Assembly: GCF_000423085.1 (NCBI RefSeq)
Contig: NZ_AUHH01000018.1
Location: 1-64,000 of the forward strand
Direction of reading: 5' to 3'
DNA: 64,000 bases
Origin: Granulicoccus phenolivorans DSM 17626 = NBRC 107789 = JCM 15570
Lineage (GTDB): Bacteria; Actinomycetota; Actinomycetes; Propionibacteriales; Propionibacteriaceae
Shown one piece after another: positions 1-64,000 of this stretch (its first letter is position 1; each line of letters begins with the position of its first letter). Made by a program: the position numbers and the translations under genes. The notes below the pieces were generated by a model. The model was not told where the DNA came from, did not search any database, and saw only the letters and a program-made list of their open reading frames with translations.

Positions 1-280
1 GCCGCCGGGCGAGGGACGCGTCCCGAACAACACCGGTTCTCGGCCGTAGCGCGACGGTTCATGCGCTGGCAGCGCCGCCCAGTGGCTGCCCAGCGAAGGA
101 TCCGCCAAAACAGCGAAGATTCAGCCCGAGGAGCGAGGTCACCAATGCTCGCTCCCCACCACGAACCCTCGCCCCTCCCTGCCGGGACCTCCAGGATCCG
201 AGGTGGTGGCCGCAAAGCGCGGAAAGCATGCCGGGCAGCACCGTACGGCGCCCCGAGATCGCGGCACCTACGATCGCTCC
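1..280. other. Left-edge region, no gene recognised
   Basis: No reading frame here resembles a known protein, and overlapping open frames look like GC-bias shadows. A GC-rich hairpin is visible, with GGAGCGAG at 130-137 and its complement CTCGCTCC at 148-155; it may be the end of a transcript from outside the window, but no T-run follows. The right end holds the promoter of the methyltransferase gene that starts at 281. Confidence 0.5.
269..280 (+). promoter_or_regulatory. Leaderless-type -10 box for the methyltransferase
   Basis: TACGAT at 269-274 is a TAnnnT hexamer placed 6 nt before the ATG at 281. No purine-rich Shine-Dalgarno lies between, so transcription and translation would start at the same place. 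No convincing -35 is seen. Inference from spacing only. Confidence 0.45.
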
Positions 281-1021
281 ATGAGTACGCCGCCACCGGA
301 CACCCGAGCCACCAGTTTCGGCCGCGCGGGCCGCAGCTACGACCGGGCGCGGCCGGAGTACCCCGCCGACGCGGCCGCCTGGCTGCTGGCCGGGACCACC
401 GAGGTGGCCGACGTCGGCGCCGGGACCGGCAAACTGACCCGGCTGATCGCCGACACCGGTCGCACGGTGACCGCGGTCGACCCCGACCCGGAGATGCTGC
501 GGGTCCTCGCCGAGCGCTCCCCCGCGATCCCGACCCGCACCGGAACCGGTGAGGCGCTGCCGCTCCCGGACGCAAGCGTCGACGCTGTGACCTTCGGGCA
601 GGCCTGGCACTGGGTGGATCCGGTCGCGGCGTCGGCCGAGGCGGCCCGGGTGCTGCGGCCGGGCGGGATACTGGGGCTGATCTGGAACATCCGGGACGAG
701 TCGGTGCCCTGGATCGCGGCGCTGACCGAGATCATCACGCCGAGTGCCGCCGAACTGCTCATCGCCGAGCACGGCGTACGGGTGGCGGCGCCGCTGGGTC
801 CGCTGGTCGAGCAGAGCTGGACCTGGATCCGTACGCTCACCCCCGACACCCTGCTCGAACTGGTCCGCTCACGCAGCGCCTATCTGGTCGCCGACCCGAC
901 CGCCCAGCAGCAAATGGTCCGGGGCGTCCGGGACCTGCTCGCCGGCCACCCCGACCTGACCGGGCGGGACACCTTCGCCATGCCGTACCGGACCGTGGCC
1001 TATCGCAGCACGCGCCCCTGA
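281..1021 (+). CDS. Class I SAM-dependent methyltransferase
   Basis: A 246-residue cytosolic methyltransferase of the Methyltransf_11 type. The SAM-binding glycine motif I is seen as VADVGAGTGKLTRLIA near residues 40-55, followed by the acidic end of beta-2 (AVDPDPEM) and a motif around FGQAWHWVDP that is typical of the actinobacterial SAM methyltransferases annotated as class I or UbiE-like. The open frame extends upstream to 203, but ATG 281 is preferred: it begins the conserved sequence and has a TAnnnT box 6 nt upstream. The substrate cannot be told from sequence. It is convergent with ftsK, 10 nt away. Confidence 0.8.
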   Translation: MSTPPPDTRATSFGRAGRSYDRARPEYPADAAAWLLAGTTEVADVGAGTGKLTRLIADTGRTVTAVDPDPEMLRVLAERSPAIPTRTGTGEALPLPDASVDAVTFGQAWHWVDPVAASAEAARVLRPGGILGLIWNIRDESVPWIAALTEIITPSAAELLIAEHGVRVAAPLGPLVEQSWTWIRTLTPDTLLELVRSRSAYLVADPTAQQQMVRGVRDLLAGHPDLTGRDTFAMPYRTVAYRSTRP

Positions 1022-1031
1022 ACCACCGGCC

Positions 1032-3728
1032 TCACCCGGCCCGCAGGTTCTCCAACACCTCGTCCAGGTCGTCGGGGACGACCAGAACCTCACGCGACTT
1101 CGATCCCTCCGAGGGCCCGACCACGCCCCGGGTCTCCAGGATGTCCATCAGCCGCCCGGCCTTGGCGAAGCCGACGCGCAGCTTGCGCTGCAACATCGAG
1201 GTGGAGCCGAGCTGGTTGTTGATCACCAGTTCCGCGGCCTCCAGCACCAATTCCAGGTCGTCGCCGATGTCCTCAGCAACCTTCTTGGCCGACTCCGCCG
1301 GGGCCGCCACATCCTCGCGGTAGTTGGGCTTGAGCTGTTCGGAGACGTGCTCGACGACCGCCCGGATCTCCTTCTCGGTGACCCACGAGCCCTGGACCCG
1401 GATCGGCTTGGACGAGCCCATCGGCAGGAACAACCCATCACCCTGACCGACCAGCTTCTCCGCACCCGGCTGATCCAGGATGACCCGGGAGTCGGTCATC
1501 GAGGAGGTGGCGAACGCCAGCCGGCTGGGCACGTTGGCCTTGATCAGACCGGTGACCACATCGGTGGAGGGACGCTGCGTCGCCAGCACCAGGTGGATCC
1601 CGGCGGCGCGGGCCAGCTGGGTGATCCGGACGATCGAATCCTCGACGTCCTTGGGCGCCACCATCATCAGGTCGGCGAGCTCGTCGACGACCACCAGCAG
1701 ATAGGGATACGGCTCCAGCACCCGCTCCGATCCGGCCGGCGGCTGCACCTGCCCGTCCCGGACGGCCTGATTGAAGTCCTTGACGTGCTTGAAGCCGAAG
1801 TTGGCGAGGTCGTCGTAGCGCATGTCCATCTCGCGGACGACCCACTGCAACGCCTCGGCGGCCTTCTTCGGGTTGGTGATGATCGGCGTGATCAGGTGCG
1901 GAATGCCCTCGTAGGCGGTCAGCTCCACCCGCTTCGGGTCCACCAGGATCATCCGGACCTCATCCGGAGTGGCCCGCATCATGATCGAGGTGATCAGCGA
2001 GTTGATGAACGACGACTTACCCGAACCGGTGGCACCGGCGACCAGCATGTGCGGCATCTTGGCCATGTTGGCCAGCACATAGCCGCCCTCCACGTCCTTG
2101 CCCAGCCCGACGGTCATCGGGCTGTGGTCGGCCCGGGCCTTCGCCGAGCGCAACACGTCACCCAGCGACACGATCTCCTTGTCGATGTTGGGGATCTCGA
2201 TCCCGATCGCGGACTTCCCGGGGATCGGGGACAGGATCCGGACATCGGCGGAGGCCACGGCGTACGCGATGTTCTTGCTCAGGGCGGTGACCCGCTCCAC
2301 CTTGACCGCCGGCCCCAGCTCCACCTCGTAGCGGGTGACGGTCGGGCCTCGGGTGTAGCCGCTGACCCGGGCGTCGATGTTGAACTCGTCGAACACGTTC
2401 GCCAGGGCCTCGACGATCTTGTCCGAGGCCTGACTGCGCGCCTTGGGGGCATCGCCGGGCTTCAGCAGATCCGCCTCGGGCAGGGTGTAGGAGACATCGC
2501 CGGACAACTGCGCCACGCGCTGCGGCATCGGCTCGGTGCTCGGCCGCTCCGGTTCCGGCGGCTCGGCCACTCCCGGCGGAAGGCCGGCGGTCACCTTGGC
2601 CGGCGGCTGCGCCTTCGGCTGCAGGTCCGCGGTGGCCCCCATCGCTTCCCGGGCCGAGCGCAGATCCACCGGTTCGGAGAGCGCATTCACGTCGAAGACG
2701 CGGTCCATCAGCTCCGAGGCCAACCCGTCGACCTCGGGCCGCGGGGTCCGGTCCAGATGGACGTAGTCCTCCGCGGCAGCCGGCTCGACCGGCTCCGGTG
2801 CCGGCCGGGGCTGCTTCTTGCGTGCCCGCGGCTTGGGCGTCGGGCGTGGAGCCGGCTCCTCCTCGAATTCCGGCTCCGGCTCGTCGTGGATCAGCGGGCT
2901 GTCGTAGGCCCGTTCGTCCAACCCGTACGCCAGTTCGGCCTTGCGCTGATTCCGCTCATCGGCGAAGGTCCGGACCCGGTTGGACAGCTCGTACAGCGGG
3001 ATCCCGACGACCACCAACACCCCGAACAGGGTCAGCAGGATCAACAGCGGGATCGCCACGTACACCGTCAGCAGGTCGGCGATCATGCTCGAGGAGACAT
3101 AGCCGAGCATGCCCCCGGAGGCCCGAATGGCATCCATCTGATCCGGCCGCGGAATGCCGTCGGACAGGCTGACCAGGCCGAGCCCGCCGAAGGTCAGGGC
3201 GGCCCAGCCGAGCCCCTGGCGCCCGCCGGAACCGTTCGCGGCCGGGTTGCGGAGCGTACGCCAGGCAATCCAGGCGACCAGGATCGGCGCGGCGAAACTG
3301 ACCCGGCCGATCACCGTGGACACCCCGAAGCGGATCGCGTCACCCACCGGCCCGGGCAGCCCGAACCAGAATCCGGCGGCCACCACGATCGCCACGGCCA
3401 GCAGGAAGAAACCGATCCCGTCCCGCCGCAGCTCCGGCTCCACCTCGCGGCTGCCGCCGACCGAGCGGGCCACCGTCCCCGTGCCCAGCGCCAGGCCGCC
3501 GTAGATCGCGGCCAATCCGCGCCCCAGCATCCCGAGCAGGGAGGGCCGCTCGGGCTGGGTGGTCTTGCGGGTGCCGGTCCGCGCCGGCGGTTTGCGCGCG
3601 CTCGGCTTGCCCGTCGAACCCTTTGCCGGTGTCTTACGGGTGGGATTGGGTCCCTGGGTCCGCGAACCGGTCGCAGCCTTTTTGGGCGCGCTACCGGTTC
3701 GCGCGGGGGAAGTCGCGCGGGTGGCCAT
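1032..3728 (-). CDS. ftsK: DNA translocase FtsK/SpoIIIE
   Basis: FtsK pumps DNA at the division septum and resolves chromosome dimers in the closing septum. The protein is 898 residues. A basic Lys/Arg/Pro/Thr-rich N-terminus is followed by about four membrane segments (roughly residues 100-250) and an acidic/proline linker. The motor domain follows, with Walker [16 protein letters not shown] near residues 560-575 and Walker [15 protein letters not shown]. The C-terminal gamma winged helix that reads KOPS sites ends in a segment with [11 protein letters not shown]. Start ATG 3728 is chosen over the longer frame to 3833 because the longer form would run into thiL and adds no conserved sequence. 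thiL lies just upstream on the same strand. Confidence 0.95.
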
Positions 3729-3796
3729 GGTGCTGACCCTAGGCGAGGGCACCGACAAAACCTGTGAGTCCACGCCGGGTGCCCTCGATCCGGGGG

Positions 3797-4744
3797 TCAG
3801 GCGTAATGGTCCCAGCCCTGGCTGCCCTCCCACGCGGCCCCGTCCACGGTCACCGCGACCGTGCCCGACTCGGCCGGTAGCACTACGCCGATCTCCACCC
3901 AGTCGGCCGGGACCGCGCCGGGCGGGAAGGTCGCGGCCAGCGCGTGGTCCTCCCCGCCGGTGAGCACGAACGTACGCGGGTCGGCCCCACCCAGGGCCGC
4001 GGCGACCGCGAACAGCGGATCCGGGACCTCGATCGTGTCAGCCCGCACGTCGATGCGTACGCCCGAGGCCTCCGCGATGTGTCCGAGGTCGGCCAACAGC
4101 CCGTCGGACACGTCGATCATCGCCGTGGCCCCCGCCTCGGCCGCCTGGATCCCCGCACCGTAGGGCGGCTCCGGGGTCTGCTGCGCGGCCACACACGCCC
4201 GGGGGGACCGAAAGCCCCGCTGCAGCACCGCCAGCCCCGCCGCCGCCCAGCCGATCCGCCCGCGCAGCGCGACGACGTCCCCGGGCCGCGCGCCCGAGCG
4301 CAGCACCGGCGCCCGGTCCCCGGTCTCGCCGAGCGCGGTCACCGTCAGCGTCACATCCCGCGAGCGGGTGATGTCGCCCCCGACCAGGGCCACCCCGGCC
4401 CGGGCCGCCTCCTCGCGCATCCCCGCATGACAGTCCCGGGCCCACTGCGCCGGCAGGTCCGCCGGGGCGCAGAACGCGACGACCACCGCGACCGGGCGGG
4501 CGCCCATCGCCTCGATATCGGCCACATTGACCGCGACCGCCTTGCGCCCGATCTGCTCGGCGGAGGACCAATTGCGCCGGAAATGGACCCCCTCGACCAG
4601 GGCATCGGTGCTGACCACCAGATCGCCGCGCAGCCGCACCACCGCACCGTCGTCCCCGGGCCCGAGCCGGACCCGGTCATCGGCGGCCAGCCCCGCGGTC
4701 AGTTGCGCGATCAGCGCGAATTCTCCGGTCTCGCCGAGGGTCAT
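3797..4744 (-). CDS. thiL: Thiamine-monophosphate kinase ThiL
   Basis: ThiL phosphorylates thiamine phosphate to thiamine diphosphate with ATP, the last step of TPP synthesis. The 315-residue protein has the family hallmarks: an N-terminal [11 protein letters not shown] metal/ATP motif, [12 protein letters not shown], then GGDITRS, and [19 protein letters not shown] in the second half. ATG 4744 is favoured because AAAGGA sits about 6 nt upstream on the coding strand; an in-frame GTG at 4759 has no such site. No TPP riboswitch is visible before it. It is divergent from the Lrp/AsnC-like gene and followed by ftsK. Confidence 0.95.
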
Positions 4745-4856
4745 ACGGAATCCTTTCACTGCAGTCAGCCGACACGGTAGCGTGAGCCCGATGCCCCGGA
4801 CGGGGGCGACCGTGCCGCTTCACCACTGCTGGAGCGAGAGCCGAGAGGTGTGAACG

Positions 4857-5093
4857 ATGAGTGTTGAGGCGTACATCCTGGTCCAGACCCAGGTGGGTCG
4901 CGCGGCCGAAGTGGCCGGCGAGATCCGCAAGATCGAGGGTGTGGTGCTGGCCGAGGATGTCACCGGCCCCTATGACGTCATCGTGCGGGCCGAGTCCGAC
5001 ACCGTCGACGCGCTGGGCCAACTGGTGGTGGCCCGGGTGCAGTCCGTGCAGGGAATCACCCGGACGGTGACCTGCCCGATCGTCCGGATTTGA
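4857..5093 (+). CDS. Stand-alone Lrp/AsnC ligand-binding domain protein
   Basis: A 78-residue protein made only of the RAM/AsnC effector-binding fold: the VEAYILVQTQVG start, the KIEGVVLAEDVTGPYDVIV core and a C-terminal VQGITRTVTCPIVRI strand. It has no helix-turn-helix, so it cannot bind DNA in the usual Lrp way. It may bind amino acids or hetero-oligomerise with full-length Lrp proteins. A GAGAGGTG site precedes the ATG. Its stop codon overlaps the start of the DUF3515 lipoprotein gene, so the two are probably co-translated. This pair beside thiL and ddl is common in actinomycetes. Confidence 0.88.
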   Translation: MSVEAYILVQTQVGRAAEVAGEIRKIEGVVLAEDVTGPYDVIVRAESDTVDALGQLVVARVQSVQGITRTVTCPIVRI

Positions 5094-5560
5094 GCCCGGT
5101 GCCACCGCTGACCCGGCGGGCGGTCCCCGGGGCGCTGGCCGCGCTGGTCCTGCTGTCGGCGTGTACGCCGGCCGCGGTCGACGTCACCGCCCCGAGTCCG
5201 GACTCGGCGACCGCGGCCATCTGCGGCCCGCTGCTCGCCGAGGTCCCCCGCACCGTCACCGATCTGCCGCAGCGCACGACCACCAGCGAATGGACCCGGG
5301 CCTGGGGAGATCCGCCGGTCGCGCTGGCCTGCGGAGTCGCCAAACCGGCCGCGATGCAGCAGGATTCCCAGTGCTTCGAGGTGAACGGCGTCGGCTGGTT
5401 CGCGGAGCCGGCCACCGGTGGGTATGTGTTCACCACCCTGGGGCGAGCGGCGTACGTGCAGGTGAACGTACCGGCCCAGTACTCCCCCGAGGCGAACGTG
5501 CTGACCGAGTTCAGTGCCGCGATCAACGCGCACGACCCGGTGCAGCAGCCCTGCGTCTGA
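5090..5560 (+). CDS. DUF3515 family lipoprotein
   Basis: A 156-residue secreted lipoprotein of the actinobacterial DUF3515 family, function unknown. The N-terminus has RR, a hydrophobic stretch and the lipobox LSAC with the acylated Cys at about residue 25. The mature part contains three further Cys (CGPLL, ACGVAK, DSQCFEV) and the conserved tryptophan patterns EWTRAWGDPPVALACGV and GWFAEP. It could start at TTG 5090, whose codon overlaps the preceding TGA, or at GTG 5099. It stops shortly before the convergent ddl gene, a neighbour seen with this family elsewhere, which hints at an envelope role. Confidence 0.85.
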   Translation: MSPVPPLTRRAVPGALAALVLLSACTPAAVDVTAPSPDSATAAICGPLLAEVPRTVTDLPQRTTTSEWTRAWGDPPVALACGVAKPAAMQQDSQCFEVNGVGWFAEPATGGYVFTTLGRAAYVQVNVPAQYSPEANVLTEFSAAINAHDPVQQPCV

Positions 5561-5612
5561 GCTGGCACTCCCCCGCTTCACCGCGGGCGCAGCGGCCGCC
5601 CGAGCAGCCGGG

Positions 5613-6761
5613 TCAGCGCAGCCCGAGCGGCCGGGTCAGGGCCAGCGTGATCAGGTGATCGATCAGATCCGGATAGGCCACCCCGGCATGGGCCCACACC
5701 CGCGGGAACATGGAGAACTCGGTGAACCCGGGCATCGTGTTGATCTCGTTCACCACGACCACGCCGTCGGCGGTGAGGAAGCAGTCGACCCGGGCCAGCC
5801 CCTCGCAGGAGACCGCCTCGAAGGTCCGTACGCCGATCTCCTGCACCTGCGCGGCGACCTCGGCGGGCAGGTCGGCGGGAACGTCCAGGGACACCTGCTT
5901 CTCCGGCAGGTACTTCGCCTCGAAGTCGTAGAAGGCATCCTCGGTGTGCATCCGGATCTCGGCGACGCTGGAGACCAGCGGCGCTCCCCCGTTGAGGTCC
6001 TGCAGGACGCCGCACTCGATCTCGCGGGCGCCGACGAAGCCCTGCTCGACGATCACCCGGGGGTCGTAGGACTGGGCGTGCTCGATCGCGGCGTCCAGCT
6101 CGTCGGGGCCGGTGACCCGGCTGATTCCCAGGGAGGATCCGCCCCGGGCCGGCTTCACGTAGACCGGGTAGCCGAGGTCGGCGATCCGGGCCCGGCAGGC
6201 GTCCGGCTGCTCGGCCCACTGCCGCGGCAGCACCGCGGTCCACGGGCCGACCGGGAGGCCGGAGTCCTGGATCACCTGCTTCATCACGATCTTGTCCATG
6301 CCGACCGCCGACGCGGTGACGCCGGCTCCGACGTAGCGCAGGCCGAGCATCTCGAACATGCCCTGGACGGTCCCGTCCTCCCCGAAGGTGCCGTGCAACA
6401 GGGCGAAAACCGCGTCCACGGGGTGCTCATCGATCAGCCGGTCCCCGTCCCGGGTCGCGATCGAGACCCGGCCGGGCCCCTCGCGCAACCAGACCGCCTC
6501 GGGCACGTCCTCGGGGACGGCCGGCAGCTCCTGACCGACCGTTCGCAGGCCGCGGACCCGGTCGATCGGAATCTGGGTCCAGCGGCCGGTGCGGGTGACG
6601 CCGATCCCGATCACGTCGTAGCGCTCGGAGTCGATGGCGTTGGCCACGCCGGCGGCGGTGAGGCAGGAGACGCCGTGTTCGCTGGAGTCGCCGCCGAAGA
6701 CCAGCGCCACAACAGGCTTGCGGGTCGGTTCGGTCACAGTCGTCGGTTCAGTCACAAACAT
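5613..6761 (-). CDS. ddl: D-alanine--D-alanine ligase
   Basis: Ddl joins two D-Ala with ATP to make the dipeptide of peptidoglycan precursors. The 382-residue protein starts with VVALVFGGDSSEHGVS (N-terminal Ddl motif). It then has the ATP-grasp core with PVYVKPARGGSSLGISRV and the C-terminal metal-binding region RVDCFLTADGVVVVNEINTMPGFTEFSMFP. ATG 6761 is taken as start; a GTG at 6773 is also in frame. Immediately upstream on the same strand is plsC, 40-odd nt away, suggesting co-transcription. Confidence 0.95.
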   Translation of the reverse strand: MFVTEPTTVTEPTRKPVVALVFGGDSSEHGVSCLTAAGVANAIDSERYDVIGIGVTRTGRWTQIPIDRVRGLRTVGQELPAVPEDVPEAVWLREGPGRVSIATRDGDRLIDEHPVDAVFALLHGTFGEDGTVQGMFEMLGLRYVGAGVTASAVGMDKIVMKQVIQDSGLPVGPWTAVLPRQWAEQPDACRARIADLGYPVYVKPARGGSSLGISRVTGPDELDAAIEHAQSYDPRVIVEQGFVGAREIECGVLQDLNGGAPLVSSVAEIRMHTEDAFYDFEAKYLPEKQVSLDVPADLPAEVAAQVQEIGVRTFEAVSCEGLARVDCFLTADGVVVVNEINTMPGFTEFSMFPRVWAHAGVAYPDLIDHLITLALTRPLGLR

Positions 6762-6815
6762 GGAATCTTTCACCCGGTGCTCGGCTTTGGCAATTCGTTC
6801 GTCCCGGGGCGCGAC

Positions 6816-7586
6816 TCATTCGCCGGGCAGGACCCGTCGCTGCAGCTTGTGGTTCCAGCGTCCGGGCGGCGGTTGTTCCCCGCGGATGTCGGCCACCTGG
6901 TCGGTGATCGCGTCCAGGATCCGGTCGGTCGCGGCCTGCAGCGTCTCCCGGGACGGGTCCGGGCCGCGCAGATCGGACAGATCGACCGGTTCCCCGGCCG
7001 ACACCGTGATCGTCGGTTTGCCCCACTTCGGCAGCGCGAGCTTCTTGCCACCCAGCACGTGCTGGGCCCCCCATTGGCCGACCGGAATCACCGGACACCC
7101 CGATTCCAGCGCGATCCGGGCGGCGCCGGTACGCCCGCTCATCGGCCATCCCTCGGGATCGGAGGTGATCGTCCCCTCGGTGTAGACCACCACGCACTTG
7201 CCGTCGTTGACCGCCGCCACCGCGTCGCGGACGGAGTTGATCGCGTCGGCGGTCCCCCGATCCACCGGAATCTGGCCGCTCGCGCGGGCCAGCGACCCCA
7301 GCAGCGGGGTCCGGAAGATGTCGCGCTTGGCCAGGGCGTACGGCATCCGGCCGGCCCAGCCGATGAAGTGCGCGATCACCACCGGGTCGAAGTTCCCGAT
7401 GTGATTGGGCGCCACCAGCACACCACCGGTGCGGGGGATCCGGTCCTGGTTGCGCCACTCCAGGTGTGTCCCGCGGGAGACCACCCAGCCGAGAAAGGCG
7501 ACCGTACGCCGCAGGGCGACCGGTCCGGGTTCGAGATCGACACTGCGCAGGGGCCGGCGGGCCAGCGCGTCAGAAGTGTTGGGCAC
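6816..7586 (-). CDS. 1-acyl-sn-glycerol-3-phosphate acyltransferase (PlsC family)
   Basis: The enzyme acylates lysophosphatidic acid, or a related glycolipid acceptor, at the membrane. The 256-residue protein carries the acyltransferase motif NHIGNFD (HX4D) about 60 residues in, and then YTEGTITSDPEGWP, the EGTR-like glycerophosphate-binding motif. Another conserved stretch is GCPVIPVGQWGAQ. The GTG at 7586 is chosen because the longer frame crosses into cofC and because TACAGT lies 6 nt upstream, so the message is probably leaderless. The gene is divergent from cofC and upstream of ddl. Confidence 0.85.
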   Translation of the reverse strand: MPNTSDALARRPLRSVDLEPGPVALRRTVAFLGWVVSRGTHLEWRNQDRIPRTGGVLVAPNHIGNFDPVVIAHFIGWAGRMPYALAKRDIFRTPLLGSLARASGQIPVDRGTADAINSVRDAVAAVNDGKCVVVYTEGTITSDPEGWPMSGRTGAARIALESGCPVIPVGQWGAQHVLGGKKLALPKWGKPTITVSAGEPVDLSDLRGPDPSRETLQAATDRILDAITDQVADIRGEQPPPGRWNHKLQRRVLPGE

Positions 7587-7598
7587 TGCACCACTGTA
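7587..7598 (-). promoter_or_regulatory. Leaderless-type -10 box for plsC
   Basis: On the minus strand TACAGT (7598-7593) is followed by 6 nt and then the GTG start at 7586. There is no clear Shine-Dalgarno. This short intergenic space also carries the cofC promoter on the other strand. Confidence 0.45.
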
Positions 7599-7623
7599 GA
7601 CGGCGATCTGACACGATCGGGCC

Positions 7624-8460
7624 GTGAATTCCGTGCCCGCTGCCAAGTTTCCGACTCCCGCCTCCCGCACCCGCGGCGAGACCGTGATCGCCGTGGTCCC
7701 GGTGAAGGACCTGGCCACGGCCAAGTCGCGGCTGGGCGGAGTGGATGCGCTGCGGCAACGGCTGGCCCTGCTGATGGCCGCGGACACGATCCGGGCGTTG
7801 AACGCCGTGGTCGATCGGGTCATCGTGGTCTCCGAGGTGCCCGGGATCGGGTCCTTCCTGCGCCGCTACGGAGCGCACGCCGATGTCCTCGGGGACCCCG
7901 GGACCGGTCTGAACGGCGCCTTTGCCGCCGGCGCGGAGCAGGCGCTGGCGCTGGGCGCCGATGTGGTGGTGGCGTGTGTCGCTGATCTGCCGGCCCTCAC
8001 CCCCGCCACGATTCGCGCGGTCCTGGACCAGCTGCCCCGACCCGGGCGCGGGTTCGTTCCCGACGCCGAGGGCACCGGCACGTGTCTGGTCCTGGCCGCC
8101 GGCGTCGAGCTCGCCCCGGCGTACGGCCCGGACTCGGCGCGCCGGCATCGCGACTCCGGGGCGCTCGAGCTGACCGCGGCCGCGGCCGAGCGGCTCGACA
8201 TCGATGCGACCACCGATCTGGTCAGCGCCGCGCCGGGGGTCGGTCCGGCGACCTCGTCGGTCCTGGTCGATGGGCAACTCGGCGAGCATCTGGTGGCCAC
8301 CATCGCCGGTCCCGGCGAGCGCGGATGGACCGCCGTCACCGCCGCCGGCGTACGCATCGCGGTGCCGGCCGCCGCTGTCGAGCCGGGGCTCACTCCGCGC
8401 CCGGGCCAGCGGGTCCACCTGGTCACCGGATCCGCCGGTCCGATCAGTTGCTGGATCTGA
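7624..8460 (+). CDS. cofC: 2-phospho-L-lactate / PEP guanylyltransferase (CofC/FbiD) with C-terminal extension
   Basis: CofC/FbiD activates phosphoenolpyruvate or 2-phospho-L-lactate with GTP for coenzyme F420 synthesis; actinobacterial FbiD is known to use PEP. The nucleotidyltransferase core is clear: IAVVPVKDLATAKSRLGGV near residues 23-41, HADVLGDPGTGLNGAF and ACVADLPALTPATI. The protein is 278 residues, longer than the usual 210-220. After the core ends near residue 210 there are about 65 residues rich in Val, Gly and Thr (WTAVTAAGVRIAVPAAAV, RPGQRVHLVTG) that look like a small beta-barrel domain of TOBE type. Start is GTG 7624 or GTG 7633. It is divergent from plsC. Confidence 0.85.
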   Translation: MNSVPAAKFPTPASRTRGETVIAVVPVKDLATAKSRLGGVDALRQRLALLMAADTIRALNAVVDRVIVVSEVPGIGSFLRRYGAHADVLGDPGTGLNGAFAAGAEQALALGADVVVACVADLPALTPATIRAVLDQLPRPGRGFVPDAEGTGTCLVLAAGVELAPAYGPDSARRHRDSGALELTAAAAERLDIDATTDLVSAAPGVGPATSSVLVDGQLGEHLVATIAGPGERGWTAVTAAGVRIAVPAAAVEPGLTPRPGQRVHLVTGSAGPISCWI

Positions 8461-8483
8461 CCCCGGACCCCTACTGCGGCCGG

Positions 8484-8885
8484 TCAGGCCACCTCGGCGC
8501 GGGCCCAGGCAATCGCGGCAGCGACGTCGACCCCGTAGGTCGCGCCGGTGTAGGCGGTCAGTTTGCCCGCCCCGCGTTCGACCAGGCGAATCGCCCCGAT
8601 CCGGTTGCCGCGGGCGGCATGGGTCACCCCGACGCAGAGTTGCGCCAGCCCCTGCCAGAAGTCTCGTTCGTCGGACGGCGCGGCCTTCCAGCGGGCCTCC
8701 AGCACCTCATGCGCGGAGAACGCGCGCCCCTGGGCGATCAGCTCTCGCGCGAACGCCAGGGCTTCCTGCGGCGGCAAGGGCTCCTCCGAAACCGGCTCGA
8801 CGCCCTGCACGCCGTAGGGCAACGGTCGCCCGAGCGCATCCCGGGGACGTGGCTGGCGAGGGCCCAGCGGCTTGCGCACCATCAT
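8484..8885 (-). CDS. DUF309 domain protein
   Basis: A 133-residue protein of the DUF309 family, helical and of unknown function. The signature HEVLEARWKAAPSDERDFWQG and LCVGVTHAARGNRIGAIRLVERG is intact. ATG 8885 is chosen because GGAAGGGG lies about 6 nt upstream on the coding strand; the open frame continues to 8939 without conservation. It lies head-to-tail against cofC and is separated from the aromatic operon by a stem-loop. Confidence 0.85.
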   Translation of the reverse strand: MMVRKPLGPRQPRPRDALGRPLPYGVQGVEPVSEEPLPPQEALAFARELIAQGRAFSAHEVLEARWKAAPSDERDFWQGLAQLCVGVTHAARGNRIGAIRLVERGAGKLTAYTGATYGVDVAAAIAWARAEVA

Positions 8886-8986
8886 TCCGCGCCCCTTCCG
8901 CGCGCCCGTCCCGGTGCGCCCCAGACTATCCCGCAGCAACGCCCGGGGCCCCGCCCACTGCGGAGCAACCCGACCGACGGAACACA

Positions 8987-9031
8987 GCCGGGCCGGCAGA
9001 ACACCCCACTGGAGTGCCCCACCGGCCCGGC
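8987..9031 (-). terminator. Stem-loop after the meta-cleavage operon
   Basis: GCCGGGCCGG (8987-8996) pairs with CCGGCCCGGC (9022-9031) around a 25-nt loop. It lies directly downstream of the hydrolase stop on the minus strand. No long T-run follows, as is usual in such GC-rich genomes, so termination is inferred. Confidence 0.5.
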
Positions 9032-9057
9032 CGCTGCAGCAGCACTGCGTCAGTGCG

Positions 9058-9906
9058 TCAGCTCTTCCCCTCGCCGAAGAAGACCTGGGCCTGGGTCCGG
9101 AACCGGGCCACCTGCTCGACCTGAACCCAGTGACCCGCGTTCGGGAACACGTGCAACTGGGCGTTCGGAATCCGGGAGGCGAAATGGGTTCCCGCGGCGA
9201 ACGGGATCATGTTGTCCTCCCGGCCGTGCACGACCAGCGTTTCGTGCTGGATCGAGGCCAGTTCCTCATCGGAGTAGACCAGCGCCCCGCCGGCGGGGTC
9301 GAAGGTCGCCAGGTGAGCTGCCTTGATGTGCTCCCGGGTCGCCTTGGCCACCCGGTCGGTGGCGATCTGCTGGACGGTATCGCCGAACATGTCGACGTTG
9401 TACACGAACCGGCCGATCAGGCGCAGCATCGCCGCCTCGGTCGGGTCGTCGTAGAACTGCACCATCGTCACCAGGTCCGGGGTCGGCGGGATCGGGGCCC
9501 CGCCCGATCCCATCAGCACCATCCGGTCGAAGCGCTCCGGCGCGGTCAACACCATCCGCAGCGAGTACATCCCGCCCATCGAGTTGCCGACCACGTGGGT
9601 CTTCTCGATCCCCATGGTGTCCAGCAGGTGCAGCAATACCTCCGACCGCGCCGCGGCCGATGCCGGAATCCCGCGCGGCATCGGGTCCAGGTGCTCCGAT
9701 TCACCGAAGCCGGGCACATCCGGCGCGATGTGATGGTAGCCGGGCATCGAGGTGATCAGCGCCTGCCAGTTCGACAGGGAACTGACCCCGGGGCCGGAGC
9801 CGTGCAGCCACAGGATCGGCTGGTCGCCGGCATTGCCGGTCTCGTAGACCCGCAACCGCAGCCCATCGACCCGGACGTCGCTTTCCCGCAATTCGAGTTC
9901 GGTCAC
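9058..9906 (-). CDS. Meta-cleavage product C-C hydrolase (MhpC/BphD/HsaD family)
   Basis: An alpha/beta hydrolase of 282 residues that splits the C-C bond of ring-fission products to an acid and a 2-hydroxydienoate. The oxyanion motif LWLHGSGPGVSSLSNW, the nucleophile elbow VVGNSMGG (Ser), the acid in HGREDNMIPF and the His in NAGHWVQVEQ form the full triad. GNSMGG is typical of this subgroup. GTG 9906 is chosen because it overlaps the stop of the dioxygenase gene by 4 nt (GTGA), which implies translational coupling. It is last in the mhpA-dioxygenase-hydrolase operon. Confidence 0.9.
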   Translation of the reverse strand: MTELELRESDVRVDGLRLRVYETGNAGDQPILWLHGSGPGVSSLSNWQALITSMPGYHHIAPDVPGFGESEHLDPMPRGIPASAAARSEVLLHLLDTMGIEKTHVVGNSMGGMYSLRMVLTAPERFDRMVLMGSGGAPIPPTPDLVTMVQFYDDPTEAAMLRLIGRFVYNVDMFGDTVQQIATDRVAKATREHIKAAHLATFDPAGGALVYSDEELASIQHETLVVHGREDNMIPFAAGTHFASRIPNAQLHVFPNAGHWVQVEQVARFRTQAQVFFGEGKS

Positions 9907-10805
9907 TTGAGGGCCTCCGACACCATCTTCGGCGGCCGGTGACCCCAGCTGCTGAGCCGGTCGTAGGTGGTGACCTCCCACGATTCCTCATCGTCGATGA
10001 TCAGGCCACCCCAGCCGTACTCGATGGCGAAGCCCGAGGGGGTCTGCACGTAGAAGGAGAACATCTCGTCGTTGGGGTGCATGCCCAGGGTCATCACCAG
10101 CGGGATCCGGCGATCCAGAATCCGGTCGTAGGCCAGCCCGACATCGGAGATCGTCTTGACCTCGATCATCAGGTGGTTGGCCTTCTTCGGGATCGGCATC
10201 TCGGCGAAGGCCAGCGTGTGGTGGCGGCCGTTGCAGTGGGTGAACGCGGCATCGACCAGCATCCCGGGTGCGATCTCCTGCTGGATGTAGTCGCTGAGGA
10301 TGAACCCGAGCAGAGCGTAGAAGTCCAGCATCTCCTGGCGCCCGCCCGGGGCACACATCAGGAACAGGTGGCCCAGGCCGCCCGGCGAGGTCATGAAGCC
10401 ATTGACGCCCAGCGGGGACTCGAACGGCGTTTCGGCCAGCGCCATCCCGGTGACCAGTTCGACCCGGTTGCCGTTCGGGTCGGTGACCACGGCCATCCGC
10501 TGCACCTGGCGCAGGGCGAGGTAGTCGGCGGTCCCGTCGGTGACCCCGTGGCCGGCCGACTTCAGATCGGCGACCAGCGCGTCGAAGGTGGCGTCGTCGG
10601 CGACCCGGAAGCCGAGCGCGGTCAGGTCGTCCGCGGCGCCCTCCCGGATCTGGATCCGGTGGGCAAACTCATCGATCCGGTACGCCAGGCGTCCGGCGCC
10701 GGCCTCGACCGACTGCAGACCGAGCACATCCTCGGCCAGGGTTCGCCAGGCGGCCAGATCGGAGGCTTCGACCTCGATGTAGGCCAGTTCTTCAACTGTT
10801 GACAT
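9903..10805 (-). CDS. Type I extradiol (meta-cleavage) dioxygenase
   Basis: A two-domain VOC-fold iron dioxygenase of 300 residues, opening catechol-type rings next to a hydroxyl. The predicted metal ligands sit in the C-terminal domain: His in GGLGHLFLMCAP, His in NHLMIEVKT and Glu in GFAIEYGWGG. The His in HCNGRHHTLAF and the tyrosine in MFSFYVQTPSG match active-site positions of BphC/HsaC-type enzymes. AAGGAG precedes the ATG. The substrate is likely the 2,3-dihydroxyphenyl product of the upstream MhpA-type hydroxylase. Note that E. coli uses an unrelated type II enzyme (MhpB) at this step. Confidence 0.9.
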   Translation of the reverse strand: MSTVEELAYIEVEASDLAAWRTLAEDVLGLQSVEAGAGRLAYRIDEFAHRIQIREGAADDLTALGFRVADDATFDALVADLKSAGHGVTDGTADYLALRQVQRMAVVTDPNGNRVELVTGMALAETPFESPLGVNGFMTSPGGLGHLFLMCAPGGRQEMLDFYALLGFILSDYIQQEIAPGMLVDAAFTHCNGRHHTLAFAEMPIPKKANHLMIEVKTISDVGLAYDRILDRRIPLVMTLGMHPNDEMFSFYVQTPSGFAIEYGWGGLIIDDEESWEVTTYDRLSSWGHRPPKMVSEALK

Positions 10806-10837
10806 ATGTGTTTCTCCTTGGTGTGGGGTGTGCGGGA

Positions 10838-12451
10838 TCAGGCGTTGACCGGTGCCGGATCGTCGGTCGGGGCGGCGGGCACCGGCGAGGCGACCGCGGA
10901 GCCCGCGACCGGGACGGCCAGTCCGGAAATGTCACTGGCGGCCACGAACCGGTCCGGACGCACTGCGATCACCCGGGCCCCGAAACCGCGCATCCAGGCC
11001 AGCAGTTCGCCGTGCAGGTCGACCAGGTCGTCCTCGCCCACGGTGGCCTGGTCGGCAGCCCGGACCGCGCTGTAGCGGGCGTTCAGCTTGTCCCAGCCGG
11101 CCTTCTCCTCGGCCGTGAGGACCTCGGTCGGGTCGACGTTGTCGCCCAGCAGGACGAAGCCGCGGCCGAGCAGGTCATCCAGTGGCGCCAGGACGCCGCG
11201 CGTGTTCGCGAGCTTGGGCTGGATGACCATCTTGCCCTCGATGTGGCCCGGGGCCAGGTTGCCCCGGGCCCAGCCGGCGGCGAGCATCGGCGGCCACAGC
11301 AGCGGCGGCAGCTGGGGCTCCTCGCCGGGCTTCGGCGCGAGGGCGGCCTGTTCCTCTTCGGTGAGTTCCTGCTTGATGATCTTGCCGAGGTTGATCGCCA
11401 CGTCGGTGAAGAAGGCGACGTTCGGCCGGCGCTCGGCCTCGTAGGTGTCGAGGACCTCGTCGGGCAGCCGCCCGGCCAGCACCTCGCGCAGCTTCCAGGT
11501 GATGTTGAACGCATCGCGGATGCCGGACTGCATCCCTGCCCCGGCCCACGGCGGCATCATGTGTCCGGCGTCGCCGAGCAGGAAGATCCGCCCGTCCCGC
11601 CAGCGATCGGCGGCGCGGATGTGGTGCCTGTAGAACGCATGCTGGTGGATCTCGATGTCGTCATGCGAGACGCCGAGTGCCTCCAACAGCGGCCAGACGT
11701 CCTCGTTGGTGGCGAAGTCGGATTCCTGCTCGTGGTCGTTGAGCGGGATCTCCCAGCGATGGTTGCCGCGGGCCAGCGCGATGTCGACCACCGGGCGCTG
11801 CTTGTCCGACCAGAAAGTGAGGATGTGCCGGTTCGGCCACCACCGGCGCACGAAGGCGTCGATCACGACCCAGCGCACTCCCAGGGTGTCGCCGGTCAGC
11901 GGGATCTCCAGCTGGGTCCGGGTGCGGCTCGAACCGCCGTCGCAGGCCAGGGCGTACTTGGCCCGAATCTTGGTGATCTCACCGCCCTCGACCCCCTGTT
12001 CGCAGTAGGAGACGGTGACGCCGTCGGCGTCCTGGGTCACGTCGACGACCTCGGCGCCGTACCGGACGTCAACACTCTCGTGCTTCTTGGCGGCCTCGCG
12101 CAGGGTCGCTTCCATCAGCGGCTGGTAGATGGCGTACGAGGTCGGGTGTCCGTACCGGCCCGGCGGGAAGGTCAGGCCGAAGATCTCGGTGCCGTCGTAG
12201 CGGACCCAGCGCAGTGCCTCGGTCTCGTCCATGTCCTTGATCAGGTCCTCGTCCAGCCCGAGAGACTGGAAGCAGCGCATGGTCCAGTCGTTCACGGTGA
12301 CGGCGCGGGCGCGCTGGTAGAGATCGCGGTCCTTCTCCAGCGCGATGCACGAGACACCGTCCTCGCCGAGATTGAGGGCCGAAGCGACCCCGGAGGGGCC
12401 GTAGCCGATGATCACGACGTCGGTGTCGTAGGTGGTCGCATTACTGCTCAT
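10838..12451 (-). CDS. FAD-dependent aromatic hydroxylase, MhpA type (3-(3-hydroxyphenyl)propionate hydroxylase-like)
   Basis: A 537-residue class A flavin monooxygenase that ortho-hydroxylates a phenolic acid with NAD(P)H and O2. It has the N-terminal FAD motif VVIIGYGPSGVASALNLG, a DG-type motif ALACDGGSSRTR, and the second FAD motif LLGDAGHMMPPWAGAGMQSGIRDAFNITWKL. The C-terminal thioredoxin-like domain is where MhpA-type proteins have it. A GGAAGA site precedes the ATG. It is the first gene of a three-gene minus-strand operon. The exact ring substrate (3-hydroxyphenyl, 2-hydroxyphenyl or other) is not decidable here, and no dedicated regulator is adjacent. Confidence 0.88.
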   Translation of the reverse strand: MSSNATTYDTDVVIIGYGPSGVASALNLGEDGVSCIALEKDRDLYQRARAVTVNDWTMRCFQSLGLDEDLIKDMDETEALRWVRYDGTEIFGLTFPPGRYGHPTSYAIYQPLMEATLREAAKKHESVDVRYGAEVVDVTQDADGVTVSYCEQGVEGGEITKIRAKYALACDGGSSRTRTQLEIPLTGDTLGVRWVVIDAFVRRWWPNRHILTFWSDKQRPVVDIALARGNHRWEIPLNDHEQESDFATNEDVWPLLEALGVSHDDIEIHQHAFYRHHIRAADRWRDGRIFLLGDAGHMMPPWAGAGMQSGIRDAFNITWKLREVLAGRLPDEVLDTYEAERRPNVAFFTDVAINLGKIIKQELTEEEQAALAPKPGEEPQLPPLLWPPMLAAGWARGNLAPGHIEGKMVIQPKLANTRGVLAPLDDLLGRGFVLLGDNVDPTEVLTAEEKAGWDKLNARYSAVRAADQATVGEDDLVDLHGELLAWMRGFGARVIAVRPDRFVAASDISGLAVPVAGSAVASPVPAAPTDDPAPVNA

Positions 12452-12710
12452 CGTTGAGTCTTCCTGCCGTAAGCGTGGGATGCCCGGGGGCCGACGGGGA
12501 TTCCGCCGGCCACCGCGGCTGCGGTGGTCAAAAAGAGGCGACTCGGCGCATGGTGGACAGCCCCGCGAAAAAGACCTGTCAGGTACCTCGGAGTGGGGTC
12601 GGCGAATCCGTCACGGAATCCACCTGACCCACGATCTCCGGGAGCGCAGCGGGGCGATTGGCCCCACTCTAACGAGGCTCACCGGACACCGTGCGCGGGA
12701 CCCGTTCCGG

Positions 12711-13460
12711 TCAGCGGACCGGTCGATCGAACGTTTCGATCTCCAGTACCCCGACGCCCCACGCGGTCCGGGCGCCGACGGAGGTGTAGCGGCCCATCCG
12801 GAGCAGCCAGTCCACCAGGGTGCGGGTGAACTCGTCCCCGGTGCAGTGCCAGTCGACGGTGCCCACCGCGATCCGCGGGGCGCGGGCCCGGGACCGGGGG
12901 TCGGCGGGCTCGATCCGCTCGGTGGTGAGGGAAACATCGCTGACCACGATCGTGGAGCAAATCTCGTCGTCGATCCGGAACCCGGCGCCGCCCCCCATCC
13001 CGACGTACAGCCGCTGCTGAATGCTGTTCAACACCAGCCGGGGCGAGGGCCAGGGCTGCCACATCGAGTTCGCCCGGAAGGTGACGCCGGTGGGAAACTT
13101 CAATCGCCACCGGTGCCGCGGGACGCCGACGAAATCGGCCGGCCCGATCAGGTGCTCGACCTCGGTCACGGTGGTCACCGCCCGCCCGAAGGTCACTGTG
13201 CGCCCGACCCGGACGCGTTGCCGCAGCAGGTCCGGCAGGTGGGCGTCCACCAGCGCGAGTTCCAACTCCACCACCCGGGGGCCACGCATCCGGGGTTGGA
13301 CCAGATAGGTCAGGACCGGCGAGGGCCGCCCCGGCATCCGTTCAGCATCGTCGTGGAACCAGTCGGCGACCGCGGCATGGATACCCACCGGCGTCGGCCG
13401 CAGCGTGGCCGCGCAGCCGGGAACCAGTTCACAGCGCACCCGCCATCGGCTGACCGCCAC
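12711..13460 (-). CDS. Orphan Cas6-like RAMP protein
   Basis: A 249-residue protein that resembles the Cas6 family of CRISPR RNA-processing endonucleases. The centre has FPTGVTFRANSMWQPWPSPRLV-type sequence, matching the Cas6 F-SPT-FR plus P-P-L pattern. The C-terminus has VGTVDWHCTG then LLRMGRYTSVGARTAWGVGVLEI, matching the glycine-rich RAMP loop (GxGxxTxxGxG). A candidate catalytic histidine is not obvious: His in positions near the N-terminus (GIHAAVADWFHDD) are possibilities. GTG 13460 is preferred, with GAGGGG upstream. No CRISPR array or other cas gene is in the window. The neighbours are leuCD and mhpA, so the role is open. Confidence 0.6.
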   Translation of the reverse strand: MAVSRWRVRCELVPGCAATLRPTPVGIHAAVADWFHDDAERMPGRPSPVLTYLVQPRMRGPRVVELELALVDAHLPDLLRQRVRVGRTVTFGRAVTTVTEVEHLIGPADFVGVPRHRWRLKFPTGVTFRANSMWQPWPSPRLVLNSIQQRLYVGMGGGAGFRIDDEICSTIVVSDVSLTTERIEPADPRSRARAPRIAVGTVDWHCTGDEFTRTLVDWLLRMGRYTSVGARTAWGVGVLEIETFDRPVR

Positions 13461-13545
13461 CGCACCCCTCCCCGATCGGCCGCCGGGGTTCCCCGGCAGA
13501 CTGCCCACAGCCTAATGCCGCCGCCCCGACCCCGGGAGAACAATC

Positions 13546-13584
13546 GGGGCCGACGGGCCATCACAGGGATGGTCCGTCGGCCCC
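13546..13584 (-). terminator. Strong stem-loop after leuCD
   Basis: GGGGCCGACGGGCCATC (13546-13562) pairs over 17 bp, with one G-U type pair, with GATGGTCCGTCGGCCCC (13568-13584) across a 5-nt loop. It lies just past the leuD stop on the minus strand and is followed by ATTGTTCT, a weak T-tract. Confidence 0.7.
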
Positions 13585-13604
13585 GGAGTGCCGTCGGCGA
13601 GCGG

Positions 13605-14195
13605 TCAGGCGGTGGTGACCGGCTTGAACGACGGCCGGCCGGCCTCGAAAGCGGCGATGTCGGCCTCGTGACGCAGGGTCAGGCCGATGTCGTCGAGCCC
13701 CTCCATCAGCCGCCACTGGGTGTAGTCGTCGATCGCGAACTCGGCGCGGAAATCACCGGCGGTGATGGTCTTGGTGCCCAGGTCGACGGTCACCTCGGTG
13801 CTCGGGTCGGCCTCGATGGCCTGCCACAGTTGCTCCACCTGCTCCTGGCTGATCACCGCGATCAGCAGGCCGGCCTTGCCGGAGTTGGAGCGGAAGATGT
13901 CGCCGAAGCGGGAACCGATGACGACCTTGAACCCGTAGTTCTGCAGCGCCCAGACCGCGTGTTCCCGCGACGAGCCGGTGCCGAAGTCGGGGCCGGGGAC
14001 GAGGATGGTGCCCTTGGCGTACGCGTCCTGGTTGAGCACGAACTCCGGATCCTGACGCCAGGCGGCGAACAGGCCGTCCTCGAAGCCGGTCTTGGTGACC
14101 CGCTTGAGGTAGACCGCCGGGATGATCTGGTCGGTGTCGACGTTGCTGCGGCGCAGCGGCACCGCGGTGCCGGTGTAGGTGGTGAACTTCTCCAT
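13605..14195 (-). CDS. leuD: 3-isopropylmalate dehydratase small subunit
   Basis: LeuD forms with LeuC the isomerase converting 2- to 3-isopropylmalate in leucine synthesis; the same pair can act on citramalate. The 196-residue protein has the swivel-domain signatures [19 protein letters not shown] at the start, [31 protein letters not shown] and [11 protein letters not shown] 14195 is set by GAAGGAGA 8 nt upstream; the longer frame to 14351 overlaps leuC. It is the second gene of leuCD. Confidence 0.96.
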
Positions 14196-14214
14196 GATCA
14201 GTGTCTCCTTCGGC

Positions 14215-15630
14215 TCACAGATCGGCGGGCGAGGACAGGGTGCCGCGCACGGCGGTGGCCGCAGCCACGGCCGGGGAGACCAGGTGGGTGCGGCCCCCCT
14301 TGCCCTGCCGACCCTCGAAGTTGCGGTTGGAGGTGGACGCGCTGCGCTCACCGGGCGCCAGTTGGTCGGGGTTCATCCCCAGACACATCGAGCAGCCCGC
14401 GAAGCGCCATTCGGCTCCGGCCTCCAGGAAGATCTTGTCCAGGCCCTCGGCCTCGGCGTCCAGCCGGACCTTCGCCGAGCCGGGCACGACCAGCATGCGT
14501 ACGCCCTCGGCGACGTGATGGCCCTGCAGCACCGACGCCGCCAGGCGCAGGTCCTCCAGGCGGCCGTTGGTGCACGACCCTAGGAAGACGGTGTCGACCT
14601 TGATCTCACGCAACGGGGTGCCGGCGGTCAGGCCCATGTACTGCAGCGCATGCTCGGCGGCGCTGCGCTCCACCTCACCGGCGAAGGACGACGGCTCGGG
14701 CACGGTGGCCCCCAGCGGCGCACCCTGGCCGGGGTTGGTGCCCCAGGTGACGAACGGGGTCAGTTCGCTGCACTCGATCACGACCTCGGCATCGAAGACG
14801 GCATCGTCGTCGGTGCGCAGCGTCTTCCAGTACGCCACCGCGGCGTCCCACTCGGCACCCTTGGGGGCGTGGCGACGGCCCTCCAGGTAGTCGAAGGTGG
14901 TCTGGTCCGGGGCGACCAGACCGCCGCGGGCACCCCACTCGATGGACATGTTGCAGATGGTCATCCGGCCTTCCATCGACATGTTCTCGATGGCCTCGCC
15001 GCGGTACTCCACCAGGTAGCCCTGGCCGCCGCCGGTGCCGACCTTCGCGATCAGCGCCAGGACCGCGTCCTTGGCGGTGACGCCGGCGGGCAGATCGCCC
15101 CGGAAGGTCACCGCCATCGTCTTCGGCTTGGCCTGCGGCAGCGTCTGGGTGGCCAGCACGTGCTCGACCTCGGAGGTGCCGATGCCGAAGGCGATCGACC
15201 CGAAGGCGCCGTGGGTGGCGGTGTGCGAGTCGCCGCAGACCACGGTCATGCCCGGCTGGGTCAGGCCCAGCTGCGGGCCGATGATGTGCACCACGCCCTG
15301 GTTCGCATTGCCCAGCGAGTAGATCGGGACGCCGAACTCCTCGGCGTTCTTGCGCAGCGTGTCGACCTGGGTCCTGGAGACGGGGTCGGCGATCGGCTTG
15401 TCGATGTCGAGGGTCGGGGTGTTGTGATCCTCGGTGGCCAGGGTCAGGTCGGTCCGACGGACCGGACGGCCGGCCTGCCGCAGCCCGTCGAAGGCCTGCG
15501 GGCTGGTGACCTCGTGCACCAGGTGCAGGTCGATGTAGAGCAGATCGGGCTCGCCCTCGGCGGAGCGGACGACGTGGTCGTCCCACACCTTCTCGACCAG
15601 GGTGCGGCCTCGACTCGAGTTGTCTCCCAT
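14215..15630 (-). CDS. leuC: 3-isopropylmalate dehydratase large subunit
   Basis: The 471-residue [4Fe-4S] subunit of isopropylmalate isomerase. Cluster ligands are the Cys in [13 protein letters not shown] and the CxxC pair in [13 protein letters not shown] near the C-terminus. The substrate-side motif [20 protein letters not shown] is intact. ATG 15630 fits the family start ([12 protein letters not shown]); an in-frame ATG at 15663 overlaps the promoter region. A TAATGAT box and an inverted repeat lie upstream, facing the divergent IclR gene, the same layout as Streptomyces ndgR-leuCD and corynebacterial ltbR-leuCD. Confidence 0.96.
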
Positions 15631-15635
15631 GCTGT

Positions 15636-15673
15636 TGTCCAAACTGCGAGATGCGGATATCATTACTTGGACA
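15636..15673. promoter_or_regulatory. Inverted repeat / leuCD operator candidate
   Basis: TGTCCAA (15636-15642) and TTGGACA (15667-15673) form a 7-bp inverted repeat separated by 24 nt. On the minus strand TAATGAT (15666-15660) is a plausible -10 for leuCD, so the repeat would flank the start site. The neighbouring IclR protein is the obvious candidate ligand. No published motif is being matched here. Confidence 0.4.
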
Positions 15674-15791
15674 GTCTACGGCTCCGGGTGAACTTTCGGC
15701 AACCAATCGCGAAAATTCCGGAGCTTCCGCGGCGGGTGGGATTCCCGACGGGATTCATAGTTTCGCAGTTAATCGTTTCAAGGGCAGGTTC

Positions 15792-16520
15792 ATGATGGAC
15801 AACTCCAGCGGGGTGGGCGTACTCGACAAGGCGGCCCTGGTGCTGAACGCACTCGAGACGGGCCCCACCACGTTGGCCGGCCTGGTCTCGGCGACCGGTC
15901 TGGCCCGACCGACCGCGCACCGGCTCGCGGTCGCGCTGGAACACCACCGGTTCGTCGGCCGGGACCTGCAGGGCCGCTTCGTGCTGGGTCCGCGACTGGC
16001 CGAACTGGCCGCCGCGGCCGGCGAGGATCGCCTGCTCGCCACCGCCGGCCCGGTCCTGACCCGGCTGCGCGACATCACCGGCGAGTCGGCGCAGCTGTAC
16101 CGGCGGCAGGGCGATGTCCGGATCTGTGTGGCCGCGGCCGAGCGGATGTCCGGCCTGCGCGACACGGTCCCGGTCGGCAGCCAGCTCACCATGGCCGCCG
16201 GATCGGCGGCCCAGGTGCTGCTGGCCTGGGAGGAACCCGAGCGGATGCAGCGGGGACTGAAGTCGTCCCGGTTCTCCGCGGTCGCGCTGGCCGCGGTCCG
16301 GCGCCGCGGGTGGGCGCAGAGCGTCAGCGAGCGCGAGCCGGGGGTGGCCTCGGTCTCGGCCCCGGTGCGCTCCCCCTCCGGCAAGGTGATCGCCGCGCTG
16401 AGCGTGTCCGGTCCGGCCGAGCGGTTGACCGATCAGCCCGGACGCCTGCACGCCCGCGCGGTGATCGCCGCCGCCGACCGACTCTCGGAGGTGCTGCGGC
16501 ACAACGGCACCGAGGCCTGA
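15792..16520 (+). CDS. IclR family regulator, NdgR/LtbR-like
   Basis: A 242-residue regulator with an N-terminal winged helix (VLDKAALVLNALETGPTTLAGLVSATGL then ARPTAHRLAVALEHHRFVGRD) and a C-terminal IclR ligand-binding GAF-like domain (GESAQLYRRQGDVRICVAAAE, and SVSAPVRSPSGKVIAALSVSGPAERLT). Position and domain layout match NdgR (Streptomyces) and LtbR (Corynebacterium), which control leuCD and other amino-acid genes. Start ATG 15792 or 15795 (tandem ATG) follows AAGGGCAGG. The family regulates the divergent leuCD genes from the shared intergenic space. Confidence 0.88.
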   Translation: MMDNSSGVGVLDKAALVLNALETGPTTLAGLVSATGLARPTAHRLAVALEHHRFVGRDLQGRFVLGPRLAELAAAAGEDRLLATAGPVLTRLRDITGESAQLYRRQGDVRICVAAAERMSGLRDTVPVGSQLTMAAGSAAQVLLAWEEPERMQRGLKSSRFSAVALAAVRRRGWAQSVSEREPGVASVSAPVRSPSGKVIAALSVSGPAERLTDQPGRLHARAVIAAADRLSEVLRHNGTEA

Positions 16521-16526
16521 GCCCCC

Positions 16527-16539
16527 TAGGATTCCGAGC
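16527..16539 (+). promoter_or_regulatory. Leaderless-type -10 box for the mannosyltransferase
   Basis: TAGGAT (16527-16532) is 7 nt before the ATG at 16540, only 7 nt after the iclR stop. No Shine-Dalgarno is present. Confidence 0.4.
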
Positions 16540-17949
16540 ATGCGTTCCAAGACCTGGCTGTCCCCTGCCCTGATCGGGCTGCTCGGCTCGGTCCTGGTGG
16601 CGTTCCTGCCGTTCAGCGTCGGCTATCTGCCCGACGACCTGCTCGGCTGGTTCCATCGCCACCTGTGGTGGGTGCGTACCGGCAACGGCCGCTGGATGTT
16701 CCGGATCCTGGCCCTGGCCGGCTCGGTGCTGCTGTTCTGGGCCTGGCTGCGGCTGCACCCCCGCCACGGTGCCGCGCCGCGCCGCCGGATCGCCGCCCTG
16801 TGGGCGCTGCCGATGCTGCTGATCCCGCCGTTGCAGACCGCCGACCCGTGGGCGTACGCGGCCCAGGGCTGGCTGCTGCTGCAGGGGCAGAACCCGTACG
16901 AGGTGGTGATGGGCGTACCCAGTCCGTTCACCGCCGGGATCTACTCGGCGTGGCTGGACACCACCGCGGTCTATCCCCCGCTGGCGCTGTGGGCCCAGGC
17001 GGGGCTGGTCGCGCTGAGCGGCTCGCATCCCTGGTGGTCGATGATCGCGATGCGGGTCCTGGCGGTGGCCGGGTTCGCCGGGATGGTCGCGCTGGCGGCC
17101 CCACTCGCGCGCCGGTTCGGGATGAACCCGGCGGTCGCGCTGTGGGGCATCGCGCTGAATCCACTGATGCTGACCCAGTTCGTCGGCGGCGCGCACAACG
17201 ACGCGGCGATGCTGGCGCTGGTCCTGGCCGCGTTCTACGTGGCCCGGCGCTGGCAGGCGCAGTGGGTCGGGATCGTCGGCTCGATGGCCCTGATCGGGCT
17301 GGCCGCCGGATTCAAGCAGACCGCGGTGATCGCCGCGGTCGGGGTCGCGCTGGTCACGCTCACCGACCGGCAGCGGCGTACCTGGTCCTGGCCGCGGATC
17401 GGCCTGCGGGTGCTGCTCTGCGGCGCGATCGGCGGCGCGGTCTTCCTGGGGACCTCCTTTGCCACCGGGCTCGGGTTGGGCTGGCTGAACCCCACGGCGG
17501 GCAACCCGAACGGGGTCATCTCGCATGCGCCGCTCAGTTGGATCCGCCAGTTGCTGGTACGCACCCTGGGGCTGCCGGCCGGCGGTGTCGACCCGGTGAT
17601 CACGGTGGTCAGTGCGGTGTTGTTCCTGGCCGCGGCGGTGTGGCTGCTGCGCCGGTTCGGCCGATCGCGTCCGGTGCTCGCCACGGCGTGGATCCTGATC
17701 GCCTTCGCGCTCACCGGGGCAGCCCTGCAACCGTGGTACGTGCTGTGGGGTGCGGCGCTGCTGCCGCTGTGCCGGATTCCGGCGCGCACCGCCCGGATCT
17801 GCGTGGCGATGATCGGCGCACTGCTGCTGTCGTGCGTCCTGCAGGAACAGTGGCCGCCGACGATCACCGCCCCGTTGTCGATGGTGCTGGCTGCGGTCTG
17901 GTTCCGGTGGGGGCGGCTGGGTCCCCCGGTGGCCCCGCGTCCGGCTTGA
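16540..17949 (+). CDS. Polyprenol-phosphomannose-dependent alpha-1,6-mannosyltransferase-like GT-C protein (MptB family)
   Basis: A 469-residue polytopic membrane protein with about 12 hydrophobic segments. The first extracytoplasmic loop has DPWAYAAQGWLLLQGQNPYEV and later VYPPLALWAQ, the pattern of MptA/MptB-type GT-C enzymes, in which the acidic residue of the first loop (here D of TADPW) is catalytic. The QTAVIAAVGVALVTLTDR and LQPWYVLWGAALLPL segments also fit. MptA/B elongate the mannan backbone of lipomannan outside the membrane. The exact linkage is not provable from sequence. It is tightly spaced after iclR but has its own leaderless-type promoter. Confidence 0.75.
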   Translation: MRSKTWLSPALIGLLGSVLVAFLPFSVGYLPDDLLGWFHRHLWWVRTGNGRWMFRILALAGSVLLFWAWLRLHPRHGAAPRRRIAALWALPMLLIPPLQTADPWAYAAQGWLLLQGQNPYEVVMGVPSPFTAGIYSAWLDTTAVYPPLALWAQAGLVALSGSHPWWSMIAMRVLAVAGFAGMVALAAPLARRFGMNPAVALWGIALNPLMLTQFVGGAHNDAAMLALVLAAFYVARRWQAQWVGIVGSMALIGLAAGFKQTAVIAAVGVALVTLTDRQRRTWSWPRIGLRVLLCGAIGGAVFLGTSFATGLGLGWLNPTAGNPNGVISHAPLSWIRQLLVRTLGLPAGGVDPVITVVSAVLFLAAAVWLLRRFGRSRPVLATAWILIAFALTGAALQPWYVLWGAALLPLCRIPARTARICVAMIGALLLSCVLQEQWPPTITAPLSMVLAAVWFRWGRLGPPVAPRPA

Positions 17950-17979
17950 ATCACGCCTCGGCCGGGGGCGGCTGCGTGC

Positions 17980-17992
17980 TAGGTTGACCGCC
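17980..17992 (+). promoter_or_regulatory. Leaderless-type -10 box for glnS
   Basis: TAGGTT (17980-17985) is 7 nt before ATG 17993. The purine run AGG inside it could instead be read as a weak ribosome site, so this is one of the less certain cases. Confidence 0.4.
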
Positions 17993-19693
<1,701 letters not shown>

Positions 19694-19706
19694 ACGCCGG
19701 CCACCG

Positions 19707-20372
19707 GTGACTAAAGTGACTGGTGTGATTGCTGAGAATGCCCGGTCGCTGTATGAGGTCATCAACTCTCGCCGGGACACCCGCCGGGAGTTCACCGGCG
19801 AGCCGCTCGCCGAGGACGTACTCCAACGGCTGCTCTCCGCGGCCCATGCGGCCCCCTCGGTCGGGATGTCCCAGCCCTGGGACTTCATCGTGGTACGCGA
19901 TCCGGGCACGCTGAACGCGTTCGCCGAACACGTCGCCCACGAGCGGGACACCTATGCCGCGACCCTCACCGGGGAGCGTGCCGAGACTTTCGCCCGGATC
20001 AAGATCGAGGGCATCCGGGAATCCGGGTTGGGCCTGGTCGTCGGCTACGACCCCACTCGCGGCGGCCCGAACGTGCTCGGCCGGCACGCGATCGCCGATG
20101 CCGGGCTGTTCTCGGTGGTGTGCGCCATTCAGAACCTGTGGCTCGCGGCCACCGCGGAAGGCCTCGGGGTCGGCTGGGTGTCGTTCTACCGGGAGCAGAC
20201 GCTGGCGTCGCTGGTCGGCCTGCCCGCACCGGTCCGTCCGGTGGCCTGGCTCTGCCTGGGCGCCGTATCGACGCTGCCGGACGTCCCCGACCTGGAGCGC
20301 TACGGGTGGCGGCACCGCTCACCACTGGCCGGCGTGGTGCATCGGGAACGCTACTCCCCGCGGCCGAACTGA
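19707..20372 (+). CDS. bluB: 5,6-dimethylbenzimidazole synthase BluB
   Basis: BluB breaks down reduced FMN with O2 to give 5,6-dimethylbenzimidazole, the lower ligand of vitamin B12. The protein (up to 221 residues) belongs to the nitroreductase fold with the BluB signature SRRDTRREFTGEPL, LLSAAHAAPSVGMSQPWDFI, NVLGRHAIADAGLFSVVCAIQNLWLAA and GVGWVSFY. Start could be GTG 19707 or, more likely in my view, GTG 19725, which has TAAAGT 7 nt upstream and no Shine-Dalgarno. No B12 riboswitch was recognised. The B12 enzyme icmF lies 6 kb away. Confidence 0.9.
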   Translation: MTKVTGVIAENARSLYEVINSRRDTRREFTGEPLAEDVLQRLLSAAHAAPSVGMSQPWDFIVVRDPGTLNAFAEHVAHERDTYAATLTGERAETFARIKIEGIRESGLGLVVGYDPTRGGPNVLGRHAIADAGLFSVVCAIQNLWLAATAEGLGVGWVSFYREQTLASLVGLPAPVRPVAWLCLGAVSTLPDVPDLERYGWRHRSPLAGVVHRERYSPRPN

Positions 20373-20379
20373 GCCCGGC

Positions 20380-21153
20380 TCAGCCGAACCGAACCCCGGC
20401 GTGCATCTCCCAGACCAGCACCTCGGCCGGTTCGAGAGCGGTGACCCGCTGCCCGCCGGTGGCGGTGAAGCGGACCGCGTCGCCGGTGCCCAGGCGGCCG
20501 GCCCCCTCCAGGTCGACGCTGCCCCGCGGGATGAACAGATGCAGGTAGGGCGCCGCGGGCAGTTCGACCGATTCCCCCGGCTGCAGCCGGGCGGCGTGCA
20601 GGGCGGCGTACTCGTTCTTGATCCGAATCGCGGCGGCGTCGGCGTACTGGGGCATGCCGGTGGCGATGGTGGCGAACTTGCCGGCCAGGTCCGCGGGAGC
20701 GACCTCGACCTGTTCGTAGCCGGGGGTGATCCCGGACTCATCGGGGATCACCCACATCTGAATGAAGTGCACCGGATCCTCGTGCTTGTCCCGGGTCGGG
20801 TCGGCGCGCCAGGAGTCGTTCTTCTCCGAGTGCATGATTCCGGTGCCGGCGCTCATCCGCTGGGCCAGGCCGGGATAGATGATTCCGTTGTTGCCCTCGG
20901 AATCCTGGTGGACCAGGGAGCCCTGGATCACCCAGGTGACGATCTCCATGTCCCGGTGCGGATGGGTCTCGAAGCCGGTGCCGGGTGCCACGATGTCGTC
21001 GTTGTTCACCAGCAGCAGGCCGTGGTGGGTGTTGCGCGGGTCGTGGTGCTGGCCGAAGGAGAAGGAATGGTGGGAGTCCAGCCAGTCGATCTTGGTGGCG
21101 AACCGGTCGGCGGCGCGGCGGATGTCGACGCCTGGGGTGATCTCGGTGGTCAT
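20380..21153 (-). CDS. Pirin family bicupin
   Basis: A 257-residue two-cupin protein close to YhhW/quercetinase-type pirins. Metal ligands are seen in the N-terminal cupin: two His in ETHPHRDMEIVTWV, and His and Glu in AGTGIMHSEKN. The typical DSHHSFSFGQHHDPRNTHHG start and HFIQMWVIP are present. Pirins are linked to redox stress and some oxidise flavonoids; the substrate is unknown here. GAGAGGA precedes the ATG. It is convergent with bluB and has a TTCAACTA element in its promoter that also occurs upstream of the FMN reductase gene at 54 kb. Confidence 0.9.
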   Translation of the reverse strand: MTTEITPGVDIRRAADRFATKIDWLDSHHSFSFGQHHDPRNTHHGLLLVNNDDIVAPGTGFETHPHRDMEIVTWVIQGSLVHQDSEGNNGIIYPGLAQRMSAGTGIMHSEKNDSWRADPTRDKHEDPVHFIQMWVIPDESGITPGYEQVEVAPADLAGKFATIATGMPQYADAAAIRIKNEYAALHAARLQPGESVELPAAPYLHLFIPRGSVDLEGAGRLGTGDAVRFTATGGQRVTALEPAEVLVWEMHAGVRFG

Positions 21154-21184
21154 GGGAATCCTCTCGCCCGATCTGCAACCAGAA

Positions 21185-21192
21185 TAGTTGAA
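21185..21192 (-). promoter_or_regulatory. TTCAACTA element in the pirin promoter
   Basis: On the minus strand TTCAACTA reads into TATTCT, a plausible -10, about 25 nt before the pirin ribosome site. The identical 8-mer in the same orientation sits before the FMN reductase gene (54213-54220). It may be a half-site for a shared MarR/HxlR-type redox regulator. Confidence 0.35.
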
Positions 21193-21228
21193 CTCTAAAT
21201 CATTTACCAGACACTGACCCAGGAACGA

Positions 21229-21268
21229 CGACGGGCCCCGCCCTGCCGGCGCGGGGCGGGACCCGTCG
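21229..21268 (-). terminator. Stem-loop after the polysaccharide deacetylase
   Basis: CGACGGGCCCCGCCC (21229-21243) and GGGCGGGACCCGTCG (21254-21268) pair over 15 positions with one mismatch. The stem lies between the deacetylase stop and the pirin promoter, so it probably ends the deacetylase transcript. Confidence 0.6.
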
Positions 21269-21291
21269 AGCGGGCCGAGCCCGGGCGGGGT

Positions 21292-22674
21292 TCAGCGTTG
21301 GGTGTAGACCCGGCCGGGCACCGGGGAGCCGAGCAGTTCGGAGACGGTGACCAGCGTGTAGCCCTGGCCCTGCAGATCGTCGACGATGCCCGGCACGGCG
21401 TCGACGGTGGTCGAGTGGATGTCGTGCATCAGCACGATCGAACCATTGCGGGTGTCCCGGTTCACCACGGCGCGAACGGCAGCGGCATTGCGGGACTGCC
21501 AGTCGAGGGTATCCACGCTCCACAGGATCACCGCTTCGCCGGACTCCCCCGCGATCCGGTCGACCGTCGAGTTGCGCGCGCCGTAGGGCGGCCGGAACAG
21601 GGTCGATCGGGCCCCGGTGGTGCTCTGGATCAGGTCATGGTTCCCGGCGATCTCCTGGCGGATCTGCGACTCGCTCAGCCCGGGCAGGCTCGGGTGGGTC
21701 AGGGTGTGGTTGGCGATCTCCATCCCGGGAGTGTTCACGATCTGCCGAGCCACCCCGGGATAGTTGCGCAGGCCGGCGCCCTGGGTGAAGAAGGTGGCCC
21801 GGGCCCCCTTGCTGGTCAGGGTGTTCAGCAGCCGCTGCGTGTAGGGCCCGGGTCCGTCGTCGAAGGTCAGCGCGACGCACTTGTCGACCGAGCAGTCGAC
21901 CCGGTTCCAGTACCGGACGCGGTAGGAGCCGTTCTCGATCCGGATCTGGCCGTGTTCGAAGTCCTGGGCCCAGCCACCGGAGATGGTGTATTCATCGCTG
22001 GTCGGCCCGCCCAGATCGCCCAGCTCCCAGTTGTGGCGGGCGTACTCCATCATGATCCCGCCCCACACCATGTGGGCGCCGAGGTCGCCGCGGTAGTAGA
22101 TCGAGCCCCCGGCGAAGTTCTGTACGTAGTGGTTCCACTGGGTCTGGAACTCATCGGTGACCGGGGCGCCGAGGCGGCCGCGCTCCCAGCCCAACTGGCC
22201 GTACTTGGTGCGGATCGCGCCCCAGACGGTATGGCCGCCGTACCACGGGTGCCAGAAGATGTTGCCTCCGGCGAAGTCCTGTACCCAGGCGCTGTTGCCG
22301 CCCTCGAACTCGTCGGTGACCGGGATGCCCAGGCGTCCGTTCTCCCAGCCGGTGGCACCGAACTTGTCCCGGATGCCGCCCCAGACCTGATGCGCGCCGA
22401 CCGATCGGTTGTAGTAGATCTCGCCGTGCTCGAAGCGCTGCAGCCAGGTGTCGGCGTTCAACTGAACCTCGTCGGCCAGCGGGAGGCCGAGCCGGCCGGA
22501 TTCGCCCCCGACCGAGCGGTACTTGTCGCCGATCCCTCCGGTCACCGTCACCGCGTACGCCGGGGCGCCGGCCAGTACCAGAGTGAGCGTCACCAGCAGG
22601 ATGCACAGGGCACGCACTCGGGACCGGGTTCCGCGCTGCACCGATCCCACCTCGGAGTTCGGGGATGTGGACAT
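21292..22674 (-). CDS. Secreted LGFP-repeat polysaccharide deacetylase (CE4/NodB)
   Basis: A 460-residue exported enzyme. A signal peptide (hydrophobic run LCILLVTLTLVLAGAPAYA, cleavage after AYA near residue 42) is followed by four LGFP modules of about 53 residues (GRLGLPLADE, GRLGIPVTDE, GRLGAPVTDE, GDLGGPTSDE). LGFP modules bind the actinobacterial cell wall. The C-terminal NodB domain has all motifs: VALTFDDGPGPYT, HTLTHPSL, FRPPYGARN, WSVDTLDWQ and IVLMHDIH. It should deacetylate an N-acetyl-sugar polymer at the cell surface. GGAGG precedes the ATG. Its neighbour is a secreted GH114 hydrolase, and the pairing recalls the two catalytic domains of PelA. Confidence 0.93.
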   Translation of the reverse strand: MSTSPNSEVGSVQRGTRSRVRALCILLVTLTLVLAGAPAYAVTVTGGIGDKYRSVGGESGRLGLPLADEVQLNADTWLQRFEHGEIYYNRSVGAHQVWGGIRDKFGATGWENGRLGIPVTDEFEGGNSAWVQDFAGGNIFWHPWYGGHTVWGAIRTKYGQLGWERGRLGAPVTDEFQTQWNHYVQNFAGGSIYYRGDLGAHMVWGGIMMEYARHNWELGDLGGPTSDEYTISGGWAQDFEHGQIRIENGSYRVRYWNRVDCSVDKCVALTFDDGPGPYTQRLLNTLTSKGARATFFTQGAGLRNYPGVARQIVNTPGMEIANHTLTHPSLPGLSESQIRQEIAGNHDLIQSTTGARSTLFRPPYGARNSTVDRIAGESGEAVILWSVDTLDWQSRNAAAVRAVVNRDTRNGSIVLMHDIHSTTVDAVPGIVDDLQGQGYTLVTVSELLGSPVPGRVYTQR

Positions 22675-22789
22675 GGCTGCCTCCGACGAGGTTGTGGGGT
22701 CAATTCTCTCACTGACAGTCTGGGGCCGCGATCACCCGGCGGACCTGCGACACGCACGGCCTGCCCGCGACCCCGGAGGTGACAATAGC

Positions 22790-22827
22790 GAACGGCTCGC
22801 TCCGACGAAGGTCGGAGCGAGCCGTTC
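22790..22827 (-). terminator. Perfect 17-bp hairpin after the GH114 gene
   Basis: GAACGGCTCGCTCCGAC (22790-22806) and GTCGGAGCGAGCCGTTC (22811-22827) are perfect complements around a GAAG tetraloop. The hairpin begins 10 nt past the GH114 stop on the minus strand. No T-run follows. Confidence 0.75.
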
Positions 22828-22836
22828 AGCGCGGAA

Positions 22837-23736
22837 TCAGCAGGCCACTCGATACGCGTCGAGGCTCCAGTGCTTGATCACCGTCGACATGCCGTCCGGG
22901 CGGCCGGGGCACACCGAAGCCCGGTCCCCTTCGTACTCGATGTTGAAGACCGCCTTGCCGGAAGCGAGGAAATCGTTGTACGCGTCGCACTCGTTGTACG
23001 CGCCGCACTCCTCGTTCACCGCGAAGTCGACAACACTGCCCAGTTGCGGCAGCTGCTCGACATCGTTCTTCAGGCCGATGGCCAGACCGCGGTCGTGGGC
23101 GGCCCCTGCCAGCGCGATCTGGTAGTTGATCTGGGCCTGCTTGCTGATCCGGAACCCGGTGTTCTGACTCCACCCGTCGGTGTTGTCGGGATCCACCGCG
23201 TCGAACCCCTTCTGGGCGCAGACGTCCATGCGCGCGCTCATGATCGGCAGCAGGACATCGATCCGGTTCACATCGAGCCAGTTCTCGCCGTCCCAGCCGT
23301 CCAGCGGCTTGCCGATCACCGAGCGGGGGAACTTGCTCTTGTCCGAGCGCCAGTTCTCATAGGCGCCGGCGTTGATGTAGCACACGGTCCGCACGCCGCG
23401 CGCCTTGAGCTGCGCGACCTGGGCGGCTGTGGTGTCCTCCCCGTCGAGCAGGTAGACATCCACCGGCAGGGAGAGGTCGAGCCGCCCGCTGTACTGGATC
23501 TGAAAACTGGAGCCTTGTTCGGGCACCCACTTGGGTCCGGCGGCATGGGCTGGGGACACGGCGAGACCTCCGACCAGCGCGAGACCGGCCAACAGGGCCA
23601 GGACCACGCGGATCACCCGGGACCCGGCGCTCCGGCGAGCAGCGGGAGACCGGTCGAGTCGCGCCGACGGGAGTGGCCCGTCGGCATTTCTGAGAGTAAT
23701 GAAGGAATTCTCATAGATTTTCTTCACGGTTGCCAT
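22837..23736 (-). CDS. Secreted endo-alpha-1,4-polygalactosaminidase family protein (GH114)
   Basis: A 299-residue secreted TIM-barrel hydrolase. A long n-region with basic residues precedes the hydrophobic core VIRVVLALLAGLALVGGLAV and a cleavage site SPAHA-A near residue 66. GH114 hallmarks are FQIQYSGRLDLSL, YLLDGEDT, CYINAGAYENWR, WDGENWLDVN, GFDAVDPDNTDGW (catalytic acid region) and FAVNEECGAY. It should cut alpha-1,4-linked galactosamine polymers such as those in Pel-like or fungal exopolysaccharide. The start is unsure: the frame allows ATG 23736 but no ribosome site is seen. It ends in a Cys, suggesting a disulfide. Confidence 0.85.
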   Translation of the reverse strand: MATVKKIYENSFITLRNADGPLPSARLDRSPAARRSAGSRVIRVVLALLAGLALVGGLAVSPAHAAGPKWVPEQGSSFQIQYSGRLDLSLPVDVYLLDGEDTTAAQVAQLKARGVRTVCYINAGAYENWRSDKSKFPRSVIGKPLDGWDGENWLDVNRIDVLLPIMSARMDVCAQKGFDAVDPDNTDGWSQNTGFRISKQAQINYQIALAGAAHDRGLAIGLKNDVEQLPQLGSVVDFAVNEECGAYNECDAYNDFLASGKAVFNIEYEGDRASVCPGRPDGMSTVIKHWSLDAYRVAC

Positions 23737-23982
23737 TCAAGCACTGATGCGGCGCCAGCGCACTATCTCCCGCCCATCAATTTGAGGCCATCGGCGTGTT
23801 GCCCAAAGATTCTCCTGAGTCGTGTGCTGTCACGCACGTATCAGAAGGCCCACGAGCCTCCGGCGCCGAGCGGAGCGGGATCGGGCTGAGCCGACCCGCG
23901 GAGAGCTGAGAGAGGCCGGCGGTTACAGTGCGGTGACTGCCCTGTCGCCCAATCTGCCCGACCCAAAACACCAGGAGCGCCC

Positions 23983-25047
23983 GTGTCCGATCAGCCCATC
24001 GTCCTGGTGACCGGTTCCGGCGGCGTGATCGGCGGCAACGTCATCGAGCACTTCGTCGGCCGGGGCATCACCACCCGCGGCGTCAGCCGGCGCCAACCCG
24101 ACCGCACCCCGGGTTGGACCCATGTGGCGGCCGACCTGCTCGATCCCGCCGGCACCCGGCAGGCCTTCGGCCAGGTGGCCGACACCACCCGGCTGGTGTT
24201 CGGCGCCTATATCGAGAAGAGCGACCCCGGCGAGCAGATCGCGGTCAATGTGGCCCTGCTCGAGAACACCCTCGATGCGCTCCGGGCGGTCGGCGCTCCG
24301 CTGCGGCACGTCACGCTGTACCAGGGGATGAAGTTCTACGGCGCCCATCTGGGCGGGTTCAAGACCCCGACCCATGAGAAGGACTCCCGGCTGATCGTGC
24401 CGAACTTCTACTACGACCAGGAGGATCTCCTCCGCGCCCGGGCGGCGGCCGACGGGTACGCGTTCACCATCTTCCGACCGGAAGGGGTGATGGGCTACGC
24501 CAAGGGCACGCCGATGAACCTGCTGATGGTCCTGGCCGCCTACGTCGCGATCACCCGGAAGCTGGGTATCTCCCTGCGCTACCCGGGGAACCGGCAGGCG
24601 TACGACGGGGTGCTCTACCAGATGTCCGACGCGGCCCTGCTGGCCCGGGCCACCGATTGGGCGGCCACCGCGCCGGCCGCCGCCGGGGAGGCGTTCAACC
24701 TGACCAACGGCGACGTGATCCGGTGGCGGCACGTCTTCGAGGCCCTGGCCGAGCACTACGGGCTGAAGCTGGAGGAGCCGCAGCCGTTCACCCTGGCCGA
24801 GCAGATGCCCCAGTACGCCGGCCTGTGGGACGAGATCGTGGCCGAGCACAACCTCGAGCCGACGCCGTGGGCGACCCTGGTGGACTGGCACTTCGGCGAC
24901 GCCATTCTCGGCTCCACCTCCGACAACGTCAGTTCCACGATCAAGGTACGCAAGGCCGGATTCCACGACTGCTACGACACCATCGAACGCACCCTGGAAC
25001 TCCTCGACGAGCTGGCCGAGCGGAAGATCGTCCCCCCGGCGCGCTGA
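23983..25047 (+). CDS. PRISE-type SDR (progesterone 5beta-reductase/iridoid synthase-like enone reductase)
   Basis: A 354-residue NADPH-dependent SDR of the PRISE group, which reduces conjugated enones. The nucleotide motif VTGSGGVIGGNVIEHF is at residues 8-23. The characteristic catalytic sites are YQGMKFYGAHLG (Lys in place of the classical YxxxK) and NFYYDQEDLL (Tyr), followed by FTIFRPEGVMGYAKGTPMN. GTG 23983 is preceded by AGGAG. A MarR regulator follows after 26 nt, probably in one operon. Bacterial PRISE proteins act on varied enones and the substrate here is not known. Confidence 0.8.
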   Translation: MSDQPIVLVTGSGGVIGGNVIEHFVGRGITTRGVSRRQPDRTPGWTHVAADLLDPAGTRQAFGQVADTTRLVFGAYIEKSDPGEQIAVNVALLENTLDALRAVGAPLRHVTLYQGMKFYGAHLGGFKTPTHEKDSRLIVPNFYYDQEDLLRARAAADGYAFTIFRPEGVMGYAKGTPMNLLMVLAAYVAITRKLGISLRYPGNRQAYDGVLYQMSDAALLARATDWAATAPAAAGEAFNLTNGDVIRWRHVFEALAEHYGLKLEEPQPFTLAEQMPQYAGLWDEIVAEHNLEPTPWATLVDWHFGDAILGSTSDNVSSTIKVRKAGFHDCYDTIERTLELLDELAERKIVPPAR

Positions 25048-25073
25048 CCCGCCACGCGAAGGCGTACTGAGCC

Positions 25074-25562
25074 ATGACCCGCGATCCGATCCAGGAGGCG
25101 CACCGGCAGTGGGTGGCCCACGGCTGGACCGACGCCGCCGACGGCATGGCGATGGTGACCTCGGTCGTGCGGGCCCAACAGTTGCTGATGGAGCGCATCG
25201 ATGCGGTACTGCGTCCGCGCGGGCTCACCTTCGCCCGCTACGAAGTACTCCGCCTGCTCTCCTTCACCCGGGCGGGTGCGCTGCCGATGTCGCGCCTGGG
25301 GTCCCTGCTCCAGGTCCACCCGACCAGCGTGACCAGCGCGGTGACCCGACTGGTCACCCAGGGCTATGTCGAGCGGGTCCGCGGCGACGACCGGCGGGTC
25401 GTGCTGGCGGTGCTCACCGATCCCGGCCGGCGCGCGGTCGAAGAAGCCACCCGGGCTCTGAATGCCGATGTCTTCGAGTCTCCCGGCCTGCCCGGCCCGG
25501 CCGTCCGCGACCTGACCGAACGCCTCACCGACCTGCGCACCGGCCTCGGAGACCCACGCTGA
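25074..25562 (+). CDS. MarR family transcriptional regulator
   Basis: A 162-residue winged-helix regulator. The DNA-binding region is GALPMSRLGSLLQVHPTSVTSAVTRLVTQGYVERVRGDDRRVVLAVLTDPGRRAVEEA, with the wing DDRR motif and the DPxG signature. The flanking helices for dimerisation are present. It follows the PRISE reductase and precedes icmF by 64 nt, where a perfect 16-bp palindrome covers the icmF -10 box; MarR dimers typically bind such sites, so control of icmF is a reasonable inference. Confidence 0.88.
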   Translation: MTRDPIQEAHRQWVAHGWTDAADGMAMVTSVVRAQQLLMERIDAVLRPRGLTFARYEVLRLLSFTRAGALPMSRLGSLLQVHPTSVTSAVTRLVTQGYVERVRGDDRRVVLAVLTDPGRRAVEEATRALNADVFESPGLPGPAVRDLTERLTDLRTGLGDPR

Positions 25563-25602
25563 GGACGCCACCTTTCGCCGAGGATCGGCCCTGGTGGGAT
25601 TT

Positions 25603-25626
25603 ACTAGGATGTCCTAGTATTTTCTT
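25603..25626 (+). promoter_or_regulatory. Palindromic operator over the icmF leaderless promoter
   Basis: ACTAGGA-TG-TCCTAGT (25603-25618) is a perfect 7-2-7 inverted repeat. It overlaps TAGTAT (25615-25620), a TAnnnT -10 box located exactly 6 nt before the icmF GTG. There is no Shine-Dalgarno. A repressor bound here would block RNA polymerase. Confidence 0.6.
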
Positions 25627-28600
25627 GTGGCCGATCTGTACACCCCGACGCACCCCATCCGCCTGGTGACCGCATCCAGCCTGTTCGACGGGCACGACGC
25701 CTCGATCAACATCATGCGGCGGATCTTCATGAGCCAGGGCGCGGAGGTGATTCACCTGGGCCACAACCGCTCGGTCCAGGAGGTCGTGGATGCCGCGATC
25801 GAGGAGGACGTGCAGGGGGTGGCGGTGTCCTCCTACCAGGGCGGCCATGTGGAGTACTTCGAGTACCTGGTGCAGCGGTTGCGCGCGGCCGGGGCCGGGC
25901 ACGTCCGGGTGGTCGGCGGGGGCGGCGGAGTGATCGTGCCCGCGGAGATCGCCCGGCTGGCCCGCAGCGGGGTGCGGATCTTCTCCCCCGAGGACGGCCA
26001 GCGGATGGGGCTGGCCGCGATGGTGAACTCCGTGGTCGCCGACTGCGACTTCGACCCGTGGGCGGCCGGGCCGGTCACCGCCGCGCAGGTGCTGTCCGGA
26101 CAGCGGTACGCCGTCGCCCGGGCGATCACCGGGGCCGAGGCAGGCGTCCTCACCGACAGCATGCTGGCCGAGCTGCGGGCCGCGGCCGCGTCCCCCGGCG
26201 GCACTCCCGGGCGGGTTCCGGTGCTCGGGATCACCGGCACCGGCGGGTCGGGCAAGTCGTCGCTGACCGATGAGCTGATCCGCCGGTTCCGGGTCGACCA
26301 GCGCGACCGATTGCGGATCGGCGTCCTCGCGATCGACCCGACCCGGCGCAAGGGCGGCGGGGCCCTGCTCGGCGACCGGATCCGGGCCAACGCGCTCGAC
26401 GGCGACCGGGTCTTCTTCCGCAGCCTGGCCACCCGGGGCGCCCATGAGGTCCCCGACCGGTTGGCCGACGTGGTGACGGTGCTGCAGGCGGCCGGCTACG
26501 ACCTGGTGATCATCGAGACCCCCGGGATCGGCCAGGGCGACGCCGGGATCGTGCCCCTGGTCGACCACTCGCTGTACGTGATGACCCCGGAGTTCGGCGC
26601 CGCTTCGCAACTGGAGAAGATCGACATGCTCGACTTCGCCGACACCGTGGCGATCAACAAGTTCGAGCGCCGCGGGGCCCGGGACGCGCTGCGGGACGTG
26701 GGCCGCCAGTTGGTCCGCAATCGGGAGGCCTTCGGGCAGGGACCCGAGGAGATGCCGGTCTTCGGGACCAGTGCCGCGACGTTCAACGACGACGGGGTCA
26801 CCGCGCTCTACCAGCACCTGCGCGACGAACTCGCCGCGGCGGGGTTGCCGGTCGAGCCGGGGGCGCTGGCACCGGTCACCGTCCGCCACTCCTCCGGGCT
26901 CCGGCCGGTGCTGCCCGCCGAGCGGGTGCGCTACCTCGCCGAGATCGCCGAAACGGTGCGGGGTTACCACGCCGACACCGAGCGCCTGGCCGAGGCCGCC
27001 CGACGGGTGCAGCGACTGTGCAGCGTCCACGACGAGCTCAGTGCCGCCGGCACCGACGCGGCCGCCGTGGCGCACCTGCTCGCCGCCGCCCGGGCCGATC
27101 TGCCCGCGGAGGTGGCCGACCAACTGGCGGCCTGGCCGGAGGTGGTGGCGGCGTACTCCGGCGACGAGCAGGTGGTGCACGTGCGCGATCGGGCGATCCG
27201 GACGACGCTGACCCGGGAGTCGCTCAGCGGCACGAAGATCCCCCGCGTCGCACTCCCCCGGTTCACCGATCACGGCGACCTGGTCTCGTTCTGGCGCCGG
27301 GAGAATCTTCCGGGCCGGTTTCCGTTCACCGCCGGGGTGTTCGCGTTCAAGCGCGACAACGAGGATCCGGCCCGGATGTTCGCCGGCGAGGGCGACCCGG
27401 CGCGCACCAACCGCCGGTTCCGGGTGCTGTCGGAGGGCAGCGCCGCCACCCGGCTCTCCACGGCCTTCGACTCGGTCACCCTCTACGGGCGCGACCCCGA
27501 TGAGCGCCCCGACATCTACGGCAAGGTCGGCACCTCGGGAGTCTCGGTCGCCACGCTGGCCGACATGAAGGTCCTGTACGCCGGGTTCGATCTGGTCGCA
27601 CCGACCACCAGCGTGTCGATGACGATCAACGGTCCCGCGCCCACGGTGCTGGCCTTCTTCCTCAATACCGCGATCGACCAGCAGGTGGACGCCTTCACCG
27701 AGCGGGAGGGTCGCGCCCCCGACGCCGCGGAGCGGGCCCGGCTCACGGCGTACGCCCTGCAGCACGTGCGCGGCACCGTCCAGGCCGACATCCTCAAGGA
27801 GGACCAGGGCCAGAACACCTGCCTGTTCTCCACCGAGTTCAGTCTGCGGATGATGGCCGACATCCAGGAGTGGTTCATCGAGCACGGGGTGCGCAACTTC
27901 TACTCGGTGTCGATCTCGGGCTACCACATCGCCGAGGCCGGGGCGAACCCGATCAGTCAGCTCGCCTTCACCCTGGCCAACGGCTTCACCTATGTGGAGG
28001 CCTATCTCGCGCGCGGGATGGCGATCGACGACTTCGCGCCCAATCTGTCGTTCTTCTTCTCCAACGGGATGGATCCGGAGTACTCGGTGATCGGTCGGGT
28101 GGCCCGCCGGATCTGGGCGGTGACGATGAAGGAGAAGTACGGGGCCGCCGAGCGCAGTCAGAAGCTGAAATACCACGTGCAGACCAGCGGCCGGTCGCTG
28201 CACGCGCAGGAGATGACCTTCAACGACATCCGGACCACCCTGCAGGCGCTGATCGCGATCTACGACAACGCCAACAGCCTGCACACCAACGCCTACGACG
28301 AGGCCGTGACCACTCCGACCGAGGAGTCCGTCCGCCGGGCCCTGGCGATCCAGCTGATCATCAATCGTGAGTGGGGTCTGGCGATGAACGAGAACCCGCT
28401 GCAGGGCTCGTTCATCATCGACGAACTCACCGACCTGGTCGAAGCGGCCGTGCTGGCGGAGTTCGACCGGATCAACGAGCGCGGCGGGGTGCTGGGCGCG
28501 ATGGAGACCGGCTACCAGCGCGGCCGGATCCAGGACGAATCGATGAGGTACGAGCACCGCAAGCACGACGGCTCGCTACCGATCATCGGGGTGAACACCT

Positions 28601-28872
28601 TCCTCGCCCCGCATCCGGAGGAAGCGGAGGCGAAACCGGTCCCGTTGGCCCGGGCCACCGAGGCGGAGAAGGCGTCCCAGTTGCAGCGGGTCCGGGCCTT
28701 CCGGGCCGCCCATGCCGACGCGGCGCCGGCCGCGCTGGCCCGGCTGAAGGAGGCAGCCGTGGGTGGGGAGAATGTCTTCGCCGTGCTGATGGACGCCGCC
28801 CGGGTGTGTTCGCTGCAGCAGATCACCGAGGCGTTCTTCGAGGTGGGTGGTCAGTACCGGCGCAACGTCTGA
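25627..28872 (+). CDS. icmF: Fused isobutyryl-CoA mutase IcmF
   Basis: IcmF interconverts isobutyryl-CoA and n-butyryl-CoA with adenosylcobalamin and carries its own G-protein chaperone. The 1081-residue order is as known for the family. First is a B12 domain (FDGHDASIN with the cobalt-binding His, residues 21-29, and SSYQGGH). Next is a MeaB-like GTPase with Walker A GTGGSGKSSLTDEL near 203-216 and IETPGIGQGDAG and NKFERRG. Then a linker leads to the mutase barrel from about 540 (RRENLPGRFPFTAGVF, and QTSGRSLHAQEMTFNDIRT). It starts with GTG at a leaderless promoter under a palindromic operator. The upstream MarR gene is the likely regulator. Confidence 0.96.
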   Translation: MADLYTPTHPIRLVTASSLFDGHDASINIMRRIFMSQGAEVIHLGHNRSVQEVVDAAIEEDVQGVAVSSYQGGHVEYFEYLVQRLRAAGAGHVRVVGGGGGVIVPAEIARLARSGVRIFSPEDGQRMGLAAMVNSVVADCDFDPWAAGPVTAAQVLSGQRYAVARAITGAEAGVLTDSMLAELRAAAASPGGTPGRVPVLGITGTGGSGKSSLTDELIRRFRVDQRDRLRIGVLAIDPTRRKGGGALLGDRIRANALDGDRVFFRSLATRGAHEVPDRLADVVTVLQAAGYDLVIIETPGIGQGDAGIVPLVDHSLYVMTPEFGAASQLEKIDMLDFADTVAINKFERRGARDALRDVGRQLVRNREAFGQGPEEMPVFGTSAATFNDDGVTALYQHLRDELAAAGLPVEPGALAPVTVRHSSGLRPVLPAERVRYLAEIAETVRGYHADTERLAEAARRVQRLCSVHDELSAAGTDAAAVAHLLAAARADLPAEVADQLAAWPEVVAAYSGDEQVVHVRDRAIRTTLTRESLSGTKIPRVALPRFTDHGDLVSFWRRENLPGRFPFTAGVFAFKRDNEDPARMFAGEGDPARTNRRFRVLSEGSAATRLSTAFDSVTLYGRDPDERPDIYGKVGTSGVSVATLADMKVLYAGFDLVAPTTSVSMTINGPAPTVLAFFLNTAIDQQVDAFTEREGRAPDAAERARLTAYALQHVRGTVQADILKEDQGQNTCLFSTEFSLRMMADIQEWFIEHGVRNFYSVSISGYHIAEAGANPISQLAFTLANGFTYVEAYLARGMAIDDFAPNLSFFFSNGMDPEYSVIGRVARRIWAVTMKEKYGAAERSQKLKYHVQTSGRSLHAQEMTFNDIRTTLQALIAIYDNANSLHTNAYDEAVTTPTEESVRRALAIQLIINREWGLAMNENPLQGSFIIDELTDLVEAAVLAEFDRINERGGVLGAMETGYQRGRIQDESMRYEHRKHDGSLPIIGVNTFLAPHPEEAEAKPVPLARATEAEKASQLQRVRAFRAAHADAAPAALARLKEAAVGGENVFAVLMDAARVCSLQQITEAFFEVGGQYRRNV

Positions 28873-28896
28873 GCCCGGAGACCGGCTGAGCCGGGA

Positions 28897-30108
28897 TCAG
28901 GTTCCGCGCAGACTCTCCGCGAGCCGGGCCGCCAGGTCGCCGCCCCCGACCACCTGCACCCGGTCCAGCCCCAGAAAGCCGGCCAACCGAACCAGTTCAC
29001 CGGCCAGTTCCTCCGCGGTCTCGGCCGGGGCGCACGGTTCGGCATGGGCGGAGCGGACCAGCAGCAGTCCCGCGGCCCGGTCGGCCTTCAGATCGACCCG
29101 GGCAACCAGCCGGTCCCCCAGCAGGAACGGCAACACGTAGTACCCGTGGATGCGCTTGTGGGCCGGGACATAGATCTCGATCCGATAGCGGAAGTCGAAC
29201 AACTGCTCGGTCCGGGTCCGCTCGAAGACCAGCGAGTCGAACGGACTGATCAGGGCCCGGTCCGGCACCCGCCGCGGCAGGCGGGCGTCGCGATGCAGGT
29301 ACGCCGGGCGCTGCCACCCCTCGACGCGCACCGGCAGCAGTTCCCCGTCCTCGACCAATTCCTCGATCGCCTGGGTGGTCGGCGCGGGCGCGGTCCGGAA
29401 GTAGTCCCGCAGAGATTGAGCGGTGGCCACTCCGTGTGCCTGCGCCGCAATCGACACCAGCCCGCGATGGGCGTCGGCCGGGGTCGGCGTCGGCAGCGCC
29501 AGCACCTCGCCGGGCAGGACGCGCTCGGGCAGGTCGTACAGCCGCTCGAACTGTGGCGTACGCCCGGCCACGGTGATCTCGCCGGCATAGAAGAGAAACT
29601 CCAGGGCCTGCTTCACCGCCGACCAGTTCCAGCCCCAGTGCGCGGTCGAGCGTTCGACGTCGGCGTCGATCCCGCGGGCGGTCAGCGGGCCGTGCGCGCG
29701 GACCTCGGCGAGCACCTGGCGCAGCAGGTCCGGCCGCTCCCGGGCCAGCGTGCGGGGCCCCTGCCAGGCATCGAGGTGCGCCCGGGCCATCCGCCAGCGC
29801 AACAGCGGGTGCGTCCGGACCGGGATCAGGGACGCCTCGTGGGCCCAGTACTCAATCAGCCGGCGCGGGGCTCGCCCGGCCGCGCGGTCCAGCAGATCGC
29901 GCGGGTACGGCCCGAGGCGGGAGTACAGCGGAAGGTAGTGCGCCCGGGTCAGCACGTTGACCGAGTCGATCTGGAGCAGCCCGATCCGGCGCAGGACCCG
30001 GGACAAGGCTCGGACGTCGGGCACCCCCGTGGGGCGCGGGTCGAGGAAGCCCTGCGCATCGAGCGCCACCCGTCGGGCCTGGGCCTTCGACAGCAGCTGG
30101 GTGTTCAC
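28897..30108 (-). CDS. Winged-helix DNA glycosylase, YcaQ/AlkX family (DUF1006)
   Basis: A 403-residue protein of the HTH_42 family, whose E. coli member YcaQ unhooks DNA interstrand crosslinks and streptomycete member AZL/AlkZ repairs azinomycin damage. Signature sequences are [28 protein letters not shown] (QxD catalytic motif), [11 protein letters not shown], and the C-terminal [59 protein letters not shown]-type region. Start is GTG 30108 with CACAAT 7 nt upstream, again without a ribosome site. It is convergent with icmF. Confidence 0.85.
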
Positions 30109-30156
30109 CGGACCGATTGTGCCCCTGCCGCCGCGGCGGGCACGACACGTCCGGCG

Positions 30157-30849
30157 CTACGGGATCACCCCGTCCAGGAACTGCAGGACCCGGTCGGCGA
30201 TCCAGGCCCGGTGCTCGCCGGCCACCCGGACCCGGGCCGGGACGCCCAGGGGATGCCCGGCTCCGGTCACCTCGACCACCGTGATCCTCTCACCCGCGTC
30301 GGCCGACGCCACGGCAGCGCGGATCTCGCCGGCCGAGCCGAACGAGTCGCGGTCACCCTGCAACACCAACGTCGGCACCGTCGGGGCGAGCAGTTCGCTC
30401 AGCCGGGAGGACTCCGGTTTGCCCGGCGGGTGCAGCGGGAAGGACAGCGCCAGCACCGCGGCGGCCCCGAGTTCCTGCGCGCAGCGGCAGGCCACCCGGG
30501 CACCGGCCGAGTGCCCACCGACCACCAGCGGCACTCCCCCGAGCCCCGGTTCCGCGGTCAACGCGGGAACCGCCGCCAGCCAGGCAGCGTCCAGGGTCGG
30601 CGGTCGGGTCGCCACCTTCTTGCCGGCCACCTTCCAGGGTTGCTCGAAGCGGGCGACGGTGATTCCCCGGGCGGGCAGCAGCGCCGCCAGCGCCACCAGG
30701 TCGACCCCGTCGAGCCCGCCCCCGGCCCCGTGACCCAGCACCAGCAGTGCCCGTACGCCGCCGTCGGCCGTGGCGGGCGACACGTGCCACCGCCCCGGCC
30801 CCTGCGGGGTGTCGACCTCGCGCACGACCACCTCACCGAGCAGCGTCAC
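30157..30849 (-). CDS. Small alpha/beta hydrolase (KANL3/Tex30-like)
   Basis: A 230-residue serine hydrolase-fold protein of the group often annotated dienelactone hydrolase or Tex30-like. The HGAGGGLDGVDL oxyanion loop, the nucleophile elbow VVGGHSAGAR, the acid in LQGDRDSFG and the His in TGAGHPLG give a complete triad. Start GTG 30849 is in the family-appropriate place, though no ribosome site is visible. Substrate unknown. It lies between the YcaQ-type gene and the LysR regulator, all on the minus strand. Confidence 0.75.
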   Translation of the reverse strand: MTLLGEVVVREVDTPQGPGRWHVSPATADGGVRALLVLGHGAGGGLDGVDLVALAALLPARGITVARFEQPWKVAGKKVATRPPTLDAAWLAAVPALTAEPGLGGVPLVVGGHSAGARVACRCAQELGAAAVLALSFPLHPPGKPESSRLSELLAPTVPTLVLQGDRDSFGSAGEIRAAVASADAGERITVVEVTGAGHPLGVPARVRVAGEHRAWIADRVLQFLDGVIP

Positions 30850-30943
30850 GATGCCGCCACCGGGCCGGGCCGGCGTACCGGGCTGCTGATCGCGTGTTCC
30901 ATGGGACCCATCGTGGCACGGGCCGGACCGGTTCCGGCCGCGG

Positions 30944-31840
30944 TCATACCCGGTCGAGGATCTCGGCGATCAGGGCCCGGGCGGCCGGTGAGGTCGGTGC
31001 GGGGCGCCGGTGCACCAGCGCGACCGGGTGCCGCGCGGCCAGGCCGGTGACCGGCAGCACCGCGACCTGTTGGCGCAACTGGCCGGGCTCGGTGGCCGAG
31101 GTGGGGACCAGCGCGAACCCCATGCCGAGCGCGGCGTACCGGATCTGTTCGTCGGTCGTGGCGACATCGAAGGCCACCTGTCGGCGTACCCCGAGCCGGT
31201 CGAAGGCGGCATCGACATAGTGCCGCAGGCCACTGGCCGCGCGCAGTTCCACCGCGGGCCCGGCCGCGGCGAGTTCGGCCGGAGTCACCGAGGCCCGATC
31301 GGCCAGCGGGTGCCCGCGGTGCACCACCGCCACGAAATCGTGCTCGCTGATCAGGTGGTGGGCGAACTCGCCGGGCACCTCGGCGGCGTACAGACCGACG
31401 ATCCCCACATCGAGTTCCCCGGCCCGCAGCCCGGCGATGATCCCGAAGGAGCCGGGATCATGGATCCGGATCTCCACCGCGGGATGGCGTTCATGGAACG
31501 CTGCGAGTGCCTCGTCCACCCGGGGCGCGGACTGACCGACCACGTTGATCACCCCGACCCGCAGCACCCCGGTCAGCGAACCGCGCAGCGCCACCATTTC
31601 GGCGACGGCCTCATCGACCTCGGCCAGGATCCGCCGAGCCCGCGCCAACAACTGCTCCCCGGCCGGCGTCATCGCGACTCCCCGATTGGACCGCTCCAGC
31701 AGCTGGGTCCGGTGCTCCCGTTCCAACTTGGCCACCTGCGTACTCAGCGCGGACTGGACCACCTGGCACCGCTGCGCGGCCCGCGTAAAACTGCGCTCCT
31801 CGCACACCGCGACGAAGTACCGGAGCTGGGCAATGTCCAC
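30944..31840 (-). CDS. LysR family regulator of the Rieske dioxygenase operon
   Basis: A 298-residue LysR regulator. The N-terminal helix-turn-helix is classic (LRYFVAVCEERSFTRAAQRCQVVQSALSTQVAKLE, then LLERSNRGVAMTPAGE), followed by a two-lobe effector domain (GVLRVGVINVVGQ, DVGIVGLYAAEVPGEF and a C-terminal lobe with ALGMGFALVPTS). It is transcribed away from the ring-hydroxylating dioxygenase genes with a 126-nt AT-richer spacer, the usual arrangement in which the LysR protein activates the divergent operon with an aromatic inducer. Confidence 0.9.
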   Translation of the reverse strand: MDIAQLRYFVAVCEERSFTRAAQRCQVVQSALSTQVAKLEREHRTQLLERSNRGVAMTPAGEQLLARARRILAEVDEAVAEMVALRGSLTGVLRVGVINVVGQSAPRVDEALAAFHERHPAVEIRIHDPGSFGIIAGLRAGELDVGIVGLYAAEVPGEFAHHLISEHDFVAVVHRGHPLADRASVTPAELAAAGPAVELRAASGLRHYVDAAFDRLGVRRQVAFDVATTDEQIRYAALGMGFALVPTSATEPGQLRQQVAVLPVTGLAARHPVALVHRRPAPTSPAARALIAEILDRV

Positions 31841-31966
31841 AATCCCTATTTATCACGAAACCAGATAGCCAGCATCAAAATCGTCTGATGGATAGATAGC
31901 TCATCCTTGCGCATGCTTGATGCATCGCCTCACCGCCGAGGCCCACCGCGAATCGGGAGGAATGCA

Positions 31967-33238
31967 ATGACGCAGATGACCACGCGAGCAGCCGACCGGG
32001 AAGTCAGCTTCCCGCAGGCCGACGGATCCCGGGTGCCCTACCGGGTGTTCAGCTCCCAGGAGGTCTACGACCGGGAACAGGAACGGATCTACCGGGGCCC
32101 GCACTGGTCCTTCGTCGCCCTGGCCGCCGAGATTCCCAACCTGCACGACTTCAAGTCGACCTTCATCGGGGACACCCCGGTCGTGGTGACCCGCACCGAG
32201 GACGGCTTCTCCTGCTGGGTGAACCGGTGTGCCCACCGCGGCGCGATTGTGTGCCGGGAGAAGTTCGGCAACCGGGCCGACCACACCTGCGTGTACCACC
32301 AGTGGAACTACAACGCCAACGGCGCCCTCCAGGGCGTGCCGTTCCGGCGCGGCATCAAGGCCGACGGCAAACGCCTGACCGGCATGGCCAAGGACTTCCA
32401 GCAGGAGAACTTCGGCCTGCGGACGCTGCGGGTGGCCGACTTCCACGGCCTGCTGTTCGCCACGTTTTCCGAGGAGACCCCCGACATCGAGGACTACCTC
32501 GGCCCCGAGATGCAGCCCTGGGTCGAACGGATCGTCAAGGGCCGCGACCTGGAATACCTCGGCTGCACCCGGCAGTACGCCCACTCCAACTGGAAGCTCT
32601 ACTACGAGAACGTCAAGGACCCCTACCACGCCTCCCTGCTGCACCTGTTCCACACCACGTTCAACATCTTCCGGGTCGGCATGAAGGCCCGTTCGATCCC
32701 CGATTCCCGGCACGGCCTGCATTCGATCATCACCGTCACCAAACCCGAGCAGGACGCCGACACCGCCGCGGCGTACCAGAAGCAGTCGATCCGCTCGATG
32801 GACAGCGGCTTCACCCTCGAGGACCCCTATCTGCTGGGCCAGATCTCCGAATTCGACGAGGACACCACCAACCACATCCAGACGATCTTTCCGCAGTTGG
32901 TGATCCAGCAGATCCACAACACCTTGGTCGCCCGGCAGGTCCTGCCCAAGGGCCCCGGCGAGTTCGAGCTCGTCTTCCACTTCTTCGGGTACGCCGACGA
33001 CACCCCCGAACTGCGCGAGCTGCGGCTGCTGCAGGCCAACCTGGTGGGCCCGGCCGGCTACATCTCGATGGAGGACACCGAGGTGACCGAACTGGTCCAG
33101 GACGCCACCGTTCGCGACGGGGACGCCACCTCCTTCCTCGGTATGGCACTGGATGCCCCCGACGAGCAGGACACCAACATCACCGAGAGCCTGATCCGCA
33201 ACTTCTGGGCGGGCTACCAGAAAGTCATGGGGTACTGA
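31967..33238 (+). CDS. Aromatic ring-hydroxylating dioxygenase, Rieske alpha subunit
   Basis: The 423-residue catalytic subunit of a ring-hydroxylating dioxygenase or hydroxylase. The Rieske centre is CAHRGAIVC...CVYHQW (Cys-x-His, 17 residues, Cys-x-x-His) near residues 87-109. The mononuclear iron site is DPYHASLLHLFH (D, H, H pattern), preceded by NWKLYYENVKD. The size and the VPFRRGI stretch after the Rieske loop resemble the benzoate/anthranilate/salicylate group, but the substrate is not assigned. ATG 31967 follows GGGAGG. It is 1 nt from the beta gene. Confidence 0.92.
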   Translation: MTQMTTRAADREVSFPQADGSRVPYRVFSSQEVYDREQERIYRGPHWSFVALAAEIPNLHDFKSTFIGDTPVVVTRTEDGFSCWVNRCAHRGAIVCREKFGNRADHTCVYHQWNYNANGALQGVPFRRGIKADGKRLTGMAKDFQQENFGLRTLRVADFHGLLFATFSEETPDIEDYLGPEMQPWVERIVKGRDLEYLGCTRQYAHSNWKLYYENVKDPYHASLLHLFHTTFNIFRVGMKARSIPDSRHGLHSIITVTKPEQDADTAAAYQKQSIRSMDSGFTLEDPYLLGQISEFDEDTTNHIQTIFPQLVIQQIHNTLVARQVLPKGPGEFELVFHFFGYADDTPELRELRLLQANLVGPAGYISMEDTEVTELVQDATVRDGDATSFLGMALDAPDEQDTNITESLIRNFWAGYQKVMGY

Positions 33239-33239
33239 G

Positions 33240-33752
33240 ATGACCAACACGATGGGAACCACCACCGACGCCCGGCCGACGCCGGACCTGATGCTCTGGC
33301 TGGAGATCTTCGAGACCCAGTCCCGCTACGCCCATGCCATCGACTCCGACGACCTCGAGACCTGGCCGGCCTTCTTCACCGAGGACGCGACGTACACGAT
33401 CGTCTCGCGGGAGAACCACGACCGCGGCCTCCCGGCCCCGATTCTGCACTGCCGCAACCGGGCCATGATGCGGGACCGCGTCGTGGCGCTGCGCAACGCG
33501 AACATCTACGAGGAGCACCGCTACCGCCACAGCACCTCCGGCCCGGTCATTCTCGAGGCCGACGGCGATAGCGTCCGCACCGAAACCAGCTACATCGTGG
33601 TGCGGACCGGCCAGGCCGGGGACGCCGAGGTCTACTCCGCCGGCAGCTACCACGACACGCTGGTCCGGACCGATGCCGGCTGGCGCTACCGGGAACGGAA
33701 GGTCATCTACGACACCTCCCGGGTCCTCACGCTGCTCGCCACCCCGATCTGA
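33240..33752 (+). CDS. Ring-hydroxylating dioxygenase beta subunit
   Basis: A 170-residue small subunit with the NTF2-like fold. SRYAHAIDSDDLETWPAFFTEDATYTIVSRENHDRG and HCRNRAMMRDRV are characteristic, and the C-terminal strand GWRYRERKVIYDTSRV matches the family end. It shapes the alpha3beta3 hexamer and has no cofactor. The ATG follows the alpha stop by 1 nt, so the subunits are translationally coupled. Confidence 0.9.
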   Translation: MTNTMGTTTDARPTPDLMLWLEIFETQSRYAHAIDSDDLETWPAFFTEDATYTIVSRENHDRGLPAPILHCRNRAMMRDRVVALRNANIYEEHRYRHSTSGPVILEADGDSVRTETSYIVVRTGQAGDAEVYSAGSYHDTLVRTDAGWRYRERKVIYDTSRVLTLLATPI

Positions 33753-33760
33753 GCGATGCC

Positions 33761-34093
33761 ATGGCGACCTGGTTCGGCGTGATCCGGCTCGAAGCGCTGA
33801 TCGCCGAGGAACCCATCCCGGTGGAGGCCGGGGACATTCCGATCGTGCTCGTCCGCGTGAACGACACCGTCCATGCGCTCCACGATCGCTGCCCCCACGA
33901 CGGGGTCCCCCTGTCCGAGGGCTTCTTCGAGGGCGGTGGCCTGCTCGAGTGTGTGCTGCACCAGTGCCGGTACGCCCTGGCCACCGGCGGCGCGATCCGA
34001 CCGTCGGGGGTCGGCGTCCGGGCGTACCCGACCCGCATCGTCGGGGGCATGGTGCAGGTCGGGATCACCGGGGGCAATCCGTCCGACACCTGA
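33761..34093 (+). CDS. Rieske-type ferredoxin of the dioxygenase system
   Basis: A 110-residue Rieske [2Fe-2S] ferredoxin that would carry electrons to the alpha subunit. Ligands are CPH in DRCPHDGVPLSEG and CVLH in LLECVLHQCRYAL. An extra Cys (HQC) sits beside the second pair. It follows the beta gene by 8 nt. No ferredoxin reductase gene is in this cluster or window, so a shared reductase must be used. Confidence 0.88.
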   Translation: MATWFGVIRLEALIAEEPIPVEAGDIPIVLVRVNDTVHALHDRCPHDGVPLSEGFFEGGGLLECVLHQCRYALATGGAIRPSGVGVRAYPTRIVGGMVQVGITGGNPSDT

Positions 34094-34121
34094 GGGACCT
34101 ACAGTCGAGGTCACCCCCGTG

Positions 34122-34150
34122 TTGCAACTGATAACCATTCTCAATAGGGT
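34122..34150 (+). promoter_or_regulatory. Zur box inside the promoter of the COG0523 operon
   Basis: TGATAACCATTCTCA (34129-34143) is a 7-1-7 near-palindrome matching the classical Zur operator TGATAATnATTATCA at 12 of 14 defined positions. It lies exactly between TTGCAA (34122-34127) and TAGGGT (34145-34150), a -35/-10 pair with 17-nt spacing. Zinc-bound Zur would repress. The gene content downstream agrees. Confidence 0.75.
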
Positions 34151-34180
34151 GGGGGTCCTGGTTGATCTGAAAGGCCTCCC

Positions 34181-35185
34181 ATGACTGCGACCATCGCCCC
34201 GGACACGCGTGTCCCCGTTACTGTTCTGACCGGTTTCCTCGGATCGGGCAAGACGACGCTGCTCAACCGCATCCTCACCGAGGAGCACGGTCAGCGGATC
34301 GCCGTGATCGAGAACGAGTACGGCGAGGTGGGGATCGACGATGCCCTCGTGTATGACTCCGATGAGGAGATCTTCGAGATGAACAACGGCTGCATCTGCT
34401 GCACCGTGCGCGGAGACCTCATCCGGATCCTCGGCACCCTGATGAAGCGGCCGGACCCGTTCGACCGCATCCTGATCGAGACGACCGGCCTGGCCGACCC
34501 GGCCCCGGTCGCCCAGACGTTCTTCGTCGACGACGAACTGCGCGAGAAGCTCCGCCTGGACGCGATCATCACCATGGTCGACGCTGCGCACGTCCTGGAT
34601 CACCTCACTGAGGTCAAGCCCGACGGGGTCGAGAACGAGGCGGTCGAGCAGGTGGCGTTCGCTGACCGGCTCGTGCTCAACAAGACCGACCTCGTGGACG
34701 AGACCGCGCTCGCCGACGTGGTCGCCGGCCTTCGGAGCATCAACGCGATGGCCGATATCCTTCCCACCCGGTACGCCGAACTCGAGTTGGGGAGCATCCT
34801 GGATGTCGGCGCGTTCGCGCTCGATCGGGTTCTCCAGACCGATCCCACCTTCCTCACCGAGACCGACCACCAGCACGACCTGACCGTCGGCTCGGTCGGG
34901 ATCGAGACCGAGGGCAGTATCGATGTCGGCAAGCTCAACGCATGGCTCGGCAAGCTGCTGCGCGAACGCGGCCAGGACATCTTCCGCTCCAAAGGCATCC
35001 TCAACATCGACGGCCTCGCCAACCAGTACGTCTTCCAGGCCGTCCACATGCTCTTCGACGGCGCCGAGGGACGCCCCTGGGCCGAGGGTGAACCTCGCCT
35101 CAACCGCCTGGTGTTCATCGGGCGCAACCTCGACCGCGACGAACTGATCGCCGAGTTCAACGCCTGCCTGACCGGCGTACGATGA
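34181..35185 (+). CDS. COG0523 GTPase, putative zinc metallochaperone
   Basis: A 334-residue G3E GTPase. Walker [14 protein letters not shown], the metal-binding GCICC motif in [17 protein letters not shown], the switch segment [16 protein letters not shown] and NKTDL are all present, with a C-terminal CobW_C domain ([11 protein letters not shown] to [12 protein letters not shown]). Members of this family behind Zur boxes (ZigA/ZagA type) deliver zinc to client enzymes in starvation. The Zur box just upstream supports that role rather than cobalamin. It shares a 4-nt ATGA overlap with the WD40 gene. Confidence 0.9.
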
Positions 35186-36198
35186 CCGCGCGCGTCTCGA
35201 CCGTCGACGACGTCACTCATCGCGTCGAGGGAGACGTCGCCACCCTCGCCGTACGCGCCGGCGGCTCACCCGCGGTAGCGGTCGGTACCTCCGATGGCAC
35301 CTGCTGGTGGGTGGGGCCGGCGAATCCGGCCGTACGCCGGGCCGCCACGGAGGTGGACGTTCCCACCGGTATCGCCGTCCACCCGCGCCGCGACGAAGTC
35401 ACACTCACCGGACCCCGCGGCTACGCGATCTGGAGACCCGGCAGTGACCCGCACCCGTACCCGGACCAGGGTTGGAGCAGCGCCGCCGCCTACGCCCCGA
35501 GCGGCGCCCTCGCGGTCGCGGCAGGCCGGACCGTGGCCATCCACCCGGACGCCAGCACGGCCGCGCCGTACGTGTCGGCTCCCGCGCCCAGCACGATCAC
35601 CGACGTCGCCTGGACACCGCAGGGCAACCGGGTCGCAGCGAGCGCCTACGGGGGTGTCTACATGTACGACGGCAGGGCACCCGAGCCCGTCCGAACCTAC
35701 CCGTACCTGGGCTCACACCTCGCGGTGGCGGTCAATCCCAACCGGCGCTGGATCTGCAGCGGCAACCAGGACGCCAGCGTCCACATCTGGCGCGCCTCCA
35801 ATGGTGCGGAACTCCAGATGTCCGGCTTCCCGCTGAAGGTGACGCGGCTCGCGTTCGATGACACCGGGCGCTGGATGGCCAACAACGGCGCCCCCGATGT
35901 CGCCGTCTGGGACTTCAGCGGTCAGGGCCCCGGCGGCCGCGGGGCCGAACTGCTTGCCGGACACGACCGCGTGATCGACTTCGACTGGCGCCCCGGACCC
36001 GGAGCAGTGCTCGCCACCGTCGGCTCCGAAGGCAACGTGCAGATATGGACCATGACGAGCACGGTGATCGGTAAGCGGCGCCTACCCGTACGTACCCGTG
36101 AGTTCGCTGATGCGCTCAGCGTCCGCTGGCTCGGCACAGACCGCCTGGTCGTCGCGCGCGCCGGCGGAGTCGTCACCATCATCGACGGGACCTGCTGA
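35182..36198 (+). CDS. WD40-repeat beta-propeller protein in the Zur operon
   Basis: A 338-residue protein with WD40-like blades: [65 protein letters not shown] and [24 protein letters not shown]. About seven blades would fit. No signal peptide or enzymatic motif is seen, so it is probably a cytosolic scaffold. It overlaps the COG0523 gene by 4 nt and the next small gene by 1 nt, so all three should be co-translated under Zur control. A partner role with the zinc GTPase is an inference from this coupling. Confidence 0.85.
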
Positions 36199-36503
36199 TG
36201 GTGCCCGGCCCGCCGACCGGCATCCAGTTGCCCGGTCCGGGCGGTATCGGGCCGGGCCGCGGCTCAGGGGTCAGCCAGACCAGCCGCGTCCGCGCGCTGG
36301 TCGCCGAGCACGTACCCGACGACCTGGTCGTCCTGGTCACCGAACTCGCCTGCTCCGAGCCCGGCTGCCCGCCCGTGGAGACCGTGATCGCCCTCATGTA
36401 CCCCGGCAACCCGCACCAGTTCAAGCTCCCCAAGGCAGTCCGTGAGGTGACCGCCGACGACGTCCGACAGGTACTCACAACGCAGGAAGGACACGAGCAC
36501 TGA
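36198..36503 (+). CDS. Small conserved-looking cysteine protein, third gene of the Zur operon
   Basis: A 101-residue protein that I do not recognise. A proline/glycine-rich N-terminus precedes a folded-looking part: VRALVAEHVPDDLVVLVTELACSEPGCPPVETVIALMYP and a C-terminal helix ending in EGHEH. The CSEPGC pair and the HEH tail could bind a metal. Its ATG shares one base with the WD40 stop codon (TGATG). The tight coupling with a COG0523 GTPase under a Zur box suggests a role in zinc handling or as a client. Confidence 0.7.
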   Translation: MVPGPPTGIQLPGPGGIGPGRGSGVSQTSRVRALVAEHVPDDLVVLVTELACSEPGCPPVETVIALMYPGNPHQFKLPKAVREVTADDVRQVLTTQEGHEH

Positions 36504-36690
36504 CCCCGGCGACTCGGTGGCTCGGGCATCGCTCCGGGACGCGCAGCTCGGGCGACCCGGTAACCATCGACCGGCTCGCGACCGCCACTGCGCTCACCGC
36601 CGACGAAGGGGCGGGCGCGGCTGGCCGCCGGGCAGGACCAAAGCTCTTTCTGATGTGTACCGGATGCGTATCGAGGATCCGGGAAGCAGA

Positions 36691-36725
36691 AATCCCCTGT
36701 CAGAACCATGTTCTGACAGGGGATT
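36691..36725 (-). terminator. Hairpin in the left repeat
   Basis: AATCCCCTGTCAGAAC (36691-36706) and GTTCTGACAGGGGATT (36710-36725) form a perfect 16-bp stem with a CAT loop. It is the duplicate of the tRNA-Glu terminator. With no intact tRNA before it, it has lost its original job but could still stop minus-strand transcription from the cupin gene. Confidence 0.7.
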
Positions 36726-36732
36726 CGACTTG

Positions 36733-36764
36733 TAGCCCCGACGGGATTCGAACCCGCGCTACCG
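36733..36764 (-). pseudogene. 3' fragment of tRNA-Glu
   Basis: The last 32 nt of the tRNA-Glu gene (3' anticodon stem, variable loop, T arm, acceptor 3' strand and discriminator), identical to 39741-39772. The 5' half is absent, so it cannot make a tRNA. Confidence 0.85.
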
Positions 36765-36861
36765 TGAGCGGCGAATCCGGACAGCAACCGCCGCCGGATC
36801 CACGCCGCAGGAGTCAGGGGCGACGCGCTCCACCCGGTTTGCGGGAGACAACCGCGGAGGA

Positions 36862-36889
36862 AGCGGCCGGGGTTGGGTCGCCGGCCGCT
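36862..36889 (-). terminator. Stem-loop after the cupin gene
   Basis: AGCGGCCGG (36862-36870) pairs with CCGGCCGCT (36881-36889) across a 10-nt loop. It lies 20 nt past the cupin stop on the minus strand. Confidence 0.5.
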
Positions 36890-36909
36890 CCATCGTTCGG
36901 ACCGACCTG

Positions 36910-37437
36910 CTAGAAGATCAGATTCTCGTTGACCGGAATCGAGTTCTCTTCACAGTAGTCGAGATACATGTTCAGGAATGAGAAGACGTCCATCGTCTTC
37001 AGGTGACGATCCTGCTCGTCGTAGAGGTCCAACGCGCCCTGCACGAAGAAGAGCGTCTTCATGCCGGTGTCGCTGGTGAGCGTGTGGATCACGCCCGGGT
37101 TCTCCTGGACGAAGTCCCCCTCCTGCGCGAGCCAGTCGTACTCCTCGTAGCGCCAGCTTCCCTCCAGGGTGTACGCCGAGACCGGGCCGCGATGGCGGTG
37201 ACGTCCGATCCCGCCCGGCCCCTTGGACCACAGGATGTTCACATACAGCGAGTTCCGCACGTCGAAGCGGAGCGGCTTGAGGAACACGTCGCCGGACGCC
37301 CCGACCCAGGGGTGGAAGAGAGACTCGTCGGTGCCCATGTAGATGTCCTGCACACCATGTTCCAGGTGCCTCTTCAGGACACGCTTCTCCACATCATCCA
37401 GGATGCTGTCCGGGTTGTCGTACGGGTTCTTGATCAT
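36910..37437 (-). CDS. Cupin protein, 2,4'-dihydroxyacetophenone dioxygenase-like
   Basis: A 175-residue single cupin. The metal site is suggested by GIGRHRHRGPVSAYTLEGSWRYEE (two His and Glu) and a later His in PGVIHTLTS. This layout resembles 2,4'-dihydroxyacetophenone dioxygenase and acetylacetone dioxygenase, which cleave C-C bonds next to carbonyls with a non-haem iron. GGAGG precedes the ATG. It is divergent from the GAF-Fis regulator across 250 nt that contains two small palindromes. Substrate not proven. Confidence 0.7.
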   Translation of the reverse strand: MIKNPYDNPDSILDDVEKRVLKRHLEHGVQDIYMGTDESLFHPWVGASGDVFLKPLRFDVRNSLYVNILWSKGPGGIGRHRHRGPVSAYTLEGSWRYEEYDWLAQEGDFVQENPGVIHTLTSDTGMKTLFFVQGALDLYDEQDRHLKTMDVFSFLNMYLDYCEENSIPVNENLIF

Positions 37438-37440
37438 TGA

Positions 37441-37475
37441 AACCTCCGAGGTTCATTGTTTGCCGACGTTGGCAA
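37441..37475. promoter_or_regulatory. Palindromes upstream of the cupin gene
   Basis: AACCTC-C-GAGGTT (37441-37453) overlaps the cupin ribosome site. TTGCC-GACGTT-GGCAA (37460-37475) lies just upstream. Either may bind the divergent regulator encoded at 37688. Confidence 0.35.
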
Positions 37476-37687
37476 TGCGGGTCCACTGGGCCGCGGCGAC
37501 TGGGCGTTCTGCCCGACGCCGTGGCGTGGTTATCCTCGCCGCAGGCAGACCCGATTCCGGGGGCTCAGGAGCTTCTTGTTCACAAGTTGAACATCTTCGG
37601 TCTCCCCTCTGGTCTGTGGTCCTGCCGCGCGAATAAAATCCTTGGGTTCCGGAATTTTTGACCGAGTGATCACACCGAGGGGGTTCC

Positions 37688-38767
37688 GTGCCATCCATTG
37701 ACCGCGCCGGCCTCGCCCGGCCAGCCAGGCCCGACATCATCAGGTCCTGGGGTCGATCCCGATTGAATGGGGTGGACTCGACCCGCCTCGAGATCGACCG
37801 GACCGAAGCCGATGTGGACTCCAGTTTCGTCACGGCAGCAGCTCCGGTCCTTCTGTCGGTAACGGATATGCTGGCGGGCACCTCGACGTCACTCGCCCTC
37901 GCCGACCCCTCCGGGGTGGTGAGCTGGCGGTGGCAATCGGATTCGTCGATCACCGCGTTGCTCGATCGTTCGGAGTTCGAACTCGGATCACACTTCGCGG
38001 AACCCTGTGCGGGCACGAACGGCATCGGACTGGCAATCGCAAGCCGACGCCCCGTGCGGGTCATCGGGGCCGAGCACTACAAGCAGATGTGGGACGTCTG
38101 GGCCTGCTTCGCGGCGCCGGTGGCGGACCCGATCACCGGCCAGATGGCCGGCCTGGTGAACATCACCTGCCGGGCCGAGTCTGCCAACCACTTCCTTGCG
38201 GTCGCGCTGCGATCCCTCACCGATCGCATCGGCGTTGCCCTGCGCGATGCCGCAGCCCCGCGACAGCACCGGCTGTTGGAAGCTTGTCTCCGGTTCCGCG
38301 CATCCACCAGGCGGGCGGTGGTCGCCCTGGACCGGACGTTGCTGCTGGCCGACGACAGAGCAGCGTCCTTTCACCTTGATCGGGCCCAGGTGTGGTCGGC
38401 GATCGTCGAAGCCGGCCCGTACGCCCGCATGGTCACCCTCCCCGGAGGACTCACCGCCGAGCTCTATCCGGTGGCGCCTCGATCCCTCTCCCACGGGGTA
38501 GTACTGGTGCTGGGACCGAACACTGGTTCCCGAACCCTGCCGGACTCGGGCGGGGCGGGCTCAGGCGGGGCGCGCTCGAGCGGGGCGGGCTCGCCCCAGA
38601 GCGTCCCGACGCGAATGCCGAGCACGCCGTTGCAGCAGGCCGAGGCGGACATCATCCGGCAGGTGCTCGTTGAATGCGGCGGGAACAAGTCCGAGGCCGC
38701 GGAGCGACTCGGTATCTCGCGGGGAACGCTGTACCAGCGGCTGCGGCGCTATGGCATCGCCGGATGA
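37688..38767 (+). CDS. GAF-domain regulator with Fis-type helix-turn-helix (AcoR-like, no AAA+ domain)
   Basis: A 359-residue regulator. The N-terminal GAF-like part has GSHFAEPCAGTNGIGLAIASRRPVRVIGAEHYKQMWDVWACFAAPV, the hallmark of AcoR-type sensors. A Gly/Ser-rich linker (about residues 285-310) leads to a C-terminal Fis helix-turn-helix, ADIIRQVLVECGGNKSEAAERLGISRGTLYQRLRRYGI. The sigma54-interacting AAA+ domain of AcoR/NtrC is missing, as is common in actinobacteria. GTG 37688 follows GAGGGGG. Its likely targets are the divergent cupin gene and the SDR downstream. Confidence 0.82.
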   Translation: MPSIDRAGLARPARPDIIRSWGRSRLNGVDSTRLEIDRTEADVDSSFVTAAAPVLLSVTDMLAGTSTSLALADPSGVVSWRWQSDSSITALLDRSEFELGSHFAEPCAGTNGIGLAIASRRPVRVIGAEHYKQMWDVWACFAAPVADPITGQMAGLVNITCRAESANHFLAVALRSLTDRIGVALRDAAAPRQHRLLEACLRFRASTRRAVVALDRTLLLADDRAASFHLDRAQVWSAIVEAGPYARMVTLPGGLTAELYPVAPRSLSHGVVLVLGPNTGSRTLPDSGGAGSGGARSSGAGSPQSVPTRMPSTPLQQAEADIIRQVLVECGGNKSEAAERLGISRGTLYQRLRRYGIAG

Positions 38768-38874
38768 TCGGTGTTCAAGTCCTGCACAATCGGCTCCCGG
38801 GGCGACAATCCGGTGACGTTTCGAACTAGGTTCGCGGATACCAACGCAGGTCAGTGAGATCGAGGAGGATCTTC

Positions 38875-39609
38875 GTGTCGACTTTTTCCCAAGAACTTTT
38901 TGCTGGCAAGACCGCGATCGTCACCGGTGGTACGTCCGGGCTCGGAGCTGGATCGGCCCAGTACCTCGCCGAGCTCGGGGCCACCGTCTACGCCGTCGGC
39001 CTCGGTTCGGACAAGGTGACCTTTCCCGAGCATCTGGACATCCGCGTGCGCGAGGTCGACGTGACCAACGATGAGCACCTGATGTCGTTGTACTCGGAGC
39101 TGGACTCCCTGGACATCCTCATGCCTGCCGCTGGCATCAGCATGGGGGATCGCGAGCTGGAGTGGGAACCCTTCAACAAGGTGTTGGCCATTCAGCTCAA
39201 CGGTGTCTATCGCACGATCCAGTTGGCGCATCCCCTTCTCGCCGCGCACGGCGGGTCCATCGTGATGGTTGCCTCGATGTACTCGTTCTTCGGAGGCGGC
39301 AAGCGCGCCGCGTATTCAGCAGCCAAGGGCGGGATCACGCAGTTGACCAAGTCTCTGGCCGAGGCGTACGCCCCCGACCACATCCGCGTCAACGCCATCG
39401 CGCCCGGATGGATCGACACCCCGTTGCTGGCGCCGCTCAAGGCTGATCAGGCGCTCAGTGACCGGATCCTCTCGCGCACCCCGTTGGGACGCTACGGCAC
39501 CCCGGAGGAAATCGGTAAGGTCACCGCATTCCTCGCCTCCGACGCTGCATCCTTCATCACCGGAGTCGTCCTCCCCGTCGACGGTGGCTATCTCGTCACA
39601 GGAATCTGA
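38875..39609 (+). CDS. Short-chain dehydrogenase/reductase of the islet
   Basis: A 244-residue classical SDR. The cofactor motif is VTGGTSGLGAGSAQYLAELG (TGxxxGxG) and the catalytic motif YSAAKGG with the Ser in MVASMYSFFGG upstream. The usual NNAG structural motif is replaced by PAAG (LMPAAGIS). The C-terminus has the NAIAPGWIDTPLL and DGGYLVTGI patterns. GTG 38875 is preferred because GAGGAGG is 6 nt upstream; the open frame reaches 38854. It probably oxidises an alcohol or reduces a ketone in the same pathway as the cupin dioxygenase. Confidence 0.88.
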   Translation: MSTFSQELFAGKTAIVTGGTSGLGAGSAQYLAELGATVYAVGLGSDKVTFPEHLDIRVREVDVTNDEHLMSLYSELDSLDILMPAAGISMGDRELEWEPFNKVLAIQLNGVYRTIQLAHPLLAAHGGSIVMVASMYSFFGGGKRAAYSAAKGGITQLTKSLAEAYAPDHIRVNAIAPGWIDTPLLAPLKADQALSDRILSRTPLGRYGTPEEIGKVTAFLASDAASFITGVVLPVDGGYLVTGI

Positions 39610-39679
39610 GCCTGCAGCCACCTGCACCTCGGGCCGTCTGGCCAGGACAGAGCCCTGCTGATGGGTACCAGATGCGTAC

Positions 39680-39772
39680 CGAGGATCCGGGAAGCAGAAA
39701 TCCCCTGTCAGAACCATGTTCTGACAGGGGAATCGACTTGTAGCCCCGACGGGATTCGAACCCGCGCTACCG
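39680..39772 (-). repeat. Right direct repeat (within intact tRNA-Glu)
   Basis: 93 bp matching 36672-36764 with one difference (A for T next to the hairpin). This copy includes the 3' 32 nt of the complete tRNA-Glu gene and its terminator. Confidence 0.85.
39701..39731 (-). terminator. Terminator of the tRNA-Gln/tRNA-Glu unit
   Basis: TCCCCTGTCAGAAC (39701-39714) and GTTCTGACAGGGGA (39718-39731) form a 14-bp perfect stem with a CAT loop. On the minus strand it is followed by TTTCTGCTT. It starts 9 nt past the tRNA-Glu 3' end. Confidence 0.8.
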
Positions 39773-39813
39773 CCGTGAGAGGGCGGCGTGCTAGGCCGCT
39801 ACACAACGGGGCC
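39741..39813 (-). tRNA. tRNA-Glu (anticodon CUC)
   Basis: A 73-nt cloverleaf on the minus strand. The acceptor GGCCCCG pairs with CGGGGCT (G-U at the end), with discriminator A. The D stem is GUGU/GCAC, the anticodon stem CCGCC/GGCGG with loop CUCUCAC, and the T arm has GGGUUCGAAUCCC. The anticodon is at 39777-39779. No CCA is encoded. Its 3' end is duplicated 3 kb away. Confidence 0.95.
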
Positions 39814-39877
39814 CTAGCCCGAAGAACATATCAGCACAGTCAGCTGACTGCAAATCCTGCGCTGATGCTCTTCCGCG

Positions 39878-39949
39878 CAGGGGTACCAGGACTCGAACCT
39901 AGACTAACTGAACCAGAATCAGTCGGGCTGCCAATTACCCCATACCCCT
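39878..39949 (-). tRNA. tRNA-Gln (anticodon CUG)
   Basis: A 72-nt cloverleaf on the minus strand. Acceptor AGGGGUA pairs with UACCCCU, discriminator G. The anticodon loop is UUCUGGU between ACUGA and UCAGU, anticodon at 39914-39916, and the T arm has GGUUCGAGUCC. It lies 64 nt upstream of tRNA-Glu in the same transcription direction. It is the substrate of the GlnRS encoded at 18 kb. Confidence 0.95.
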
Positions 39950-40309
39950 CTGCGCCACCGGTTCTTAACGCCCCGGCAACGAGGAATAACATTAGTGGAT
40001 GATGCCGCCGCTCGCAAATCGGCGCGTCGCCTGATCCACGGTGCCCGCGTGGGGTGCTTCGCTCCTCAGCTCAATGTACCCACCCGGAGCTGTTCGGGAG
40101 GACCGAGCTTCGGTTCGGTCAGGCAGCGTCACCGTTGGGTAGGCAGCTTCGGTGCGCCGTGACGCTGGGTTTCCGATGCCGACGTTGGGTGGGTGTGGTG
40201 AAGCTCGATCCGGGAGGCCGGGGCAGGCGTACGAGCGGCGACCCGGGCGGCATCGTGGAATGAGGCACCAGAATCGGCAGTCCGTCCCGATTTCGTCCAC
40301 ACTGGTCGG
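39950..40309. other. Spacer between tRNAs and arfB, with an inverted repeat
   Basis: No gene is recognised. It must contain the tRNA promoter on the minus strand. An inverted repeat CAGCGTCAC (40124-40132) and GTGACGCTG (40159-40167) with a 26-nt loop is present; its role is unknown. CACACT lies 6 nt before the arfB GTG and may be its -10. Confidence 0.45.
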
Positions 40310-40768
40310 GTGAGCTTGCCGGGAGGAGACCTGATCGTACGCCCCGGCCCGGGCGTACCCAGGGGTCTCACCATCCCGGCAGCGGAGTTGGACGAGCGAT
40401 TCTCCCGCTCGGGCGGACCGGGTGGACAAGGGGTGAACACCACCGACAGCCGGGTGGAGTTGCTGTTCGAGCCGGCCGCCTCGAGCGCTTTCACCCAGGC
40501 CCAGCGGGACCGCATCCTCACCGCCCTGGCCGACCGACTCGTGCACGATCGGATCTCGATCGTCGCCTCCGAGTACCGCAGCCAGTTCCGGAACCGGGCA
40601 GCGGCGCGCGAGCGGCTGGCCGACCTGCTGCGCCGAGCCCTGGCCCCGCCCCCGCCGACGCGCCGAGCCACCAAGCGCACCCGCGGGTCGCAGGTGCGGC
40701 GACTGGAGACCAAGCGTCGCCGCGGGGAGATCAAGGCCGGCCGCAGAATGCCCAGGGACACCGGCTAG
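40310..40768 (+). CDS. arfB: Alternative ribosome-rescue factor ArfB (peptidyl-tRNA hydrolase)
   Basis: ArfB frees stalled ribosomes by hydrolysing peptidyl-tRNA, using a GGQ loop and a basic tail that enters the empty mRNA channel. The 152-residue protein has FSRSGGPGGQGVNTTDSRVEL (GGQ near residues 40-42) and an RF-1-like domain with SEYRSQFRNRAAARERL. The C-terminus is strongly basic (TRRATKRTRGS to RRLETKRRRGEIK). Start GTG 40310. Confidence 0.92.
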   Translation: MSLPGGDLIVRPGPGVPRGLTIPAAELDERFSRSGGPGGQGVNTTDSRVELLFEPAASSAFTQAQRDRILTALADRLVHDRISIVASEYRSQFRNRAAARERLADLLRRALAPPPPTRRATKRTRGSQVRRLETKRRRGEIKAGRRMPRDTG

Positions 40769-40848
40769 CTCGACTGACCGGAGCCCGCTGCGGGCCGGGT
40801 GGCGCCGGCGCATGACCCAGCCACTCCACCCGTCACGATGACAGTGCA

Positions 40849-42114
40849 TCACTGCTGGCTGTCGCCCCCGGCGGAGGACAGATCGATTGCGCGGGCAACG
40901 GTGGTGAGGTCTGGGCCGGATGCCTCTGGGCCCAGCAGATCACGGGTCACCGCCACCCTGATCTCCCGCGCCAGAGAGGTCGGCCCCTCGACCACCAGCT
41001 CCCGACCTTGGGTCAGGAGCACCGCGTCGTCGGGGCGGACCTGCGTCAGATCGAATGCCTTCCGGCGAGGCCACCACTCCGGAAAGTGCTTTTCCGGTCC
41101 GGCGCCCTTGATCCGGGTCAGGCTGATCGTCGCCGTGCGGGCGTCGGCATCGATACTCCCGACTTGGATACGGGTCAGACCCAATCCCAGAGAGGCGGGC
41201 GGCTCCGGAAAACCATCGATCCCGCTCTTGCTCCCGGCACGCCACGTGAAGTTCCCCGCACTATCGGCGACCAGGTAGGAGCGGCCTCCCTCGAACACGT
41301 GAACCAGGACAACCGGGTCTTCGCCGATACCGACGTCCCATCGCTCAGGGACCCGAAGCTCGATGAAATACTCACCGAATCGCGCTGCCAGATAGCCCTC
41401 TCGTTCACGCTGGTGGAGCGGTCGCAGGGAGATGGTGACGTCGACATCACCGGCCTCGTTCCACACGCGCGACTCATCGAGCCACCCCAAACTCCACATA
41501 TTGGCCGCGTTCATCCCTGGCCCCACGCCATAGACGGGGCGACCGTTCGGGGCAATCTGGTTCATCTGAGAATCCGGATTGATCCCGATGGTGGTGGTAT
41601 CCGGCCCCGTGCTCATAATGTCCCAGGGGTCCTGATATTCGGCCTCCGATCCCAGCATGCGCGAGTGATTGAGCCCGTAGACGTGCCCCATCTCCTGACC
41701 GATGAGGGAGGGGGCAAGACCGGCCATGGCGAGATTCTTTCCGTCATCACCCCCGACAGCGCCACCGGGGCCCCCGAACAGGTCCAGGGCCCGATTCAGG
41801 ACAACAAGGGTGTTGAAGTTGTCCATGTCGACGCCGGCCTGACGCGCGGCTGCCTTGGCGTCAGCGAGCAGCTTGTCGCGACCTGCCGGGTTCGCCCCCG
41901 AGCCGGTGTAGTCATCGGTAAGTTCGAACCAGCCGTACACCGCCGAGTCGGCCAACACGGCCTTCCCGTAGGACATGTCGGTCCAGAAATCGAACATTCC
42001 ACCGGTACCGGCTCCGGCCTTTGTGAAAAACCGTTCGTACCATTCTTTGGTGTGTGGCTGAGATCGGTCTGCGGGAAAATTGACCAAAAGAATTGCCCAT
42101 GGCTTGGCAGTCAC
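40849..42114 (-). CDS. Metalloprotease-like protein with QExxH in place of HExxH
   Basis: A 421-residue protein with the look of a gluzincin/M6- or M64-like peptidase. WAILLVNFPAD opens the domain, FWTDMSYGKAVL follows, and the active-site region is LIGQEMGHVYGLNHSRML, matching HExxHxxGxxH except that the first zinc-binding His is Gln. A downstream DPWDIMS resembles a Met-turn. The C-terminal third has beta-rich repeats. No signal peptide is obvious, so it may be cytosolic or exported by another route. GTG 42114 follows AGAGG. Activity is uncertain because of the Gln. Confidence 0.6.
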   Translation of the reverse strand: MTAKPWAILLVNFPADRSQPHTKEWYERFFTKAGAGTGGMFDFWTDMSYGKAVLADSAVYGWFELTDDYTGSGANPAGRDKLLADAKAAARQAGVDMDNFNTLVVLNRALDLFGGPGGAVGGDDGKNLAMAGLAPSLIGQEMGHVYGLNHSRMLGSEAEYQDPWDIMSTGPDTTTIGINPDSQMNQIAPNGRPVYGVGPGMNAANMWSLGWLDESRVWNEAGDVDVTISLRPLHQREREGYLAARFGEYFIELRVPERWDVGIGEDPVVLVHVFEGGRSYLVADSAGNFTWRAGSKSGIDGFPEPPASLGLGLTRIQVGSIDADARTATISLTRIKGAGPEKHFPEWWPRRKAFDLTQVRPDDAVLLTQGRELVVEGPTSLAREIRVAVTRDLLGPEASGPDLTTVARAIDLSSAGGDSQQ

Positions 42115-42486
42115 GGCACACCTCTGTCCGCTCGAAGATAACCACAGGCTATTCCCGCGGAATGCGACCAGACCAGAGCTACGGATGCCAGATATTCAGC
42201 GGACAAAATTCTGTGGCCAGGGTCGCTTCGTGGCCAATGACCAGCTCGCAGGATCAGCCGCAGGCAAAACGTCCGCCACCGGTCCCGCGACAGCAGTGAC
42301 CACCCCGCAGGCCGAAGCGCTTCCCGTGCCGGGCCTCGGTGACGCGCCGCCGGTTGGGCCGGATACCGTCGTTCTCGGTGCAGCAGAACTCACCGAGGAC
42401 CACCAAAGTGCCGCTGACTGGACGCGATCACATTCTGGTGCACCAAAAACGACGCTCGCCGGAGTAGGTCACCGCCTGGCGATCGG
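42115..42486. other. Intergenic, nothing recognised
   Basis: 372 nt between the metalloprotease-like gene start and the uvrA2 stop. Short open frames here have no recognisable motif or ribosome site. No repeat or clear promoter was seen. Confidence 0.4.
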
Positions 42487-44997
42487 CTACGGCGACTCGA
42501 CCACCGCCGCCGACAGATCCATCTGTCGGGCCAGATAGCGGCCGGTGAGCGAGGCCGGGTCAGCGGCCACCTGCGCGGGCGTTCCGGTGGCCACGATCCG
42601 GCCGCCGTCCTCCCCGCCGCCGGGGCCCAGGTCGATCACCAGGTCCGCGTTCGCGATCAGGTCCAGGTCGTGCTCGATCACGATGACGGTGGCGCCGCGG
42701 CCGGTGAGTCGGCGCAGGACCGCCAGCAGGGTGCGTACATCCAGCGGATGCAGCCCCACGCTCGGTTCGTCGAGCACGAACAGGGCATCGCGCTGGTCCT
42801 TGTGCAACTGGTTCACCAGCTTCAGCCGCTGGGCCTCCCCGCCCGACAGCGCCGGGGTCGCCTCGCCAAGGGTGAGGTAGCCGAGCCCGAGCTCAGCCAG
42901 GCCGGCCAGCCGCTTGTGCACCCGGGACAGATCCTCGGTGTGGGCCAGCGCCTCGCGTACGGTGCACCCCAGCAGCGCGGGCAACGAGATCCCGTCGCGC
43001 AGGTACCGGTCGGCGGCCGGCGCGAATCGGCTGCCGCCGCACTCGGGGCACACGATGTCGACATCGGGCAGGAACTGGACGTCGAGAGAGACCTCGCCGG
43101 TCCCCTCACAGCGTGGACAGGACAGCGAGCCGGTGTTGTAGGAGAAATCGGAGGCGGTGAGCCCGTCGGCCCGGGCGGCGTCGGTGCTCGCGTACGCCTT
43201 GCGCAGCTCATCCATCACCCCGGAGTAGGTGGCGACGGTCGAGCGCACGTTGAGCCCGATCGGGGTGGCGTCGACCACCTGGGCCCTGAGCCCCGCCGGC
43301 GTGTCCAGCGTACGCACGTGGTCCGGCAGCGCGGTGCCGTTCGCCCGGGCCTGCAGGGCGGGGACCAGCGAGTCCAGGATCAGGGTGGTCTTGCCCGACC
43401 CGGACATCCCGGTCACCGCGGTCAGCCGGCCCAGCGGCACCGCGATGTCGAGGCTGTGGACGGTATGGATCGGCGCGGTCGCCAGCCGGATCGCGCCGTG
43501 CTCGAAGACCGTGTCCGGCGCAACGACCGGCCCCACGACGACCGGTTCGGTACCGGCCAGAAACCCACCGAGCAACGATTCGGGCGCCGCGGCCACGGTA
43601 TCCGGGTCGCCCGCGGCGATCACCGTGCCGCCCTCGGTGCCCGAGCCGGGCCCGATCTCGATCAGCCAGTCCGCCTCGCGCAAGATCTGCACATCGTGAT
43701 CGACGAAGACCACCGAGTTCCCGTCGGCGAGCAGGTCCCGCATCACCCCGAGCAGGCCGTCGACGTTGGCCGGATGCAACCCGATCGAGGGTTCGTCGAG
43801 CACGTAGAGGACCCCAGTCGTGCGATTGCGGACCGCCCGAGCCAACTGGGCCCGCTGCCGCTCCCCGGTCGACAGGGACGCCCCGGCCCGGTCCAGCGCC
43901 AGGTAGCCCAGGCCCAGATCGACCAACCGCCGGGCCATCCCGACCAGGGTCTCGATCAGTGCGGCGGCCATCTCCTGCATGTCGGCGGGCAGTGTGTCGG
44001 GGATGCTCGGTACCCAGGCGAGCAGGTGATCCAGGGTCAGCGCGGTGGCCTCGGCCAGGTTCCGCTCCCCGATCCGGGGAGCCCGGGCCGCCGGGCTGAG
44101 TCGCGTACCGGCGCAGTCGGGGCAGGTGCCCTCGCGCAGGAACCGGCTGACCTTGGCCAGGCGCTTCTCGGTGTCGGCACGCTGCAGTTCCTTGGTCACC
44201 GTCAGCCGGGCATTGCGGAAGGTGAAATCGAGTTCGTGCAGCCCCTTCTTGCTGGTGACCGTGATGTGCTTCTTCTCCTCCGGCCCGGCCAGGACGATCT
44301 CGCGCTCCGCGTCGGTCAGGTCACGCCACGGCACGTCGGTGCGCACGCCGAACTCCCGGACGATGTCGGGCTGCACGTTGAACCCGAACATCTGCCACGG
44401 CGCCACCGCTCCCTGGTCGATGGTCTTGGTCGGATCGGGCACCAGGGCGGCATCGTCGACGGTACGCACCACCCCGAGCCCCTGACACCGCGGACAGGCC
44501 CCGGTGGAGTTGAACGACAGCGCCTCCGCACCGGGTGCCTGCACCGTCGCGCCGCATTCGGGACAGGTGAAGGGCACCTCGGCGGCCACGTCGATGGTCG
44601 GCGGGACCCGATGCCCGTTGGGGCACAGGTGCGCGGCGAGCCGGGAGAACATCAGCCGCAGCACGTTGAGCAGTTCGGTGGTGGTCCCGAAGGTGGAGCG
44701 CACCCCCGGTACGCCGGGCCGCTGCCGCAGCGCCAGGGCCGCGGGGACATGTTCGATCGAGTCGACCGCGGCCCGCGGGGCATGCGACATCCGGCGCCGG
44801 GTGTAGGTCGACAACGCCTCGATGTAGCGCCGCGAGCCCTCGGCGTACAGCACTCCGAGCGCCAGCGACGACTTGCCCGAACCCGACACTCCCCCGATCC
44901 CCACCAGGACATGCAGCGGAATGTCGACGTCGACCGCGCGCAGGTTGTGCACCCGCGCGCCGCGGACCTCGATGCGGTCGGGCTGGGACCGGGTCAT
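42487..44997 (-). CDS. UvrA-like ABC ATPase (UvrA2/DrrC type)
   Basis: An 836-residue UvrA paralogue with two ABC ATPase halves. The first Walker A is GGVSGSGKSSLALGVLYAEGSRRYIEAL; the second is MSGSGKTTLILDSLVPAL. Both signature motifs (LSTGERQRAQLARAV and LSGGEAQRLKLVNQL) and zinc-binding Cys clusters (CPECGATV, CPRCQGLG, CPRCEGTG, CPECGGSRF) are seen. At 836 residues it is shorter than the roughly 950 of true UvrA, consistent with UvrA2, which lacks the UvrB-binding part and can give drug resistance. ATG 44997 overlaps the stop of an 18-codon leader ORF. Confidence 0.9.
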   Translation of the reverse strand: MTRSQPDRIEVRGARVHNLRAVDVDIPLHVLVGIGGVSGSGKSSLALGVLYAEGSRRYIEALSTYTRRRMSHAPRAAVDSIEHVPAALALRQRPGVPGVRSTFGTTTELLNVLRLMFSRLAAHLCPNGHRVPPTIDVAAEVPFTCPECGATVQAPGAEALSFNSTGACPRCQGLGVVRTVDDAALVPDPTKTIDQGAVAPWQMFGFNVQPDIVREFGVRTDVPWRDLTDAEREIVLAGPEEKKHITVTSKKGLHELDFTFRNARLTVTKELQRADTEKRLAKVSRFLREGTCPDCAGTRLSPAARAPRIGERNLAEATALTLDHLLAWVPSIPDTLPADMQEMAAALIETLVGMARRLVDLGLGYLALDRAGASLSTGERQRAQLARAVRNRTTGVLYVLDEPSIGLHPANVDGLLGVMRDLLADGNSVVFVDHDVQILREADWLIEIGPGSGTEGGTVIAAGDPDTVAAAPESLLGGFLAGTEPVVVGPVVAPDTVFEHGAIRLATAPIHTVHSLDIAVPLGRLTAVTGMSGSGKTTLILDSLVPALQARANGTALPDHVRTLDTPAGLRAQVVDATPIGLNVRSTVATYSGVMDELRKAYASTDAARADGLTASDFSYNTGSLSCPRCEGTGEVSLDVQFLPDVDIVCPECGGSRFAPAADRYLRDGISLPALLGCTVREALAHTEDLSRVHKRLAGLAELGLGYLTLGEATPALSGGEAQRLKLVNQLHKDQRDALFVLDEPSVGLHPLDVRTLLAVLRRLTGRGATVIVIEHDLDLIANADLVIDLGPGGGEDGGRIVATGTPAQVAADPASLTGRYLARQMDLSAAVVESP

Positions 44998-45050
44998 CGT
45001 CGACCCGCTCGACGCCGGCCCGCCCGCGGGATCCCGGTCACCTGCGCCAT
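44994..45050 (-). CDS. Arg-rich 18-residue leader ORF coupled to uvrA2
   Basis: The reading frame MAQVTGIPRAGRRRAGRR starts at 45050 behind an excellent GGCAGGAGG site and ends in TGA that overlaps the uvrA2 ATG (ATGA). The uvrA2 ATG itself has no good ribosome site, so translation of the leader probably delivers ribosomes to it. Whether the peptide senses a drug or simply provides coupling is unknown. Confidence 0.5.
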   Translation of the reverse strand: MAQVTGIPRAGRRRAGRR

Positions 45051-45127
45051 CGACTCCTCCTGCCGTTGCCCTGCCCGGCCACTGTAGACCGGTGCCGGCG
45101 CGAGGCCGGCGCGGTGCCGGCCGCATG

Positions 45128-45207
45128 GTGGGCCGATCCTGCCGCCAGACGACCCGAACGGCCCGAAAACCCAGGAATCCTGCCTTCTGGTGGCAGGATC
45201 GGCCCAC
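45128..45207. repeat. 80-bp palindromic element between uvrA2 and the next gene
   Basis: GTGGGCCGATCCTGCCGCCAGA (45128-45149; 22 nt, quoted as its halves GTGGGCCGATC and CTGCCGCCAGA) is repeated inverted at 45186-45207 with one difference that still pairs as G-U. The 36-nt interior contains a small CAGGA-A-TCCTG palindrome and another ATCCTGCC. It lies between divergent genes, so it is not a needed terminator. It may be a REP-like element or a regulatory RNA fold. Confidence 0.7.
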
Positions 45208-45355
45208 GCAGGTCACCCCATACCCAGGAGCCACGCACAGGGAGCAGGACCGACGTGGCGCCGATTCGAACTCGAGCCGCTCGGGGCCCAGGTGAATCCG
45301 TCGTCTGTGAGAATCAGCGGCGGCATCGCAACGCCGGGGACGACAGGGAGAAATG

Positions 45356-45802
45356 ATGAAGGATTTCGACGATTTCGTGGTCAAGCTGATGGTGATCGAG
45401 CAGCTTCTGGACGAGGAGGGCGGCATCGAGGCGCCCCACTCCAACGCCTGGGACTGGCTGGAGGAGGCGCGGGGCATCGATCACGACGGGGCTGAGGACC
45501 TGATCTACGGCGAGTACTTCGCCAAGCGCATCCCCGAGATCGAGACGTGGGCCCGGGACCTGGAGATCAGTGCCGAGCAGATGGCCGGCATCACCGAGCT
45601 CGACTGGGACGGCGGCCTGGACATCTTCATGCTGATGGCACCGTCGTGGGACGGTGAGGACGACCTGTTCGATGTCGCCACCTGGACCGACGTCACCCCC
45701 GAGCGTTTCCCCGCGCTGACCAGCCTGACCTACGTCGGAGAGCTGGAGGATTCGGTCCGCGAGGCTCTCGAGGCCGCTGACGTGGAGCTCGAGCAGTTCT
45801 GA
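45356..45802 (+). CDS. Acidic hypothetical protein
   Basis: A 148-residue strongly acidic protein (many Asp/Glu, few Lys/Arg) that I do not recognise. Helical N-terminus KDFDDFVVKLMVIEQLLDEEGGIEAP, then NAWDWLEEARGI and a C-terminal part with DWDGGLDIFMLMAPSWDGEDDLFDVATWTDV that looks like an immunity-type or DUF6892-like fold. The ribosome site GGGAG is 5 nt before ATG 45356; ATG 45353 is too close. No cofactor motif is seen. It is divergent from uvrA2 and convergent with an SDR gene. Confidence 0.7.
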   Translation: MKDFDDFVVKLMVIEQLLDEEGGIEAPHSNAWDWLEEARGIDHDGAEDLIYGEYFAKRIPEIETWARDLEISAEQMAGITELDWDGGLDIFMLMAPSWDGEDDLFDVATWTDVTPERFPALTSLTYVGELEDSVREALEAADVELEQF

Positions 45803-45815
45803 GCCGCCCGCGGGG

Positions 45816-46568
45816 TCAGCCCCGACCGGCGTACGGCATGCCGGTGGCGTGGACGGTCAGCCACGGCACACTCACCTCCGGCGGAAGCGCGACGACCGGT
45901 CGGAGCACCTCCGCGAGGTGATCCGGATCGAAGGTGGGCTCCGGGCGCCGCGAACCGTCCGGCTGCTCGGCGCCGTGCGCCATCCCCTGGGTCATCGCGG
46001 TGGCCGCGTTGCCCACATCGACCTGGGTGGCGGAGATGCCCAGTGCGCGTCCGTCCAGGTTGATCGAGCGGGTCAACCCGGTCAGCGCATGCTTGGTGAC
46101 GGTGTACGCGACCGACCGGGGCCGCGGCACCTGGGCGGAGATCGACCCGATCATGATGATCCGTCCCCCGCCCGGGTGCTGGCTGTGCATCTGCCGAAAG
46201 GCCGCGCCGGAGCACAGCACCGTACCGACGACGTTGGTCTGCCAGGTCTGCTGGAACTCCTCGGCGCTGACCTCCGCCACACTCGCGACCGGTCCGAACA
46301 TGCCGGCATTGTTGACCAGCACATCGAGGCGGCCGTACTCGGTGGCAATGGTGTCGAACAGCCGCTCGACCTGGTCCTCCGCGGTGATGTCGGTGGGCAC
46401 CACCCGAGCACCCCCGGAGCAGAGCTCGGCGGTCTGCTCCAGTTCGGGGACCCGACGACCGGCCAGAACGAGCCGCGCCGCGGGGGCCAGCCCGACGGCC
46501 AGGGCACGCCCGATGCCGGATCCGGCTCCGGTGATCACGACGATGGGCAGTTCGCTCGACTCTGACAT
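45816..46568 (-). CDS. Short-chain dehydrogenase/reductase
   Basis: A 250-residue SDR. VVITGAGSGIGRALAVGL is the cofactor site, DVLVNNAGMFG the structural NNAG, and a YTVTKHALTGL active site (YxxxK) follows the Ser of MIGSISAQ. ATG 46568 is chosen because GGAG lies upstream and the conserved region starts there; the open frame extends far upstream into the ArsR gene as a shadow. Substrate unknown. It is divergent from the ArsR operon. Confidence 0.88.
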   Translation of the reverse strand: MSESSELPIVVITGAGSGIGRALAVGLAPAARLVLAGRRVPELEQTAELCSGGARVVPTDITAEDQVERLFDTIATEYGRLDVLVNNAGMFGPVASVAEVSAEEFQQTWQTNVVGTVLCSGAAFRQMHSQHPGGGRIIMIGSISAQVPRPRSVAYTVTKHALTGLTRSINLDGRALGISATQVDVGNAATAMTQGMAHGAEQPDGSRRPEPTFDPDHLAEVLRPVVALPPEVSVPWLTVHATGMPYAGRG

Positions 46569-46691
46569 GTCCGGCTCCACTCTCTCCAGGGCGTTCGCGG
46601 GCCCAGCACCCCACCTCGGAGCATAGGTCGACGTCTGCGACCCCGGGCGGCGTACGAAGAGATTTCCGTGCCGCGACGGTAAAATATTCCG

Positions 46692-46712
46692 ATATGGGCA
46701 TATGATGGTCGC
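46692..46712 (+). promoter_or_regulatory. Operator/leaderless promoter of the ArsR operon
   Basis: ATATG-GG-CATAT (46692-46703) is a perfect 5-2-5 palindrome. It overlaps TATGAT (46701-46706), a -10 box 6 nt before the arsR-family ATG at 46713. Autorepression by the ArsR protein is the likely use. Confidence 0.5.
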
Positions 46713-47057
46713 ATGGCACGGGCAGCGACGACATCGGACGTCTTCAACGCGATCGCCGAGCCCCGGCGCCGGGAGATCCTCGGTCTCCTGCGCGCCGGTG
46801 AACGCTCGGTGAGCGAGGTGTCCCAGGTGCTGGGGCTGCCCCAGCCGGGGACCTCGAAACACCTGCGCGTGCTCCGTGAGGTCGGCCTGGTGCGGGATCG
46901 CCAGGCGGGAAAACAGCGTCTCTACCAGCTCGACGCCCGCGGACTGCGCGCCATCCATGAGTGGACCGGCGGGTTCGAGCGGTTCTGGACCGAGAGCTTC
47001 GACCGCTTGGCGGAGTACGTGCAGGACCTCAAGCAAACCCGCGATCAGGAGGAATGA
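46713..47057 (+). CDS. ArsR family regulator
   Basis: A 114-residue winged-helix repressor: FNAIAEPRRREILGLLRAGERSVSEVSQVLGLPQPGTSKHLRVLREVGLVRDRQAGKQRLYQL. It lacks the CxC metal sites of ArsR/SmtB sensors, as is typical of the group coupled to AHSA1 genes. Its stop overlaps the start of the AHSA1 gene (ATGA). There is no ribosome site, only the leaderless-type promoter under a palindrome. Confidence 0.9.
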   Translation: MARAATTSDVFNAIAEPRRREILGLLRAGERSVSEVSQVLGLPQPGTSKHLRVLREVGLVRDRQAGKQRLYQLDARGLRAIHEWTGGFERFWTESFDRLAEYVQDLKQTRDQEE

Positions 47058-47560
47058 TGAGAGAAACCGAACCGGACACGACGGCGCGCTCGGCCACCGC
47101 GGACCGCGAGATCGTGATCTCGCGAACCATCGACGCACCGCGGGAACTGGTGTTCGAAGCGTTCACCGAGGTACGCCACCTGTCCCGCTGGTGGGGACCG
47201 GACGGGTTCACCACCACGACCCGGGCCTTCGAGTTCCGCGTCGGCGGCGAGTGGGACTTCGTGATGCACGGACCCGACGGCACCGCGTACGCCGAGTGGA
47301 TCACCTGGACAGCGATCTCGCCGTCGGAGCGGATCGAGTTCTTGCACGGTGAGCGCCGCGATGACCCGAATGCGTTCGAGTCGATCCTGACCTTCGAGCC
47401 CGACGGGCAGACGACCCGGATTCAGCTGCGGACGGTGTTCCCCACCACCCAACTGCGCGACGAGGCGGTCGAGAAGTACGGCGCGATCGAGGGGGGCCGG
47501 CAGACCTTGGGCAACCTGGCCGCCTACGTCGCCCAGCGCACGCCGGGGGGTGAGTTCTGA
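47054..47560 (+). CDS. SRPBCC/AHSA1 domain protein
   Basis: A 168-residue START-like protein of the activator-of-Hsp90 (AHSA1) type. ISRTIDAPRELVFEAFTEVRHLSRWWGPDGFTTTT and FEFRVGGEWDFVMHGPDG are the family signatures, with the usual C-terminal helix around GGRQTLGNLAAYV. AGGAGG precedes tandem ATGs at 47054 and 47057. It sits between the ArsR gene and a RibD-C gene, all overlapping or adjacent, so one operon. Ligand unknown. Confidence 0.88.
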   Translation: MMRETEPDTTARSATADREIVISRTIDAPRELVFEAFTEVRHLSRWWGPDGFTTTTRAFEFRVGGEWDFVMHGPDGTAYAEWITWTAISPSERIEFLHGERRDDPNAFESILTFEPDGQTTRIQLRTVFPTTQLRDEAVEKYGAIEGGRQTLGNLAAYVAQRTPGGEF

Positions 47561-48180
47561 TGTCCCCGAAAGTGTTCTTCAGTGTGTCGATGTCGCTGGA
47601 CGGGTTCATCGCCCCGGCGTCCACCGACGAACTCATGGGACAGCGTTGGATGGAACTGCAGGGGTGGGCCTTCCGGCAGCGCTTCTTCCGGGAGAACCTC
47701 AAGCTCGGGACCGGCGGTGAGGAGGGCCCCGACAACGCCATCATGGCCGAGACGTTCCGGCGTACCGGCGCCAGCGTGATGGGCAAGCGGATGTTCGACG
47801 CCGGGGAACGGATGTGGCCGGAGGATCCGCCCTTCCACACCCCGGTGTTCGTGGTGACCCATCAGGAGCGCGAGCCGTGGGTGCGGCCGGGCGGGACCAC
47901 CTTCCACTTCGTCAACGACGGCATCGAGTCGGCCCTGGCCCGAGCCCGCGACGCGGCCGGCGACCGAGACGTCCGGATCGCCGGCGGGGGCGCGACCATC
48001 GTGGAGTATCTCAACGCCGGGCTGGTCGAGGAGTTCACCATCGCTCTCGCCCCGGTGCTGTTCGGCTCCGGGATCCGGCTGTTCGAGAGTGTGGACGCGG
48101 GCCGGCTGGCCGTTGCCCCGGTCCGCGCCGAACCGACCGGAGAGGTGACGCATCTGACCTTCGCGGTCGCCGACCGGTAG
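47560..48180 (+). CDS. Dihydrofolate reductase-like (RibD C-terminal domain) protein
   Basis: A 206-residue oxidoreductase-fold protein with the RibD_C/DHFR pattern: VFFSVSMSLDGFIAPASTDE, VMGKRMFDAGE, VFVVTHQEREP and IAGGGATIVEYLNAGLVEEFTIALAPVLFGSG. ATG 47560 shares a base with the AHSA1 stop (TGATG). Genomic company with ArsR and AHSA1 is common in actinomycetes, with no proven reaction. Confidence 0.88.
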   Translation: MSPKVFFSVSMSLDGFIAPASTDELMGQRWMELQGWAFRQRFFRENLKLGTGGEEGPDNAIMAETFRRTGASVMGKRMFDAGERMWPEDPPFHTPVFVVTHQEREPWVRPGGTTFHFVNDGIESALARARDAAGDRDVRIAGGGATIVEYLNAGLVEEFTIALAPVLFGSGIRLFESVDAGRLAVAPVRAEPTGEVTHLTFAVADR

Positions 48181-48272
48181 GTCCCCGACCGCCGATCACT
48201 GCGGGCACCGGCGGATGCGACAGGCCGGGGAGCCCGTGGTGGTGCCGGACGGCACTGTGCCAGACTGCCGCG

Positions 48273-48950
48273 ATGGACCTTCGGCATGCCGCACACCTGT
48301 TCGGTAAACACCCGAGCAAGCTGCTGCACCGCCTGAACGCCCGGCACCCGTGGAGCCACAATGACGCGTTCCACCCCTGGATCATGACCCACCTGCCCAC
48401 CCGACGGCGTCGGGCCCTCGACGTCGGCTGCGGACGCGGCGAGTTGGTGGCCCGGCTGGCCGAGCAGTTCGAGCAGGTCCACGGGATCGACACCGACGCC
48501 GGCATGCGGAACGCCAGTCGGCAGCGGTGCGCCGGCCTCGACAACGTCACCGTGTCCGCGACCGGGCTGGACGCCGTCTCCGGGGGCGCCGACCTGATCA
48601 CCATGGTCGCCGTCCTGCACCACCTCGACCTGGCCGCTGCGTTGACCCAGGTACGCCGGATCCTCTCCCCCGGCGGCCGATTCCTGTGCGTCGGTCTGGC
48701 CCGCCCGGACTCGTTCACCGACCACGCCTGGGAGGCGGCCTCGATTCTCACCAACCCCCTGATCGGCGTCGTCCGGCACCCCTGGGTAGCGCACCCAGCC
48801 CCCGGTCCGGCGCCGTTCCCGGTGCGGGATCCGCAGCTGACCTTCGCCGAGATCCGCGCCCGGGCGTCGGACATCCTGCCGGGCGTCCGGATGCGCCACC
48901 AACTGGCCTTCCGATTCACCCTCACCTGGACCAAGCCGGACGACGCCTGA
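48273..48950 (+). CDS. Class I SAM-dependent methyltransferase
   Basis: A 225-residue methyltransferase. Motif I is ALDVGCGRGELVARLAEQF, followed by HGIDTDAGM and TMVAVLHHLDLAAALTQVRRILSPGGRFLCVGLARP. ATG 48273 starts the conserved region (KHPSKLLHRLNARHPWSHNDAFHPWI), and CAGACT lies 6 nt upstream. Substrate unknown. It stands alone after the ArsR operon. Confidence 0.82.
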   Translation: MDLRHAAHLFGKHPSKLLHRLNARHPWSHNDAFHPWIMTHLPTRRRRALDVGCGRGELVARLAEQFEQVHGIDTDAGMRNASRQRCAGLDNVTVSATGLDAVSGGADLITMVAVLHHLDLAAALTQVRRILSPGGRFLCVGLARPDSFTDHAWEAASILTNPLIGVVRHPWVAHPAPGPAPFPVRDPQLTFAEIRARASDILPGVRMRHQLAFRFTLTWTKPDDA

Positions 48951-49005
48951 CCTGCCGGCAACCGGGCCGGTTGCGGATCGGTCCCTTGCGGCGGATCCTG
49001 AAGAC

Positions 49006-49404
49006 ATGAGCGAGCGCGATGACTTCCTGGACTGGTTCCGTGGTCCGTTCCTGGCTGCCGAGCTCGCCCTGCACAACGGTGATTCCGCGCCGCGGCGGGC
49101 CCTGTGGTCCCGCAACGAACCAGTGAGTGTGCTCGGTGCCTGGCGCAATGCGATCGGGCAGCGTGAACTGGACGAGCTGTTCACCTACATCGCACGGAGC
49201 TTTTCCGACTGCACCGCGGCGTCGGTCGAGTTGCTCGCCTGCGACGTCGTCGGCGACCTGGCGTACACCGCGGCGCTCGAGCACACGTCGGTGTCGGTCG
49301 ACGGGCAGCCGCGCACGTACACACTGCGCGCGACGCAGGTGTACCGGCGCGAGAACGGCGAGTGGAAGGTGGCACATCGCCACGGCGACACCGTGACCGC
49401 ATGA
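49006..49404 (+). CDS. SnoaL-like/NTF2-fold protein
   Basis: A 132-residue NTF2-like protein: WFRGPFLAAELALHNGDSAPRRALWSRNEPVSVLGAW near the N-terminus and the C-terminal TLRATQVYRRENGEWKVAHRHGD that closes this fold. Such proteins are isomerases, binding proteins or sigma-associated modules. No catalytic assignment is possible. It precedes a RibD-C gene by 40 nt. Confidence 0.8.
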   Translation: MSERDDFLDWFRGPFLAAELALHNGDSAPRRALWSRNEPVSVLGAWRNAIGQRELDELFTYIARSFSDCTAASVELLACDVVGDLAYTAALEHTSVSVDGQPRTYTLRATQVYRRENGEWKVAHRHGDTVTA

Positions 49405-49444
49405 CACACCCACGTCAATCCCAACCCGAAGGAGATCGAACCGC

Positions 49445-49999
49445 ATGGGAACCATCGCAGTCCACGAGTTCGTCAGCCTGGACGGAGTTTTCGAGAATCC
49501 GGCCTGGACCGCTCCCTACGGCTTCACCGAAGGCATGGCCCGCGCCGTCGGAGCACTCACCGCAGCAAGTTCGGCAATCCTGTTGGGTCGCACGACCTAC
49601 GAGATGTTCGCACCGGCCTGGTCCGGACGCACCGTCGACGACGACCCGGGGGCTCCCTTCTTCAACGACACTCCCAAGCACGTGGTCTCCTCGACCATGA
49701 GCACAGCAACCGAATGGAGCAACTCGACGGTCCTGGGGCCCTACCGCGCCACCGCGATCCAACGCCTCAAGGACGCCACCGACGGCGGCATCTACGTCAG
49801 CGGCAGCGGCACCCTGGTCCGGGCCCTGCTCGCCGATGGTCTGGTCGATCAGTTGCACCTGCTGGTCTATCCCATCGTGCTCGGCACCGGCCGCCGCCTC
49901 CTCTCCGACGGCATGGGACAGGTACCGCTCACCCTCGCCGGCCACGAGGCGTACGAGAACGGCGTGCTGCACCTGACCTACACCCCGGCGCCGCGGTGA
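49445..49999 (+). CDS. Dihydrofolate reductase-like (RibD C-terminal domain) protein
   Basis: A second RibD_C-type protein in this stretch, 184 residues, only distantly like the one at 47.6 kb. VHEFVSLDGVFENPAW, AILLGRTTYEMFAPAW and VSGSGTLVRALLADGLVDQLHLLVYPIVLGTGRRL are the signatures. AAGGAG lies about 10 nt before the ATG. It is followed after 12 nt by the YCII-ECF42 pair. Confidence 0.88.
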   Translation: MGTIAVHEFVSLDGVFENPAWTAPYGFTEGMARAVGALTAASSAILLGRTTYEMFAPAWSGRTVDDDPGAPFFNDTPKHVVSSTMSTATEWSNSTVLGPYRATAIQRLKDATDGGIYVSGSGTLVRALLADGLVDQLHLLVYPIVLGTGRRLLSDGMGQVPLTLAGHEAYENGVLHLTYTPAPR

Positions 50000-50011
50000 C
50001 ATACTCGAACG

Positions 50012-50347
50012 ATGAAGTACGCGTTGCTGATCTGTGACGACGAGACGATCTCCCCGAGCCAGGCGGAACTGGCCGCCGATCCGGTACACCGGGCCTGGGA
50101 TGCCGACCTGGCCCGCCGGGGCGCCGAAGTCTTCGGGGCGCGCTTGCGGCCGGTTGCCGATGCCACCACGATTCGGGTGCGGGGCGGGGAGACGCTGGTC
50201 TCCGACGGCCCGTTCGCCGAGACCAAGGATCTGGTCGGCGGGATCGTGATCCTGGAGTGCGCCGACGTGGATGAGGCGATCGAGATCGCCGCCGGACATC
50301 CCTGGGCACAGCGCGGCTGTGTCGAAATCCGACCCATCTGGGAATGA
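50012..50347 (+). CDS. YCII-related (DGPF) protein, partner of an ECF42 sigma factor
   Basis: A 111-residue YCII/DGPF protein: [11 protein letters not shown] at the start and [46 protein letters not shown], which includes the DGPF signature. These proteins are encoded beside ECF42 sigma factors and are thought to belong to their regulons or signal chains. The stop overlaps the sigma factor ATG by 4 nt. CATACT lies 6 nt before the start. Confidence 0.9.
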
Positions 50348-51636
50348 CTCCCTCCTGGGACGAGGTTCGCGCCGCGGTCGAGGCGGCGTACCGCGAGGAG
50401 CGCGGTCAGGTGGTGGCGACCCTGATCGGGCTGTTCGGCGACTGGGACCTGGCCGAGGACTGCGCCCAGGAGGCGTACGCCGGCGCGCTGGCCACTTGGC
50501 CCCGAGACGGCATTCCGGCTCGTCCGGGCGCCTGGCTGACCACCACCGCGCGCAATCGGGCCACCGACCGGCTGCGCCGCGACAGGGTCGGCCGGACCAA
50601 GTTGCGCCAACTCGCCGGGCCGGCCCCGAGCTCGGAGCGGACCGAGCCCGATGAGATTCCCGATGATCGGCTCCGGCTGATCTTCACCTGTTGCCATCCG
50701 GCGCTGCCGTTCGAGGCCCGGGTCGCCCTCACCCTGCGGACCCTGGGCGGTTTGAGTACCGCGCAGATCGCGGCTGCCTTCCTGACCAGCGAACCCACCA
50801 TGGCCAAGCGCCTGGTTCGGGCCAAACGCAAGATCGCTGAGGCGGGCATCCCCTACCGGGTGCCGCCGGCCGAACTGCTCCCGGCCCGGCTGGCCGGGGT
50901 GCTGGCGGTGCTGTATCTGATCTTCAACGAGGGCTTCAACGAGGCCTTCGGCGAGGGCTTCAACGAGGCCTTCGGCGAGGGCTTCAACGAGGCCTTCGGC
51001 GAGGGCTTCGGCGAGCCGGCCGACCGGCAGGCCCTCACCGCCGAGGCGATCCATCTGGCCCGGGTGCTGGTCCGCCTGATGCCCGGCGAAGCCGAACCCC
51101 GGGGCCTGCTGGCGCTGATGCTGTTGCACGAGGCCCGCCGCGACTCGCGTACGGTCGCCGGGGTGTTGGTCAGTCTGGCGGACCAGGACCGCGCGCGCTG
51201 GGATCGGCGGCTGATCGCCGAAGGGGTCGCCATCCTCGACGAAGCAGTCGCGCTGCGTCGCACCGGGCCGTACCAGATGCAGGCGGCCATCGCCGCCTGT
51301 CATGCCACCGCGCCCGACACCGCGGGCACCGACTGGCGCCAGATCGCCGCCCTGTACGCCGCGCTCGCCCGGGTGGCGCCCTCGCCGGTGGTCGAACTCA
51401 ACCACGCCGTGGCGGTGGCAATGGCCGACGGGATCCCGGTCGGGCTGGCCCGGGTGGAGGAACTCGCCGCGTCCGGCCGGCTCGACGGGTACTACCTGCT
51501 CCCCGCGACCCGGGCCGACCTGTTGCGGCGGGTCGGGCGTACGACCGAGGCCGCCGCGGCCTACCGGGAGGCGCTGCGGCTGGCCCCCACCGAGGCCGAG
51601 CGCCGCTACCTCGCCGCACGGCTGCGCGAACTCTGA
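50344..51636 (+). CDS. ECF42 family RNA polymerase sigma factor with C-terminal TPR-like domain
   Basis: A 430-residue ECF sigma factor. Region 2 is [24 protein letters not shown] then [21 protein letters not shown]. Region 4 is [46 protein letters not shown] long C-terminal helical domain of the ECF42 type follows, ending in the [24 protein letters not shown] repeat. Between them the conserved YLIFNEG motif is followed by an expanded tract in which an 8-residue unit, GFNEAFGE, is repeated. There is no anti-sigma gene; ECF42 proteins are thought to be controlled by their own C-terminal domain. Confidence 0.93.
50929..51000 (+). repeat. Three perfect 24-bp tandem repeats inside the sigma factor gene
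   Basis: Three exact copies of a 24-bp unit, built of GAGGGCTTCAAC and GAGGCCTTCGGC, at 50929-50952, 50953-50976 and 50977-51000. A partial unit follows at 51001-51015. The reading frame is kept, so copy number change would add or remove 8 residues. Confidence 0.95.
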
Positions 51637-51746
51637 TGCGGGAGGAACATTTTCCGCGAATGTGTCCAGCTGCGTCGGCGTCCTTCGTCGGTGGGGTGAG
51701 CCGCCCGGTCGGGCAGCCCACCACACACCGGATCAGGAGCACGATC

Positions 51747-52268
51747 ATGTCGACCATCCAGCCCGACGCCCAGCAGTCCCGCACCGGGAACCTGACCGCC
51801 ACGGTCACGGTCCCCCAGCCGCCCGAGCAGGTCTTCGGCGCCATCACCGACGTGCGCGGTTGGTGGAGCGAGAACCTCATCGGCAACAGTGCGGCCCTGC
51901 ACGATGAGTTCGTCTTCACCGACGACAGCGAGTACGCCGGTCAGACGGCCCGGTCCAGCAATGGCATCCGGTACGCCCGGTTCCGACTCACCGAGGTCGT
52001 GCCGGGCCGCCGGATGGTCTGGCACGTCGTGGATTGCCACCTCAACTTCGTCGCCGACCACCGCGAATGGGCCGACACCCACGTTGTCTTCGACCTGGCA
52101 CCGACGCCGGAGGGCACCACCGTCCACTTCACCCACGAGGGGTTGACCGCGGCGGAGTCCGAGTGCTTCGACGCCTGCTCCCGCGGCTGGACGTTCTACA
52201 TCACCCGGAGCCTGCCGGACCTGATCGCCACCGGTACCGGTCGACCGATCACGAGGTACCACTCGTGA
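51747..52268 (+). CDS. SRPBCC family protein
   Basis: A 173-residue START/Bet v1-fold protein. NLTATVTVPQPPEQVFGAITDVRGWWSENLIGNS and VPGRRMVWHVVDCHLNFV carry the SRPBCC pattern, with the usual late TVHFTHEGL. ATG 51747 follows CAGGAGC. It comes 110 nt after the ECF42 sigma gene, so it is a possible target of that sigma factor. Confidence 0.85.
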   Translation: MSTIQPDAQQSRTGNLTATVTVPQPPEQVFGAITDVRGWWSENLIGNSAALHDEFVFTDDSEYAGQTARSSNGIRYARFRLTEVVPGRRMVWHVVDCHLNFVADHREWADTHVVFDLAPTPEGTTVHFTHEGLTAAESECFDACSRGWTFYITRSLPDLIATGTGRPITRYHS

Positions 52269-52286
52269 TGCCCGACTGAACGGCAC

Positions 52287-53444
52287 TCACTTCGGGTCGG
52301 GGGGCCGGTGCGTACGCACCCACGCCAGCGCGTCGGCTGACGGCACATCGCCGCGCCCGGCCCCGCCGGCCTCGGAGCAGAAGCCCGTGTCGGGGTGCCA
52401 GTACACGAAGCCGTGCTCGAAGTAGGTGACCAGGGCACCGTCGGGTCCGGGGGTGGTCGTCTCGATCGGCCGCCCCAGCGGTCCCTCGGCCCCGGCCTGC
52501 TCCTGCCAGTAGCGGCCCGTCTCCGGGGTCAGCAGAAAGTTTCCGTACGCCCAGCTGTACAGCAGCCCGGCCGGACCCAGGTCGGTGATCAACGCCCCGC
52601 CGATGAGCCCGACCGAGACAACAGACTCCGCGCCGGCCGGAGTGACTGCTGCCGTCCGGGGGCTGCGCGGGCCACTGGGCGGGATTCGGTCCAGGATCGC
52701 CGCGGCCAGTTCCACTTCGCGCGGATCCGGCCGTCGCTCCGCGTAGATGTCGTTCCTGGGGAAATGCTCGGGGTGTTCTCGACGGAGGCGGTCCGCGTAC
52801 AGGGCGTCGAACTCGCTGATCAACATGTAGAACTCCCCCAGATAGTCGGGCGTCCAGGGGTTCCACCAGTTTCCGTCAGCAGTCATCTCGGTGATCATCC
52901 CGAGCCAGCGCGGCCCGCTGGGGGTTCCCCACACATCCGGCGAGTCAGGTTCCATCTGTTCCCACCCGTCGAAGACCACCACCAGGGCGATCACGTCGGG
53001 GGCCGCCAGCCAGGCCGCGTGCACGCGGTTCCTGATGCCCAGCAGGGCGTGCGGCAGGAAGGTCTCGGCCCAGGTCGCCGCCCGGTACCCCGCCAGATTC
53101 CGACGGGCCACATCCGGCGACGGCGGGCTCGGTCTGATCGGATAGGTCAGCGCGACCGGGTCGAAGCCGTGAACCATCGGCACCGCCATCGGCGGCTCCG
53201 GCCATGGGCGAATGTCCGGGAGATCGGAGACAATCCGTTCATCCCAGTCCCGCACCAGCCTCCGGGCCGCCTCGTCGACTTCGCCGGTCGTTGGCACCTC
53301 AATCGACAACGCCTCGGTCGCCGGCGAACCCTGATCCGGTCGGACCACGAGCCAGAGGCGGTCATCCTCAGGCCACACCGCAACCAGGGACGCCTTCGCG
53401 AAGAACCCCTCCCGCGCCAATGCCCCGATGAACGTCCGCAGCAC
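52287..53444 (-). CDS. Hypothetical protein with a single LGFP-like module
   Basis: A 385-residue protein that I do not recognise as a whole. The N-terminal part (FFAKASLVAVWPEDDRLWLVVRP and tryptophan-rich middle, GNWWNPWTPDYLGEFYMLISEFDALY) is unassigned. The last 80 residues (RYWQEQAGAEGPLGRPIETTTPGP then TYFEHGFVYWHPDTG) resemble one LGFP module, as in the deacetylase at 22 kb. No signal peptide is seen. GTG 53444 is preceded by AGGAGA. Convergent with the SRPBCC gene. Confidence 0.65.
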   Translation of the reverse strand: MLRTFIGALAREGFFAKASLVAVWPEDDRLWLVVRPDQGSPATEALSIEVPTTGEVDEAARRLVRDWDERIVSDLPDIRPWPEPPMAVPMVHGFDPVALTYPIRPSPPSPDVARRNLAGYRAATWAETFLPHALLGIRNRVHAAWLAAPDVIALVVVFDGWEQMEPDSPDVWGTPSGPRWLGMITEMTADGNWWNPWTPDYLGEFYMLISEFDALYADRLRREHPEHFPRNDIYAERRPDPREVELAAAILDRIPPSGPRSPRTAAVTPAGAESVVSVGLIGGALITDLGPAGLLYSWAYGNFLLTPETGRYWQEQAGAEGPLGRPIETTTPGPDGALVTYFEHGFVYWHPDTGFCSEAGGAGRGDVPSADALAWVRTHRPPDPK

Positions 53445-53568
53445 GTCGGTCTCCTGTCCTCGCCGGCGAGCTCGTGGGTTCGCTCGCTGCTCCCCCCAGC
53501 GCTCACCCTAACCGGAACCGGCTGGTGCCGGAGGCACGAGGCTCAGCACACGGCCACCGAAACGACAG

Positions 53569-53609
53569 CGCCCCGGCCGCGGTGCCGGGGAGGCACCGCC
53601 GCCGGGGCG
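53569..53609 (-). terminator. Stem-loop after the FMN reductase gene
   Basis: CGCCCCGGCCGCGGTGCC (53569-53586) pairs with GGCACCGCCGCCGGGGCG (53592-53609), 18 positions with one mismatch. It lies about 40 nt past the FMN reductase stop on the minus strand. Confidence 0.65.
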
Positions 53610-53650
53610 ATCGTCGAAGCCGGGCCAGGACGGCCCGCCGTGGTAGGGAA

Positions 53651-54193
53651 TCAGGCAGCCAGCTCGTCGCCCAGCGCGGCGTCCAACTGCAGGGACAGGG
53701 CGCGCAGTTCCTCGGTCTTGCCGGGGGTCACGGTGAGCTCGCCGGTCGGGCTGAGGTCGGTGTTGAAGAACAGGCCCAGCGAGCCGACCACGTTGGCCTT
53801 GACGTTCTGCAGCAGCTCGGTGAGGGCCGCGGCGGAGCGGGCGCCGCCACCGAAGCCGTACCCGACCACGGCCATCGGCTTGTTCTCCCACTCGGCCAGC
53901 AGGTAGTCGATCGCGTTCTTCAGCGGCGCCGGGAAGAAACCGTTGTACTCCGGGTTGACCACGACGATCGCATCGGCGGCGTCGATCTTCTCCTTCCAGG
54001 CCAGGGTGTGCGGCTGGGTGTAGATGCCGGATCCGGCGGGCATGTCCTCATCGATGAAGGGGAGGTTGATCTCGGCGAGGTCGAGGACGGTGATGTCCCA
54101 GTCGGCGCCCAGGGTCTCGCGGACCCAGGCGGTGACGTGACCGCCGACGCGCTGCGGACGGGTGGAGGAAACGATGATGCTCAAGTTGTTCAC
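53651..54193 (-). CDS. NAD(P)H-dependent FMN reductase family protein
   Basis: A 180-residue flavodoxin-like oxidoreductase. SIIVSSTRPQRVGGHVTAWV is the phosphate-binding loop, VVVNPEYNGFFPAPLKNAIDYL the FMN-binding signature (PEYN) and VVGYGFGGGARSAAAL the second conserved segment. Such enzymes reduce flavins, quinones or chromate. It starts with GTG 54193 without a ribosome site. The promoter carries AGTTGA-AAAA-TCAACT and the same TTCAACTA element as the pirin gene at 21 kb. Confidence 0.9.
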   Translation of the reverse strand: MNNLSIIVSSTRPQRVGGHVTAWVRETLGADWDITVLDLAEINLPFIDEDMPAGSGIYTQPHTLAWKEKIDAADAIVVVNPEYNGFFPAPLKNAIDYLLAEWENKPMAVVGYGFGGGARSAAALTELLQNVKANVVGSLGLFFNTDLSPTGELTVTPGKTEELRALSLQLDAALGDELAA

Positions 54194-54212
54194 GTTTCAA
54201 GTAAAGCACATC

Positions 54213-54229
54213 TAGTTGAAAAATCAACT
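54213..54229 (-). promoter_or_regulatory. Inverted repeat in the FMN reductase promoter
   Basis: AGTTGA (54214-54219), AAAA and TCAACT (54224-54229) form a perfect inverted repeat over a probable TTGATT -35 on the minus strand, with TTTACT about 16 nt further on. The 8-mer TTCAACTA (54220-54213 on the minus strand) is shared with the pirin promoter. Confidence 0.45.
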
Positions 54230-54242
54230 TCTGGCGTCAGCC

Positions 54243-55172
54243 CTACTCCCCCACGCGGGTCTGCAGGTGCATCTTCCGGGCAACCAGGTAGCACAGCGCG
54301 GCCATCACCGCGAACAGCACGACCGACCCGACCGAGGTGTACCAGGGCACCTGACTGACGGTGAACACCGCCGAGATGGTCCCGGTCAGTCCGGCCTGAC
54401 CGAAGGTGAACACGTTGTTCATCACGTGGATCGCCGCGGCCGCCTCCAGCCCGCCGGTGCGGACCACCAGCAGCGCCGCCAGTACGCCGAAGGCGTACCG
54501 GGTCCCGAACAGCCACGGATCCTGGACGCCGTGCGCCAGGGCGAACAGCAGGGCTGAGGTGAGGATCCCGAACCAGGGCGTCTTCATCGCCGCCCCCAGC
54601 GACTGCAGCAGATAGCCGCGGAAGAACACCTCCTCCGCGATCGACTGGAACGGCGTGGTCAGCACGATCACCACCGCGAACCAGACGAACTCGGGCTGTG
54701 GATGGATTGTTACGGGTGTCCCGGTCACCAGCGGCACCAGCCCCAGGTACGCCGCAATCACCACCGCGGAGATCAACAGGCAGGCCAGCAGATAGCGCCA
54801 CCGCACCCGCCCGGTCACCGAGGCCAGGTAGCCCGGATTGATCCGGTGCAGGCCCCAGACCAGCAGGACACTCAGTCCGATCAGCGAAATGATCCCGAGA
54901 TGATGCGCCAGCATCCCCTCGGGAAACATCATCTGGCTCGCCTGCCGGTTGTACTCCTCGGCCGACAGGCCGCGGTCGTTGATCGCCCGGGTGATGCTGC
55001 GGACCAAGCTGCTGACCGCGACCACGATCACCGCGTACAGCGAGAAGGCCAGCAGCCCGAACATCGGCCCGCGCAGCCGGGCCATGTCGTCGGTCCGCAG
55101 AATCTGGGTGTAGTCGGCCCCCTCCGCCGGCTTGATCCCCGACGGCGGGATGAACCCGTAGCTGACCGCCAC
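54243..55172 (-). CDS. CPBP family intramembrane metalloprotease
   Basis: A 309-residue membrane protein with about eight hydrophobic segments. The CPBP/CAAX motifs are QSIAEEVFFRGYLLQSL (EExxxR), LFALAHGVQDP and AIHVMNNVFTFG, which bring together the catalytic Glu and His of the Rce1-type glutamic/metal peptidase. GTG 55172 is 2 nt after the gltX stop, so the gene is last in an FAH-gltX-CPBP operon. The open frame running upstream through gltX is a shadow. Substrate unknown. Confidence 0.85.
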   Translation of the reverse strand: MAVSYGFIPPSGIKPAEGADYTQILRTDDMARLRGPMFGLLAFSLYAVIVVAVSSLVRSITRAINDRGLSAEEYNRQASQMMFPEGMLAHHLGIISLIGLSVLLVWGLHRINPGYLASVTGRVRWRYLLACLLISAVVIAAYLGLVPLVTGTPVTIHPQPEFVWFAVVIVLTTPFQSIAEEVFFRGYLLQSLGAAMKTPWFGILTSALLFALAHGVQDPWLFGTRYAFGVLAALLVVRTGGLEAAAAIHVMNNVFTFGQAGLTGTISAVFTVSQVPWYTSVGSVVLFAVMAALCYLVARKMHLQTRVGE

Positions 55173-55174
55173 GC

Positions 55175-56710
55175 TCAGCCGACCGAGGCCAGGGCCCGGT
55201 CGATCCGGCGCAGGGACGACTCCCGGCCCAGGATCTCCATCGACTCGAACAACGGCGGCGACACCTTCGACCCGGTGATCGCGGTCCGTACCGGACCGAA
55301 CGCATGCTTCGGCTTCAGCCCGAGACCGTCGATCAGGGTGGTCCGCAGCGCCTGCTCGATCTCGGCATGATCCCAGTCGGCCACGTCGGCCAACGCGGTC
55401 CGCGCCGCCGCCAGCAGCGGCACCTCCTCGGGCTTCAGCCGGGCCTTCTCCTCGATCTCGATCGCGTCGTCGGCCACGAACAGGAAGCGCAGCTTGTCCG
55501 GGGCCTCGCTGAGCACATTGAGTCGCTCCTGGATCAGCGGGGTGGCCGCCAGCAGCCGCGCCCGCTCCTGCGCATCGGGCGGATCCTGGACCAGGCCGGC
55601 GGCGACCATGTAGGGCACCAGTTGTTCGGCCAGGTCCGCCACCGGCAACGCCCGGATGTGTGCGGCGTTGATGGCCAGACACTTCTTCGGGTCGAATTTG
55701 GCCGGATTGGCCGCGACCCGGCGTACATCGAAGGCCTCGACCATCTCGCTCAGGCTGAACACGTCCCGGTCGTCGGCGATCGACCAGCCGAGCAGGGCCA
55801 GGTAGTTGAGCAGGCCCTCGGGCAGATAGCCCAGCTCGCGATACTCGGCCAACCCGGCGCCCTTGTCCCGCTTGGACAGGCGGCGGTTGCCCTCCCCCAT
55901 CACGATCGGCAGGTGGCCGAAGCGCGGCGTCCGCCCCGACCCGGCCCCCAGCGCGGCCAGCGCCCGGTACATCACGATCTGGCGCGGGGTGGAACTGAGC
56001 AGGTCCTCCCCGCGCAGCACGTGGGTGATCCCCATCAGCGCATCGTCCAGCGGATTCACCAGGGTGTACAAGGGGTCCCCGTTGCCGCGCACGATCACGT
56101 AGTCCGGCACGTTGTCGGGGGTGAAGGTGACCTTTCCGCGAACCAGGTCCTCGAAGGTGATCGGCTCGTCGGGCATCCGCATCCGCAGCACCGGGGTACG
56201 CCCCTGGGCACGAAACTCGGCGATCTGCTCGGCGGTCAGGTCGCGGCAGAACCCGTCGTAACCGACCTCTCCCTTGCCCCGGGCCTCGGCGCGGGCGTCC
56301 TGTTCCTCGCGGGTGCAGAAGCACTCGTAGGCGTGCCCGCCGGCCAGTAGTTTCCCGGCAACCTCACGGTAGATCTCGGTGCGTTGGGACTGCAGGTACG
56401 GCGCATAGGGCCCACCGACCTCGGGCCCCTCGTCCCAGGTCAGGCCGAGCCAGCGCAGCGCGTCCAGCACGCCCCGATAGGACTCCTCGGTGGAGCGAGC
56501 CGCGTCGGTGTCCTCGATCCGGAGCACGAAGGTGCCGCCGTAATGCCGGGCGAAGGCCCAGTTGAACAGGGCGCTGCGGACGTTGCCCACATGCAGGTTG
56601 CCGGTGGGCGAGGGTGGGAACCGGACCCGGACCTGCTCCGGGGCAACGTCACCCAATACCTCCCCGTGATCGTCGGTTTCGGTGCTGTCGTCGCGCACGA
56701 CCTCGCTCAC
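55175..56710 (-). CDS. gltX: Glutamyl-tRNA synthetase
   Basis: A 511-residue class Ib synthetase charging tRNA-Glu. [24 protein letters not shown] holds the HIGH-type motif (HVGN, normal for GluRS), [15 protein letters not shown] follows, and RRLSKRDKG is the KMSKS loop. The C-terminal anticodon cage is all helical and complete, ending in [16 protein letters not shown] 56710 overlaps the FAH stop by 4 nt (GTGA). Since the window also has glnS, this enzyme need not mischarge tRNA-Gln. Confidence 0.96.
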
Positions 56711-57525
56711 TTCGTCCCTTCCGCGTCGGCGGGCTTGATGATGGTGTTGGTCAGGGTGCCCATCCCCTCGATGGTCACACTGATCTGCTGGCCGGGGGTC
56801 AACAGCCCGACCCCGGCCGGGGTGCCGGTGAGGATCACGTCGCCGGGCAGCAATGTGGTGAAGGCCGAGATGTAGGAGACCAGGTCGGGCAGCTTGTTCA
56901 GCATCAACGCGGTTGACCCGTGTTGGCGCTGTTCCCCGTCGACGGTGGTGGTGATCATCAGATCGGAGGCCTCCTCCACGGTGTAGTGGGAGGTGATCCA
57001 CGGCCCCAGTGGGCAGGAGGTGTCGAAGCCCTTGGCGCGGGCCCACTGCTTGTCGGTGCGCTGCCAGTCCCGGGCGGTGATGTCGTTGGCGATGGTGTAG
57101 CCGAAGATGACGTCCTGCACCTGATCGACCGGGACCTCCTTGCAGATCCGGCCGATCACAATGGCGAGCTCACCTTCGAAGCTGATCTCCTCCGCAGCGG
57201 TCGGCCACACGATCGGGTCCTCCGGCCCGATCACCGCGGTATTCGGCTTGAAGAACAGCAGCGGCCGGTCCGGCACCTCGTTGCCCAGTTCCTCGATGTG
57301 GGCGGCATAGTTGCGGCCGACACAGACGACCTTGGACCGCGGGATCACCGGGGCCAGCAGCCGGACACTGTCCAGCGCGACCCGTTCCCCGGTCAACTGC
57401 ACCGGCATCGCCAGCGGATCGCCGTTGAGCACGGCCACGGTGTCGGGATGTTCACCCCCGTCGCGGGCCAGTTCGACCAATCCGTACTGCGGGTCTCCCC
57501 CGGAACTGAATCGTGCAACACGCAT
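56707..57525 (-). CDS. Fumarylacetoacetate hydrolase family protein
   Basis: A 272-residue FAH-fold enzyme. [53 protein letters not shown] (metal-binding E-x-E) and [20 protein letters not shown] with the final LTGTPAGVG are family hallmarks. Many actinomycetes have this protein in front of gltX; it may be an acylpyruvase or oxaloacetate decarboxylase-type enzyme rather than a true FAH. TACGCT is 6 nt before the ATG. Confidence 0.9.
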
Positions 57526-57537
57526 TGCCTCAGCGTA
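57526..57537 (-). promoter_or_regulatory. Leaderless-type -10 box for the FAH-gltX operon
   Basis: On the minus strand TACGCT (57537-57532), then GAGGCA, then ATG at 57525. GAGG is only 2 nt from the ATG, too close to act as a normal ribosome site. Confidence 0.45.
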
Positions 57538-57704
57538 TCCGCACCCAGGGATGCCGGGCGGTTGGGCGGCCCCCGTGGGCGGTGCGGAAGCGTCGGTGTG
57601 CGGATCGTGACCCTACTTTGCAGTAGATCCGGGTTTCGGGCCCGATCACCCCATCGAGAAGCAGAATCCGCACACTTTCCCGGGTATCCGCCATACTCGG
57701 GGCC

Positions 57705-58985
57705 ATGGCCACGCCGTTCTCCGCCGTCGAACTCATCCGCCGCAAGCGCGACGGCCACCCGCTGGCCGACGCCGAGATCGATTGGCTGATCGAGGCCTAC
57801 ACCCGCGGCGACATCGCCGAGGAGCAGATGGCCGCGCTGGCGATGGCGATCTACTTCACCGGCATGGCCCCCACCGAACTGGACCGCTGGACGGCGGCGA
57901 TGATCGCCAGCGGCGAGCGGCTCGATTTCTCCGGGTTGTCCCGCCCGACCGCCGACAAACACTCCACCGGTGGAGTCGGGGACAAGATCACTCTCGTCCT
58001 GGCGCCGCTGGTCGCCGCCTGCGGGGTCGCGGTCCCGCAGCTGTCCGGCCGCGGGCTCGGGCTGACCGGCGGCACCCTGGACAAGATGGAGGCGATTCCC
58101 GGCTGGCGGGCGCAGCTCAGCACGACCGAGATGCTGACCCAGCTCGAGGATGTCGGGGCGGTGATCTGTGCCGCCGGGTCCGGTCTGGCACCTGCCGACC
58201 GCAAGCTCTACGCGCTGCGCGACGTCACCGGAACCGTCGAATCGATCCCGCTGATCGCCTCCTCGATCATGTCCAAGAAGATCGCCGAGGGCACCTCTGC
58301 CCTGGTCCTGGATGTGAAGGTCGGCTCCGGCGCGTTCATGCAGACCGCCGAGCGGGGCCGTGAACTCGCCGAGACCCTGGTCCGGCTGGGCACCGCGGCC
58401 GGCGTACGCACGAGGGCGCTGGTCACCGAGATGGGTACGCCGCTGGGCCGATCGGCCGGCAACGCGGTGGAGGTCGCCGAGGCGGTGGAGGTGCTGGCCG
58501 GGGGTGGGCCGAGCGACGTGGTCGAGCTGACCCTCGCGCTGGCCCGGGAGATGCTGAGTGCCACCGGCCGGGACGGGGTCGATCCCGCCGACGCGCTGGC
58601 CGACGGTCGGGCGATGGATGTCTGGCGGCGCATGGTGCACGCCCAGGGCGGCGACCCCGCCGCGCCGCTGCCCCGGGCCCGGCACACCGAGACGATCACC
58701 GCCGAGACCGACGGCATCCTGGAGCACCTCGATGCGCACGCCGTCGGGCTGGCCGCCTGGCGGTTGGGGGCGGGCCGGGCCCGCAAGGAGGATGCCGTCC
58801 AGGCCGCCGCGGGCGTTACCTGGACCGTCCGTCCCGGGGAACAGATCCGGGCCGGGCAACCACTGCTGCACCTGCACACCGACACCCCCGACCGGCTGCC
58901 GGGCGCCCGGGACGCGCTCGCCCGTGCCTACCGGATCGGAACCTGCACCCCGGTCACCCCGCTGATTCACGACTGGATCGGCTGA
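57705..58985 (+). CDS. deoA: Thymidine (pyrimidine nucleoside) phosphorylase
   Basis: A 426-residue nucleoside phosphorylase that converts thymidine or uridine plus phosphate to base and (deoxy)ribose-1-phosphate. The phosphate-binding KHSTGGVGDKITLVLAPLVAACG and the signature SGRGLGLTGGTLDKMEAIPG are intact, with the C-terminal alpha/beta domain starting near HTETITAETDGI. CATACT lies 7 nt before the ATG. It is divergent from the FAH operon and convergent with cimA. Confidence 0.94.
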   Translation: MATPFSAVELIRRKRDGHPLADAEIDWLIEAYTRGDIAEEQMAALAMAIYFTGMAPTELDRWTAAMIASGERLDFSGLSRPTADKHSTGGVGDKITLVLAPLVAACGVAVPQLSGRGLGLTGGTLDKMEAIPGWRAQLSTTEMLTQLEDVGAVICAAGSGLAPADRKLYALRDVTGTVESIPLIASSIMSKKIAEGTSALVLDVKVGSGAFMQTAERGRELAETLVRLGTAAGVRTRALVTEMGTPLGRSAGNAVEVAEAVEVLAGGGPSDVVELTLALAREMLSATGRDGVDPADALADGRAMDVWRRMVHAQGGDPAAPLPRARHTETITAETDGILEHLDAHAVGLAAWRLGAGRARKEDAVQAAAGVTWTVRPGEQIRAGQPLLHLHTDTPDRLPGARDALARAYRIGTCTPVTPLIHDWIG

Positions 58986-58997
58986 CCCGGTGCCCGC

Positions 58998-60590
58998 TCA
59001 GGACTCCGCGGCAGCCCGGGCCGAGACCAGCCCGTAGAGGTAACCGTCCGACAGCGCCTCCCACGACGCCTCGATCACGTTCCCGCCGACCCCGACGGTG
59101 GTCCAGACCCGGGTCCCGTCGGTGGTGTCGATCAGTACCCGCACGATGGCGTCGGTGCCGTGCCCCTGATCGAGGATCCGCACCCGGTAGTCGGTCAGTT
59201 CGTACTCCTCGACCTCGGGGAACGGCTCCATCAGCGCCCGCCGCAGGGCGTGGTCCAGCGCGTTCACCGGCCCGTTGCCCTCACCGACATAGTTGAACTC
59301 CCGTCCGCCGGAGGTGAGCTTGACCGTCGCCGCGGTCTCCTCCACCCCACCGGTGAACTGGCTCAGCACCCGCCAGTTCTGCACCCGGAACGGCCGCTGC
59401 AACAGCCCGAGTTCGTCGCGCAGCAGCAGCTCGAAGCTGGCATCGCTGGACTCGTAGGAGTAGCCGTCGGCCTCTCGCTGCTTGACCACCTCGGTGATCA
59501 TGGCCGCCTGGTCCCGGTCGGACAGGTCGAATCCGAGTTCGGAACCCTTGAGCTGGATATTGGCCCGCCCGGCCATGTCGGAGACCAGCGTACGCATGTC
59601 GTTGCCGACCAGCGCCGGATCGATGTGCTGGTACAGGTTCGGGTCGACCTTGATCGCCGAGGCGTGCAGGCCGGCCTTGTGCGCGAACGCCGACATCCCC
59701 ACATACGGCTGCCGGTTCCCGGTCGGCACATTGGTGACCGCCGCGATGGCATGCGAGAGCCGGGTCGCCTCGGCCAGCGCCGCCTCCGGGAGCACCGGCC
59801 AGCCGTACTTGAGCTGCAGGTTCGCCGCGACAGTGATCAGGTCGGCGTTCCCGGTCCGCTCGCCGTACCCGTTCACCGTGCCCTGGACATGGATCGCGCC
59901 CGCCTCGACCGCGGCCAGCGAGTTCGCCACCGCGCATCCGGTGTCGTTGTGGCAGTGGATCCCCAGATCGATCCCGACCTCACCGGCCGCCCCCACGATC
60001 TCCCCGACCCAGGTCGGCAGCATCCCGCCATTGGTGTCGCACAGCACCGCGACCTCCGCGCCCGCCTGGGCCCCCACCTGGAGCACCTCCAGCGCGTACG
60101 CCGGGTTGCTGCGGTAGCCGTCGAAGAAGTGCTCCAGATCCAGGAAGACCCGCAGGCCCTCGCCGGTCAGGAAGGAGACCGTGTCGGCGATCATCGCCAG
60201 GTTCTCCTTCAGGTTGGTCTTCAGGGCCAGGTCGACGTGTTTGTCGTGGCTCTTGGCGACCAGGGTGACCACCGGGGCACCGGAGTCGACCAGCGCCCGG
60301 GTGAGCCGATCATCGGCCGCTTTGCCACCCACCCGTCGGGTCGACCCGAAGGCGACCAGCGTCGAGTTGCGCAGGTCCAGTTCCCCGTTGCGGGCCGCCT
60401 CGAAGAAGGCCGTGTCGCTGGGGTTGGCTCCCGGCCAGCCACCCTCGATGAAGGTCACCGCCAGCTCGTCGAGGTAGCCGGCGATCTTCAGCTTGTCGGG
60501 CACGCTCAGCCGCAGCCCCTCCTGCTGGGCGCCGTCCCGCAGGGTGGTGTCGTATAGGTGGAACGTGGCGGGGGCCGCGGGTGTAGGCAT
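58998..60590 (-). CDS. cimA: (R)-citramalate synthase CimA
   Basis: CimA condenses pyruvate and acetyl-CoA to citramalate, the entry to threonine-independent isoleucine synthesis. The 530-residue protein belongs to the TIGR00977-type group: YDTTLRDGAQQEGLRLSV at the start, FIEGGWPGANPSDTAFF, GIHCHNDTGCAVANSLAAVEAGA (His and Asn metal/substrate site), and HVQGTVNGYGERTGNADL. The C-terminal regulatory domain (from about residue 400) is present, so isoleucine feedback is plausible. AAGGA precedes ATG 60590. It follows ilvE in the same direction. Confidence 0.93.
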   Translation of the reverse strand: MPTPAAPATFHLYDTTLRDGAQQEGLRLSVPDKLKIAGYLDELAVTFIEGGWPGANPSDTAFFEAARNGELDLRNSTLVAFGSTRRVGGKAADDRLTRALVDSGAPVVTLVAKSHDKHVDLALKTNLKENLAMIADTVSFLTGEGLRVFLDLEHFFDGYRSNPAYALEVLQVGAQAGAEVAVLCDTNGGMLPTWVGEIVGAAGEVGIDLGIHCHNDTGCAVANSLAAVEAGAIHVQGTVNGYGERTGNADLITVAANLQLKYGWPVLPEAALAEATRLSHAIAAVTNVPTGNRQPYVGMSAFAHKAGLHASAIKVDPNLYQHIDPALVGNDMRTLVSDMAGRANIQLKGSELGFDLSDRDQAAMITEVVKQREADGYSYESSDASFELLLRDELGLLQRPFRVQNWRVLSQFTGGVEETAATVKLTSGGREFNYVGEGNGPVNALDHALRRALMEPFPEVEEYELTDYRVRILDQGHGTDAIVRVLIDTTDGTRVWTTVGVGGNVIEASWEALSDGYLYGLVSARAAAES

Positions 60591-60646
60591 ACTGTCCTTC
60601 ATCGTTTCGCGTGGTGTGGCGCGGATCGTCGGTCGGGATATGGGGA

Positions 60647-60670
60647 GGCCGCGCCCGATCGGACGCGGCC
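60647..60670 (-). terminator. Short palindrome between ilvE and cimA
   Basis: GGCCGCGCCCGATCGGACGCGGCC, a 24-bp palindrome with one mismatched pair (written here as GGCCGCGCCCGA plus TCGGACGCGGCC). It sits 28 nt past the ilvE stop. It may end or attenuate ilvE transcription before cimA. Confidence 0.4.
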
Positions 60671-60698
60671 CGGGCCGAGTCGGCCCATCCGGGAGCGG

Positions 60699-61793
60699 TC
60701 AGGCGATCCGGCGGGTCCAGCCCCGGGTGTCGGGAATGCGTCCGTACTGGATGTCCAGCAGCGTCTGCCGCAGTCCGAGGGTGTGTTCCCCGGTGCCGCC
60801 GCCGGCCACGGTGTGGGTCTCGCCGGATTCGGTCAGGAACTCCCCGATCGGGGTGATCACCGCTGCGGTGCCGCAGGCGAAGACCTCGGCGATCCGGCCG
60901 GAGTCGACCCCCTCGAACAGTTCGCTCATCCCGAACTCCCGCTCGACCGGGCGCAGCCCCCGTTCGGTGGCCAGCTCGAGAATCGAACTCCGGGTGACCC
61001 CCTCCAGGATCGTGCCGCCGGCCTGCGGGGTGACCAGTTCCCCGTCGGTGGTCACCACGAAGATGTTCATCCCGCCGAGTTCCTCGACGTGGGTGTGCGT
61101 ACCGGCATCGGCGAACAGCACCTGGGCGCAGCCGTGCTCGGTGGCCTCCTGCTGGGCCAGCAGCGAGGAGGCATAGTTGCCGCCGCACTTGGCCGCCCCG
61201 GTGCCGCCGCGTCCGGCGCGGGAGTACTTGTTGGTGACCCAGATCTTCACCGGCGCCACCCCAGTGGAGAAGTACGGCCCGGCCGGGCTGGCAATCAGGC
61301 AGTAGGTCACGTGGTGCGAGGCGCGGACGCCGACGAACGCCTCGGAGGCGAACATGAACGGCCGCAGGTACAGGCTGGACTCACCCCCGGCCGGATCGGG
61401 CACCCAGTCCTTGTCCACCGAGAGCAGTTGCTCGATCGACTTCAGGAACGCCTCGGTCGGCAGCTCGGGCAGCCCGAGCCGGGCCGCGGAACGGTTGAAG
61501 CGCTCGGCATTGCGCTCGGGGCGGAACAGCCAGATGGAGCCGTCCTCGTGCCGGTACGCCTTCAGGCCCTCGAAGACCTCCTGGCCGTAGTGCAGCACCG
61601 CGGTCGCGGGGTCGAGCGTGATCGGCCCGTACGCGACGACCTTGTCATCACTCCAGCCGCCGTCGAGGGTCCAGGTGGCCAGCGCCATATGATCGGTGAA
61701 TTCCTTGCCGAATCCGAGGTCACCCAGTACCTCGGCGCGTTCCGCCGCGCTGCGTGGCTGGGGATTGGGGGTGACATCGAACGTCCAGGTCAT
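60699..61793 (-). CDS. ilvE: Branched-chain amino-acid aminotransferase
   Basis: A 364-residue fold-type IV PLP enzyme making valine, leucine and isoleucine from their keto acids. The PLP lysine is in GGTGAAKCGGNYASSLLAQQEA; HYGQEVFEGLKAYRHEDG and LRPFMFASEAFVGVRAS are N-terminal and substrate-side signatures. The start ATG 61793 has TAACGT 6 nt upstream. An AGGAGG further up would serve only a two-codon ORF (ATG GGT TAA), so a leaderless start is more likely. cimA follows on the same strand. Confidence 0.96.
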   Translation of the reverse strand: MTWTFDVTPNPQPRSAAERAEVLGDLGFGKEFTDHMALATWTLDGGWSDDKVVAYGPITLDPATAVLHYGQEVFEGLKAYRHEDGSIWLFRPERNAERFNRSAARLGLPELPTEAFLKSIEQLLSVDKDWVPDPAGGESSLYLRPFMFASEAFVGVRASHHVTYCLIASPAGPYFSTGVAPVKIWVTNKYSRAGRGGTGAAKCGGNYASSLLAQQEATEHGCAQVLFADAGTHTHVEELGGMNIFVVTTDGELVTPQAGGTILEGVTRSSILELATERGLRPVEREFGMSELFEGVDSGRIAEVFACGTAAVITPIGEFLTESGETHTVAGGGTGEHTLGLRQTLLDIQYGRIPDTRGWTRRIA

Positions 61794-61805
61794 GAACGAA
61801 CGTTA
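61794..61805 (-). promoter_or_regulatory. Leaderless-type -10 box for ilvE
   Basis: On the minus strand TAACGT (61805-61800), then 6 nt, then the ATG. The upstream AGGAGG would sit about 18 nt before the ATG, too far to be its ribosome site. Confidence 0.45.
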
Positions 61806-61943
61806 ACCCATTTGCCTCCTGGTTGAGACGCGAGTACGCCAGATGGTCGGCCTGGTTAGGGTGACTGCGGCCGGGCCCCGACAGTGGCGGGCAGCACCCG
61901 GTCCCCGCCGTCACACCCGTGCGTCACCACCAGGAGGAGCCCC

Positions 61944-63017
61944 GTGTCCAACCCGAGCAGCAAACCCACGATCGCCGTCATCGGAGGCGACGGGATCGGC
62001 CCGGAGGTCGTCGCCGAGGGCCTCAAGGTCCTCGACGTTGTCGCCCCGGACACCTTCGAGTTCGTCCACTACGACCTGGGTGCCGAGCGCTACCTGCGTA
62101 CCGGTGAGGTGCTGCCGGAATCGGTCACCGACGAACTGGCCAAGGCCGACGCGATCCTGCTCGGTGCCGTCGGCGCCGCCCCCGGCTCGACCGAGGTCCC
62201 CTCCGGTCTGCTCGAGCGCGGCCTGCTGCTCAAGCTGCGCTTCCTGTTCGACCACTGCGTCAACCTGCGCCCGTCGCGGCTCTACCCGGGCGTGCCCACC
62301 CCGCTGGCCCCGCACGTGGTGGACGGGAAGACCGTCGACTTCGTCGTGGTCCGCGAGGGCACCGAGGGTCTGTACGCCGGCAACGGCGGCAAGCTGCGCG
62401 CCGGCACCCCGCACGAGGTCGCCACCGAGGTCAGCGTGAACACCGCGTTCGGGGTCGAGCGCGTGGTCCGCGACGCGTTCGAGCGTGCCACCCGGCGCCG
62501 CAACAAGCTGACCCTGGTGCACAAGCACAACGTGCTGGTCAACGCCGGTGGCCTGTGGCGGCGGATCTTCGAGACCGTGGCGACCGAGTACCCGCAGGTT
62601 GAGCTGGACTACCTGCACATCGATGCCGCGACCATCTTCCTGGTCACCGATCCGGCCCGCTTCGACGTCATCGTCACCGACAACCTGTTCGGTGACATCC
62701 TGACCGACGAGGCCGCTGCGGTCACCGGTGGGATCGGCTTGGCCGCCTCCGGCAACATCAACACCGCCGGGACCTTCCCCTCGATGTTCGAGCCGGTGCA
62801 CGGTTCGGCGCCCGACATCGCCGGGCAGCAGAAGGCCGACCCGACCGCCGCGATCCTGTCGGTCTCGATGATGTTGGAGCACCTGGGCCGCACCGACCAG
62901 GCCGCCCGGATCGCCGAGGTCGTCACCGCCGACATCGCCGCCCGCCCGTCCCTGCCGGACAACGGCCGTCGCGCCACCGCCGCCGTGGGCGACGCGATCG
63001 CCGCGAAGCTGGCCTGA
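61944..63017 (+). CDS. leuB: 3-isopropylmalate dehydrogenase
   Basis: A 357-residue NAD+-dependent beta-decarboxylating dehydrogenase of leucine synthesis; it also accepts 3-methylmalate from the citramalate route. [12 protein letters not shown] opens the protein. [15 protein letters not shown], the catalytic [14 protein letters not shown] (Lys), [16 protein letters not shown] (Asp metal ligands) and [13 protein letters not shown] are all in place. GTG 61944 is fixed by AGGAGG 8 nt upstream. It is divergent from ilvE. Confidence 0.96.
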
Positions 63018-63040
63018 CCCAGTTGGTCGTCGGTCCCTCG

Positions 63041-63628
63041 ATGAGTACCAATCCGGATCTGCCCGATGTCGTGGGGCGGGCCCTGGCCACCTGCCTGCGC
63101 CACGGATTCCTCGAGTCGACCACGACCGAAACCGGCCGGGTGCTCGCCGCATTGGCGGCCACCCGGACCGGCACGATCGCCGAGTGCGGCACCGGCTACG
63201 GAGTCGGTGCCGCCTGGCTGCGCAGCGGCGCCCCGGCCCAGACCCGGGTGCTGACCGCGGAGCGGCAGCCCCGGCTCGCCCGGGCGGCCGCGCAGACCTT
63301 CGCCGAGGACGACATCGAGGTGGTCGCCGCCGGCTGGGACGAACTGGCCTGCCGGGCCCCCTTCTCGCTGATCTCGGTCGATGCGCAGACCGTCCGCGAC
63401 CTGCCCCGGACCGAGTTGATCGAACTCACCGAGCCCGGCGGCATGATCGTGATCGACAACTTCTCCCCCAGCGCCGCCTGGCCGCCGATGGGTCCGCGCG
63501 GCAGCGTCGACGCGCTACGGATGGAATGGCTGACCGATCCACGCCTGGTCAGTGCCGACCTGATGGTGACCACCGACACCTCCCTGGTGGTGGCGGTCCG
63601 TCGCCCCGAAGCCGCCGGCACTCACTAG
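63041..63628 (+). CDS. O-methyltransferase-like SAM enzyme
   Basis: A 195-residue class I methyltransferase of the O-methyltransferase type. IAECGTGYGVGAAWLRSG is motif I, RVLTAERQPRLARAAAQTF the second strand and IDNFSPSAAWPP the late motif. ATG 63041 is the start of conserved sequence; no good ribosome site. It follows leuB by 23 nt in the same direction and may share its transcript. Substrate unknown. Confidence 0.75.
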   Translation: MSTNPDLPDVVGRALATCLRHGFLESTTTETGRVLAALAATRTGTIAECGTGYGVGAAWLRSGAPAQTRVLTAERQPRLARAAAQTFAEDDIEVVAAGWDELACRAPFSLISVDAQTVRDLPRTELIELTEPGGMIVIDNFSPSAAWPPMGPRGSVDALRMEWLTDPRLVSADLMVTTDTSLVVAVRRPEAAGTH

Positions 63629-63730
63629 CGGGCGGTCGCCCGGCAGCGGTCAATAACAACTTGAGCCCAATCCGGCCGATTTCGGGCCACCGGCTTCGGC
63701 TGCTGCCGGCCCGCTTGCATCATGGGACCC

Positions 63731-64000
63731 ATGGTCAACCATCCGAACCTCGATGAGCAGACTCGCGCCAAGCGCTACCGCAATCTGAAGGTGGCCACCG
63801 GCGTCATCGGGATCGGCGTCATCGTGCTCTTCCTGTGGTTGATCCTGTCCGGGCTGGCCGGTCGTTGGGGTGTTCCCGGCTTCGCCTTCACCAATGACAA
63901 CGGCTCGCAGTGCCGCAACAACGTCACCGGTTACACGTGTTCGCCGATGACGCTGCGCGATATCAAGGCCGCGACCGAGTTCGATCTGCCCGACGAGTCC
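63731..64000 (+). CDS. Membrane-anchored hypothetical protein, 5' part
   Basis: The reading frame starts at ATG 63731 (or ATG 63722) and runs off the window. The first 90 residues have a charged N-terminus (NLDEQTRAKRYRNLK), one membrane segment of about 22 residues (VATGVIGIGVIVLFLWLILSG), and an outside part with two Cys (SQCRNNVTGYTCSP), which could form a disulfide. It looks like a type II anchored protein. Function cannot be told from this fragment. Confidence 0.65.
   Translation, partial: MVNHPNLDEQTRAKRYRNLKVATGVIGIGVIVLFLWLILSGLAGRWGVPGFAFTNDNGSQCRNNVTGYTCSPMTLRDIKAATEFDLPDES

Follow-up and report, generated by a model that had tools for sequence, protein, structure and literature searches.

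Integrated elements that keep both attachment sites, attL and attR, and have lost their integration and transfer genes are described as CIMEs (cis-mobilizable elements), which through accretion become arranged in tandem with further elements (PMC5704250). At the ssrA gene of Dehalococcoides, the account in PMC3146451 includes 15 islands without an integration module, which carry reductive dehalogenase genes and other genes. For the attP sites of cluster K mycobacteriophages, a core, pairs of 11-bp arm-type repeats and a putative terminator between the core and the arm sites are described (PMC3203893). We analysed a 3-kb islet next to a tRNA-Glu gene in Granulicoccus phenolivorans, which, judging from its sequence, is probably a CIME-like, integrase-less and att-bounded cargo element that was placed by a tyrosine integrase acting on tRNA-Glu.

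In the window, which is the 64,000-nucleotide stretch analysed in this study, the islet is bounded by two copies of a repeat, both read on the minus strand, at positions 36650-36764 and 39658-39772. In an ungapped comparison the two copies are identical at 111 of 115 bases (4 mismatches), and a recount reproduced the agreement of 92 of 93 bases between 36672-36764 and 39680-39772 that the initial annotation had given. The gapped alignment contains a weaker extension of about 35 nt leftward and reaches a few nucleotides more into tRNA-Glu across a 3-nt gap. The intact tRNA-Glu (CTC), the putative integration target, is located at the right end (39740-39813, minus strand) with its 3' end pointing toward the islet, as annotated before and as identified by both ARAGORN and Rfam. 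Next to it lies a tRNA-Gln (CTG) gene (39877-39949, minus strand), which is also the neighbour of tRNA-Glu in the 77 family loci that were oriented. The repeat had been described as the last 32 nt of the tRNA plus its terminator; the terminator is indeed included, but the tRNA part amounts to 33 nt (39740-39772), and the other 82 nt of the 115 nt are located beyond the tRNA.

Read in the orientation of the tRNA, each copy consists of the 3' part of tRNA-Glu(CTC), a terminator hairpin and two repeats with a step of 11 bp. The palindromes of the terminator-like hairpins were read in the sequence at 39702-39730 in the right copy, between the core and the arm sites, and at 36694-36722 in the left copy. 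Thus, the right copy comprises the core (the tRNA 3' part), the terminator and the putative P' arm of the islet, and the left copy a displaced core, a terminator and a second putative P' arm. By the integration model, the 3' part of tRNA-Glu(CTC) derives from the islet side. The layout is the one by which Islander defines its islands, with an intact tRNA at one end and a displaced 3' fragment in the right orientation at the other. A search with a 22-nt pattern from the tRNA 3' end gave two occurrences in the window, including the tRNA itself, with 0.00 expected in shuffles, and no third tRNA fragment was found in the window by this search. The G+C content of the islet is 0.647, as compared to 0.69-0.71 in four other stretches of the window.

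A recombination between tRNA loci had been put forward as a real alternative. The repeat would then have been made by recombination between the two tRNA-Glu loci of one genome, and a second tRNA-Glu (TTC) is present on contig C38. However, the similarity of this only other tRNA-Glu found to the repeat is limited to 35 nt, with 89% identity, and no match to the terminator and arm part of the repeat was found there. We rejected recombination between tRNAs within the genome on the basis of this comparison, and regard it as extremely improbable.

The two repeats with 11-bp spacing resemble the arm-type sites of a tyrosine-integrase attP, and we refer to them as putative arm sites. The pair in the right copy (GGTACGCATCTGGTACCCATC, 39660-39680, minus strand) has a score that was reached by 1 of 500 shuffles, and the pair in the left copy (GATACGCATCCGGTACACATC, 36652-36672, minus strand) a score that was reached by 8 of 500. 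With at most 2 mismatches, the motif occurs in its own genome in the two repeats and at no other site; with at most 3 mismatches, 0.02 occurrences are expected in the window. A slightly widened form searched against 198 family genomes matched seven others at eight places, and an integrase was identified in the fetched locus at E <1e-20 for four of these places, at a borderline value (2e-4) for one, and for none of the other three. A longer form was recovered from 4 of 391 genomes of the order, that is from only three besides the islet genome, and a narrower exact form matched no viral contig.

In the genome of the relative G084, an integrase gene located shortly downstream of tRNA-Glu(CTC) contains a closely similar version of the motif in its 3' end; integrase genes with such a variant are present at the same tRNA in a relative. 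The G084 integrase shows 32-39% identity to phage records in the 15 matches listed, and two records were counted at 60-80%. On the other side of the core, the adjoining P-side flank (GTCCGGATTCGCC, 36770-36782, minus strand) shares 12 nt with the corresponding position of the G084 element, a score that was equalled by 3 of 20,000 random 40-mers. The P side of the islet yielded no arm-type repeats, with 163 of 500 shuffles as good. Within the 3' half of the tRNA the core is exact over 33 nt, and the anticodon loop is reached across the 3-nt gap. In other family genomes the repeats also begin in the anticodon loop, in intervals with and without an integrase alike.

The length of the repeat and the inclusion of the terminator had been held against an att site; a repeat with a terminator inside fits the attP order described in PMC3203893. 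A long repeat with 97% identity would also fit an entry of DNA from a related strain, including the 3' region of its tRNA-Glu, by homologous recombination and without an integrase, and the terminator sequence is similar to that beside IclR in G027. This is unlikely in our view, since the repeats of other family elements begin in the anticodon loop, arm-like 11-bp repeats are present in both copies at the islet, and on the P side the flank agrees with that of the G084 element.

Gene calls agree with the earlier statement that the islet contains only three genes, for a cupin, a Fis-type regulator and a short-chain dehydrogenase/reductase (SDR). The cupin (36910-37437, minus strand) is a Cupin_7 protein similar to 2,4'-dihydroxyacetophenone dioxygenase, the regulator (37688-38767, plus strand) has a DhaR-like N-terminal region and a Fis-type HTH, with no AAA+ domain listed, and the SDR is encoded at 38854-39609 (plus strand). 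A search of 390 other genomes of the order did not recover the cupin from any of them. Its best match, at 70%, is to an Erythrobacter genome, as found by a scan that reaches close relatives only, and the Erythrobacter locus also holds an SDR with 56% identity to that of the islet. Searches in the family genomes show that neither the cupin nor the regulator is a trait of the family, and at least one of the three genes is apparently foreign. The cargo may serve in oxidative catabolism as a module with a dedicated regulator. The islet illustrates how putative catabolic genes, including one for which the closest relative found belongs to a distant group (Erythrobacter), can reside at a tRNA gene in the absence of any visible mobility gene.

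Our own HMM detected no integrase within the islet and the 20 kb beyond it, and the eight matches to Pfam PF00589 in the genome are all located on other contigs and none on the islet contig, which bears out the absence of an integrase from the islet noted previously. No integrase gene with these arm sites was found in the assembled genome, and therefore no helper. The repeat may retain the last codons of an integrase (RTKALSDVY versus RVSALADVY, tblastn E 5.5), a similarity that is suggestive only, and no integrase fragment beyond these codons was found beside either repeat.

These possible codons would be all that is left of the integrase if a full integrase-bearing element had been inserted and its genes for integrase and transfer had later disappeared in situ, with the islet now fixed. 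We give this scenario a little less than an even chance. It overlaps with the preferred reading of a CIME-like element, and losses before and after insertion look alike in the sequence. In G163, an att-bounded interval of 4.2 kb contains a truncated integrase and represents an intermediate of such a kind. Two observations speak against decay in place: the copies have stayed identical at 111 of 115 bases while nothing else of any integrase gene is left, and intervals without an integrase are found repeatedly in the family.

We also compared the locus to tRNA-Glu loci in the family. In 22 of 77 loci, IclR is located at most 300 bp from tRNA-Glu, which represents an empty junction. The empty tRNA-Glu/COG0523 junction for which the initial annotation had suggested a comparison was therefore recovered as an empty junction, but not with COG0523 as the neighbour; instead, the short-junction relatives have IclR, or glnS in G070. 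For this reason, the COG0523 block looks accessory too. The genus is represented by one genome, so that there is no empty site from the same genus for comparison, which counts against the preferred reading.

Among the matches listed, ten family genomes gave 14 att-bounded intervals, 8 of which show no integrase, and integrase-less islets are frequent at tRNA-Glu in the family by this count. The cargoes of the intervals include type I restriction, AbiE, TIR and giant repeat proteins, in addition to the cupin, regulator and SDR of the islet. Three large intervals (G057, 72 kb; G137, 155 kb; G151, 50 kb) were read at their ends only, and each may hold several elements. The 14 intervals do not include G021, G043, G060 and G075, each with two whole tRNA-Glu copies, the third match in G151 (context not tRNA), the matches to tRNA-Glu (TTC) in G005 and G158, two places in G186, one of which was retrieved and proved to be a whole tRNA, G045, and copies with a partner on another contig (G058, G084, G148, G150 and parts of G163 and G168). 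The empty junctions, the absence of the cupin and regulator as family traits and the other tRNA-Glu-bounded intervals support the initial suggestion of a minimal, decayed or trans-moved element. It is conceivable, if rather doubtful, that tRNA-Glu(CTC) serves in this family as a docking site for cargo-only cassettes with att sites and no integrase, moved in trans by a resident tRNA-Glu integrase; defence, surface and catabolic genes would then be swapped as cassettes and not as autonomous islands.

The 11-bp periodicity was not significant (at least 123 of 500 shuffles) in seven of the eight empty-site tRNAs scored, of 12 given, and the eighth, in G028, gave 8/10 (35 of 500 shuffles), a raw score equal to that of the left copy of the islet. 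After the last copy, the periodicity was weak (at least 68 of 500 shuffles) in 9 of 11 other arrays (G016, G027, G057, G073, G084, G137, G151, G163 C112 and G168 C38). The exceptions are G040 (0 of 500 shuffles) and G163 C78 (8 of 500), in which the last copies may precede further elements. Last copies were seen to abut a chromosomal neighbour only in G027 (IclR) and G084 (glnS). The test does not hold throughout, as the periodicity was also weak in G058, in three copies of G168, in the three copies of G073 and in the copy at the G151 tRNA. The idea of the left copy as a plain ancestral tRNA 3' end was rejected, since the last copies are weak in 9 of 11 other arrays whereas the left copy is strong.

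Since the left copy contains the 11-bp motif and the last copies of other arrays are mostly weak for it, we regard the left copy as the probable arm of another element that has eroded. A candidate for the eroded accessory stretch extends from the left repeat to glnS (19694-36649); no tRNA fragment was found at its far end, and neither an intact neighbour element nor a third core was found beside the left copy with its P' arm-like motif. The 11-bp arm repeats may offer a sequence test, with exceptions, to distinguish the arm of an accreted element from the point at which a tRNA-bounded island ends at the chromosome. In the preferred reading, a tyrosine integrase would have inserted the islet into the anticodon-loop/3' part of tRNA-Glu(CTC), with an attP consisting of the core, the terminator and the 11-bp-spaced arm sites. 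The integrase gene would have been lost after insertion, or may have been supplied in trans from the start. The islet probably entered beside an older element, the attP arm of which would survive as the left copy by accretion. For the present mobility of the islet and the identity of the second element, we rely on inference.

As in the Dehalococcoides ssrA islands, tandem islands would be located at one RNA gene, with a fragment from the 3' end of this gene as their boundary, but serine recombinases and a 20-bp ssrA repeat are described there (PMC3146451), whereas the integrases at the tRNA-Glu site are tyrosine integrases and the islet repeat holds a terminator and arm-like sites. The order of core, terminator and a pair of 11-bp arm-like repeats is shared with the attP of cluster K mycobacteriophages; the phages as described encode an integrase themselves and have arm sites to either side of the core (PMC3203893), unlike the islet, in which arm-like sites were found on the P' side only. 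Like the tDNA islands defined by Islander, the islet extends from a tRNA gene to a displaced fragment of the tRNA 3' end, but Islander requires an integrase gene inside the interval (PMC4383910) and none is found in the islet. Islets such as that at tRNA-Glu are therefore filtered out and would be missed by a search of that kind. Like the CIMEs of Streptococcus thermophilus, the islet appears to keep attL and attR and has no integration or transfer genes; it differs in its size of only 3 kb with three genes, in the probable erosion of its partner element, and in its location at tRNA-Glu in another host group (PMC5704250).

The initial annotation placed a direct repeat of 93 bp around the islet, and this repeat was recovered at 36672-36764 and 39680-39772 with 92 of 93 bases identical. 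It does include the end of tRNA-Glu, but it is longer than proposed, spanning 115 bp (36650-36764 and 39658-39772, 111 of 115 bases identical), and contains 33 nt rather than 32 nt of the tRNA. It thus consists of 33 nt of tRNA-Glu(CTC) and 82 nt past the tRNA, which contain a hairpin together with two repeats at 11-bp spacing. Gene calls, a Pfam PF00589 search and our own HMM agreed with the earlier description of the content, three genes between the copies and no integrase. The G+C content is 0.647 in the islet, as compared to 0.69-0.71 in other stretches of the window.

The islet was most likely joined to tRNA-Glu by a tyrosine integrase acting on an attP-bearing circle. Integration would have taken place in the anticodon-loop/3' part of tRNA-Glu, and the 3' part and terminator brought in by the circle would have made the tRNA whole again. 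The former 3' part would have been pushed out to become the present left repeat copy, and would itself have been the arm of an older element.

Since the genus comprises one genome (G000), the empty-site comparison was made at the family level, on loci downstream of tRNA-Glu that were hand-picked from the match listing of a 97-genome search rather than taken from every genome in it. Among the 77 orientable loci, G000 included, IclR (at least 55% identity) was located at most 300 bp from tRNA-Glu in 22, at 300-2600 bp in 15 and beyond 2600 bp in 19, while it was not found within the fetched stretch in 21, several of these stretches being short. In genus g14, the gene order in G070 is tRNA-Glu, glnS, mannosyltransferase and IclR, with 490 bp from the tRNA to glnS, and the DNA between tRNA-Glu and glnS measures 2.3 kb in G013 and 5.6 kb in G055. 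In G000, glnS and IclR are 20.0 and 23.2 kb away from tRNA-Glu, as compared to the short junctions in the relatives, and thus both the islet and the 17 kb up to glnS are extra relative to them. A WD40 protein is encoded next to the left repeat; at E 1e-30 it was identified in 3 of the 197 genomes of the family, G000 counted.

The accessory stretch to the left of the islet contains Rieske dioxygenase genes (31907-34093) whose products closely resemble anthranilate 1,2-dioxygenase AndAc/AndAd/AndAb, after which comes a COG0523 GTPase gene. A 1081-aa ORF at 25627-28872 looks, by sequence reading, like a fused isobutyryl-CoA mutase (IcmF). Four genomes of genus g22 (G021, G043, G060, G075) have two complete tRNA-Glu(CTC) genes each, spaced 253-880 bp apart.

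Downstream of the tRNA end, both G000 copies contain a hairpin followed by two repeats of 10 bp that are offset by one 11-bp step. This arm motif was not found elsewhere in the G000 genome at up to 2 mismatches, and a slightly widened version occurs in 8 of 198 family genomes, G000 counted. Eight motif places lie outside G000; the fetched locus contained an integrase at E <1e-20 in four of them (L177, L178, L180, L181), a borderline match (E 2e-4) in L182 and no integrase in the remaining three. In G084, the motif is located inside the 3' end of an integrase gene directly downstream of tRNA-Glu(CTC). L180 (contig C224 of G041) has a similar arm motif, GGTACGCATTTGGTACGCATC, beside tRNA-Glu(TTC) and also contains an integrase frame. 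The motif reads as an arm of the same type, placed here at the TTC tRNA-Glu.

Independently of the motif, we searched the 118 nt that follow each core for the best repeat with 11-bp spacing and compared its score with those of 500 shuffles. The G000 copies score 9 and 8 of 10, values that 1 and 8 of the 500 shuffles equaled or exceeded. Strong tRNA copies (at most 3/500 shuffles) were identified in G016, G027, G040, G084, G137, G148, G163 and G168, and inner copies of G040, G057 and G163 were likewise strong. The copies farthest from the tRNA outside G000 were weak in 9 of 11 cases (G016, G027, G057, G073, G084, G137, G151, G163 C112, G168 C38) and strong in two (G040, G163 C78). At empty-site tRNAs, the spacing was not significant in 7 of the 8 scored, and the eighth, in G028, scored 8 of 10 with 35/500 shuffles as good. 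Exceptions to the simple rule, all weak, are the remaining two copies in G073, the tRNA copy in G151, G058, two further copies in G168 and one in G148. With moderate confidence, the left repeat of G000 is interpreted as an element arm rather than a chromosomal end.

On the P side, TCCGGATTCGCC next to the core is common to the islet flank (36770..36782, minus strand) and the G084 element, and the score of this flank was matched by 3 of 20,000 random 40-mers from the window. What is visible of the G084 element are its two ends, located on two contigs, and these presumably belong to one element. A frame in the left P' arm reads RTKALSDVY and the G084 integrase has the C-terminal end RVSALADVY, a match that alone is not significant (E 5.5); an integrase remnant longer than this stretch was looked for and not found.

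Several relatives have tRNA-Glu 3'-part fragments downstream of the tRNA, and these begin in the anticodon loop. Among the matches listed, 14 intervals between two such copies on one contig were identified in ten genomes, of which six contain a tyrosine integrase (G016, G040 37 kb, G057 72 kb, G137, G151 with a weak match of 41.6 bits, and G163 C112, where it is truncated). No integrase was detected in the other eight (the islet, G027, G040 2.15 kb, G057 8.2 kb, two in G073, G163 C78, G168 C38) with an HMM built from the tyrosine integrases found in this analysis, which would miss serine recombinases. The Pfam PF00589 search concurs for G000, G027, G040 and G073, which are the genomes with such intervals that it covered. 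The G027 interval encodes a type I restriction-modification system and a DUF3644 protein, and those of G073 a TIR protein in one and an FG-GAP protein with a GNAT-domain protein in the other. The 2.15-kb interval of G040 (L059-L060), 36.85-39.0 kb after tRNA-Glu, has only AbiEi and AbiEii called and adjoins the 37-kb element with the integrase, with 11-bp-spaced repeats at all three repeat copies. The 9.3-kb intervals without integrase in G163 C78 (L222) and G168 C38 (L224) each encode one giant repeat-rich protein; the two are 74% identical over 2278 aa and, as read from their sequences, may be of surface type. The G057 cargo contains bacterial Ig-like domains and transposase-like ORFs, so labeled by similarity to G040 ORFs that were themselves named by sequence reading.

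In the islet, the cupin matches 2,4'-dihydroxyacetophenone dioxygenase (PDB 5bpx, E 6e-18) and the SDR matches 4avy (E 4e-71). The regulator combines a Fis-type helix with an N-terminal region that is DhaR-like, and in a search of 97 family genomes its best-scoring match beyond G000 had 33% identity. The cupin is absent at E 1e-25 from 390 other genomes of the order, and a scan that reaches close relatives only gave three matches. In an Erythrobacter genome, the cupin is 70% identical, a 56% identical SDR is encoded at a distance of 1.2 kb, and the gene of a LuxR-type regulator separates the two. The Solirubrobacterales match, a cupin with 41% identity, adjoins a 32% identical SDR. The Bacillus cupin (46%) has no SDR match in its locus, and the regulator beside it reads as sigma-54/Fis type. 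The cupin and SDR thus recur together in two of the three matched loci and are most likely a small oxidation pathway.

We also compared the islet to described systems. The order of core, putative terminator and putative arm pair in the G000 repeat is shared with the anatomy described for cluster K mycobacteriophages (PMC3203893). Islander (PMC4383910) differs in that its definition of an island includes an integrase, which the islet lacks. The islet resembles the module-less ssrA islands described in Dehalococcoides (PMC3146451). It would also work like a cis-mobilizable element (CIME) as defined in PMC5704250, and is a candidate for this kind of element, which is functionally defined by mobilization in cis.
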